From Candidatus Colimorpha merdihippi (GTDB lineage Bacteria; Bacteroidota; Bacteroidia; Bacteroidales; P3), in contig JAGHRY010000064.1 of assembly GCA_018066145.1 (NCBI GenBank), positions 1 to 40,958 on the forward strand: a stretch of DNA of 40,958 nt, in the 5' to 3' direction. The notes below the pieces were generated by a model that saw only the letters and a program-made list of their open reading frames with translations, was not told the origin of the DNA and made no database searches. Position numbers and translations under genes: made by a program. Shown piece by piece: positions 1 through 40,958 of the stretch (position 1 is its first letter; each line of letters opens with the position of its first letter).

Positions 1-882
1 GAACTCGTAAAGACCAAGGAAAAGAAAAGACTCGTAGCCGCCTATGCTAATGACTCCCACACTATCGGTGCAGTTAGCGCTGCCATCGACAAGGGTATTG
101 TTGACGCTACCCTTGTTGGCGATATCGACACCATCAAGAAAGTATGTGCAGAGGAAGGTATCGATCCTAACAAATTCGAACTCGTTCAGGAGGCCGACGA
201 AACCAAAGCTGGCGTAAAGGCTGTAGCACTTATCCGCGAAGGCAAGGGCGACATATTGATGAAAGGCTTGCTGTCTACCGACAAGTATATGCGCGCCATT
301 TTGAACAAAGAAACCGGCCTTATGCCCGGTAAGAAAAACGATATGCTCACCCACATGGCTGTGTTTGAGATTCCCGCATACCACAAGCTGCTCGTCTGCT
401 CCGACGTGGCCATTATGCCTGCTCCCGACTTCAAACAGAAGCAGTCCATCCTCAACTATCTGATCAGCACTGCCAAGAGCCTTGAAATAGCAAAGCCCAA
501 GGTGGCCATTATTGCTGCTACCGAACAGGTGTCTACCGGCATGCAGGCTTGCGTTGACGCTGCCATCATCAGCCGCATGGGCGACCGCGGCCAGATTAAG
601 GGCTGCGTTATCGATGGTCCTCTCTCGCTTGACATTGCCGTTAACAAAGAAGCTGCCGAAACCAAGAAATGTGGCGGCGAAGTGGCCGGCGATGCAGACT
701 GCCTCCTCTTCCCCAACATCGAAAGCGGCAATATCTTCTACAAGGCTTGCACCAAGTTTGCCGGTGCCGAACTGGCTTGCATGGTTGTGGGTGCCAAGGT
801 TCCCTGCATCCTCACCAGCCGTGGCGACAGCGCAAAAACCAAGCTCTACAGCATTGCCCTCGCTGCTCTTAATGCAAAATAA
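1..882 (+). CDS. ptb: Phosphate butyryltransferase (partial, 5' end cut off)
   Basis: Phosphate acyltransferase that interconverts an acyl-CoA (butyryl-CoA in the type enzyme) and acyl phosphate in the cytoplasm. The reading frame is open from base 1, giving 293 visible residues. The family is about 300 residues long, so only a short N-terminus is missing; the Met at 256 in the ORF track is internal. Visible family features are the N-terminal KRLVAAYANDSHTIGAV, the central GDILMKGLLSTDKYMRAIL segment and the C-terminal ACMVVGAKVPCILTSRGDS stretch, all characteristic of the Ptb/Pta fold. Butyrate kinase is not in the window; in relatives it often sits beside ptb, possibly upstream here. The substrate could be another short branched or straight acyl-CoA, and a phosphate acetyltransferase role cannot be excluded from sequence alone. 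Confidence 0.9.
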   Translation, partial: ELVKTKEKKRLVAAYANDSHTIGAVSAAIDKGIVDATLVGDIDTIKKVCAEEGIDPNKFELVQEADETKAGVKAVALIREGKGDILMKGLLSTDKYMRAILNKETGLMPGKKNDMLTHMAVFEIPAYHKLLVCSDVAIMPAPDFKQKQSILNYLISTAKSLEIAKPKVAIIAATEQVSTGMQACVDAAIISRMGDRGQIKGCVIDGPLSLDIAVNKEAAETKKCGGEVAGDADCLLFPNIESGNIFYKACTKFAGAELACMVVGAKVPCILTSRGDSAKTKLYSIALAALNAK

Positions 883-901
883 TCTTTTACCAATTTGTTC
901 G

Positions 902-941
902 AATCGCTCCATCCAATCCTTGCGGAATGGGTGGAGTGATT
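902..941 (+). terminator. Long hairpin between ptb and the PAS gene
   Basis: The RNA arms AATCGCTCCATCC (902-914) and GGGTGGAGTGATT (929-941) pair along all 13 positions if two G-U wobbles are allowed, and the loop (915-928) can pair further as ATCC/GGAAT. There is only TTGAG and no long U tract after it, so it may be a weak terminator, an mRNA-stabilising hairpin for ptb, or a processing site rather than a classical intrinsic terminator. Confidence 0.45.
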
Positions 942-979
942 TGAGTAAGTTGGCATACTAACTTTTTATAGAACCTATT

Positions 980-1324
980 ATGGAAGTTTTTTTCGAAAAT
1001 CTAAAAGACATCGCTATTACCATTTGCGATAAGGAAGGCAACATCCTGGATATGAACCAGCGCTCGGCCGACGTGAATAGTCATGGACAAAAAATCATCG
1101 GCAACAATTTATTCAACTGCCATCCGCCACACGCCAGCAAGATATTGAAAGACCTTCTCGACAACGAGAAACTCAATGCATATACCATTGAAAAGAACGG
1201 CGTTAAGAAGTTGATCTACCAGGTGCCTTGGTACGACGACAACCAATTTGGCGGCCTGATTGAGCTTTCTATTCCCATCCCATTCGAGATGCCCCATTTC
1301 GTACGTACACCCAAAAAAGATTAA
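980..1324 (+). CDS. Stand-alone PAS-domain protein
   Basis: A 114-residue protein made of little more than a single PAS-like sensor domain. The opening VFFENLKDIAITICDKEGNILDMN reads like the start of a PAS fold. The central NCHPPHASKILKDLL segment resembles the conserved CHP...K motif of the PAS-type domain found at the end of DUF438/hemerythrin-like proteins. There is no kinase, cyclase or DNA-binding output domain, so it would have to signal through a partner or bind a ligand. It sits 97 bp after ptb in the same direction and 26 bp before the barrel gene, with the hairpin at 902-941 in between. The name rests on motif resemblance. The ligand (flavin, heme or small metabolite) is unknown. 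Confidence 0.65.
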   Translation: MEVFFENLKDIAITICDKEGNILDMNQRSADVNSHGQKIIGNNLFNCHPPHASKILKDLLDNEKLNAYTIEKNGVKKLIYQVPWYDDNQFGGLIELSIPIPFEMPHFVRTPKKD

Positions 1325-1350
1325 TACCCATACACTTCTAACAAAATCCA

Positions 1351-3870
1351 ATGTCAACAATCAAGCTTAAGCACACATTTGCCACCATTCTCCTTACACT
1401 AAGCTTCGTTACCGCCTCGGCACAAGGGGGCATCAGCGGTCGCGTGTTCGACGCTAAAACGGGCGAAGCAATAGAATATGCATCCATCGCACTCCTTAAC
1501 CCCCAAGACTCAGGAATAGTTACCGGCACCGTAAGCGAACACAATGGCTCGTTTGCGATTAAGCCGAAATACGGGAGTTATATTGTGCGCATTTCTTTCA
1601 TGGGCTATACCACCTATTTCCATCCTAATACCATCACCCTCAACAGCAAACATCCAAATGCCAACCTCGGCAAGATTGGCCTTACACCAAGCGCAAAGAC
1701 GATGGACGAGGTGGTTGTAACGGCAGAAAGGACTATGGTGGAATACCAGCTAGACAAACGTGTGGTAAATGTTGACAAAAACATTGTGTCCGGCGGCGGA
1801 ACTGCCACCGATGTGCTTGAGAATGTTCCCTCGGTTGCTATTGACAACGATGGAAATGTGACGTTGCGAGGCTCTACCAACGTGAAGGTGCTTATTGACG
1901 GGCGCCCCTCGGAACTATTAGGCGCCAATTTGGAATCGCTATTGGAGCAAATTCCTGCCTCAACAGTTGAGAATGTAGAGATTATCACCAATCCCTCAGC
2001 GAAATACGATCCCGAAGGCATGTCGGGCATCATCAATATTAAACTGAAGGACAAAAATAGCGGAGCCCTAGGCCTCAACGGTTTGGCGAACATCAATATT
2101 GGTTCTCCGGTTCAAGAGTGGCTGCCAACCACTATGGCCACAATCAACATCAACTACAATACGCCCAAATACGCCATCACCTTTGCCGCTGATGGCGGCC
2201 AACGAGCCCGTGGAATGTATGGCACCACCGATATAGCCCGAATTCAAAATGGCGTGGCCTATCAGCATGATTCGCTCTTCGAACACCGCATTTTCCCGAA
2301 CCAGATGGCCAGCTCGAAACTTGGCTTTGAATACTATTTCAACAAAAACAACTCGCTGCTCATCAATTACCAGCTACGCAGCGGAAACCGAATCAGAAAG
2401 GGCACAATAAATGCCACCGACTTATTGGGTATCGACATGGACTATATCCAATCCGATACCAGTCTCTCGCGCAGTTTGAATCACGTAATCGGCCTCAACT
2501 ATACCCATAAGTTTGAGAAACCCGAACAAGTGTTCACCATTGATGCCACACTGAACCTGCGCAAAATGAATGGCGAAGGCGACCAAGAAGTGTCGTACGC
2601 TGATTACTTCTCGAATTTGAACCACTACTACCTACGCCACTCTATCCAGGAGAACCATCACGAAAACATAAATGTTCGTGTCAACTACAACCATCCGCTG
2701 AAAAACGATTGGAAGTTTGAAACCGGCTACGAGGGCCGCATAAGCTTCCCTAACCAAAACTCGAAATACTATATTACTAACTACGATTCTACCGGCATTC
2801 TTGCAACGCATCTCGACAACAATTCGTCTACGCACTATGTCTCCCAGCAACAAATACATGCTATCTATGCAACTGTAGGCGGTTCGATTATTGAAGGCCT
2901 GAGCATGCAAGCCGGCTTGCGCGGGGAATACTCCCTGGTGGAAGGCCATGACATTAATCACCCCGACATGCAACGGGTATACAAATCCTATCCTCAGATT
3001 TACCCCACTCTGCATGCCAGCTACCAGATTAATAAAATCCACAGTACGCAGCTCAGCTATAGCCGACGCGTACGCCGGCCGAACATGTGGGACTTGAACC
3101 CTTACCTCGACGTGCGCGAAGGACAGCAGATGAGTTTCGGCAATCCCAACCTGGCTCCGGAATTCACCAATGCATTAGAGCTTTCATACAATGTGGCTCT
3201 CGACAAAATTAATTTATACACCTGCCTTTATTATCGCCAGACCGATAGCATGATGACCCGATATGGTTTTGTATGGGACGAATCATCAGCAAGCTATTAT
3301 TCTCCATGGATGCCCTACGATGCCCAATACGACGGCTACTGGGCATCTGCATGGCAAAACCTTAACAAAGGGCGCAATTATGGCATGGAGTTCATCCTGG
3401 ACTATCAGATACTCAAATGGTGGAAAATCAATGTCAGCATTAACCTTTACGAAAGCACTATAGAAGGCACCGAATTGCTTCAGAACCAAGACAAGAAAGC
3501 ATTTCAAGCCAGCGGAAAATTCAACACATACATGACGCTACCCAAGAACTGGACTATTCAGATCTCAGGACAATATTGGGCACCCTGGCTTGACCTACAG
3601 ACTGAGATGTTTTCAAACAAATGGGCCGACCTGGCCATCAAGAAGGATATTCTTAGGAAACAGGGCACTCTGAACCTACGTATTGGCAACATATTCCATA
3701 CAGCCGGTTTTGGACACTATACCAACACTCCACAACTCGATCGACTAGTTACTGGCCGCAGACTAGGGCCTACCGTTACGATTGGTTTTTCATACAAAAT
3801 CAACAATGGCCTGAAACAAAAAAGCACACAAGCCGAATATGACGACAGCTCATCCGATAGCGAATATTAA
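1351..3870 (+). CDS. TonB-dependent receptor-like outer-membrane beta-barrel protein
   Basis: An 839-residue outer-membrane protein. It has a signal peptide (TFATILLTLSFVTASAQ), then a carboxypeptidase-regulatory-like beta-sandwich at about residues 26-110 (GRVFDAKTGEAIEYASI), then a plug-like domain at about 115-235 beginning MDEVVVTAERT and containing DVLENVPSVAIDNDGNVTLR and NPSAKYDPEGMSGIINI. The remaining roughly 600 residues are a barrel of the outer-membrane beta-barrel protein 3 type. No SusD partner follows, so it is not a standard SusC/D pair; the substrate could be a peptide, siderophore or other ligand. The C-terminus ends in an acidic Ser/Asp-rich tail. The stop overlaps the next gene by 32 bp. 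The ECF sigma factor 490 bp downstream may belong to the same regulatory unit, but no FecR-type anti-sigma is obvious. Confidence 0.9.
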   Translation: MSTIKLKHTFATILLTLSFVTASAQGGISGRVFDAKTGEAIEYASIALLNPQDSGIVTGTVSEHNGSFAIKPKYGSYIVRISFMGYTTYFHPNTITLNSKHPNANLGKIGLTPSAKTMDEVVVTAERTMVEYQLDKRVVNVDKNIVSGGGTATDVLENVPSVAIDNDGNVTLRGSTNVKVLIDGRPSELLGANLESLLEQIPASTVENVEIITNPSAKYDPEGMSGIINIKLKDKNSGALGLNGLANINIGSPVQEWLPTTMATININYNTPKYAITFAADGGQRARGMYGTTDIARIQNGVAYQHDSLFEHRIFPNQMASSKLGFEYYFNKNNSLLINYQLRSGNRIRKGTINATDLLGIDMDYIQSDTSLSRSLNHVIGLNYTHKFEKPEQVFTIDATLNLRKMNGEGDQEVSYADYFSNLNHYYLRHSIQENHHENINVRVNYNHPLKNDWKFETGYEGRISFPNQNSKYYITNYDSTGILATHLDNNSSTHYVSQQQIHAIYATVGGSIIEGLSMQAGLRGEYSLVEGHDINHPDMQRVYKSYPQIYPTLHASYQINKIHSTQLSYSRRVRRPNMWDLNPYLDVREGQQMSFGNPNLAPEFTNALELSYNVALDKINLYTCLYYRQTDSMMTRYGFVWDESSASYYSPWMPYDAQYDGYWASAWQNLNKGRNYGMEFILDYQILKWWKINVSINLYESTIEGTELLQNQDKKAFQASGKFNTYMTLPKNWTIQISGQYWAPWLDLQTEMFSNKWADLAIKKDILRKQGTLNLRIGNIFHTAGFGHYTNTPQLDRLVTGRRLGPTVTIGFSYKINNGLKQKSTQAEYDDSSSDSEY

Positions 3871-4291
3871 AATTCAACACAATTCTCAGGGGAATAGGGA
3901 GATATTTTGCCCTGTGCGGAACAAATACGTGGCCCTTACCCCCGAGGAATGGGTTCGACAGAACTATCTCCTTTATCTACACAACACCCTATCCTATCCT
4001 TTCGAACTGATACAGGTTGAAGGCAAAATCTCACTCAACGGGATGACAAGACGATGTGATATCGTTGTATATGATACGCAGGTGAGGCCACTAATAATTA
4101 TCGAATGCAAGAAGGAGACTGTATCGCTCACGCAACGAGTCATCGATCAGGCTTCGCGGTATAATATCGTTTTAAAAGTCCCCTATCTATGTATTACTAA
4201 TGGTCCTCAGCAAATATGCTGCCAGGTGGATTCTGCCAACCAAGCACTAATTAACATTCCCAGCCTGCCTCCATATAATAAAAAAAGTTAA
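3839..4291 (+). CDS. HsdR-N-like (type I restriction R-subunit N-terminal domain) small protein
   Basis: A 150-residue protein of the HSDR_N_2 type that is very widespread in Bacteroidetes as an unlinked single gene. Visible hallmarks are NKYVALTPEEWVRQNYL near residue 25, RRCDIVVYD and LIIIECKKE. The D...ECK arrangement is the PD-(D/E)XK nuclease-fold signature, so the metal-binding residues appear intact. No hsdM, hsdS or helicase domain is nearby, so it is not a working restriction system. The only plausible start lies inside the barrel gene and overlaps it by 32 bp, which suggests translational coupling. Its cellular role is unknown. Confidence 0.8.
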   Translation: MTTAHPIANIKIQHNSQGNREIFCPVRNKYVALTPEEWVRQNYLLYLHNTLSYPFELIQVEGKISLNGMTRRCDIVVYDTQVRPLIIIECKKETVSLTQRVIDQASRYNIVLKVPYLCITNGPQQICCQVDSANQALINIPSLPPYNKKS

Positions 4292-4359
4292 AAAAGCAGA
4301 CAAGGGGGTGACGAAACTGCATGCAATGACAGTAATTAGTACATTTAATACTAACCCTC

Positions 4360-4842
4360 ATGCGCGAAAAGGACAAGCAACAACTAGCCGAACGCTATCT
4401 AGATTTATACCGGATGGCATTTGTCCTTCTGCGCAATGAGACTGACACCGAAGACTGCGTACAAGAAGCTCTGGCAGTAACTATGGCACACACATTTCTA
4501 CTTGACCCCTACCAATATTGCACCAAGGTACTCCACAACCAATGCTACCAATTGCTTCGACGCCGTGGCTATTCGCTTCCTAAAGAACTACCAGAATTAT
4601 CTGAGAATAATGAAGACAACAAACTATACGAATACCGACTAGTACAACTAGCCCGATTGAAGGAACAGCTTCCTGAGCGTGTTATTAATATTATAGACAT
4701 GTACTACCGCGATGGCTATACCCTGGCCCAAATTGCTTCGATACAGGGCATCTCTGAGTCAATGGTGAAAAAACTATTAAACAAAGGGAAAATGCGCCTT
4801 CAGAAACAAATGATTGAATTTGACAAGAAAAACAAAAATTAA
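4360..4842 (+). CDS. RNA polymerase sigma factor, ECF-like sigma-70 family
   Basis: A 160-residue sigma-70-family protein. Region 2 is recognisable at about residues 10-50 (LRNETDTEDCVQEAL), and the region 4 helix-turn-helix at about residues 108-150 (GYTLAQIASIQGISESMVKK). Region 3 is absent, as in ECF factors. It would direct RNA polymerase to a small set of promoters. It is followed after 8 bp by a membrane protein and then a secreted protein, in the usual layout for a sigma factor with its own regulator, and these three genes look co-transcribed. No clear TAnnTTTG element was seen in the 68 bp before it. Confidence 0.85.
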   Translation: MREKDKQQLAERYLDLYRMAFVLLRNETDTEDCVQEALAVTMAHTFLLDPYQYCTKVLHNQCYQLLRRRGYSLPKELPELSENNEDNKLYEYRLVQLARLKEQLPERVINIIDMYYRDGYTLAQIASIQGISESMVKKLLNKGKMRLQKQMIEFDKKNKN

Positions 4843-4850
4843 ATTACTGT

Positions 4851-5387
4851 ATGAGCAATATCGAACAACTCCTCAAACAGCAATACGAAGGATCACTTTC
4901 GTTCGATGATGAGAAGAAACTCAACGAGCTTACTCATCGTTCGCAGGTATTGGAAAATGCAAATAAGCGTGCTCGCGAGATCCGCCACCGACAACTTAAC
5001 ATTGTGGGGATTGCTTGTGTAGTACTGGTGGGGGCTGGTACTATCTTTGCAATGCAATCAGTAAAACGCTCCAATATAAAAGAAGGACAACTAATTGCCT
5101 CTGCTACACAAAAAACAGAAGACATAATAACAAACAATCCAGAATCTGTCCTTATGCAAGAAGTTGACAATGCCCTATTTTCAACAGAAAAAGCGGCTTC
5201 AACAACAGCACCACGAACTAAGAATACCGCCAGTGCTGAATTCAAACAAAAGGAGCCAACAGAGATAGAAGAAAGCGAAATTGTTCCACCAGCCTCCAAT
5301 ATTTCTGACGAAACCATTGTTGCCTGCAATACGCAATGTTCGCCAGATTCAGTCATCAGCGATATCTGGAAATTCCTTCAAGCCTAA
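4851..5387 (+). CDS. Single-pass membrane protein, probable anti-sigma-like partner of the ECF factor
   Basis: A 178-residue protein with a charged N-terminal segment of about 48 residues (IEQLLKQQYEGSLSFDDEKK), one transmembrane helix at about residues 49-68 (LNIVGIACVVLVGAGTIFAM) and a low-complexity Ser/Thr/Glu-rich C-terminal part predicted outside the cytoplasm. An N-in, C-out single-pass layout directly after a sigma gene is the arrangement expected of a membrane anti-sigma factor, but no zinc-finger or FecR signature was recognised. The function is inferred from topology and position. Confidence 0.55.
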   Translation: MSNIEQLLKQQYEGSLSFDDEKKLNELTHRSQVLENANKRAREIRHRQLNIVGIACVVLVGAGTIFAMQSVKRSNIKEGQLIASATQKTEDIITNNPESVLMQEVDNALFSTEKAASTTAPRTKNTASAEFKQKEPTEIEESEIVPPASNISDETIVACNTQCSPDSVISDIWKFLQA

Positions 5388-5395
5388 GATGCATT

Positions 5396-5857
5396 ATGAA
5401 AAGTAAACTCATTATCTTTGCGATATTTTTAACGTTATCCATAGTCTGCTACGCGCAAACCGACATATACAAACTATATGCCAACAGAACAGACATACGG
5501 GTTGCAAGTGTAACCAACTTCACATTGGATTCTGGAATAACAGTAGACGTTACCCTTCTAGAGGCTATTGATGACCATGGTTGGGCTTGGATTTGCAAAG
5601 AATTCGCTCTCCTGAATCCTTCCGAGGAACAACAAAAGCAAATTGACAACGGCTGGGATGTAGTATTTTTCTCACAACGAAGCAGGCAAGACCCCACCAA
5701 AACCGTAACTATCACCGATAATAATATTGATCAAGCGAATACTTGCTACATTGGAGTATCTTATCTAAAACAAACACTATACATATTTTGTTACGACACG
5801 ACCCAACAAAATGATGTGATTGTGAATTACTTTATTGAAAAAATGAGAAGAAAATAG
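5396..5857 (+). CDS. Small secreted or periplasmic protein, function unknown
   Basis: Reading from the Met at 5396 gives 153 residues beginning with a clear signal peptide (MKSKLIIFAIFLTLSIVCYAQ). The ORF-track start at 5336 adds 20 residues before the signal peptide and overlaps the previous gene by 52 bp, so 5396, 8 bp after the previous stop, is preferred. The mature part (about 130 residues) contains DSGITVDVTLLEAIDDHGW and SQRSRQDPTKTVTI; no domain was recognised. As the third gene of the sigma-factor trio it may be a target or modulator of the same envelope response. Confidence 0.7.
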   Translation: MKSKLIIFAIFLTLSIVCYAQTDIYKLYANRTDIRVASVTNFTLDSGITVDVTLLEAIDDHGWAWICKEFALLNPSEEQQKQIDNGWDVVFFSQRSRQDPTKTVTITDNNIDQANTCYIGVSYLKQTLYIFCYDTTQQNDVIVNYFIEKMRRK

Positions 5858-6352
5858 CAAACATCATCATTTTATACTTTGATTATATGCCCGACCACAT
5901 CTTACCTTTTATTCCGGATCAATCACTAGTGAATATCAGAGGGAAATGGATCTAAATCCGCATAACACATTCTCTGGCAATATTGGCCTTATACTAGTAA
6001 CATTCATTCCATCAACAGCCTTACCACATTATTTGATAATCAAATGATCTTTGGACCATACAAAGAATGTAGAATAGCGATAAGTATGCACATTTGCATA
6101 AACACAAAAGACTTATCTTTGATTAGGCCAACACGTTAATATCCATCATCAAATTAACAAAAAAGAGTGACCATATATATGGTCACTCTTATAATCTATA
6201 CAAATATCAATAAATATGTAAAATCAAGACATTCGTGATAGAATGGATTTTATGTTAGGATCATACGAACTTGGCATTAGACTGAAAAGGAACAAAAATA
6301 CAACTCAGCAAATGACCTAATTGGGATATCTTGAGCTGAATTAATACCACTG
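5858..6352. other. Gene-free region between converging transcription units
   Basis: About 495 bp between the plus-strand sigma trio and the 3' end of the minus-strand polysaccharide operon. The only strong structure is the 28-bp palindrome at 6163-6190. Short ATG frames, such as one of 22 codons at 5887, look random. No tRNA, repeat array or promoter of the Bacteroidetes type was seen. Confidence 0.6.
6163..6190 (-). terminator. Intrinsic terminator of the polysaccharide operon
   Basis: A perfect 28-bp palindrome whose left half is AAGAGTGACCATAT. On the minus strand the stem is followed directly by TTTTTT, the classic intrinsic terminator form, 163 bp past the stop of the aminotransferase gene. 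On the plus strand it is followed by ATAATC, so it favours the minus strand but may also limit read-through from the sigma trio. Confidence 0.75.
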
Positions 6353-7462
6353 CTATCTATTAACGATGATATCAATAATCCGATCGACATCAGCATCAGA
6401 TAGTGAATGATGTAATGGCAAACAAATTACTTCTTCCGATACTCGAGTAGCATTCGGTAGATTTTGTATGGTCGAACTCGGTAATCCCCTATATGTACTA
6501 AACGTGCTAATTAGTGGATAGAAATAACGACGTCCGAAAATGCCATTTTCTTTCATCTTAAGATATAGCTGATCACGAGTAATGCCATACTCATCAGCAT
6601 TCACGAAAATCGGGAAATAACCATAGTTATGCCGTACCCCTGGAATATCGTCAATGAAACGAATGCCAGAAACATCACGTAATGCCAACTTATAGCGAAT
6701 AGCTACTTGACGCCTAGCTTCTATCGCAGAATCAACTTGTTTGAGATTGAGCAATCCACAAACAGCACGAATCTCATCCATTTTGCTATTGATGCCTGGC
6801 GCTATCACTTCGGTTTCACTTGCAAAACCGAAATTTTTTAGATAATCGATACGCTGTTTCAGTGCATGGTCGTGCATGATCATTGCGCCACCTTCTATCG
6901 TGTTATAGACTTTTGTTGCATGGAAACTAAGCGTTGAAACATCACCATATTCTAAAATTGAACGACCATTGATTTCTACGCCAAAGGCATGGGCAGCATC
7001 ATAGATAACTTTCAACCCATACTTATCAGCTATTGCTTGGATACGGTCAACATCGCAAGGAATGCCATAACAATGGACAGGCATAATAGCTGTTGTACGT
7101 GGAGTAATTGCAGCCTCGATAGCATCAGGATCAATACCACAAGTGCGTGGATCTATATCCACAAATACGGGTTTGATTCCATTCCACCATATACTATGAG
7201 TAGTGGCTACAAAACTATATGGGGTCGTAATCACTTCGCCAGTAATTCGCAATGCCTGGAGAGCAGTAAGCAATGGAAGTGTTCCATTGGTAAAGAGACT
7301 AATATATGGCACTTTTAGGTATTCACATAATGCTTTCTCTAACTGTTTATGAAACTGTCCATTATTTGTAACCCATTTACTATCCCACACCTTTCTAAGT
7401 TCTGAAACGAACTCATCATAGTCGGGCAACAAAGGTGAAGTTACTGTAATATTATCTGCCAT
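6353..7462 (-). CDS. DegT/DnrJ/EryC1/StrS-family nucleotide-sugar aminotransferase (VioA-like)
   Basis: A 369-residue PLP-dependent enzyme that transfers an amino group to a keto sugar nucleotide. Family motifs are EVITTPYSFVATTHSI, TTAIMPVHCYGIPCDV, IYDAAHAFGV and the PLP-lysine segment LSFHATKVYNTIEGGAM. The overall look, including the N-terminal SKWVTNNGQFHKQLE, recalls VioA-type enzymes that make dTDP-4-amino-4,6-dideoxyglucose, but a FdtB-like or other sugar aminotransferase role is possible. It is the last gene of the operon, 40 bp after the Wzc kinase gene. Its dTDP-keto-sugar substrate would need RmlA/RmlB, which are not in this window. The product would carry a free amine that could be acylated, which matters for the aminoacylation genes in the operon. 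Confidence 0.85.
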   Translation of the reverse strand: MADNITVTSPLLPDYDEFVSELRKVWDSKWVTNNGQFHKQLEKALCEYLKVPYISLFTNGTLPLLTALQALRITGEVITTPYSFVATTHSIWWNGIKPVFVDIDPRTCGIDPDAIEAAITPRTTAIMPVHCYGIPCDVDRIQAIADKYGLKVIYDAAHAFGVEINGRSILEYGDVSTLSFHATKVYNTIEGGAMIMHDHALKQRIDYLKNFGFASETEVIAPGINSKMDEIRAVCGLLNLKQVDSAIEARRQVAIRYKLALRDVSGIRFIDDIPGVRHNYGYFPIFVNADEYGITRDQLYLKMKENGIFGRRYFYPLISTFSTYRGLPSSTIQNLPNATRVSEEVICLPLHHSLSDADVDRIIDIIVNR

Positions 7463-7502
7463 TGCTTATTGCTTTAAAGTACATAATAGCATCTAAAAGA
7501 GA

Positions 7503-10007
7503 CTATTTCTTCTTCCCAAATAATCCTTTTTTCTCTTTCTCTTCTTTTGTAGTATTCTCCTGATCAACATTTTCCTCTCCGTAGCCATAGCCATAACCAT
7601 AGCCATAACCATAACCATAGCCATAACCATAACCATAGCCATAACCGCCATTACGACCGTATAGAGGTTGTTTCTCATAACGGACACCATTGAGAATCAT
7701 GCACATTGACGGGAAGGCTTTTTCTTGATACAAACGCTCAATGTCGAGAAGCATTCTCTTATCAAATTTTCTAGCACGAACGAGGAAACATGTATGATCT
7801 GCAACATGCTTAATGATATCAGTATCCACAACCATACCAGCAGGAGCTCCATCTATAAGGATGTAATCATATCTTTGGCGGAGAGACGCGATGAGGTCAT
7901 CAAAACGTTTAGTACCAACCAATTCGGCAGGATTGGGTGGAATAGGACCTGAAAAGAGAGAATCAACACCTTCAGCTATTACGCCATGCTGAATCAGTTT
8001 GTTGATGTCATTTTCTCTCTCAGTGAGATAATTGACAATACCCGGGTTCTTACGCGAATAGAACAAATGGGTGAGCGATCCTTTACGTAAGTCTAAATCG
8101 ATAACCAGCGTTTTCTTGCCTGCGATTGCTAGTGCTGCTGCCAAATTACTAGTGGTAAAAGTTTTACCTGAACCGGGCAAAAGCGACGAAAATAGAATTA
8201 CCTTGGCTCCATCCGAAGGGCTTGAAAGAAATTCTGTTTTTGCACGGAGCAACCTAAACGATTCTGCAATTCCGCTGTGATCCTTATCGCTAATAACAAT
8301 ATTACGGGTATCTTTCTCATCTTTATCAGGAATCTCACAAAGGAAGGGAATGGTCGTAGCCTTTTCGATGTCAGCATATGTCTTCACTTGAGTATCAAAC
8401 AGTCGTCTCAAGAAATAGAACAATATAGGAATTAGCAATCCAATAATCAATCCTGTATAAGTGTTTTTGGAGATATCAGGTGAAATGGGTGCACTACTAA
8501 CATATGCCTCATCAATCACTTTTGCACAACCTTCCAAGGATGGCTGACTTATCATCATTTCCTCTCGACGAGTAAGCAATGAAACATAAAGTTTTTCTTT
8601 AATATCTTGATTGCGCTGAAGTCCTTCGAGATACACTTGCTTTTGAGGCACAGAACGAACCTTGTTAGTAGCTGCATTAGCTATGTTCTGCTCATTGATT
8701 AAACGGTCCTCAAGTGAGGCAATATAACTTTCTGTAACAGAAATGAGGTCGGCTTTTTGTTGTGCCTGATTTTCCAGAACTCGAGCAGCTACCGGGTTAT
8801 TGATGGTTCCCTGTTCTTTATATCGAGATACTTTTTGGGCATGATCATTATAGCTAGAAAGATAGGACAATACCGTTCCACTAGAAACAGTACCCACGGA
8901 AGGAAGTATTTGAGTGCCATCGCTTGCTTTAACGTCCTCTAACAAAGTGCGAGCGCTATTTAGCTCTCCAGCTAAACGATTCACCTCATTATTCGATCTG
9001 ATACTGGTACTGATATAGTTGGAACTGAATGCGGTTGAGGTTACCACATCGTTAGCGCTTCGATAGTTGGCAACTGCGGCCTCTTGTGCGCCAAGGTCAT
9101 CACCGATAACGTTAATACGTTCATTAATAAAGTTATACGTTTCATTGATGATGCGTTTCTTATCATTAATAGCACCCTCATTATATACTCTAATAACCGT
9201 ATTAATTACATCAGCACAACGACGTGGAGAAGAATCCTGAAGTCTGATATTTACAATGGTATTATGCGCATCTGCTCGTTTCACTGATAGTTTGTGTCTA
9301 TAGTGATTTACAAGGAAGTCTGTATTATAGAAATCAATATTAATAGTTTGCCCCAAATAATCCGAAACGAAGGACCAGGTTTTATGAAGTCTTATACGAC
9401 CCATAGGTGTTACAATCACCTTATCGAAAGGAATATACATAGGGTGGCGTCCTGGTACTCTAAGCAAACCATAATCATTATTGAGGATTTTAACACTCAT
9501 GAAATCCGGCTCGGAGAAATCATCCTCAGAATATTCTAATTCGATTGGAGATACACCATAAAGGCTTTTTTCTCGCTTAAGAAAAGTCGTTGTTGTACTG
9601 TAAGCAACATTTAGCCTGAGAGCATCAACAGCCTGTCTAATTGTGGACTTCGAAGTAAGAATCATCATTTCGTTGTTGATACTAGTCGAATAGAATGACT
9701 GCAAACCTAAAGTACGACGAAGAGATAATTCACGTGTATCGCTATCAGACACTCCAACATCATTTCCACTACGCAACAAGATTTTTGCTGCGCTAGCATA
9801 AACCTTCTCTTGACGACGTGAAACAAAATTGGCTATTACAGCTCCTACTGCAGCAAATATTATTAGCCAATGAATGTTTCTCAGGAGTAGGAAGATAATA
9901 TCTTTAACCTGAAAACTAACAGATTGATTATCCTCTAAAAAGGATAGCTGAGTACGAGTATCGTTACTACTCTCATTATTACTTTTGTTGGGTTGGTTGT
10001 TTTCCAT
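7503..10007 (-). CDS. wzc: Wzc-like polysaccharide co-polymerase and bacterial tyrosine kinase
   Basis: An 834-residue inner-membrane protein that controls chain length and export of the capsule. It has a Wzz-type N-terminal domain with a first transmembrane helix at about residues 45-65 (WLIIFAAVGAVIANF), a long periplasmic coiled-coil region (about 70-510), a second helix near 515-535 (TGLIIGLLIPILFYFL) and a cytoplasmic BY-kinase domain. The kinase shows Walker A LPGSGKTFTTSNLA (about 607-620), Walker A' VIDLDLRKGSL and Walker B YDYILIDGAP. The C-terminal tyrosine cluster is an uninterrupted Gly-Tyr repeat followed by a Lys/Glu-rich tail ending GLFGKKK. The gene lies 5 bp from the Wza gene. 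Loss of Tyr-cluster phosphorylation usually alters polymer length in this family. Confidence 0.93.
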   Translation of the reverse strand: MENNQPNKSNNESSNDTRTQLSFLEDNQSVSFQVKDIIFLLLRNIHWLIIFAAVGAVIANFVSRRQEKVYASAAKILLRSGNDVGVSDSDTRELSLRRTLGLQSFYSTSINNEMMILTSKSTIRQAVDALRLNVAYSTTTTFLKREKSLYGVSPIELEYSEDDFSEPDFMSVKILNNDYGLLRVPGRHPMYIPFDKVIVTPMGRIRLHKTWSFVSDYLGQTINIDFYNTDFLVNHYRHKLSVKRADAHNTIVNIRLQDSSPRRCADVINTVIRVYNEGAINDKKRIINETYNFINERINVIGDDLGAQEAAVANYRSANDVVTSTAFSSNYISTSIRSNNEVNRLAGELNSARTLLEDVKASDGTQILPSVGTVSSGTVLSYLSSYNDHAQKVSRYKEQGTINNPVAARVLENQAQQKADLISVTESYIASLEDRLINEQNIANAATNKVRSVPQKQVYLEGLQRNQDIKEKLYVSLLTRREEMMISQPSLEGCAKVIDEAYVSSAPISPDISKNTYTGLIIGLLIPILFYFLRRLFDTQVKTYADIEKATTIPFLCEIPDKDEKDTRNIVISDKDHSGIAESFRLLRAKTEFLSSPSDGAKVILFSSLLPGSGKTFTTSNLAAALAIAGKKTLVIDLDLRKGSLTHLFYSRKNPGIVNYLTERENDINKLIQHGVIAEGVDSLFSGPIPPNPAELVGTKRFDDLIASLRQRYDYILIDGAPAGMVVDTDIIKHVADHTCFLVRARKFDKRMLLDIERLYQEKAFPSMCMILNGVRYEKQPLYGRNGGYGYGYGYGYGYGYGYGYGYGYGEENVDQENTTKEEKEKKGLFGKKK
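7581..7646 (-). repeat. Hexanucleotide repeat encoding (Gly-Tyr)11
   Basis: Eleven tandem 6-bp units, GGT-TAT or GGC-TAT with one GGC-TAC, sit inside the wzc reading frame near its 3' end. Each unit adds one Gly-Tyr pair, so gain or loss of units keeps the frame and changes the number of tyrosines available for autophosphorylation. The alternating GGT and GGC codons show it is not a freshly expanded pure repeat. Confidence 0.95.
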
Positions 10008-10012
10008 ATAAA

Positions 10013-10804
10013 TTAATTTCTACCAGTAAAACGTTGAACATAATTCATAAGCGAAGTGGTAAGGGTAAGCATAGAGAGACCAACCGATAACCACGACACC
10101 AATCGACTAGCTTCTGATCTTGGTGTTGCTTTATTATATTTTTGAGTGATTATGAAATCATTCTGTTGCAACATAAAGAAGGGATCCTGAAACACTGATG
10201 AAGATCTTGGATCAAGATAACGCATAACCATCTTTCCATCCACCTCACGCATAACAGCAATTTTATTACGATTTGTATACATGCTTAAATCGCCACACAT
10301 AGCAAGTGCCTCAAGAAAAGTACAACGCTCATTTGTAATGTGAATCACTTTACCTCCTTCTGCTCCAAGGAAAAATATTTTAAAACTAGCAAATCGAATC
10401 ATCACGACGGCGTCTACCAAATATCCACCTCTCACTAACATATTTTTAATCGAATCCTGCAAAGCCAATCGGGACAGTCCCGCAACATGCACTTCACCAA
10501 GAATCGGAAACTGAATATTACCATTCACATCTACTATGTACGAACCATGGGTTCCCTGTCCTACACCAGAATTGACAGCAGAACGACCAATGTTGAACGG
10601 TTTTGCCAGTTCTTCATTTGATGAGAATACCGTGATGTTTAATTCATCATAAGGGGCAACTACTGCCTGAAATTTATTCTCTAATTCAATTTGGCTTCCA
10701 TGCTCCATATCTTGAAGATAGTTAACCTGACCTGGTGTTACACAGGAGGTAAGAGCAACAGTTGCAACAAGTGCAATCAAAGGTAACTTGTATACTACTT
10801 TCAT
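10013..10804 (-). CDS. wza: Polysaccharide export outer-membrane lipoprotein (Wza-like)
   Basis: A 263-residue lipoprotein forming the outer-membrane export channel. The signal peptide ends in the lipobox VALTSC (Cys at about residue 21). It is followed by the Poly_export domain (VVAPYDELNITVFSSNEELA, VDVNGNIQFPILGEVHVAG), an SLBB-like domain and a hydrophobic C-terminal stretch (LVSWLSVGLSMLTLTTSL) that may form the outer-membrane helix. It pairs with the Wzc kinase just downstream. The form is shorter than E. coli Wza (about 380) but usual for Bacteroidetes. Confidence 0.92.
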   Translation of the reverse strand: MKVVYKLPLIALVATVALTSCVTPGQVNYLQDMEHGSQIELENKFQAVVAPYDELNITVFSSNEELAKPFNIGRSAVNSGVGQGTHGSYIVDVNGNIQFPILGEVHVAGLSRLALQDSIKNMLVRGGYLVDAVVMIRFASFKIFFLGAEGGKVIHITNERCTFLEALAMCGDLSMYTNRNKIAVMREVDGKMVMRYLDPRSSSVFQDPFFMLQQNDFIITQKYNKATPRSEASRLVSWLSVGLSMLTLTTSLMNYVQRFTGRN

Positions 10805-10867
10805 CTTTTTATTTTTATTTATATAATAAACGTATAATTGATTTCATTATTGTACTCTACCCATTAT

Positions 10868-11611
10868 TTATTTTTTTCCAATCAAATACGCCTTGATAAC
10901 ATTTTTAACATTTTGAATAATTGCCTCTTTGATATACCTGAACCCAAAATCATTCCATCGTTGAGGATGGGTTGTAATCAACAATGAAAAGCTCGACTTC
11001 ACTAAGGGAGAATTTGCTGATTCTAATTGAGCAATAATATCATTTGTAGAATGGAAAACAAGCCCCATGGAATCCCATTTTTCTTGGAATCCGGGGATTT
11101 TGTCCCGAACACTAACGCGATAACCATCCCATCGTCGCCCAGTATCTGTTAAATACAACGTTGACCCAAAATCCGTATCAAAATAGGGTTCATAATCAAT
11201 ATCTAACTCGCGATAATCATACTTCCTCCATATATCTTTACTATCCCATTGACTTCGTGGAGATCCATGCATACAAATACTTTTGATTTGCACAATCTTT
11301 CGAAGCTGCGACAAGTTAGAACAAAAATCATCATATGCCTCATCAATATTTCCGTTACACGTTGTCAAAGATTCATAATGGTATCCAATATCGTGACCTA
11401 GTGACGAAATCTGTTTAATAATGTTCTCATCGTAGCTTTCTGGAACCATTCGAAAATAATAAATTGCCTTAAGACCCAATTCTGACTCTATTTGGGCTGT
11501 TCGCAATGAGTTTTTCGGTAGGAGATCCACATCATGTCGTAGTTTAAAGTTCAAACCACTTTTTTTCAATGCGTTGAGTAACTGGGTATACTTGTCAAGT
11601 GTAAAATCCAT
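10868..11611 (-). CDS. NodB-like polysaccharide deacetylase-family protein
   Basis: Starting at the Met at 11611 (MDFTLDKYTQLL) the protein has 247 residues; the ORF-track start at 11656 adds 15 residues inside the preceding gene and is less likely. The start is preceded by an A-rich AAAAATAAAAAT leader. Motif 1 is KLRHDVDLLP and motif 2 is GHDIGYHYE. The family usually has a second metal His four residues after the first, and here that position is not His. ICMHGSPRS resembles a later family motif. It may therefore deacetylate a sugar with an altered metal site or have lost activity. It follows the DUF354 gene and precedes wza by 63 bp. Confidence 0.65.
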   Translation of the reverse strand: MDFTLDKYTQLLNALKKSGLNFKLRHDVDLLPKNSLRTAQIESELGLKAIYYFRMVPESYDENIIKQISSLGHDIGYHYESLTTCNGNIDEAYDDFCSNLSQLRKIVQIKSICMHGSPRSQWDSKDIWRKYDYRELDIDYEPYFDTDFGSTLYLTDTGRRWDGYRVSVRDKIPGFQEKWDSMGLVFHSTNDIIAQLESANSPLVKSSFSLLITTHPQRWNDFGFRYIKEAIIQNVKNVIKAYLIGKK

Positions 11612-11615
11612 ATTT

Positions 11616-12632
11616 TTATTTTTCAAGTAAACTGACAATAAAAGCGTTGATATCACCTACCTGTTCATAATATTTTTCGCGACGAGATAACCAAATTGAT
11701 TTTTGTGATTGTGAAGCAAATTCCTCTGCTTTTTCAATTGCTTCATTAGGTTTAGCAATATTTTTTAGCAGATTTCGATTCTGAAGCATCACAAAATTGG
11801 ACATGTCATTAGGCCCCACGAATGAATTAGAACGAATGGCCGGGGTACCTAACAAAGCTGCTTCTGCGGCCATCGTTTGAGAGTCACCAATATACAAATC
11901 AGCAGAACTAAGAACATCATGAATAACTGAAGCCGGGGTTGGAAGACGATACTCAGACAATTCTTCTGGCAACGGACCTTCTACAGAAATATAAACTCTC
12001 ATGTATTTTGAGACAGACTTTACCAATTGTATTTTATCATCAAAAGAAAAACCTTTGTTCCCGACATCATGATTTGCAAACCAACCAACGAAACGAATAA
12101 TTGCATATGGCTTCGTTAGTCCATATTTTTCTACCACAGCTTTATCTGGATGAAACACTTGTGGGGAAAGGTAACAATCTTCAAAAATACCGGCAATTCT
12201 CACATGTTTGACCCCATAATTTAATTGGAATGGCTGGGGAGTGACCACTTGACTGCAAAGTGGGACCACATATTTATTTGTAACTTTTACAACTTCAGAA
12301 TCCGGGAAAATAATAGATTTACAGCCAATAATTCGAGCTGTAACTACTCCATACAACGATGCTTTTGACACGATAACATCGGGATGAAACCTTCTGGCTA
12401 TCGAGACATAATTACCTACTAACGAAAAAGTGCCTAACACCTTTTTCATCATTGTTTTATTATGTTTACCAAAAATTGTGTATGATACATTTTCCTCATC
12501 CAGGACATTCAGCAAAACATCTTTGTCTCGGGCTAATACGAGTATCTCGTGCCCGTGATTGTGAAGTATTTGCATTACATATTTAAATTGATAGTAATGT
12601 TTTGGATGATTCAGTTCAAAAATATACTTCAT
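11616..12632 (-). CDS. DUF354-family, glycosyltransferase-B-like protein
   Basis: A 338-residue protein that looks like the DUF354 family, related in fold to UDP-GlcNAc 2-epimerase and GT-B glycosyltransferases. Visible features are the N-terminal MKYIFELNHPKHYYQFK, DVIVSKASLYGVVTARIIG and the C-terminal ADLYIGDSQTMAAEAALLG, a typical sugar-nucleotide-binding segment. It probably transfers or modifies a sugar in the repeat unit. Its start overlaps the acyltransferase stop by 4 bp (ATGA type), indicating coupling. Confidence 0.8.
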   Translation of the reverse strand: MKYIFELNHPKHYYQFKYVMQILHNHGHEILVLARDKDVLLNVLDEENVSYTIFGKHNKTMMKKVLGTFSLVGNYVSIARRFHPDVIVSKASLYGVVTARIIGCKSIIFPDSEVVKVTNKYVVPLCSQVVTPQPFQLNYGVKHVRIAGIFEDCYLSPQVFHPDKAVVEKYGLTKPYAIIRFVGWFANHDVGNKGFSFDDKIQLVKSVSKYMRVYISVEGPLPEELSEYRLPTPASVIHDVLSSADLYIGDSQTMAAEAALLGTPAIRSNSFVGPNDMSNFVMLQNRNLLKNIAKPNEAIEKAEEFASQSQKSIWLSRREKYYEQVGDINAFIVSLLEK

Positions 12633-13108
12633 TCGGCTAACTTTTTAATAACTTTTGCAGGAACTCCTACAGCCAAACAATAGTCTGGAATATCCTTTGT
12701 AACAACAGCACCCGCTCCAACAACAGCACATTTACCCACGGTAACTCCCGGCATAATAATACTTCCTATTCCAATATGGGCACCGTCTTTTATAACTATC
12801 GGAGCATACTTCAACGGACAGTCCATTACTGGCATATCTTTATGGTAATACGATAAATCTCGTTGGTGGCATAACAATTGACATCCTGCAGTAATCCATA
12901 CATTTTCACCAATTGTAATAAGATCGGGTCTAGAATCTTCAATAATCACAGTACGAGTAATTTTTGAACCTTTTCCTACATGAACACCCCGCAATCTATG
13001 GATAGCAGTGGTTACATGCGCTGGGAAAGTAAACTGAGCAATAATGGAAAGCAATCGAATCCAAATACCCTTCATGACTGAAATCACAGTTCGATGATTA
13101 TTTGCCAT
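12629..13108 (-). CDS. Hexapeptide-repeat (left-handed beta-helix) acyltransferase
   Basis: From the Met at 13108 (MANNHRTVISVMKG) the protein has 159 residues; the longer ORF-track start (13153) would overlap the upstream gene by 31 bp and add a basic tail. Left-handed beta-helix repeats are clear at PIVIKDGAHIGIGSIIMPGV, TVGKCAVVGAGAVVTKDIP and GVPAKVIKKL. This is the WbbJ/CapG-type O- or N-acetyltransferase family that places an acyl (usually acetyl) group on a sugar. Its neighbour is a PaaK/CapK-like ligase gene, so the acyl donor may not be acetyl-CoA. Confidence 0.85.
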   Translation of the reverse strand: MANNHRTVISVMKGIWIRLLSIIAQFTFPAHVTTAIHRLRGVHVGKGSKITRTVIIEDSRPDLITIGENVWITAGCQLLCHQRDLSYYHKDMPVMDCPLKYAPIVIKDGAHIGIGSIIMPGVTVGKCAVVGAGAVVTKDIPDYCLAVGVPAKVIKKLAE

Positions 13109-13122
13109 AATACTTAACTTTA

Positions 13123-14523
13123 CTATTGATAATATTCGTATTCTGAAACGCAATAATCCTCTTTACCTGACGGTAAGGTTGGGATATCCTCAACAAAACG
13201 CAATTCGACCTCAGATCCAACAAAATGATTGCGATAATTGTCTTCAATATAATAGAACTGATCCTGAGACTCTTGATTATCCTTAAGCTTTATCAAGATA
13301 ACTAAATCTCCTTTCACATCCTGTCGGATTTGAAACTTATCAATCTTGTTGTATACTTTTTGATATTCAGGATTATGGTAGTTCAGTTCTGGGTAAAACA
13401 TCATCGGCAATACGGTAGGGGAAATTGGAACTCCCTGTTTATTATACATCAATTTCCCCGCACGTCCCATTACCTCGCCTATCAAACGTGTATGGCGCCC
13501 ACAAGAACATTTCTGTTTTTTAATGTAAGCCATATCTCCTACATGATATCTTAGGAATGGGAATACATAGTTGTCCAAATCTGTCGTACAAACAAAACCC
13601 ACCTCCCCATCAGGAAGTACTCGGCCTTGCTTATCTGTAATTTCTATGATACATGCTTCTTCTGTAATATGAAGTCCTTCTCGTTTTGGACACTCATGAG
13701 AAAGGATACCTCCATCGCCAGCCCCATATGCATCATATACTGGTGCATTAAAAATCTCTTCCAATTTCCGCCGATATTCAGGCATCAACACCTCTCCTGT
13801 AGTAAGTACAACATTTACTGGAGGTAGCTGCAATTCATTTTTTTCAATATATCTTGCGAAAATATATAGCGAAGATCCATATCCCCGAACAGCCTTAGGT
13901 TTCAACTTTATAAATGCATCGTAATTCCGTTGCATGGCTTCATCTGAGACATCCGCACTGCTATACTTGAAATTTCGCATTATTATGCGATCATACAATC
14001 CCTTAAAAGAAAAGAAGTCTTTTTTCTTATTAATGGAACTCCCCCCCAGTGAGAAAATCTTATCTCCAAGTTTTAACCCATACCATTCCCAAGCACGCAG
14101 TGTCGATGCTTTCCAACTACTCCATTCAAGAGAATCCGTGCAAAATTTCAAAGGCATTCCTGTACTACCACCAGTTGAAGATTTTCGCCAACGTTTTGGG
14201 TTTATTGCTTTGCTAAATAAATCGTCATAGTTATCACGAATCGTCTGCTTAGTCAAAATCGGCAAGATAGCAAGATCCTCTCTAGACTTTATCTGTTCGG
14301 GTGTTATACCCAGGGAATCGAATAGTTTAGTATAATATGGGACTGTCTCATAACAATGGCGCACTAATGATTGAAGTTTTTTGTTTTGAATATCTTGAAT
14401 ATCTTTTCCCTCCAGATAATCATATTTTCTCAATTCCTTCAACTTTTTGACCACACTACTTCCATATACAAAATCGCCTATGGGAAGAAAGACAAACCTA
14501 TCAAAAATATTATAAAGACTCAT
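13123..14523 (-). CDS. PaaK/CapK-like adenylate-forming enzyme
   Basis: A 466-residue member of the phenylacetate-CoA ligase-like branch of adenylate-forming enzymes. Visible are the P-loop-like STGGSTGMPLKF near residue 117, the acid-binding VYDAYGAGDGG, and the C-terminal RLIGEVMGRAGKL. In polysaccharide loci this group (CapK) activates a carboxylic acid or a sugar carboxylate for attachment, usually with an unknown substrate. It overlaps the upstream GT4 stop by 14 bp and precedes the hexapeptide acyltransferase, suggesting the two act in one acylation step. Its C-terminal swivel domain is complete. Confidence 0.85.
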   Translation of the reverse strand: MSLYNIFDRFVFLPIGDFVYGSSVVKKLKELRKYDYLEGKDIQDIQNKKLQSLVRHCYETVPYYTKLFDSLGITPEQIKSREDLAILPILTKQTIRDNYDDLFSKAINPKRWRKSSTGGSTGMPLKFCTDSLEWSSWKASTLRAWEWYGLKLGDKIFSLGGSSINKKKDFFSFKGLYDRIIMRNFKYSSADVSDEAMQRNYDAFIKLKPKAVRGYGSSLYIFARYIEKNELQLPPVNVVLTTGEVLMPEYRRKLEEIFNAPVYDAYGAGDGGILSHECPKREGLHITEEACIIEITDKQGRVLPDGEVGFVCTTDLDNYVFPFLRYHVGDMAYIKKQKCSCGRHTRLIGEVMGRAGKLMYNKQGVPISPTVLPMMFYPELNYHNPEYQKVYNKIDKFQIRQDVKGDLVILIKLKDNQESQDQFYYIEDNYRNHFVGSEVELRFVEDIPTLPSGKEDYCVSEYEYYQ

Positions 14524-15439
14524 AAATCGATTTTATTCTTTTTGCTACATCTTGTACCGATAATCCAAGTGATAATATCTTTTGTCGACCAGTTGTTCTA
14601 CTGTTGAAATCCAGTGCTTTGCTAATACACTCTCCTATTTCAATTTCAGAATCAGTTTTCGACACATATGCCCCTCTTACACCATCAATAACCCAACTAA
14701 CATCACCCACATCAGTAGAAACTAATGGACAATTACATGCCATAGCCTCCTTTATTACATTAGGAGAGCCCTCACTGATTGAAGTTAAAAGGAGTGCATC
14801 TGCCGCACACATGTAATGAACGACTTCGTCATGGCTTTTATCATAAACTGGGAATAGCACAACATTCGGATCATGCAGCTGTTCAACAGATCTCTCAGCC
14901 AATCCATAACGCTTCTCGCCCCTAGCCGGATTCGAACACCAAATAACATATTTTTTATCAGCTTCAAACCCAAGCAACAAACGAGCTTTCTCTTTGTCTA
15001 TGATTGCAAACTGATCAAGATTAACACCATTAGGAACAACAGGAAGGTTTATACCTATTTGATTTGCGGTCCTTTGCGATTTTGTAAGCGTTGCATCCCA
15101 AATATATCTAATAAAAAATCTCACCCATTTCAATTTAAATGAAGGATGAGGAAAGCTTCCTAATATCGAAACGACTACTTTGGTTTTTGTTCCAACTGAT
15201 GCTATTGCGGCTACTACGCCACAAACAGAATAATGCGCATGGATGACATCCGGTCGTTCCTTTTGGATTAGGGTATGCAGCTTCACAATTGACTTGGCAT
15301 AAGATTTCCACCCATGGCCTCGAATCGGGAATAAAAGCATGTCCAACCCTTCCCTTTGAAGAGACTCATATTGTGAACGAACAAAAGCACTTACCGTTCC
15401 TACTGACTTATTTCCACTAGCAACAAAAACTACTTTCAT
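14510..15439 (-). CDS. Glycosyltransferase family 4 (short form)
   Basis: A 309-residue retaining GT-B glycosyltransferase. The N-terminal half (MKVVFVASGNKSVGTVSAF, DVIHAHYSVCGVVAAI) forms the acceptor domain. The C-terminal half has the donor-binding E-x7-E segment EGSPNVIKEAMACN at about residue 240. It is shorter than the usual 360-400 residues of the family but keeps both domains. It sits between the epimerase and the CapK-like gene, and would add one sugar to the lipid-linked intermediate at the cytoplasmic face. Confidence 0.88.
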   Translation of the reverse strand: MKVVFVASGNKSVGTVSAFVRSQYESLQREGLDMLLFPIRGHGWKSYAKSIVKLHTLIQKERPDVIHAHYSVCGVVAAIASVGTKTKVVVSILGSFPHPSFKLKWVRFFIRYIWDATLTKSQRTANQIGINLPVVPNGVNLDQFAIIDKEKARLLLGFEADKKYVIWCSNPARGEKRYGLAERSVEQLHDPNVVLFPVYDKSHDEVVHYMCAADALLLTSISEGSPNVIKEAMACNCPLVSTDVGDVSWVIDGVRGAYVSKTDSEIEIGECISKALDFNSRTTGRQKILSLGLSVQDVAKRIKSIYESL

Positions 15440-16453
15440 TTACTTCAAGTTATTCCAATACCATTCACACGCATGTTCAAAACCTGCCAAAGCATCATAG
15501 TTGGGATTGTATCCTAAAATCGTTCTCGCTTTTTCTATTGATGCTTGAGAATGAGGGATATCCCCTGCACGATTTTCCCTATATATTGGTTCTATCTTTT
15601 GTATGGACTTATCGAAACGAGAAAGATTATTTCTCAAACAATGAAATAGTTCATTCAATGTTGTATTGCCACCATATGCCACGTTAAAGACAAAATCGCG
15701 AGGCGCATTCTCTGGAAGTTGTGAATTAAATAATGCTACTCTTGTTTGGAGTTGTTCAGAGGAGATGGTTGCCGCTAGTTCATTGGCTAAAACCACATTA
15801 TCAATATATGTAAAATCTCTGGAATATGAACCGTCTCCATTAATATATGGTGATTCATGTCGAATCAAAGCTTTCACCCAAAGTGGTATAACTGCTGCAT
15901 ATGCTCCATTAGGATCTTGGCGACGTCCAAAAACATTGAAATATCTCAACCCAATCGTTTCAATTCCATACAGATTAGAAAAGACATTGGCATACAGTTC
16001 ATTCACATATTTTGTAATTGCGTAGGGAGAAAGAGGTCTCCCAATTATGTGTTCACGCTTAGGCAATTCCTTACTATCGCCATATGTCGAAGAACTTGCT
16101 GCATATACGAAACGTTTTACACCAGCATCACGTGATGCCACAAGCATATTCAAAAATCCATCAACATTATTGGCATTAGTATTCATAGGGTCCTTAATAC
16201 TACGTGGAACACTTCCCAATGCAGCCTCATGCAATACCACATCAGAGCCCTTCACAACGTCTTTACAAAGATCGAATTCCCTTATATCACCTTCAATAAA
16301 ATTAAAATTAGCATATTCCATTAAAGGTTGAATATTGTGAAGAAAACCCGTTGACAGATTATCGAGGCAAACTACCTCAAAACCTTTCTTTACAAAATAC
16401 TCGCAAAGATTGGAGCCAATAAAACCTGCTCCACCGGTAATTGTTATTTTCAT
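15440..16453 (-). CDS. UDP-sugar C4 epimerase of the WbpP/TviC type
   Basis: A 337-residue extended SDR from the Met at 16453 (MKITITGGAGFIGSNL), with the Rossmann motif GGAGFIG. The ORF-track start at 16474 adds 7 residues and is less likely. The catalytic motif is SPYAITKYVNELYA (Y-x3-K) preceded by AASSSTYGDSK. The segments RYFNVFGRRQDPNGAYAAV and YINGDGSYSRDFTYIDN closely match WbpP/TviC enzymes, which epimerise UDP-GlcNAc or its uronic acid to the Gal configuration. The expected companion dehydrogenase (WbpO/TviB) is not in the window, so UDP-GalNAc is the simplest product. Confidence 0.88.
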   Translation of the reverse strand: MKITITGGAGFIGSNLCEYFVKKGFEVVCLDNLSTGFLHNIQPLMEYANFNFIEGDIREFDLCKDVVKGSDVVLHEAALGSVPRSIKDPMNTNANNVDGFLNMLVASRDAGVKRFVYAASSSTYGDSKELPKREHIIGRPLSPYAITKYVNELYANVFSNLYGIETIGLRYFNVFGRRQDPNGAYAAVIPLWVKALIRHESPYINGDGSYSRDFTYIDNVVLANELAATISSEQLQTRVALFNSQLPENAPRDFVFNVAYGGNTTLNELFHCLRNNLSRFDKSIQKIEPIYRENRAGDIPHSQASIEKARTILGYNPNYDALAGFEHACEWYWNNLK

Positions 16454-16483
16454 TTCATCTAATAATGTTATCAATAACTTCTT

Positions 16484-17443
16484 TTATCTCCCTTGAAAAG
16501 CGATAATTCGAGGATCTAAAATCACACCACGCTCAAAATTATGACAATCTCTCAATACTTTACTATCCAATGGATGGCCTTCGATAAAGAAATCAACATA
16601 TTTTACAAACTCTTTACTTAACGTTTCTGTAGTAGTTTTCCAAAAAAGTGAGGGTGTATGGTCAACCACATAATGGGTGACGCCATCAATCTTATACGTT
16701 GGATTTTCGATCGTAGTCGGAATACTTGTTTCCACTCCGCCACAACGATCGCAAGAGACATCAATGATCATCGAATTATGACGCATTCTTTTCAAATCTT
16801 CTCGATAAATGATATGATCTTTGCGCGATGTATCCCACAAGATCGCATTTACAATAACATCAAACTGTGTTAACTCTTCTCTAAACAAGGCTTCAGTTTT
16901 ACGATCATACTGAATTACTTCTGCGCCCATGAAATTTAATGTTTTCACAGCGCCGCGTGCAATATTTCCTCGACCCAATACCGCAGCTCTTGTATTATAT
17001 GGAAATATTCCATGGCACATATACGCGTGGAAAACAGCCGCTTCACCAGCTATCTCATTATTACGCCAGAAAGAATGTCGCCCATTCTCATACATATCTT
17101 CCCATGCAAATGAAGACAGGTGATGATTTATTATTTTGTCTGTAATATCTCTATTCTGAACTGCATGGACCCATCCAAAAATAGTCTGATTATCTAATTG
17201 ATCGAGATATTCTGCATCACCAATTTTGGGATCTGCTATATAATTCTTCGTCAAAACCTCCTGCCTTGATGCAATATTAACACCCTGACGACGATATTCT
17301 TCATCAGAAAAACCCAAAATCTCTCCATAGCCTTCTTCAATAAATATCTGTTTTGGATTATTAATAAATTGGATATCTTGAGGTACAAGCGTTCTACGCT
17401 TTTCATTTTCTTTATGTGAGATAGGAAGACCTACTGTATTCAT
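16484..17443 (-). CDS. N5-(carboxyethyl)ornithine synthase-like (opine-type) dehydrogenase
   Basis: A 319-residue protein resembling N5-(1-carboxyethyl)-L-ornithine synthase of Lactococcus, an opine-forming enzyme that reductively joins pyruvate to the side-chain amine of ornithine or lysine using NADPH. Matching features are an AlaDH/PNT-like N-terminus (GLPISHKENEKRRTLVPQD, FIEEGYGEILGFSDEEY), the GWVHAVQ segment, the Rossmann motif AAVLGRGNIARGAVKTL and HYVVDHTPSLFWKTTTETL. Length (about 313 in the type enzyme) agrees. It lies between a GT4 gene and the epimerase gene in the operon, an unexpected setting for amino-acid metabolism. N-(1-carboxyethyl)-amino acids are known glycan substituents in some bacterial O-antigens. 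An alanine-dehydrogenase-like role cannot be excluded. Confidence 0.7.
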   Translation of the reverse strand: MNTVGLPISHKENEKRRTLVPQDIQFINNPKQIFIEEGYGEILGFSDEEYRRQGVNIASRQEVLTKNYIADPKIGDAEYLDQLDNQTIFGWVHAVQNRDITDKIINHHLSSFAWEDMYENGRHSFWRNNEIAGEAAVFHAYMCHGIFPYNTRAAVLGRGNIARGAVKTLNFMGAEVIQYDRKTEALFREELTQFDVIVNAILWDTSRKDHIIYREDLKRMRHNSMIIDVSCDRCGGVETSIPTTIENPTYKIDGVTHYVVDHTPSLFWKTTTETLSKEFVKYVDFFIEGHPLDSKVLRDCHNFERGVILDPRIIAFQGR

Positions 17444-17453
17444 TTTTCAGCAT

Positions 17454-18542
17454 TTATTTACTATCCATAACTAACTCATATTCTTGTTCTAAACAAGCAA
17501 TATGCCTATCTATATCATATCGACGCCGCACTTCTATTGCGCTTTGATATGCCTTTTCTATCCATGATTGGCGATGTATAACAAAATCATGATATAATTC
17601 ATATAGGGACGTTATATTATCAGTAGGAAACAATGATGCATACTCGCCCTGATTTGTAATTTCTTTCATCACCTCCCAATCATTAACAATTGTTGGAACT
17701 CCTGCAGCAATTGCCTCTATAACTGCTATGCCAAAACTATCATGTCGTGTAGCATATATGAATAAGTCCATTTTTTTTAATAACCCCGGTACATTATTAC
17801 TTAACCCTACAAAAGTCACATTTTCTACTAGCCCATGTTCCTTACAATAACTGACACATTTTTCATATAGTGGCAATTCACTCGGTCGTGAGGCCCCAAT
17901 AAAACTAAAATGAAAATTTTCGCCTCTTTTTTTTAGATAGTCTAGAAATTGACAAATGAAATAATGATTTCTTCCTTCGCCAAAACTACCCACCATCCCC
18001 ATTTCTACAACAAAATCATTCTCCTTCTGCTTCCTTTGCAACTGAAACTTCTCAAAATTCACCCCATTGTATACTACCGCACACTTATTCTTTGCACCAA
18101 ATTCTCCACGCAACAAATAGTGATTCTTCTCATATTCACTTACAAAAATTAAGCGACCACAGCCTTTGAAAACAAATCTTCTAAGCCATTTACTTGCAGA
18201 AGAAAAACTAAACCCATGAAACGTATTTACGACTTTTATTCCTGTTCCAAAAGTGCACAGAATTGCAATTATTGCATTCAATGAAGTTTGCGCATGAACA
18301 ATATCAATTTTTTCTTTTTTCAGTAACCTCCTTAACCTAAGGGAATATATCAGCCAACTTTTATTTCTCGGTAGCCTGATTAGCGGCACTTTCGTTTCAT
18401 GAAAAGATTCAGAGAGAGTACCTTCAGAACGATATATGCATACCGGATCAAATGGCAGAGTATCTTTTCTACTGAAAATATCCAGCAGCAAAGTTTCTGC
18501 CCCCCCGCGGTTAAATCTACCGATATAAAAAGCAACTCTCAT
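17454..18542 (-). CDS. Glycosyltransferase family 4
   Basis: From the Met at 18542 (MRVAFYIGRFNRGGAETLLL) the protein has 362 residues; the ORF-track start (18590) adds 16 residues overlapping the membrane protein gene. RGGAETLL is the typical GT4 N-terminal glycine motif. The C-terminal donor site is DSFGIAVIEAIAAGVPTIV (E-x7-E). IDIVHAQTSLNAII and NTFHG complete the GT-B pattern. It probably adds one sugar to the repeat unit; linkage and donor are unknown. Confidence 0.9.
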   Translation of the reverse strand: MRVAFYIGRFNRGGAETLLLDIFSRKDTLPFDPVCIYRSEGTLSESFHETKVPLIRLPRNKSWLIYSLRLRRLLKKEKIDIVHAQTSLNAIIAILCTFGTGIKVVNTFHGFSFSSASKWLRRFVFKGCGRLIFVSEYEKNHYLLRGEFGAKNKCAVVYNGVNFEKFQLQRKQKENDFVVEMGMVGSFGEGRNHYFICQFLDYLKKRGENFHFSFIGASRPSELPLYEKCVSYCKEHGLVENVTFVGLSNNVPGLLKKMDLFIYATRHDSFGIAVIEAIAAGVPTIVNDWEVMKEITNQGEYASLFPTDNITSLYELYHDFVIHRQSWIEKAYQSAIEVRRRYDIDRHIACLEQEYELVMDSK

Positions 18543-18550
18543 AATCCATT

Positions 18551-19975
18551 TTATAGCAAGCCTCTTGAGCCTAATTTGAATACAGCCCAACTAATAATCA
18601 AAATGGGCATCAACCAATACCACATTCGCACATATCGGTAGTTCCAATTATCAACCAACGTGATGCCATATGCCGCTATCATCAATAGTATTGGATATCC
18701 TGGCAATAGGAACCGTTCCGAATTTGCAAAACCACTTGTACAAACAATACCTAAATATGCAACTATAAAGGCACCGATTAGTGTAAAATTCCTCCAGTTC
18801 TTCTTTCCCAATAATGCATTTAATAATGCCAAAATCACAAAAATACCCATAAAGTTTCGAACATAATTGCCTCCATTATTCATTTGTTGAGCATATTGAT
18901 TATCAACATCCACCATCGTCGGAAATGGCAAAACGAACATCATCGGCGCCATTACTGTACCTGTCGCATATTTGGCCCATTCATATCCTTTATTTACTTG
19001 GTGACTTCGTTTTGCCGCCTGGTTACCGCCACGGGAATTCCATAACTGTTCAGCTTCGCGCGCAATACGTCCACCTGCAAAAAATGTAATAGCAACTACA
19101 GCCCATACTATTAGCAGTACACGATTACTCTGAGTCATCATGGTACTATTCGAAAAGACTAAGGAACTAAAAATTGCAAAGACAACAGCCGATCCTAATA
19201 CACTTCGAAAGAAAAACAAACTAGCTGTGAGCAAAAAAGCTAAAGTAACGTTCAAAATTCCTGCTTTTTTTTGTCTCATCATGTAATCAGATCTCTCTAG
19301 TGCAGCTACCGCCAAGAAAATCATTTCGGTTTCTTTTAAATGCATACCACAATACATTATCAAATTTGGACAGAAACAACAAAAAACTGCAGCCATGCGA
19401 GCAGCATCCTCGTTGAAAGTCCGTTGAGCTAACTTATAAATCAACACACACATCCAAGAGCCCAATATTGATTTAATAATACGCGTGATAAATATATTCG
19501 GCCCATATATTCCATATAGGAAATACAAATACAATGGATAGCCAATATCACCTCGAGAAACATGCCGCAGATAATCACGAGTTTCGTCCCATCCTATCTC
19601 ATGGTACCAAATGGCAGCTGTATGATATCCTAATGAATCACTTGCTCCGAATTCGAATGGAATACCCGTTTTTATCGTATAAAATACCCATGAGAATAAA
19701 ACCCAAACAATTCTTATAACCAACGCTATCACAAATAGTTTTCTCACAAATTTCTTTTGCTCATAACCATGCCATTTTCTTGATAAGCGCGAAGAATTTA
19801 AAAAGAAGATCAACACCCATGCAATACCTATCAACATAAATTCTGGTCGCATGATATAATCTCTAAATATAAAACTCACGGCTGCCAAAGCGAGAAAATA
19901 ACTCACAATCGCTTTTGAAGAGAACTCTTTTGGAAAATACTGAATCACTGTATTCGATTTTTTATTTCGGTTCAA
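18551..19975 (-). CDS. Polytopic inner-membrane protein (GT-C-like or polymerase candidate)
   Basis: A 474-residue protein with about 10 or more hydrophobic segments, among them AIVSYFLALAAVSFIF, LIGIAWVLIFFL, LFVIALVIRIVWVLFSWVF and MGIFVILALLNALLG. The first large loop has GASDSLGYHTAAIWYHEIG and GDIGYPLYLYFLYG, a layout like GT39/ArnT-type GT-C glycosyltransferases, which use polyprenyl-linked sugars at the periplasmic face. In position it could instead be a Wzy-type polymerase, but the locus exports by an ABC transporter, where Wzy is not expected. The GT-C assignment is tentative. Confidence 0.6.
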   Translation of the reverse strand: MNRNKKSNTVIQYFPKEFSSKAIVSYFLALAAVSFIFRDYIMRPEFMLIGIAWVLIFFLNSSRLSRKWHGYEQKKFVRKLFVIALVIRIVWVLFSWVFYTIKTGIPFEFGASDSLGYHTAAIWYHEIGWDETRDYLRHVSRGDIGYPLYLYFLYGIYGPNIFITRIIKSILGSWMCVLIYKLAQRTFNEDAARMAAVFCCFCPNLIMYCGMHLKETEMIFLAVAALERSDYMMRQKKAGILNVTLAFLLTASLFFFRSVLGSAVVFAIFSSLVFSNSTMMTQSNRVLLIVWAVVAITFFAGGRIAREAEQLWNSRGGNQAAKRSHQVNKGYEWAKYATGTVMAPMMFVLPFPTMVDVDNQYAQQMNNGGNYVRNFMGIFVILALLNALLGKKNWRNFTLIGAFIVAYLGIVCTSGFANSERFLLPGYPILLMIAAYGITLVDNWNYRYVRMWYWLMPILIISWAVFKLGSRGLL

Positions 19976-20017
19976 TTATGTTTTCAAGCAAAACACCTGA
20001 ACTATAATGATATAATG

Positions 20018-20878
20018 CTATTTAATTTTAAAAAGATGTAACAAAGCAAATAGCAGATAGTCGAACATATTTTTATATCCTTTTGCATCAATTACAACTA
20101 ATCCTTTATACATATTCAAGGTATGCATTCCTTCATTCATACGTTTACTCGGTGAAACAATTCTTCGCACTGGAGTGAACCGTATACCATCTTCTGTTTT
20201 TGAGACTTTGTTCACAATCACTGCTCCACCATATGTCTTTGAACAATCTTGCATCGGACAATATACTTCACCTTGATATTTAAAGAATTGGCCTGCTAAT
20301 CTGAAATCAGCTTGAGCAGACTCATATGTTCTTGAGTGAATAAATCTCATCTGAGATTCACTCCAATCATATTCCTCAAGACAAAAATGGTTTTCCCTGC
20401 CTCCAAACAACTGCCATTTTCCAAAATACTCAGTGATAGTAGAATCCCATAATCCGTCATTACAGATCGTCTGAACGGGTATCAATTGCTCATCCTTTTC
20501 ACTATACTCATAGATATCCAGCTTTTTACTATGGCAATTTTCAGGATAAACATATACTTTACCTTCATGCCTGATTATGTTAGGGAAACTCAAATGAGTT
20601 TTTTCATGTAAAATGATATCCATGCTCAACATCTTATACGACACCTTGTCTATTGTCAACTTGGCAATACGGCCTCGTTTATGATATCGACACTCCTCAG
20701 CAAGTACATATATATATTTATCATCTACGTCCAAAATAAATGGATCCGCAAACCATCTATCGCTGTATATATTCTTAACCCAATGGACCTTTAATTTCTC
20801 AGTTCCAAACAAAGGCTCTACTCCTCCCTCAACAAACCCTATTATCCAATCTTTCCTAATCTTTCTCCTTATTATCAT
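20018..20878 (-). CDS. GINT1-N-like beta-propeller protein
   Basis: A 286-residue protein resembling the N-terminal domain of glucosamine inositolphosphorylceramide transferase 1 (GINT1), a beta-propeller domain found in plants and as stand-alone proteins in bacterial polysaccharide loci. Recurring blade-like motifs are RWFADPFILD, HLSFPNIIRHEGKVYVYPEN, DGLWDSTITEYFGKWQLFGG and QFFKYQGEVYCPMQDCSKTYG. The propeller may bind sugar or act as a transferase; the bacterial role has not been settled to my knowledge. It starts 4 bp inside the GT2 gene upstream, so the two are translationally coupled. Confidence 0.65.
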   Translation of the reverse strand: MIIRRKIRKDWIIGFVEGGVEPLFGTEKLKVHWVKNIYSDRWFADPFILDVDDKYIYVLAEECRYHKRGRIAKLTIDKVSYKMLSMDIILHEKTHLSFPNIIRHEGKVYVYPENCHSKKLDIYEYSEKDEQLIPVQTICNDGLWDSTITEYFGKWQLFGGRENHFCLEEYDWSESQMRFIHSRTYESAQADFRLAGQFFKYQGEVYCPMQDCSKTYGGAVIVNKVSKTEDGIRFTPVRRIVSPSKRMNEGMHTLNMYKGLVVIDAKGYKNMFDYLLFALLHLFKIK

Positions 20879-21849
20879 TTTACCCTCCTCCCGATTTTTA
20901 ATAAAAACTGTTTTACTATTGACAATTTTCCTTTAACATAAAAACGTATACGTTCCTTCCAAATTGGAGAATGGTATATATTATACGTGTTCTTAGACAC
21001 ATTCTTCCAGTCTACTTTTTCAAGCATCTGTAGAGCCATATTATGATACTCCTTAGAAAGATAATATCTATACATTCCACTAGCCCTTAATCGATCCATG
21101 AGTACTTTAAAATCGGGATTAATCCTTTCTTGATTTTCCAAATATCCCAAATTCCACATCATATGGGAATTTGGTTCATGTAGTCTGCGCGTAGCCCTTT
21201 GCCCGATTGGTATATCTTGAAAATAATTTGATAGCGGTTTATTAACTAGAGCGACTTTGTATCGCAAGGCGATTCTAATCCATAAATCGAAATCTTCTCC
21301 TAATGTAATTCCACTACGAAACTGTCCTGCACTATAAAAAATGTCTTTTGGTATAGCTACAGAGCTAGACGTGATCGGCATACAGAGTCGCTTAGCATAC
21401 ACTTGACAATAATTGATGTAACCCATTTTAAAATCAGCCGGAAGCGCAACTGGAGCTATTCTTTTTTGTCCATTTTTTACCAAGTAGTAGTTTGTTCCAT
21501 ACAAACCAGCTTCGGGATACTTTTGTATTAAATCATCCATTTCCTCCAAAAAAGTATCCTCCCACCAATCATCCGAATCCAAAAAACATATATACTGTCC
21601 TCTCGATAAGGATACACCATTATTACGCGCTACAGCAACTCCCGAATTTTCTTGCTGCACCACCTGTGCATTTGGTTTGGTTTTCAGAAAATCTCGAGCA
21701 ATTTGGAATGAATAATCCTTGCTTCCATCATCTACTACTATTACTTCGAAATTATTATACGTTTGAGAATAAATGCTTTGCAAAGTTTTCTCAACATATA
21801 ATTCTTTATTATATAATGGGACAATTATCGAAAATCTTGTATGTTCCAT
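20875..21849 (-). CDS. Glycosyltransferase family 2
   Basis: A 324-residue GT-A glycosyltransferase. The N-terminal nucleotide-sugar site is SIIVPLYNKELYVEKTLQSI with VIVVDDGSKD. The DXD-type motif is CFLDSDDWWEDTFLEEMDD at about residue 95. The C-terminal third is basic and could associate with the membrane. It sits in a tandem set of glycosyltransferase genes and couples to the GINT1-like gene. Donor and linkage cannot be read from the sequence. Confidence 0.92.
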   Translation of the reverse strand: MEHTRFSIIVPLYNKELYVEKTLQSIYSQTYNNFEVIVVDDGSKDYSFQIARDFLKTKPNAQVVQQENSGVAVARNNGVSLSRGQYICFLDSDDWWEDTFLEEMDDLIQKYPEAGLYGTNYYLVKNGQKRIAPVALPADFKMGYINYCQVYAKRLCMPITSSSVAIPKDIFYSAGQFRSGITLGEDFDLWIRIALRYKVALVNKPLSNYFQDIPIGQRATRRLHEPNSHMMWNLGYLENQERINPDFKVLMDRLRASGMYRYYLSKEYHNMALQMLEKVDWKNVSKNTYNIYHSPIWKERIRFYVKGKLSIVKQFLLKIGRRVK

Positions 21850-21865
21850 TTAGTGAGAATGGTAT

Positions 21866-22825
21866 TTATTTCTTTATCCAAGATCCTTCATGTCCAAGAA
21901 GGCGTTTTAGCCGACGATTAAGTCGGTATTTCAGTCTCCTTCTTCCTTTCTTCCCATAATTATCAGGATCGAAGTATATCCTCTGAAAATCTCTATCGGC
22001 AAGACGTTGAATCGACTCATCTGTTGGATGAATTATCGGGAGTATCGAACTTGTTTTCTTTGCAGCGGCAGGAGAATTAGAATTCCATGTATGCGTCGAA
22101 TCTTCACAAAAACCTATATTGGAACATAGATTCACATTTGGCAAAATACCTTTCCCTCCCCGCCTCCAAATCGACATCCAGAATTGCTGATCCCAACTAG
22201 AATTATGTAAACCATCCTTATGTATCTCATCCAACCGGGCACACCAATATTCCCTCTCTCTCAAATCACATTTATATCTCCTTAATACACTATTTAATTC
22301 TTTTCTATTTAAATCGACCAATTTAATGTCAAAAATTCCCCATGCCCTCCTCCATGTTGCCCAAGCACATAAAGTATGGTTCATTCTGGAAAAATAGTAC
22401 GACCCATCACCATACCTTTTTCCTTCCAACTGCATACTACCGATGCACATCACATTTCCATCATTGCGATAACGATCCAACATTTGTGCAGCAAATTCAA
22501 AAAAATCAATATGCGGAACAGCGTCATCTTCTATTATAATACCCTCATCAACATGTTCAAAAAACCATGAAATGCCTCGCGCCGGTCCTGGGCCACACCC
22601 TAAATTCACTTCAGAGTATAGCGTATGGACATCACATTTCCAATCTATACTCTCCGATATTACGGTACGGACTTGTTGACACCTTTCTATATCTTGAGTA
22701 TTACCTTCACGAGCTCCATCTTGAAAAACGAACAATACTTCAGGCTCATACTCCCTTATAGCTCTCAATACTGTGCTGGTTAATTCCGGCCTATTAAAAG
22801 TAACTAAAAGTACTGGTTTCTTCAT
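21866..22825 (-). CDS. GT-A-fold sugar transferase (HlpA-like group)
   Basis: A 319-residue glycosyltransferase-like protein starting KPVLLVTFNRPELTSTVLRA. GISWFFEHVDEGIIIEDDAVPH holds a DD motif for metal and nucleotide sugar. CAWATWRRAWGIFD and HNSSWDQQFWMSIWRR are conserved in the group annotated as hemolytic protein HlpA-like or nucleotide-diphospho-sugar transferase. It ends in a strongly basic tail (KKGRRRLKYRLNRRLKRLL) suited to a membrane surface. It overlaps the deacetylase gene by 4 bp. Confidence 0.75.
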   Translation of the reverse strand: MKKPVLLVTFNRPELTSTVLRAIREYEPEVLFVFQDGAREGNTQDIERCQQVRTVISESIDWKCDVHTLYSEVNLGCGPGPARGISWFFEHVDEGIIIEDDAVPHIDFFEFAAQMLDRYRNDGNVMCIGSMQLEGKRYGDGSYYFSRMNHTLCAWATWRRAWGIFDIKLVDLNRKELNSVLRRYKCDLREREYWCARLDEIHKDGLHNSSWDQQFWMSIWRRGGKGILPNVNLCSNIGFCEDSTHTWNSNSPAAAKKTSSILPIIHPTDESIQRLADRDFQRIYFDPDNYGKKGRRRLKYRLNRRLKRLLGHEGSWIKK

Positions 22826-23550
22826 TTTTCCTTTTTTAAATAATAGCTATCTATAGGCTTCCGTCCTATTCCGTAATGGAATCGATAATTCGATGCTCCA
22901 TCGGTGAATACCGGAACCACTTTCTTCTGCTTTAGAATTTGTTGGGTCTGTTCTGAATAGTTACCCCATGTATAAGCATAAAAAGATATATATCTCGGAT
23001 GGTTTGATAGCATATTAATACATTTATTCACAGATTCTTCAAACTGGTCCGAGGATAGTCGAGTTGCATCATTGTGCTCATATCCATGCATTCCTATTGT
23101 GACGTTTTCTGAATGGATTGAAAACAAATCTTTATGAGTAATATATTGAGGGTTAAGTGAATATTCTTTTCGTTTACTTATTCCATCCAAATAACAAGGA
23201 TTCACGAACAAAGTAACTGGCACTTTTCTTTCTTCAAGAAACGGTATTATCTGCAAGACGGATTCAAAACCATCATCACAAGTCAATACCGCATACTTCT
23301 TACTTCGGAATAAATCATGACACATCATCCAATACGCTTGTTCTAAAGAAATAAACGTGTATCGTTGTTGATAATTAATAATCCTCTGTTTGAAATCTTT
23401 TGTAGATGACCAATCAACCCTCATATTCAATTGCTCATCATACTTGTCACTCACTGCGTGGAACACGAATACTTCAATTGGAGACAATCGCATTTTCTCC
23501 ATCTTCCTAACAACTTTCCTAAACATTTTTCTCACTCTACCCATGCCCAT
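22822..23550 (-). CDS. Polysaccharide deacetylase (NodB homology)
   Basis: A 242-residue carbohydrate esterase 4-type protein. Motif 1 is AVLTCDDGFESV (TFDDG-like, with the catalytic and metal Asp pair) and motif 2 is IGMHGYEHNDATRLS with both expected His residues. SFYAYTWGNYSE resembles a later motif. No signal peptide is evident. The basic N-terminus (VRKMFRKVVRKMEKMRLS) suggests a cytoplasmic or membrane-surface enzyme acting on an intermediate. The ATG at 23550 overlaps the previous stop as TAATG, which supports that start over the second ATG 6 bp on. Confidence 0.85.
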   Translation of the reverse strand: MGMGRVRKMFRKVVRKMEKMRLSPIEVFVFHAVSDKYDEQLNMRVDWSSTKDFKQRIINYQQRYTFISLEQAYWMMCHDLFRSKKYAVLTCDDGFESVLQIIPFLEERKVPVTLFVNPCYLDGISKRKEYSLNPQYITHKDLFSIHSENVTIGMHGYEHNDATRLSSDQFEESVNKCINMLSNHPRYISFYAYTWGNYSEQTQQILKQKKVVPVFTDGASNYRFHYGIGRKPIDSYYLKKEK

Positions 23551-24191
23551 TATTTATTCCTAAAAATTCGACTGCTTCTTATCTTTCCTGTATTAAAAAA
23601 ATGGACATAATCGAATAATTCGAACCAATGTAATGCATCCCCACATAATTTTGTCTTTAAAAGGTCTCCTTGACAATATTTCGGATTTTTTATAACAAAC
23701 ACCGACTTGAGTCCAGGATAATCCTTCATCGTTATTATTGCTTTATGCTTCAAATTAAGACGATCAAATTCTTCAACATCTTCCTCCGGACAATTATCAC
23801 CATCTACCAAAACAAATAAATTGTCCAAATCTAGTCGCTTTGCCCTGTCATACCACTTCTTCCTAACCTCAGCTTCGGTTGAATAATGAATAAAATGTAT
23901 AGTTACATCTCCAAGCTCACTCCGCAAAACACCTACCGGATATTTATACTCTGATGGAATAAAATCTATCGGTTGATTGACATAATAATCTATGTTTGAA
24001 ACAAACACATTAAACTCTGCAGGAACGAAAAATGCACAATTAATAGTCGGCGATTTAAATTGAAGACCTAGCTCATGACTTATCATTCCACCTAAACAGG
24101 TATTTGAGACCAAAGAAAAATTATTATTCCTAAGTCTTGACCTATTTAGAAACCGCACTACAGATTTAATTATTTTTAATCCAATTTTCAT
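23550..24191 (-). CDS. DUF1919-family exopolysaccharide protein
   Basis: A 213-residue protein matching the DUF1919 group of polysaccharide loci. Shared features are RNNNFSLVSNTCLGGMI at the N-terminus, an aromatic, acid-rich middle (FVPAEFNVFVSNIDYYV), DVTIHFIHYSTEAEVRKKW and LFVLVDGDNCPEEDVEEFDRL. The family is often listed near glycosyltransferases and acyltransferases; its reaction is unknown to me. It overlaps the GNAT gene by 4 bp and the deacetylase gene by 1 bp, so it probably acts on the same acylated intermediate. Confidence 0.75.
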   Translation of the reverse strand: MKIGLKIIKSVVRFLNRSRLRNNNFSLVSNTCLGGMISHELGLQFKSPTINCAFFVPAEFNVFVSNIDYYVNQPIDFIPSEYKYPVGVLRSELGDVTIHFIHYSTEAEVRKKWYDRAKRLDLDNLFVLVDGDNCPEEDVEEFDRLNLKHKAIITMKDYPGLKSVFVIKNPKYCQGDLLKTKLCGDALHWFELFDYVHFFNTGKIRSSRIFRNK

Positions 24192-25249
24192 CCTCCAAAT
24201 CCATCACCATCTCCTCCCTGTGAGACGGCATCTTTTATTATATTAAATGATTCCGGGTACGAGAAAGAAATTCTTTCTTCTCTTTCATTCCAAAAAATCT
24301 TACTTCCACTAATATATTGAGCCAATCGAGGATCCCTCGTCGAAAAATTATTGTTTTTCAACTTTATTATATGTTCAGCAATCGAAGCGAAGACTTGTTC
24401 TTCATATTTCTCGTTATAATATAGATACTTGATTGACAGGCTTCTATCCGAATCGCTAATATAATAATAACCCTGCAATTTCCCATCCACAAAAATCTTC
24501 ACTCCCGACTTCCAAAACCGAGAACTTTTCCCTGCGAAGTATCCCGTCCAGTAATCTCTACCATATAAAGGAGCCCAATGTCTATATGAATATTCCATTA
24601 TCCAATTTAACATTGGCTGCTCTCTTTGCCATAAGTCTTTTTCCCGGTGATCCTGTATAAACGAATATGTGTTATCATCTATAAAGCTGGTATACATCAA
24701 ACGATATTTGGTCAAAGTTACTTTTTTCTTTATCCCGGAACGACGCAACCTATTTGCAGCTTTCCAATTCTCATAATGATACAGTAACTTTCCTTTAAAA
24801 GTATCTTTGACGATATTTTTTTGTTCGAAAATATACTCGCTCACGAATGTATTTTTCAAACCCAAAAACTTGAATATCTCTACTGTTTCTGCAGCGCCCC
24901 ACATATCGAAATAATTCCCTTCACCATACTCCTCTGCCAAGCAACCAACGGCTATTAAGGCATAACCCTTACCTCGACAATCCGGATGGCACCACAAAGT
25001 TGTAAACCACCATACCTTTTGACCGCTTATCAAATCTGGGAAAGCTGCAGTACAGGCGACCATTTTATCGTCTTCAAAAACTGCAGAGGCAATTGGATCA
25101 TCATCCAAAATGTATGGGTTATGTAAAATTGCATTCGCCCTATCGGGAGATAGAATTCGATTGGAATATCCTTCCAAAGGACGATTATGCCATAACCAGT
25201 CTCGGACTTCCTTGGCTTTAAAGATCTTTATGTCGACTTGTTCTTCCAT
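24188..25249 (-). CDS. GNAT-like acyltransferase, large form
   Basis: A 353-residue protein. The middle of the N-terminal domain shows the GNAT core: ASAVFEDDKMVACTAAFPDL, WFTTLWCHPDCRGKGYALIA (R-x2-G-x-A) and YFDMWGAAETVEIFKFLGL. The C-terminal half (KVTLTKYRLMYTSFIDDN, IFVDGKLQGYYYISDSD) may be a second GNAT-like lobe. Enzymes of this fold move acyl groups from CoA or from carrier proteins to amines. The gene is immediately after an ACP gene (0-bp spacing) and the adenylation enzyme gene, so an aminoacyl or acyl donor on ACP is plausible. That donor is an inference. Confidence 0.7.
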   Translation of the reverse strand: MEEQVDIKIFKAKEVRDWLWHNRPLEGYSNRILSPDRANAILHNPYILDDDPIASAVFEDDKMVACTAAFPDLISGQKVWWFTTLWCHPDCRGKGYALIAVGCLAEEYGEGNYFDMWGAAETVEIFKFLGLKNTFVSEYIFEQKNIVKDTFKGKLLYHYENWKAANRLRRSGIKKKVTLTKYRLMYTSFIDDNTYSFIQDHREKDLWQREQPMLNWIMEYSYRHWAPLYGRDYWTGYFAGKSSRFWKSGVKIFVDGKLQGYYYISDSDRSLSIKYLYYNEKYEEQVFASIAEHIIKLKNNNFSTRDPRLAQYISGSKIFWNEREERISFSYPESFNIIKDAVSQGGDGDGFGG

Positions 25250-25492
25250 CTAACCAATATGGTTCAAAACAGAATCAATAATTGCCCCCATATTCTTCAT
25301 TTTCAATATTTCTATCATTTTGAATTTGAAACCGAATTCATGCTCTATTTCAGAAAGAAATTGTGTAAATGTAAGTGATGTCCATGCAGGCACATTCGAG
25401 GCACTTAATTCATCACTGATTTTTAGCTCCGGTTGTCCAAACACAGCTTGAGCTATCAATTCCAACTTATCAGAAATCTGTTGTCTTGTCAT
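25250..25492 (-). CDS. Acyl/peptidyl carrier protein
   Basis: An 80-residue four-helix carrier protein. The attachment serine is probably the Ser in NVPAWTSLTFTQFLSEIE at about residue 37, in place of the more usual DSL. FKFKMIEILKMKNMGAIID is the typical third and fourth helix. It would carry a phosphopantetheine arm loaded by the adenylation enzyme encoded just upstream, as in the DltA/DltC pair. Its ATG overlaps that stop as TAATG. No phosphopantetheinyl transferase is in the window. Confidence 0.85.
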   Translation of the reverse strand: MTRQQISDKLELIAQAVFGQPELKISDELSASNVPAWTSLTFTQFLSEIEHEFGFKFKMIEILKMKNMGAIIDSVLNHIG

Positions 25493-27000
25493 TATATCAA
25501 TTGTTTTAATGCTGCTCGATCAATCTTATCAGAATGATTCAGCGGGAAGGTATCTAGATAGATTATACGAGAAGGTATCATATATTGCGGCATTTTAGAT
25601 TTTAAATATGCCTCTAATGAAGATCTCTCACGTCCAATAGATTCAATAAATAACGCTATTTCTGTCAATCCTTTTTCATTATTAAACGATATGGCTACGC
25701 TTCGACAATTATTATCATAAAAAGTTCGCGCATGATACTCTATTTCTCCTAACTCTACTCTATATCCTTGAATTTTGGCCTGCTGATCGATTCTGCCGGA
25801 ATAAATAATATTGCCACTCTTGTCCCAATAACACAAATCCCCAGTAGAATAGAAACGCAACAACTCTCCTTCTATCTCTTTAATAAAGAAGGATGCATCA
25901 TTCCGTTCATCATTTTTCCAATATCCTCGGGTAATTTGATCGCCAGCAACACATAGTTCCCCCTTTATTCCCTGCCCCAAACTGTTACCATCTTCATCAA
26001 TAATAATGGCATTTACATTAGCAAGTGGTTTACCTATCGAAATAATACCATTTGACGACAGGTTAGTTTCGTCACGGTGCAACTTATAGCATGTACAATA
26101 TATAGTAGCCTCGGTCGGCCCGTAGAAATCATATATATCTGTATTTACCGCACATTTGAACCAATCCTCCATCAAATCTACTGGACACGCTTCTGCAGTG
26201 AGAATGCATGTTTTTAATGATTCTATCTTCATCTCCGAAAAATAGGGCCGTAAGTACGAAAGCATCGAAGGAGCCATAGCACCAAATGTAATACCCTGGT
26301 CTAACATCAATTCTGCTGCATAGAGATATTTTACTTGCCCGTAAGGAATTGTATAAACACTAGCCCCTTTGACCAATGCCACCAAAAATGATTGAATACT
26401 TACATCAAAAGTAAGGTCGAAAGCTTGAAGACACTTATCTGACGATGTTATTTCTATTCCCGTCTTCCAAAAAGAATCCATGAAGGTTGCAATATTCTTC
26501 CTCGACAAGCAAACTCCTTTTGGTGTACCCGTACTCCCTGAAGTGAACAAGATATATGCCAAATTGTCATCTGGTACTTGCACCGGGTCTTCTATACAGA
26601 TTTTTTTTAAGCAACTCGTTGTTTTTATTATCTGAAAACCAGAAGCTTCAAATGGCGATTCTTTTGCAGAATCAATAATATAATTGGTACCAACCTGAGC
26701 TAGAATATTCAAATTTCTATCCAATGGTTGATTAGGATGAAGTGGTACGTATGCTTTACCCTCCATCCATAATGCAATAATAGCCGCATATGTATCAACA
26801 TCATCGTGTACAGCTAATGCTACAATATCATCAATAATTTTCTGATGCTGGATTGCGACTCTAATTTGACAAATCTTCGTTCCTAATACAGCATAGGAAT
26901 ACGAAACCCCATTAATATAAAAAGCACAATTCTCTCTACATTCGAGAATCTGTTTGCTTATGGGCAATAGTACTTGATCAAAAAAGCTATTTACCTGCAT
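25492..27000 (-). CDS. NRPS-type adenylation enzyme, DltA-like stand-alone
   Basis: A 502-residue single adenylation domain, close in length to DltA. Core motifs are all present: A3 YILFTSGSTGTPKGVCLS, A4 QAFDLTFDVSIQSFL, A5 YDFYGPTEATIYC, A7 YSTGDLCYWDKSGNIIYSG, A8 IQGYRVELGEIEYH and A10 NHSDKIDRAALKQ with the catalytic Lys. The Asp in FDVS is the position that in NRPS adenylation domains holds the substrate alpha-amino group, so an amino acid substrate is likely. There is no condensation or thioesterase domain. It charges the following ACP, probably for transfer to the glycan rather than for peptide synthesis. Start overlaps the GT2 stop by 14 bp. Confidence 0.88.
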   Translation of the reverse strand: MQVNSFFDQVLLPISKQILECRENCAFYINGVSYSYAVLGTKICQIRVAIQHQKIIDDIVALAVHDDVDTYAAIIALWMEGKAYVPLHPNQPLDRNLNILAQVGTNYIIDSAKESPFEASGFQIIKTTSCLKKICIEDPVQVPDDNLAYILFTSGSTGTPKGVCLSRKNIATFMDSFWKTGIEITSSDKCLQAFDLTFDVSIQSFLVALVKGASVYTIPYGQVKYLYAAELMLDQGITFGAMAPSMLSYLRPYFSEMKIESLKTCILTAEACPVDLMEDWFKCAVNTDIYDFYGPTEATIYCTCYKLHRDETNLSSNGIISIGKPLANVNAIIIDEDGNSLGQGIKGELCVAGDQITRGYWKNDERNDASFFIKEIEGELLRFYSTGDLCYWDKSGNIIYSGRIDQQAKIQGYRVELGEIEYHARTFYDNNCRSVAISFNNEKGLTEIALFIESIGRERSSLEAYLKSKMPQYMIPSRIIYLDTFPLNHSDKIDRAALKQLI

Positions 27001-27922
27001 TCTTATGCTTTCTTATATATAACAATAATTTTGTCGTTGTGCGCAGATTCTTTGACACCTTTAAGTATTCTTGCAAGTACTTTAAAGCCATATTGTATCT
27101 GCCCATCCTTGCATTGGACCGAATGCTTTCACTTAATGTTTCTAAATAAACACATTTAGAATATTCTGATGGATTAATTTCATAGAATTCGCGATCTATC
27201 GGTAATGATTTGACACAATAATCATCTTTTGATATCATGCTATGTATCCCACCTTGATGATACCTATACACTCCACCATTAAAGGCAAACAAATATCCCT
27301 TTCCCACAGTCAAAAGGTGATATATTTCATGCATATCACGATAATATCTATATTGTTTTTGCCATTCTGGAGTAAACATCGATCGCCTGAACACCATTGT
27401 TAATGGCTGCGTTACCCATGGACCGAAGAACATTTCCATAGAAATATCTACTCCAACCTGATCTTTTTTGAGATATCTGCCACACTTGTCCCGACTAAAC
27501 TTTCCATTCTCTGAATTCAAATGACTACATCTATGGAAACAAACGGAATAATCCGGATGTGATTCCATAAAGTCTACTTGTTTTTGCAACTTTTGAGGAT
27601 CTGTCCAATAATCATCACCTTCACAGTATGCAATATACTTACCTCTGGCTCTATTGTAATTAAAAGCTATATCAATCACCGACTCCATCCCTTTCGAATA
27701 CTGATTCTCATCTTCATACAATGGGAATATTCGACTAGGGTATTTCGATGCATATTCTTTTATTATTTGATCCGACCCGTCAGTAGAGCAGTCATCATGA
27801 ATCAATACTTCATACTCAAAATCGGTTTGTTGCATCATAAAACCATCCAAACATTCCTTCAAAAAAGGGGCATGGTTGTATGACAAACAACAAATACTTA
27901 CAAGTGGTGTAGTATCTACCAT
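26987..27922 (-). CDS. Glycosyltransferase family 2
   Basis: A 311-residue GT-A glycosyltransferase. VSICCLSYNHAPFLKECLDG and VLIHDDCSTDGSDQII form the nucleotide-sugar site; KYIAYCEGDDYWTDPQKLQ is the DXD-type loop. It resembles the GT2 encoded at 30002-31015 in the ACKYVAKCEGDD-style region and the HPDYSVCFHRCSH segment, so the two are probably paralogues adding different sugars. It lies upstream of the adenylation gene and 4 bp after the ATP-grasp gene. Confidence 0.92.
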   Translation of the reverse strand: MVDTTPLVSICCLSYNHAPFLKECLDGFMMQQTDFEYEVLIHDDCSTDGSDQIIKEYASKYPSRIFPLYEDENQYSKGMESVIDIAFNYNRARGKYIAYCEGDDYWTDPQKLQKQVDFMESHPDYSVCFHRCSHLNSENGKFSRDKCGRYLKKDQVGVDISMEMFFGPWVTQPLTMVFRRSMFTPEWQKQYRYYRDMHEIYHLLTVGKGYLFAFNGGVYRYHQGGIHSMISKDDYCVKSLPIDREFYEINPSEYSKCVYLETLSESIRSNARMGRYNMALKYLQEYLKVSKNLRTTTKLLLYIRKHKNAGK

Positions 27923-27926
27923 TACC

Positions 27927-29129
27927 TTACTCTACTTCTACATTATATAAGCGATTTACATCCCTCATATAATTATCCATTATATCTTTATTATCGAAAT
28001 GAATAAACATTGTTCCAACGGTATCGTTGGCCCCATTGAATCCTCTGACTTCAACCCCGGAATCCAAAAATAAAGTTTTATCAACCACCATTCTCTCCAA
28101 CTCAGGCAACACTTCAACACTTCTTAATTTCCCAGTCTTGTTCGAATGAAGAATGACATTCCCCCAATATCCATTGCAACTTTTTTTATCAATTTCGAAA
28201 TTCATCCCAACAGCTGCTTTCACGGCACAATCAATCATATCTATTCCATAAGCATATCGAACCATCTCTGATAATCGATTGCCGCCGCCTCGTGGAGAAA
28301 CTTCCATTAAATAAGGTGTGCCATTCTTACTAATACGACATTCAATATTGAAAACTGACGTTCTCATTTGCAGTAAGTCAATCAACCGTTGAATTTCGCT
28401 TGTCAAATATTCTTGAACCGAGTTTGACATAGAAGATGGCCATGAATATGCCGCTGGAGTGAATGGATTGGGCGCATTTTTATCGAACAATTGGTTGTCA
28501 AACGAAACAAATGCCAATTTGCCATTTACAACAAAACTATCTGCATCGGATGTAGTGCCCAAAGGTTCGATGAATTCTTCAATGATAAAATCAGATGAAT
28601 GTATCGAAAATAATTGAGCTTGATCAATTGCCTTCTCCAATTCTGCTGGACTATCAACCCTTGTTACCCCTTTACTACCCGCAGAATCGACAGGTTTTAC
28701 AATACAGGGATAAGGAATCGTTGATATTTCCTGAAGAGCCATTGACTTGTCTTTGTACGACTTAACTATCGGTACATTGAAACCATTTTGCTTCAAGAAA
28801 GCCCTAAACAGGGACTTATTTTGCAATATTTCCACCGAATTACTTGGTCCTGCCGCTGGAATACCCATCTTCTCTGCTACGTAAGCCGCAGTGGTTACCC
28901 CAGGATCAACTGCAAAAGACAAAATCCCATCAATATTCTTTTCCTTAGCCACGGAAAGAACCGCTTCTTTGTCAATGATACTCACATTCACATACTCATC
29001 AGAGTATTTGTGTGCCACATTATCCGGTAGATAATCAGCTGTGATAACATGAATACCTAATTTATGGGCCGCCTCAATCACAGGTACCAAATAATAGATA
29101 CCACCTAAAAGCATTAATTTCTTTTTCAT
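27927..29129 (-). CDS. ATP-grasp carboxylate-amine ligase-like enzyme
   Basis: A 400-residue ATP-grasp enzyme. It has an N-terminal Rossmann-like part (LMLLGGIYYLVPVIEAAHKL), the mid-domain ADP-binding strand YPCIVKPVDSAGSKGVTRV, FIIEEFIEPLGTTSDADSFV and the magnesium-binding C-terminal piece YLMEVSPRGGGNRLSEMVR. This group forms amide or peptide bonds by activating a carboxylate with ATP. It could join an amino acid to another amino acid or to a uronic acid. It lies between two GT2 genes and two genes upstream of the adenylation gene, so it may supply or use the same amino acid. The substrate is unknown. Confidence 0.82.
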   Translation of the reverse strand: MKKKLMLLGGIYYLVPVIEAAHKLGIHVITADYLPDNVAHKYSDEYVNVSIIDKEAVLSVAKEKNIDGILSFAVDPGVTTAAYVAEKMGIPAAGPSNSVEILQNKSLFRAFLKQNGFNVPIVKSYKDKSMALQEISTIPYPCIVKPVDSAGSKGVTRVDSPAELEKAIDQAQLFSIHSSDFIIEEFIEPLGTTSDADSFVVNGKLAFVSFDNQLFDKNAPNPFTPAAYSWPSSMSNSVQEYLTSEIQRLIDLLQMRTSVFNIECRISKNGTPYLMEVSPRGGGNRLSEMVRYAYGIDMIDCAVKAAVGMNFEIDKKSCNGYWGNVILHSNKTGKLRSVEVLPELERMVVDKTLFLDSGVEVRGFNGANDTVGTMFIHFDNKDIMDNYMRDVNRLYNVEVE

Positions 29130-29139
29130 TCGAATAATA

Positions 29140-29997
29140 TTACGGCTGGATTCTGATTTTGCTTTTTATTTCCTTTATTTTTGTCTTCCATGACCTCGGA
29201 TACGGCCGATCGATTCCTCTTTTTATATTCCGCTTTGCTAATGGATAATAAAGCAAACAGTACTTTGGCAAAAAAGGCTTCATTAGTTTTAAAGTATCAA
29301 ACTGCGAACGTAACATGGCTTTTTTATCCATACCAGACCATTGGCCCATATTATTAATACGATATAGGGACGTGGGCTTTTTCAACCGACCAATAGGTCC
29401 ATGCGAGGCCATTATCATCCCTATTTCCCAGTCAGCAATGTAATGTTCGAAAAAGATTTCTGGTAACATTTGTAGAAATTTTCTTCGAAAGCAACATGCA
29501 GATAGGTTACCTATTTGATTGCCGTAGACTATAGTATCTCTCAGTTTCAATTTATAAAAGTCGTTTTTATATGGCCATGAGTGTACTATTTTCCTTCCAT
29601 TCTCTTGAAAATAATAGTACATTCTATTGAACGACATTGAAAAATGCGGATGATGCTCCAAAAAATTGACATGTTGTGCCAAATGGTCTGCCGTTTCCCA
29701 CCGATCATCTCCCTCTAAAATAGCAACATAATCACCTCTGCATACAGCAAAAGCCCTTTGATAGTTGGCAACGAATCCAATATTATGGTCACTCTGAAGG
29801 TAGTCGAATTGGAATGGTGATTCAACCTCGAGCCTCTTTATTATTTCCAAAGTCGAATCAGGAGAGCTGTCATCAGCTACCAAAACCCTTACATCAGCAT
29901 CAATTTTCTGGCGAATAATACTATTCACGGCTTCGCCAATAAAACGTTCCTGATTGTAGCAACACAATATTATGTCAACTTTAGGTCTTATGCCCAT
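29140..29997 (-). CDS. Glycosyltransferase family 2
   Basis: A 285-residue GT-A glycosyltransferase. VDIILCCYNQERFIGEAVNS and RVLVADDSSPDSTLEII form the nucleotide site; DYVAILEGDDRWETADHLAQ is the DXD-type loop at about residue 95. It is followed by a C-terminal basic segment (KIKEIKSKIRIQP). It lies 10 bp upstream of the ATP-grasp gene. Confidence 0.92.
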   Translation of the reverse strand: MGIRPKVDIILCCYNQERFIGEAVNSIIRQKIDADVRVLVADDSSPDSTLEIIKRLEVESPFQFDYLQSDHNIGFVANYQRAFAVCRGDYVAILEGDDRWETADHLAQHVNFLEHHPHFSMSFNRMYYYFQENGRKIVHSWPYKNDFYKLKLRDTIVYGNQIGNLSACCFRRKFLQMLPEIFFEHYIADWEIGMIMASHGPIGRLKKPTSLYRINNMGQWSGMDKKAMLRSQFDTLKLMKPFLPKYCLLYYPLAKRNIKRGIDRPYPRSWKTKIKEIKSKIRIQP

Positions 29998-30001
29998 GCT
30001 G

Positions 30002-31015
30002 TTATCGACGAATATTTTTTATCGGGTACAGTAATTTCCGTCCTATTCTATACGCCCATGAACCCGACACAGTGTTATACTTTTGATGATAGCCAACATA
30101 CTCTCGACATTTAGCAATAAACCACTGCATATCTAACCCTTGAGAAACAAAGAAAGTCTCAGCCTCAGCAACAAACTTTTTATCCCCAACTTCTATTGCC
30201 ATAAACATTAATTGGGCATATTCCTGAATTTTCAATCGACTAATCAGTTCGCTACCGCAACCATATTTATTTGCAATATAAAGTTGTGTATCAAATACAC
30301 CCCGTTCATACTTCCATTGTTGACCAATACTTTTGGGAGAAGATAGCCCTCCCTGCCGATTCGTATACACTGCCGTAGCTTCATCGATGTAGTGAACATC
30401 CCCTAACTGGAACAAGTCAAGTGCCATTGCTAACGAAGCATCACTCAAACCCTTATATGGCCCGAGTGTTTTATAAATTTCAGACTTTATAAGCCACGTT
30501 GGCGGCGCTATATATCCAGCCGTTAGTAAGTGATCTTCAAAACATTGTGGAATTTTACCGGTTCTTTTAATAAAATTCTTTTTTGTGATACGACCATTTG
30601 AATCACCCACATGACAATCGGTGTAACACATCACACACTCCGGATGAGACTCCATGTATTCGACCTGCATCTGGAGCTTTTTCTTATTTATCCAGAAATC
30701 ATCTCCTTCGCATTTAGCAACATATTTGCAGTCGTACTCGCCCAATAATTCCCTCAATTTTTTGCCTAGAAGCCCCTTCGAATACATATTACTACCCGAA
30801 GGCTCTATTACTGCCCTAATAATGTCCGGATACCGTCTTGCATACTGCATTATTACTTTATCCGACCCATCTGTTGAAGCATCATCGTGAACAACCACGA
30901 CAAAGGGGAATGTTGTTTCTTGCTCAACAAAACCCTTTAACGTACGCTCAACATAATCCACCTCATTGAATACAGGGCAGAGGCAAACTACTAATGGAAT
31001 CAATGAATCGCTCAT
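30002..31015 (-). CDS. Glycosyltransferase family 2
   Basis: A 337-residue GT-A glycosyltransferase. VVCLCPVFNEVDYVERTLKG and VVVVHDDASTDGSDKVI make the nucleotide site; CKYVAKCEGDDFWINKKKLQ is the DXD-type loop. It parallels the GT2 at 26987-27922 in the HPECVMCYTDCHVG segment and in general length, suggesting an old duplication. It is the first glycosyltransferase gene after the ABC exporter pair, so it may add an early sugar. Confidence 0.92.
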   Translation of the reverse strand: MSDSLIPLVVCLCPVFNEVDYVERTLKGFVEQETTFPFVVVVHDDASTDGSDKVIMQYARRYPDIIRAVIEPSGSNMYSKGLLGKKLRELLGEYDCKYVAKCEGDDFWINKKKLQMQVEYMESHPECVMCYTDCHVGDSNGRITKKNFIKRTGKIPQCFEDHLLTAGYIAPPTWLIKSEIYKTLGPYKGLSDASLAMALDLFQLGDVHYIDEATAVYTNRQGGLSSPKSIGQQWKYERGVFDTQLYIANKYGCGSELISRLKIQEYAQLMFMAIEVGDKKFVAEAETFFVSQGLDMQWFIAKCREYVGYHQKYNTVSGSWAYRIGRKLLYPIKNIRR

Positions 31016-31045
31016 TACTCTGAAAGCATGAAATCTTTCAAATTG

Positions 31046-32329
31046 CTACTCAACCTTTGTTTCAACAAAATCAAACTTGGGAGTAATATCACCAGGTTCT
31101 TTCCCCACATATCCTCCAACTGATACTGCTTTGTTTGCGATAACAAAAGATACTATATCATATTCCACCAATATAGGCTCTTTCTTATCCACAACAAACA
31201 AAAGATCAATTGCATAGCTACCCCAATTTAAGAAATTAGCAGGAATACGGCACTGTTGTTCGTATACTCCCGCTTCATGTTCCAAACTATAGCATCTTCC
31301 ACCTCCAGACATTGAGAACATGGCAATACCTTGATCGTTTTTGAGATGAAATGTCAAATGTGACTGTTTAAAATCTCGCTTTAGACGATATTTGATATTA
31401 AACTCTATCTCATTATCCATATTCATAACGTCTCGATAATCCTTTCCAACTGCACGTACTCCAATCTCTAAAAGTTCGAAACCTTTTCTAGACATAATCG
31501 GTTCGTTTCCGTACTGTTTGTGATTAATGATATCGCTCTTTCCTTTCAGATAAGTAGACACTGCAGTTTCTACATCTGCATCCATTGCCACCATACCATG
31601 TTCAAGAATTATGCCTCGCTGACATAACGATTTGATACTGGTCATATTATGACTTACAAAAAGAACCGTACGACCATCATCCTTACTCACATCCTGCATT
31701 TTACCGATGGCTTTCTTTTGGAACTCAGCATCACCAACGGCTAATACTTCATCAACCACAAGAATCTCGGGTTCCAAAAATGCCGCAACTGCGAAACCCA
31801 AACGTACCGTCATACCCGAACTATATCGCTTTACTGGAGTATCAATATAACGCTCACACCCGCTAAAGTCAATAATTTCATCAAGCTTTCTATCAATCTC
31901 GGCTTTAGTCATACCCAAAATAGCACCATTCAGGTATATATTCTCTCGACCAGTCATCTCACCATTAAAGCCTGTACCAACCTCTAGCAAAGACCCTATT
32001 CGGCCTCTAGCGCGAATCTCACCTGTTGTTGGACCTGTAACACGAGACAGGAGTTTCAAAAGGGTACTTTTACCTGCACCATTGCGACCAATAATTCCAA
32101 CAACCTGACCTTGATCAATCTTCAGGTTAATATCTTTGAGGGCCCATACATAATCACTATCAGCCTTCAATGCGCGGTTATTCACCGAACCAATTTTTAG
32201 GAAAGGGTCTTCCTTTCCCAAGACTCGCATAGCCCAAAAACGCTTTAAGTCATCACTTAGTGTCTTTGAGGAAACCAAACCGAGTCTGTATTGTTTAGAA
32301 ATATTTTCAAATTCAATTGCTGTAGCCAT
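31046..32329 (-). CDS. wzt: Polysaccharide ABC exporter ATP-binding subunit (Wzt-like)
   Basis: A 427-residue ATPase that powers export of the finished polymer. The nucleotide-binding domain (about residues 1-245) has Walker A VVGIIGRNGAGKSTLLKLL, signature VKRYSSGMTVRLGFA and Walker B EILVVDEVLAVGD with VLFVSHNM. The C-terminal extension (about 265-427) is the beta-sandwich type (VEYDIVSFVIANKAV) that in Wzt binds the modified non-reducing end of the polymer. Its presence implies recognition of a chain-terminating modification. The permease gene lies 59 bp upstream. Confidence 0.93.
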   Translation of the reverse strand: MATAIEFENISKQYRLGLVSSKTLSDDLKRFWAMRVLGKEDPFLKIGSVNNRALKADSDYVWALKDINLKIDQGQVVGIIGRNGAGKSTLLKLLSRVTGPTTGEIRARGRIGSLLEVGTGFNGEMTGRENIYLNGAILGMTKAEIDRKLDEIIDFSGCERYIDTPVKRYSSGMTVRLGFAVAAFLEPEILVVDEVLAVGDAEFQKKAIGKMQDVSKDDGRTVLFVSHNMTSIKSLCQRGIILEHGMVAMDADVETAVSTYLKGKSDIINHKQYGNEPIMSRKGFELLEIGVRAVGKDYRDVMNMDNEIEFNIKYRLKRDFKQSHLTFHLKNDQGIAMFSMSGGGRCYSLEHEAGVYEQQCRIPANFLNWGSYAIDLLFVVDKKEPILVEYDIVSFVIANKAVSVGGYVGKEPGDITPKFDFVETKVE

Positions 32330-32388
32330 AATCTAATTCTTTTGTAATTCTTTTTCCTGGATTCACATCATTATCTCATCTACATAAA

Positions 32389-33261
32389 TTATACAGTATC
32401 CAAGAAACTCTTTTGAGTTTTGTTAAATACAATCAATCCAAAAAATATCATGAGTATCATGAAACAAAAACTATATCCAAGCCATTCCCATCCAATGAAT
32501 TCACCAGCGCCTAATGCTCCATATTTAAAGGTTTCAAGTACAGGTGTTACCGGATTGAATCTCATAATATTATATAATTCAATACCGGCTGCCACTTTCC
32601 CCTTTGCCAAACTCAATGGATACACGATAGGTGTAGCATACATCCATAAGCTGGTAACAAAGCCGAACAGAATACCCAAATCACGGTATTTCGTAGTCAT
32701 GCTGGTAATCACCATTCCAAATCCAAGTGCCAAGCCTGCCATCATTAATACCAGAATCGGGAATAACAACAAATACCAGTTGGGACTTGCAGGACAATCA
32801 CCCTTAACATAATAAAATATGTAAATAGCAATAAACAATCCTATTTGAATAAAGAATCTCAACAAATTGGATGTAACATTTACCAGCGGGGTAATAATTC
32901 TAGGGAAATAAACCTTACTGAACAAGCCACTATTTCCTCTGAATGTACCTGAAGTTTTACCTAAACAATCAGAAAAATAATGCCACATAGCAGTACCCGA
33001 AAGGTAAAACAGTGGTTTAGGAATACCATCTGTACCGATTCCGGCGATACCACCAAATACTACCATGTACATGAAAATTGTCATTATTGGTTGAATAATA
33101 AACCATAATGGTCCTAATACCGTTTGCTTGTACTGAACCGTAATGTTTCGTTTCACCATTACGGTAAACAAATCGCGGTACTGCCATAATTCTTTAAAAT
33201 CAATTGCCAAAGCTTTATCCTTGGGCTTGATAATGGTTGTCCATTTTTGATTCTCACTCAT
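32389..33261 (-). CDS. wzm: Polysaccharide ABC exporter permease (Wzm-like)
   Basis: A 290-residue ABC-2-type permease. About six transmembrane helices are visible, including GPLWFIIQPIMTIFMYMVVF, FFIQIGLFIAIYIFYYV, LLLFPILVLMMAGLALGFG and YSFCFMILMIFFGLIVF. The N-terminal VQYKQTVLGPLWF is the amphipathic entry motif of the family. It forms the inner-membrane channel for the polymer with the ATPase encoded 59 bp downstream. Confidence 0.93.
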   Translation of the reverse strand: MSENQKWTTIIKPKDKALAIDFKELWQYRDLFTVMVKRNITVQYKQTVLGPLWFIIQPIMTIFMYMVVFGGIAGIGTDGIPKPLFYLSGTAMWHYFSDCLGKTSGTFRGNSGLFSKVYFPRIITPLVNVTSNLLRFFIQIGLFIAIYIFYYVKGDCPASPNWYLLLFPILVLMMAGLALGFGMVITSMTTKYRDLGILFGFVTSLWMYATPIVYPLSLAKGKVAAGIELYNIMRFNPVTPVLETFKYGALGAGEFIGWEWLGYSFCFMILMIFFGLIVFNKTQKSFLDTV

Positions 33262-33299
33262 ATAATATAATGTTTATTTATTATTCAATTAGAAAATCC

Positions 33300-34484
33300 C
33301 TAATGCGAATGCTTGTGTTTCAATATAATGTTGTTCATTATTCCCCAAAAATACTTCCAATCTGTTCGAAGTGGGTTTTTCAAATAGGCTTCACAATATC
33401 TGCGCTCCGATTCTTGAATTTCATCCAATGTTTCGGGCTGATTCTTCTCGAAATATAGTGGAGGAAGCAATCCTGGCTTTGTTTTGATACGGAGTTCTTG
33501 CATCTCAGGACTATATAAACTAAAAAACTGCTGAGACAATGGTCTTACCCCTACAAGCTTCATTTCACCCTTAAGAATATTCAGTAGCATCGGCAGCTCA
33601 TCAAGCCATGTTTTCCGCAAAAATGCACCAATGCCATTGATTCTGTAATCTTGGTAAAACTTTCCCGTGTTATCCAGTTTACGATGTTGGTATACATACT
33701 CCTGCAAATATTCGCTGTAAGAGTACATGGTGCGGAATTTGTAAACAGTTATTATCTTGCCACATTTCCCAACACGACGAAGTTTTGCTATAGGTGAAGT
33801 ACTGGGAACCCCTTTTAAATTGGGCTCCTTCACTTTTCGAGCTATCACACGAAACTCTGCATGAGCAGTATTCTCATACACCACTTCAAAACCGGCACGA
33901 TACAACCTTCCTAAGATTTCAACCCGATGGAAAGTGCGATTACATCCTTTTGTAATGCCAAAATATATTTTCTTTAGACCTTTTATCTTGGGGAAAACTC
34001 GATGCCATAAGTAGTGAAACCCATATAAAACCTTATTCAACGGCCACGGATATCGGCTCATAAACATGGCTTTTTTTACTGCTGATGTACGACAATAACA
34101 TACCAAATATCCACCTTGATCTATCTTGCTATTTGCCTCAATCAGAAATTTATTGAGTTCAAATATAGTATGGAGCGGACGCATCACAAAAATCGCATGG
34201 TAATTTCTTCCATCCAACCTATCCGGAATAGGGTCGCATCCATTATATTTCATTCTCAGCAGTAGCGTCGAATCTGAAAATCGATTCTCATGCGACAGGA
34301 ACCAAATGCATACCTGCTTCATTGATTCGTCATCAGTCTCCTCGAAAAGCAGCCTAACGTCAGGATCATCAATGTCTTCGGCCTTCAAATCATCACAACC
34401 CTCACTTCCCTTCTCAGCAAAATCATTGCTAGGAAGATACTGCTGCTCACGAAGAGGATCCAACGGATATAATGGTCTTCTCAT
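33300..34484 (-). CDS. Initiating-type sugar transferase with an unusual N-terminal domain
   Basis: A 394-residue protein whose C-terminal 160 residues are a bacterial sugar transferase domain: KIITVYKFRTMYSYSEYL, a Q-D-Y-R-I-N segment holding the expected Asp, LRKTWLDELPMLLNILKG and LVGVRPLSQQFFSLY. Such enzymes put the first sugar-phosphate on polyprenyl phosphate. The usual hydrophobic re-entrant helix directly before the catalytic core is missing. Instead residues about 1-220 look like part of a methyltransferase-like domain (GGYLVCYCRTSAVKKA, LYRAGFEVVYENTAHAE) without the glycine-rich SAM motif. It lies 8 bp upstream-side of upxY in transcript order, which is usual for capsule loci. Activity as an initiating enzyme is uncertain. 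Confidence 0.75.
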   Translation of the reverse strand: MRRPLYPLDPLREQQYLPSNDFAEKGSEGCDDLKAEDIDDPDVRLLFEETDDESMKQVCIWFLSHENRFSDSTLLLRMKYNGCDPIPDRLDGRNYHAIFVMRPLHTIFELNKFLIEANSKIDQGGYLVCYCRTSAVKKAMFMSRYPWPLNKVLYGFHYLWHRVFPKIKGLKKIYFGITKGCNRTFHRVEILGRLYRAGFEVVYENTAHAEFRVIARKVKEPNLKGVPSTSPIAKLRRVGKCGKIITVYKFRTMYSYSEYLQEYVYQHRKLDNTGKFYQDYRINGIGAFLRKTWLDELPMLLNILKGEMKLVGVRPLSQQFFSLYSPEMQELRIKTKPGLLPPLYFEKNQPETLDEIQESERRYCEAYLKNPLRTDWKYFWGIMNNIILKHKHSH

Positions 34485-34491
34485 GATACTT

Positions 34492-35010
34492 TTATTGAAC
34501 TATCTCTAAAAAATGAGGGTGTATATATGTAGTTGCTACAGCAGCTACCCCTCTTATACTTACCACCAGACGGCGATCTTTTTTAATACGTTTGATATGG
34601 CCTTCGGCACCTTTAAATGGCCCATCAGTCACCCTAACCCTATCTCCTTGATGGTACTCTGGCTTATCTTCCCCTAAATATGAAAGTCCTTGTTTGCCAG
34701 CTGAACAAACAAACATAAAAACTTCCATTTCGGCTTCAGGAATAGCAGCAGGTTTATGCGATAGAGGATCTCGATATATCCAAATTCGTTCAAAATTACT
34801 TTGTTCGAATTGCTTCATATAATCTTCTGTGCTATAAATAAAAACTAATGAACCTATCACCTCAGGCACATAATACCGGACTCCTTCTAACAATAGCTTT
34901 CTACAAATTACTTCCGTCCGGTTGTAATGCACTTTTACCGCATACCATCGCAGATCATCCACTTTCTCAATAATAAAAAATATCTCAAAACCAGGTGCAT
35001 TTCTTCCCAT
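34492..35010 (-). CDS. upxY: UpxY-family transcription antiterminator (NusG-like)
   Basis: A 172-residue NusG paralogue of the UpxY group that prevents premature termination of Bacteroidales capsule operons. The N-terminal RWYAVKVHYNRTEVICRKLL is the NGN domain (about residues 21-105) and the C-terminal HQGDRVRVTDGPFKGAEGHI is the KOW domain (about 120-165). As usual it is the first gene of the locus and lies in the same direction as all genes down to 6353. No UpxZ homologue follows, so cross-inhibition of other capsule loci is not encoded here. The start ATG follows GGGGG. Confidence 0.92.
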   Translation of the reverse strand: MGRNAPGFEIFFIIEKVDDLRWYAVKVHYNRTEVICRKLLLEGVRYYVPEVIGSLVFIYSTEDYMKQFEQSNFERIWIYRDPLSHKPAAIPEAEMEVFMFVCSAGKQGLSYLGEDKPEYHQGDRVRVTDGPFKGAEGHIKRIKKDRRLVVSIRGVAAVATTYIHPHFLEIVQ

Positions 35011-35146
35011 CCCCCTATGCTAAGGCATGGAGTATCTGGAGGAAATAAATGGTACTAACCATTATTTGTGCTCGCCCCTATCCAAGGGCAGAATCACAAT
35101 CCACCTGGTTTTGTGTATATTACATAAACTAGTTTACACTAAACCC
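35011..35146 (-). promoter_or_regulatory. Leader region of the polysaccharide operon
   Basis: About 135 nt of untranslated leader between the predicted transcript start and upxY, the region through which UpxY proteins act on their own operons. In transcript orientation it holds a dyad GTTTAGTGTAAAC (35132-35144), a hairpin GCCCTTGGATAGGGGC (35074-35089), a second hairpin ATAATGGT-TAGT-ACCATTTAT and ATGCCTTAGCAT just before the GGGGG near the start. Role as an antitermination target is inferred. Confidence 0.5.
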
Positions 35147-35152
35147 ATAATG

Positions 35153-35184
35153 CAAAGATACTAAATATATTTTATATACACAAA
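35153..35184 (-). promoter_or_regulatory. Main promoter of the polysaccharide operon
   Basis: On the minus strand TTTG (35181-35184) and TATCTTTG (35153-35160) stand 20 bp apart, matching the Bacteroidetes -33 TTTG and -7 TAnnTTTG consensus with its 19-21 bp spacing. Transcription would start near 35146, 136 nt before upxY. No inverted repeats of the kind that flank phase-variable Bacteroides capsule promoters were seen. Confidence 0.75.
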
Positions 35185-35234
35185 AAAATATCAAAAAAAT
35201 CCATGTCTAACAATAACGAATCAATTTTTTTTTG

Positions 35235-35242
35235 TACTTTTG
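35235..35242 (+). promoter_or_regulatory. Possible -7 element of the divergent ATP-grasp gene
   Basis: TACTTTTG fits TAnnTTTG and lies 27 bp before the chosen ATG at 35269. No good TTTG was found 19-21 bp upstream, so this is a half-match only. If real it rules out the ORF-track start at 35203, which would be upstream of the transcript. Confidence 0.4.
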
Positions 35243-35268
35243 CAAAACATTTTTTTATATTATCCCTC

Positions 35269-36234
35269 ATGAATAAAATAAACAAGTTTCTGAAAGTGCG
35301 CGTTAATGCCGCACGAAAGGTGTCAAAAATAACAGGGAAAAGCACTTTTTTCCATTTTCTTGACTGCACTATTTGCAACCTAATTTACGGTTGTCGTTCG
35401 TACCAATATAGCGATATGGGATTCTACAAAATCCCCTACATTGAAAGATCCAGAATCATGACTTCCCGACATGTTGCAAAAGCCTACCGACTTAACGATA
35501 CCGAGAAACTACGTTATTTCAATAGCAAAAGCGAGTTCGACAAACATTTTGACAAATTCATCCAAAGGGCTTGGATAAACTGCCGCACTTCCTCCCCAGA
35601 ACAAATTGAGACATTTCTAAGAAACTATCCCGAGGTAATTGTCAAACCCAATGGCGGGCAAGCAGGCAACTCCGTGACAAAAATAAATACAACTGAAATC
35701 AACATTCAAGAATACGCACAAACGGTTTCCGGAAAGAACCGAGTGATGGAAGAATGCGTCAAGCAACACCCTGCTCTATCCTACGGTAGCCGATCAGTTA
35801 ATACCATCCGCATGGCCACGATGGTCGACCGTAATGGTGTGGCCCATATCCTTACCGCTTCATTCCGTTGCGGAATTGGAGATTCCATTGTCGACAACTG
35901 GAGCGCCGGAGGCGTTGCCTACCCTATCAATCTGGATTATGGCCGAATTGAATCTTACGGCTTTCAAGCCGACAATATGAATACGCCCGTATATGTCCAT
36001 CCTGGAACCAACACTTTCATGCTCGGAGAAATAATTCCTTACTGGGAAGAAGCCAAAGCAATGGTTCTTGAAGCCTGCAAAGTTTTCCCCACCGTGAGAT
36101 ATATTGGTTGGGATATTGCCATCACACCCAATGGCCCGCTTTTAATTGAAGGTAACCCCAGTCCAGGATTCGCCACACTTGAAGGAATCGGCAATACTCG
36201 AGGAATATATGGCATGATTCAGGATTTGAAATAA
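35269..36234 (+). CDS. Sugar-transfer-associated ATP-grasp protein
   Basis: A 321-residue protein of the ATP-grasp type seen in polysaccharide loci (the sugar-transfer-associated group). The start at 35269 (MNKINKFLKVRVNAARKV) fits the promoter better than the ORF-track start. The ATP-grasp core includes EVIVKPNGGQAGNSVTKI, SRSVNTIRMATMVDRNGV and the metal-binding end GWDIAITPNGPLLIEGNPSP. It would ligate a carboxylate to an amine or hydroxyl. It is transcribed divergently from the capsule operon and followed by a bidirectional terminator, so it is a single-gene unit that may still act on the same glycan. Confidence 0.82.
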   Translation: MNKINKFLKVRVNAARKVSKITGKSTFFHFLDCTICNLIYGCRSYQYSDMGFYKIPYIERSRIMTSRHVAKAYRLNDTEKLRYFNSKSEFDKHFDKFIQRAWINCRTSSPEQIETFLRNYPEVIVKPNGGQAGNSVTKINTTEINIQEYAQTVSGKNRVMEECVKQHPALSYGSRSVNTIRMATMVDRNGVAHILTASFRCGIGDSIVDNWSAGGVAYPINLDYGRIESYGFQADNMNTPVYVHPGTNTFMLGEIIPYWEEAKAMVLEACKVFPTVRYIGWDIAITPNGPLLIEGNPSPGFATLEGIGNTRGIYGMIQDLK

Positions 36235-36250
36235 GTTTTCCCATCATACA

Positions 36251-36299
36251 AAATAATAACGCGGTTCACCCCCTATTGGAGCGGACCGCGTTATTATTT
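36251..36299. terminator. Bidirectional terminator between converging genes
   Basis: Arms AAATAATAACGCGGT and ACCGCGTTATTATTT form a perfect 15-bp stem with a 19-nt loop, with AT-rich flanks that supply a U tract on either strand. It lies between the ends of the ATP-grasp gene (36234, plus) and the peptidase gene (36313, minus). Confidence 0.85.
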
Positions 36300-36312
36300 T
36301 ACGAATGTCGAC

Positions 36313-37950
36313 TTAGTTTGCCAAACCCAAAGCCTTTAATCCTTGATTATAAACAATATCTCTAGGAATATTGCTCTTTGCAATCAAATCCAGATCCTTC
36401 TGAAGGTCCTCACGCACTTTGCCATTTTCAGCAGCATACTGCTTAGCGAAATCATATTTCCCTTCGCCTTCAACCTCAAGAATCATGGCTGCCCAACTAC
36501 GCATAGCTTCTTCGGTCTTTTCAACATTTACAACATATTTTCCATCAGCATTACGCACAAAAGCCTCATGGTCTTGCAGATAGTTGAAACACATCATATT
36601 GGCAATGCCATGGGCCTCGGTAGCTCCAAAGCGAACGCTACGCAGAATACCTGCGATAAAAGTCACAAAAGCATCTTCCTTAGTGCAATTGGTAATCTCG
36701 CCCATTTCAATAAGAGTAGTAGTCAGGAACAAGCCGCAAATGTCAGCCTTAGCCTCTTCCCAATTGCTGTACTGATTTCCTAAAGCCTTACGCATGCTTT
36801 GGTGCGTATTTACAGTTTCCTTGATACCCAGGCCATGAGCAACCTCGTGGAAACACACATTGGAGAAGAATGCATTGAAATTAACGTTGTCAATCTGGTC
36901 GTCGCAGATCATCAGTTTGGAGATAGGCATCACCATAGCATCAAATTTGGCCTGCATTGCATTCTTCAGCTGCAAGCGGCGAGCACCTTTTTGCTGATGA
37001 ATACGCTCGTCATTAGGCAAATTGATAGCAATGGTCTTCGAACCGGCATTACAGTCACCTGCATAATAGATAACATCATACACATTCAAGTCACTCTCTG
37101 CGCCAGCCATAGCGGGCTTGTACTTTGGATCACAGGGCAGCTTCTGCTGGAGGTCGGGCAGCATCTTGACGAATTTTGCCAAGTCATTGCTCCATTTTAC
37201 ATCTTTCACGAGGATAAACGACTCGTAGCTGGTCTTATTTCCATAAAGGGCATCGTCATAATTCTCTATGGGGCCGACAACAAAATCAATCTTGCTTTCC
37301 TTCATGTCCATCCAAGCCAAATCAGATGCATAATAATCATCAGTAAGGAGAGCTTTGCGACGCTCGGTCAAGTACTTCTTTAATCCTTGATCCTCTGCAA
37401 GGTCAATAGCAAGCCCCATCAGACTGTCGACCTTGGCAAGTCGGTCGGCATACTCCACATGGTAAGGAACAACTTTAAGCGCACCATTCTCGTCACGACG
37501 GATAACAGTATATTGGCTGCTCTTTTCTTCATCCTGGAGTGCATCGTACTCCTCGGCAGTCATATCCTGAGGATAAAAGTTACATCCGGCAGGACGAGCG
37601 CCCCATCCGGGAATAAAAGGCTTTTCTTCTCCCAAACGATCCCATGCGCCATACTGAATCATTGCAAACGCTTTTACAGCAGGATCGGTGATAGTATCTA
37701 ATAGGGCACGATTCTCGGGTCCAAAATACTGGTCCCAATAGAGATCATCCATAATGTTGGCAATCTGAATAAAAATCGGCAGCAATTGCTGCTCTTTCTC
37801 ACTCAGAATGCTCAAATCGGTAGTCAAAGTATACTCTGCATACTCGTCAACTTTTTGTTGAATTTCCGATTTCTCAACGGTTTTTTGGTTCTTACAACCC
37901 ATTGTGGCGAACAAACTAACGGCCATAATCAAAATAGGTAATTTCTTCAT
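36313..37950 (-). CDS. M49-like (dipeptidyl-peptidase III family) lipoprotein
   Basis: A 545-residue zinc-peptidase-like lipoprotein. The signal peptide ends in the lipobox LFATMGC, so it is probably anchored in the envelope. The metal motif is FHEVAHGLGI (HEXXH) at about residue 370, followed about 45 residues later by NWEEAKADICGL, the third-ligand Glu motif of the M49 family. Classic DPP III uses a six-residue HEXXGH; the HEXXH form is seen in many Bacteroidetes members. It may release dipeptides or have a different hydrolase role. It has its own promoter at 37993-38022 and shares a terminator with the ATP-grasp gene. Confidence 0.8.
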   Translation of the reverse strand: MKKLPILIMAVSLFATMGCKNQKTVEKSEIQQKVDEYAEYTLTTDLSILSEKEQQLLPIFIQIANIMDDLYWDQYFGPENRALLDTITDPAVKAFAMIQYGAWDRLGEEKPFIPGWGARPAGCNFYPQDMTAEEYDALQDEEKSSQYTVIRRDENGALKVVPYHVEYADRLAKVDSLMGLAIDLAEDQGLKKYLTERRKALLTDDYYASDLAWMDMKESKIDFVVGPIENYDDALYGNKTSYESFILVKDVKWSNDLAKFVKMLPDLQQKLPCDPKYKPAMAGAESDLNVYDVIYYAGDCNAGSKTIAINLPNDERIHQQKGARRLQLKNAMQAKFDAMVMPISKLMICDDQIDNVNFNAFFSNVCFHEVAHGLGIKETVNTHQSMRKALGNQYSNWEEAKADICGLFLTTTLIEMGEITNCTKEDAFVTFIAGILRSVRFGATEAHGIANMMCFNYLQDHEAFVRNADGKYVVNVEKTEEAMRSWAAMILEVEGEGKYDFAKQYAAENGKVREDLQKDLDLIAKSNIPRDIVYNQGLKALGLAN

Positions 37951-37992
37951 TATAAATAGTTTTAGTGATTCTTCAAAAAAAAAGTTTCATTG

Positions 37993-38022
37993 CAAAGATA
38001 CATTTTTTTTTCTATATGCAAA
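37993..38022 (-). promoter_or_regulatory. Promoter of the M49-like peptidase gene
   Basis: Minus-strand TTTG (38019-38022) and TATCTTTG (37993-38000) are 18 bp apart, one base under the usual range of the Bacteroidetes consensus, and lie 43 bp before the ATG. Confidence 0.65.
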
Positions 38023-38030
38023 AAAAGTAG

Positions 38031-38038
38031 TACTTTTG
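38031..38038 (+). promoter_or_regulatory. Possible -7 element for tRNA-Ser
   Basis: TACTTTTG fits TAnnTTTG and is 53 bp before the tRNA. The -33 TTTG was not found at the right distance, so it is only a half-match. It lies back-to-back with the peptidase promoter. Confidence 0.4.
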
Positions 38039-38091
38039 CACTCGATTTCGCAACGAGATAACCCTCGTAACTAGCAGAAAAAACAACCCAC

Positions 38092-38179
38092 GGAAAGGTG
38101 CTCGAGTGGTTGAAGAGGCCCGCCTGGAAAGCGAGTAAGCCTTAACAGGGCTTCAAGGGTTCGAATCCCTTCCTTTCCG
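38092..38179 (+). tRNA. tRNA-Ser (anticodon GGA)
   Basis: An 88-nt class II tRNA. The acceptor arms are GGAAAGG and CCTTTCC with discriminator G. The D-loop is GCTCGAGTGGTTGAAGAGGC, the anticodon loop CTGGAAA gives GGA, and the T arm has AAGGGTTCGAATCCCTT. A long variable arm (AGTAAGCCTTAACAGGGCTT) is typical of serine tRNA. CCA is not encoded. It reads UCC and UCU codons. Confidence 0.95.
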
Positions 38180-38188
38180 CTAGTACAG

Positions 38189-38218
38189 AAAAAGACACTT
38201 GCTTCCAAGTGTCTTTTT
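38189..38218 (+). terminator. Terminator of tRNA-Ser
   Basis: Arms AAAAAGACACTT and AAGTGTCTTTTT form a perfect 12-bp stem around GCTTCC, ending in a T run just after the tRNA. The A tract before it allows use from the other strand too. Confidence 0.85.
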
Positions 38219-38611
38219 TATTTGTACAACTATACACTTTTATGATACAACTCCAAGCTTCGAAGTTGATGAAAAAAAAATGGTATGATCTTATTTCAGA
38301 TTGTTGAGACATTTTGGAGTTGAGACGAAGTAGCCTAGCGGGCCATATCGCATATTTGAGGATCATCAACTACCTCATTATTAATATGATCTTCTACTGC
38401 TTACGGCAAAAGAAGAAGCCCCAGACAAGTAGTGCCTCGGCACCTGCAAGGAAGTAACTCAGAAGTGCGTCCGCCCTTAGTCCGTTGATTGTCCGTTCTA
38501 GAACGGACAATCAACGGAGCCACTCATCATCCACCCCAGAGTTACTATTAAGTTTGTTGACTCGCGAAGATCTATTGAATGCATTTTTTCAGGTAGATGA
38601 CGACATAATGA
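38219..38611. other. Gene-poor region with a 38-bp palindrome and coding-like remnants
   Basis: About 390 bp between the tRNA-Ser terminator and the end of the SDR gene. It contains the perfect palindrome at 38481-38518. On the minus strand, a short open stretch (38394-38510) reads ALLSYFLAGAEALLVWGFFF followed by a Cys-Arg-Lys-Gln tail and stop, like the end of a membrane helix; another short frame (MHSIDLRESTNLIVTLG, from about 38582) ends inside the palindrome. They may be remnants of a decayed gene or chance. No tRNA or IS was seen. Confidence 0.35.
38481..38518. repeat. Perfect 38-bp palindrome built of four 7-bp half-sites
   Basis: The left half is TCCGTTGATTGTCCGTTCT and the right half its exact reverse complement. 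GTCCGTT occurs at 38480 and 38491, and its inverse AACGGAC at 38502 and, with one change, 38513, so the half-sites begin exactly 11 bp apart. There is no T tract on either side, so it is not a standard terminator; an operator or recombination site are options. Confidence 0.9.
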
Positions 38612-39376
38612 TTATATGCAAGTGTAGCCTCCATCCACAACCAGGTTGTGGCCAGTCACCCATCTCGATGCATCACTTAACAGATAAATACACGCATATG
38701 AAATATCAGAACAAGCGCCAATCCCTAGCAAATGTTTATCTTCCAGCTTTTTTCGTTGTTCGGGGTCAGCCATGTGAGGTAGCTTGGCATTAATCGGAGT
38801 TTCGATAGCTCCCGGACTAATCACATTTACGCGAACTTTATTCTGTGCCAATTCACAAGCCATCGACCTTGCAGCTGAAATCAAAGCTCCTTTTGTGGCG
38901 CTATACATAGTCTTGCACTTATCCCCACACAATCCCATGATGCTAGAAAATAGAATAATACTGCATCCGCATTCTTTGTCATAGTTACCCATACGAGTTA
39001 CTTCTTTCGTTAGGTTGATTGCAGAATACACATTGGCGCGGAAGAATTGGTCCAACTGCTCATCCGTAATCAATTTCAATGGTGTAACCGATGAAATACC
39101 CGCACAGTTCACCACACCGCTAATTTTTCCCATTCTGGATACAACATCTTTGATCGTCTCTTTCATTCCTTCTGACGACGCGAGATCAAATGGCAAAATC
39201 ATGTGGCCATCGCCTTCCATCTGTTCCAAAGTCTGATGAAGACGTTCTTTATTTCGTGCAATTAACACCACTTTTGCACCCATTTTGGAGCAATCGATAG
39301 CACATTGGGCACCTATACCAGATGATGCACCCGTAATAAGAATAGTTTTACCAGTTAATGAGAATGGGTTAAACAT
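38612..39376 (-). CDS. SDR-family oxidoreductase (FabG-like)
   Basis: A 254-residue NAD(P)-dependent short-chain dehydrogenase. The cofactor site is ILITGASSGIGAQCAIDCSK, with VVNCAGISS and the catalytic YSATKGALISAARSMA (Y-x3-K). The C-terminal GHNLVVDGGYTCI matches the FabG type. In a cluster with a KAS III and an ACP it would reduce a 3-oxoacyl-ACP or a related carbonyl. It is separated by 130 bp from the KAS III gene, so an internal promoter is possible. Cofactor preference was not determined. Confidence 0.9.
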   Translation of the reverse strand: MFNPFSLTGKTILITGASSGIGAQCAIDCSKMGAKVVLIARNKERLHQTLEQMEGDGHMILPFDLASSEGMKETIKDVVSRMGKISGVVNCAGISSVTPLKLITDEQLDQFFRANVYSAINLTKEVTRMGNYDKECGCSIILFSSIMGLCGDKCKTMYSATKGALISAARSMACELAQNKVRVNVISPGAIETPINAKLPHMADPEQRKKLEDKHLLGIGACSDISYACIYLLSDASRWVTGHNLVVDGGYTCI

Positions 39377-39506
39377 ATCATTACGTTATTATATTATTAA
39401 TCAAATCCCATTTAGCAATAAGCCACATTCGTTCTGTTCATTGTATTAAACTAAACTATCTAGCTCATCGTTTTTGTCGATAAAATCATTACTTTAACAA
39501 TCTTTA

Positions 39507-40658
39507 TCAATCGCCATTCGTATGGGTGTCTAATTCTTCGGGGACACCTTCTATTGGAGTATATTCTCGCCGGAGATATTCATCTACTGGCTGTCCGGAT
39601 TCTACTTCTACAATATCTGATATCTTTGTGTCAACAAAAGACACGATTCCCGTTGCCCATGTCATACCCACACCAAAAGCAGACAGCATAAGGCACTTGC
39701 ATCCATCCAGCTTATCCTTCAATTCGCTAACGATAGTAAGGGGTACAGATACTGAGGAAGTGTTGCCAAACTTCTCAATCGTGTGGGGTATCTTGGACAC
39801 ATCTAGCTTCATTTTTTTGGCAATAAACGCATTGATGAAGTTATTTGCCTGATGGAAACAGAAATAGTCGATTTCCTCAACTGCTTTCCCCGACTCGGCA
39901 ATGGTCTTCTTTATGTCACGCGGAATCTCTCGGATTACAAAGTTGAACACATCACCACCCTTCATATAGCCTTGTTCGTCGCTTCGCATATTGCCATATT
40001 CATCAACAACACGCTCAACAAGTGTCTCCGGCGTTGAGGGATGACGGTAACCACCAGCCTTTATCATAATGAGATCGGCACGTGAGCCATCTGTATTGAG
40101 AGAAAATGTAGTTTCACCAAACTTGTCATCCTTCTCTACGAGCGCAGCCACACCACCATCACCAAAAATAAAGGCACTTCTTCGATCGCGTGGCCCATAA
40201 ACCTTGCTTCGAGTCTCACCATCAAGGATTAACGCCTTACGAATAGCCCCCGACTGCATCATGCTGTATGCCACAGACATACCATAGATAAATGCCGAAC
40301 AGCCTAGATTCACATCAAAAGCAATACAACTATTGCTAAGCCCTAGACGATGCTGGAGCGTACAAGCGGTAGCCGGCATACGATAATCCTGAGTCTGCGA
40401 GATAAAGATTAGAAGATCAATCTCCCCGCGGTCAATCTCATTATCAATAATAAGCTTTTGGGCAGCAGCAAAACACAAATCAGACGAGCAGGTGTTTTCA
40501 TCGGCAAATCTGCGCTCGTACACACCCACTTTCTCAACAACCTCTATTACCTGTTCTTTCGGGAAGAAATCGGTATACTCCAGGTTATTGACAACTCTTT
40601 TGGGTACTGCACCAGCCAGGGCCGTAATACCTACACCTTTGAACTTAAGTAAAGCCAT
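39507..40658 (-). CDS. 3-oxoacyl-ACP synthase III (FabH-like)
   Basis: A 383-residue KAS III-type condensing enzyme. The nucleophile is in FDVNLGCSAFIYGMS (Cys at about residue 119), the His in YFCFHQANNFINAFIA and the Asn in EKFGNTSSVSVPLTIV. It is longer than typical FabH (about 320) because of an acidic C-terminal tail (VDEYLRREYTPIEGVPEEL). It would start an acyl chain by joining an acyl-CoA to malonyl-ACP. It follows the ACP gene by 6 bp. Placement away from the main fatty-acid genes suggests a special acyl product rather than housekeeping synthesis. Confidence 0.9.
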   Translation of the reverse strand: MALLKFKGVGITALAGAVPKRVVNNLEYTDFFPKEQVIEVVEKVGVYERRFADENTCSSDLCFAAAQKLIIDNEIDRGEIDLLIFISQTQDYRMPATACTLQHRLGLSNSCIAFDVNLGCSAFIYGMSVAYSMMQSGAIRKALILDGETRSKVYGPRDRRSAFIFGDGGVAALVEKDDKFGETTFSLNTDGSRADLIMIKAGGYRHPSTPETLVERVVDEYGNMRSDEQGYMKGGDVFNFVIREIPRDIKKTIAESGKAVEEIDYFCFHQANNFINAFIAKKMKLDVSKIPHTIEKFGNTSSVSVPLTIVSELKDKLDGCKCLMLSAFGVGMTWATGIVSFVDTKISDIVEVESGQPVDEYLRREYTPIEGVPEELDTHTNGD

Positions 40659-40664
40659 AAAAGA

Positions 40665-40889
40665 TTAAGAAATAGCAAGATTATATAAATCCTGAATCGT
40701 AGAGCAAGCTCTCAAATCTGACGTACTTACTTCTTTTTCGAACTCTTCGTCATAGAATGCGATAACAAGCATCACACTTATGGAAGACCATTCTTCCAAG
40801 TCGCGAAATTTTGTTTCTGCAGCCAAATTAGCCACATCTTCTATTTCTATAGCTTCAGCAAACTTAGTAACAAATTCTTTTATTTCCAT
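40665..40889 (-). CDS. Acyl carrier protein
   Basis: A 74-residue carrier protein. The phosphopantetheine site is most likely the Ser in DLEEWSSISVMLVIAFYDEEF at about residue 37, and DLRACSTIQDLYNLA is the typical last helix. The EWSS replacement of the usual DSL marks it as a specialised carrier, similar to the one at 25250-25492 (AWTS). It is the first of the ACP, KAS III, SDR trio in transcript order. Confidence 0.88.
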   Translation of the reverse strand: MEIKEFVTKFAEAIEIEDVANLAAETKFRDLEEWSSISVMLVIAFYDEEFEKEVSTSDLRACSTIQDLYNLAIS

Positions 40890-40913
40890 TATGACAATTA
40901 TTTATGTATTATA

Positions 40914-40958
40914 CTATAATTTCAAATAATCTTTGATTTCTTTGACTCTGTTTAAGAA
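40914..40958 (-). CDS. Possible 3' end of an upstream gene (partial)
   Basis: The minus strand from the window edge reads FLNRVKEIKDYLKL then TAG in one frame, which looks like a charged, helical protein end 24 bp before the ACP start. Another frame is also open for a few more codons, so this is only suggestive. If true, the ACP trio is part of a longer operon outside the window. Confidence 0.4.
   Translation of the reverse strand, partial: FLNRVKEIKDYLKL

Follow-up and report, generated by a model that had tools for sequence, protein, structure and literature searches.

A reading frame on the minus strand of the window, the 40,958-nucleotide stretch of DNA analysed here, encodes a protein that keeps the catalytic core of a monotopic phosphoglycosyl transferase (monoPGT; Bac_transf, PF02397) and lacks the re-entrant membrane helix (RMH), with half of a class I methyltransferase fold standing in front of the core. 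With a probability of roughly 55%, we read this headless protein as an active relative of PglC and WbaP whose RMH has been replaced by the degenerate half-methyltransferase, which would anchor it on the membrane, and the enzyme would start or feed an exported polysaccharide. From the architecture, the invariant residues, the phylogeny and the gene neighbourhood described below we infer its activity, acceptor, membrane contact and initiating role. The core would take a UDP-sugar, form a phospho-sugar intermediate on Asp295 with the help of Glu296 and Mg2+, and hand the sugar-1-phosphate to polyprenyl phosphate, and the product would start, or add a phospho-sugar to, the polysaccharide moved by the neighbouring Wzm/Wzt. 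The half-methyltransferase would have no role in methylation, and its helical insertion would rest the enzyme on the inner membrane face beside the lipid acceptor. The frame first annotated at 33300-34484 checks out exactly in strand and coordinates, and the features discussed are collected in Table 1.

Table 1. Features of the headless protein and its locus, in window coordinates
Feature	Coordinates	Strand	Evidence
Headless phosphoglycosyl transferase, 394 aa (half-methyltransferase + PF02397 core)	33300..34484	-	ORF, Pfam, AF2 model
Bac_transf (monotopic PGT) core without re-entrant helix, residues 232-389	33318..33791	-	PF02397, Foldseek
Residues 336-346, KPGLLPPLYFE, in place of the canonical KPG-TG-xQ-x-R loop	33447..33479	-	Alignment of relatives
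Asp295-Glu296 catalytic dyad	33597..33602	-	Identical in 87/87
Arg290, five residues ahead of the Asp, at the place of PglC Arg88	33615..33617	-	Identical in 87/87
C-terminal half of class I methyltransferase fold, residues 41-221, without SAM-binding half	33822..34364	-	Methyltransf_23, AF2, Foldseek
Helical insertion, residues 134-178, between strand 121-131 and helix 187-196	33951..34085	-	AF2, hydrophobicity/moment, aligned relatives
UpxY-type transcription antiterminator, directly upstream of the headless gene	34492..35010	-	NF033644 over cut-off
Wzm-type ABC exporter permease, directly downstream of the headless gene	32389..33261	-	PF01061
Wzt-type ABC exporter ATPase with Wzt_C-like domain	31046..32329	-	PF00005; PF14524 under its cut-off
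Remaining polysaccharide locus: glycosyltransferases, ATP-grasp and AMP-binding enzymes, epimerase, deacetylase, Wza, Wzc, DegT aminotransferase	6353..31015	-	

PF02397 was the sole Pfam domain found in the protein (E = 2.2e-25; 89.7 bits, cut-off 27), and the three motifs on which the first-pass annotation had based its call of a sugar transferase core are all present: YKFRTM at residues 248-253, LDELPMLLNILKG at 294-306 and VGVRP at 311-315. AlphaFold2 (AF2), run on the whole protein with 87 sequences, gave a model with a pLDDT of 88.8 and a pTM of 0.84, and Foldseek with this full model returned PglC (8e37) first (E = 1.9e-9), then WbaP (8t53, E = 1.8e-5) and then methyltransferases. By the comparison with 8e37, the core has the PglC-like fold of the PF02397 superfamily. 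It is also the most conserved region of the headless protein among the aligned relatives, and all 87 of these share R237, K249, R251, D279, R281, R290, D295, E296, N302, G312, R314 and P315. The Asp-Glu pair, named as the catalytic dyad of monoPGTs (PMC10519829), and the core motif of the superfamily are both in place.

The RMH is stated to be common to all members of the monoPGT superfamily (PMC10519829), and it is reported that PglC cannot do without it for its structure, its anchoring in the membrane and its binding of polyprenyl phosphate (PMC6133551). The absence of this helix, as first annotated, was borne out by the profile match, the hydropathy and the model. The PF02397 alignment pairs model positions 36-161 (of 179) with residues 232-367, and because the match only begins at position 36, the part of the model that describes the RMH (positions 1-35) is missing. 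Match starts across 61 related genomes fall into two humps, at positions 1-2 for canonical enzymes and at 31-39 for 26 headless copies. The maximal 19-residue Kyte-Doolittle window of the window protein is 1.07, whereas in each of the nine canonical enzymes tested a segment immediately N-terminal of the core reaches 1.6-2.97; a segment above 1.6 is absent from 90 of 102 relatives. Where canonical enzymes carry a hydrophobic segment ahead of KFRTM, such as KRMADVVLSIFALVVLSPVYLITAIIVKCTSPGPVFYAQ in the window genome's own second copy, the window protein reads ...EFRVIARKVKEPNLKGVPSTSPIAKLRRVGKCGK instead, and in the AF2 model methyltransferase strands occupy the place where the RMH would be expected. 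Structure prediction had been proposed as a check, and no re-entrant helix is concealed ahead of the core in the model; together with the hydrophobicity scan, the model excludes a hidden RMH. A decayed or frameshifted canonical gene was likewise excluded, as the same architecture is found in full-length relatives. Under a definition that includes the RMH, the protein therefore lacks one defining feature of the superfamily and has the catalytic ones, and the first-pass interpretation holds in part: its description of an unusual member of the sugar transferase family is apt, whereas the soluble or peripheral state that it raised would be conjectural. Most likely, the protein works like a monoPGT, as a variant of that class.

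The first-pass annotation had implied a single oddity; instead, the protein belongs to a widespread and conserved subfamily. A contig scan of genomes returned 267 relatives, the best 80 of which are nearly all Bacteroidota by title, and about 26 of 396 Bacteroidota genomes in a spread sample gave a strong full-type match. Within the genus, a headless copy is found in 23 of 37 genomes, nearly always in addition to a canonical copy elsewhere in the genome. In a core-only tree (quick search, midpoint root), 26 headless sequences are separated from 12 canonical ones by a branch whose SH-aLRT is 100; judged by the core sequences, the headless proteins are one clade in Bacteroidota, distinct from the canonical enzymes. 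One locus, L037, bears the title Fibrobacter, but its neighbourhood is Bacteroidales-like, and it may be a binning error. Locus L089 carries tandem headless copies (1405-2478 and 2824-3567), the second of which ends at the contig end; L103 and L106 (466-474 aa) have a different N-terminal extension; and a transposase helix-turn-helix model gave a weak match to one member of the family (E = 0.011). No description of the headless subfamily was found in the literature searched; the main survey, which lies outside that scope (PNAS 2021, e2018289118), may list it.

The gene sits in a polysaccharide locus, next to its exporter. Wzm lies within 300 bp downstream of the headless gene in 57 of 76 related loci, and, of 77 loci, 37 have DegT and 23 have UpxY within 300 bp upstream; in Aquimarina-type loci, Wza/Wzc take the place of Wzm. 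A hexapeptide acyltransferase and a DegT aminotransferase adjoin the gene in many relatives, and NCBIfam gave no above-cut-off name for either neighbour. No other Bac_transf (PF02397) was found in 80 loci of about 10 kb each (809 kb in total), and polyPGT queries from the window genome had no matches in related loci (about 10 kb each). A simple exchange of the headless gene for a canonical transferase at one locus was also considered; among the Wzm relatives examined that have no headless gene, none has a canonical transferase adjoining Wzm, which gave no information either way on such an exchange. The invariant catalytic residues and the tight exporter linkage together favour an active PGT from which the locus obtains its first, or a special, phospho-sugar. 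The window genome also holds one canonical monoPGT and three PF00953 matches, all on other contigs, and because these are other possible initiators, initiation by the headless enzyme is not forced.

Other genes of the locus are of interest in their own right. Two AMP-binding (adenylating) enzymes and an ATP-grasp ligase (25492-29129 and 13123-14523, minus strand) suggest amide or acyl decorations of the glycan. At the locus edge, divergent from UpxY, a "sugar-transfer associated" ATP-grasp (PF14397, E = 1.2e-42) lies at 35203-36234 on the plus strand of the window. A frame at 20018-20878 (minus) matches the N-terminal domain of the plant glucosamine inositolphosphorylceramide transferase GINT1 (PF24793, E = 7.5e-18) inside this bacterial locus. 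The frames at 21866-22825 and 10868-11656 (both minus) had no Pfam match, and the family of the latter recurs next to the headless transferase in Aquimarina-type loci.

The residues that would hold the acceptor are only partly those of PglC, in which Arg88 and Arg145 are reported to bind undecaprenyl phosphate (PMC10519829). Arg290 was assigned to Arg88 by its spacing from the catalytic Asp. The Arg145 loop was placed by residue counting and alignment, and its position is occupied by a PGLxPPxY motif in which P337, G338, P341 and P342 are identical in 87 of 87 relatives and Y344 in 85 of 87; no Arg is conserved there across the 87 aligned relatives. This replacement makes a different acceptor possible, as does the loss of the RMH, since that helix is reported to be essential in PglC (PMC6133551). 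One tentative reading of the architecture is that the half-methyltransferase may be a lid or anchor with which a monoPGT-type core takes a lipid acceptor that is not free undecaprenyl phosphate, and the RMH would then be dispensable for the chemistry. In the same direction, though somewhat doubtful in our judgement, the enzyme could place its sugar-phosphate onto a growing glycan, a preformed lipid-linked sugar or another lipid, and a housekeeping canonical or polytopic enzyme encoded elsewhere would initiate. The alteration of two reported undecaprenyl phosphate-binding features and the other PGTs of the window genome fit this proposal, and the acyltransferase and DegT neighbours suggest a special sugar; the invariance of Arg290 and the lack of a second Bac_transf in the loci argue against it.

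The front of the protein had been described as 220 residues resembling a methyltransferase without a SAM-binding motif. The half-methyltransferase is real, but the length was slightly generous, as residues ~1-40 are poorly conserved and partly of low confidence in the model. Modelled alone, residues 1-222 gave a pLDDT of 89.8 and a pTM of 0.87 with the same elements as in the whole-protein model, namely strands 95-100, 121-131, 199-205 and 211-217, helix 187-196 and the three helices 134-144, 149-166 and 168-178; helix 110-119 also belongs to the half-fold. Methyltransf_23 matched 29 of 87 relatives scanned singly (best E = 6.7e-6), and in relative L047 the alignment covered profile positions 69-163 of 164, which is the back half only. 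Foldseek with residues 1-222 returned almost exclusively class I methyltransferases of the CmoA type (best E = 1.8e-4), with TM values of 0.35-0.40 by query length. The methyltransferase matches are individually weak, and those shown lie under the Pfam gathering score; by sequence alone, the front gave only a weak phosphoethanolamine methyltransferase match in the PDB (E = 0.015), and a viral fold library returned mostly generic methyltransferases. Sequence, profile position and fold nevertheless agree, each match being modest, and the front is the back half of a class I methyltransferase: the C-terminal Rossmann-like half is there and the N-terminal SAM-binding half is missing, with no GxGxG (motif I) found in residues 1-100. 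Of 297 genomes, 23 contain the front domain, nearly always within frames long enough for the core; the exceptions are a marginal match in G038 and, in G180, a second copy at a contig edge. The half-methyltransferase thus occurs almost only as a fusion to the headless core, and the shortest relatives (~299 aa) have still less of it.

After methyltransferase strand 5, the AF2 model has an insertion of three helices (134-144, 149-166 and 168-178). The middle one is aromatic-rich and amphipathic with moderate hydrophobicity only, and the insertion carries a conserved HRVxPK motif with aromatic neighbours, in which R162 and K166 are conserved in more than 90%. On this model, helix 149-166 is a plausible candidate for a membrane-surface anchor. 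Among class I methyltransferases, UbiG binds the membrane via an insertion (PMC4796655), and the comparable place of that lipid-binding insertion leads us to favour, by analogy, a surface anchor here. Eight of the 12 relatives with a segment above 1.6 are long forms of 627-681 aa with 5-8 predicted TM segments (L084, L087, L095, L096, L098, L099, L102 and L105), in which a TM module precedes the half-methyltransferase and the headless core; the module received no Pfam name in the two scanned (L084 and L095). Its presence in these eight relatives argues that the family functions at the membrane. Contact could also be indirect, with a soluble enzyme whose half-methyltransferase docks on a partner protein of the membrane, such as Wzm or a glycosyltransferase, and not on lipid. 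The want of a TM-strength segment in 90 of 102 relatives and the close linkage to Wzm would suit such recruitment, which we consider unlikely, as Wzm does not adjoin the gene in a quarter of the loci and Aquimarina-type loci have Wza/Wzc instead.

Without RMH and acceptor loop, the protein could also have lost turnover and be a non-catalytic regulator or scaffold with a retained substrate pocket; given that the catalytic residues of the core are invariant across 87 divergent sequences and that the core is the most conserved part, such a role is very improbable. A bifunctional methyltransferase-sugar transferase, which the methyltransferase-like front might bring to mind, is hardly credible, as the SAM-binding N-terminal half is missing (Methyltransf_23 matches only from position 69) and the shortest relatives have even less of the front. 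A conserved RMH-less clade with intact catalytic residues is a natural experiment on whether the RMH serves chemistry, lipid holding or anchoring only. It would also explain the source of the first (or a special) phospho-sugar in many ABC-exporter polysaccharide loci of Bacteroidota.

Among known systems, PglC (PDB 8e37, 8g1n) resembles the headless protein in core fold, Asp-Glu dyad, KFRTM-type and VG-RP motifs and the equivalent of Arg88, whereas the headless protein lacks the N-terminal RMH and the Arg145-bearing loop and has an extra front of 220 residues. WbaP (PDB 8t53) shares the core motifs, an N-terminal extension and the setting in a surface-polysaccharide locus. However, the four-helix TM bundle, the PF13727 domain and the RMH of WbaP (PMC10942596) are all missing from the headless protein, and by Pfam and hydropathy it is not a large PGT of the WbaP type, which combines the four-TM bundle with PF13727. 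Bi-PGTs, in which a functional domain is fused to the core (PMC10942596), likewise carry a foreign domain, but the domain fused here is a half-enzyme that stands at the place of the RMH. The class I methyltransferases UbiG, CmoA and Coq5 share the fold of the C-terminal half, and UbiG has its comparably placed insertion; unlike them, the headless protein has no SAM-binding half, and no methylation is expected of it.
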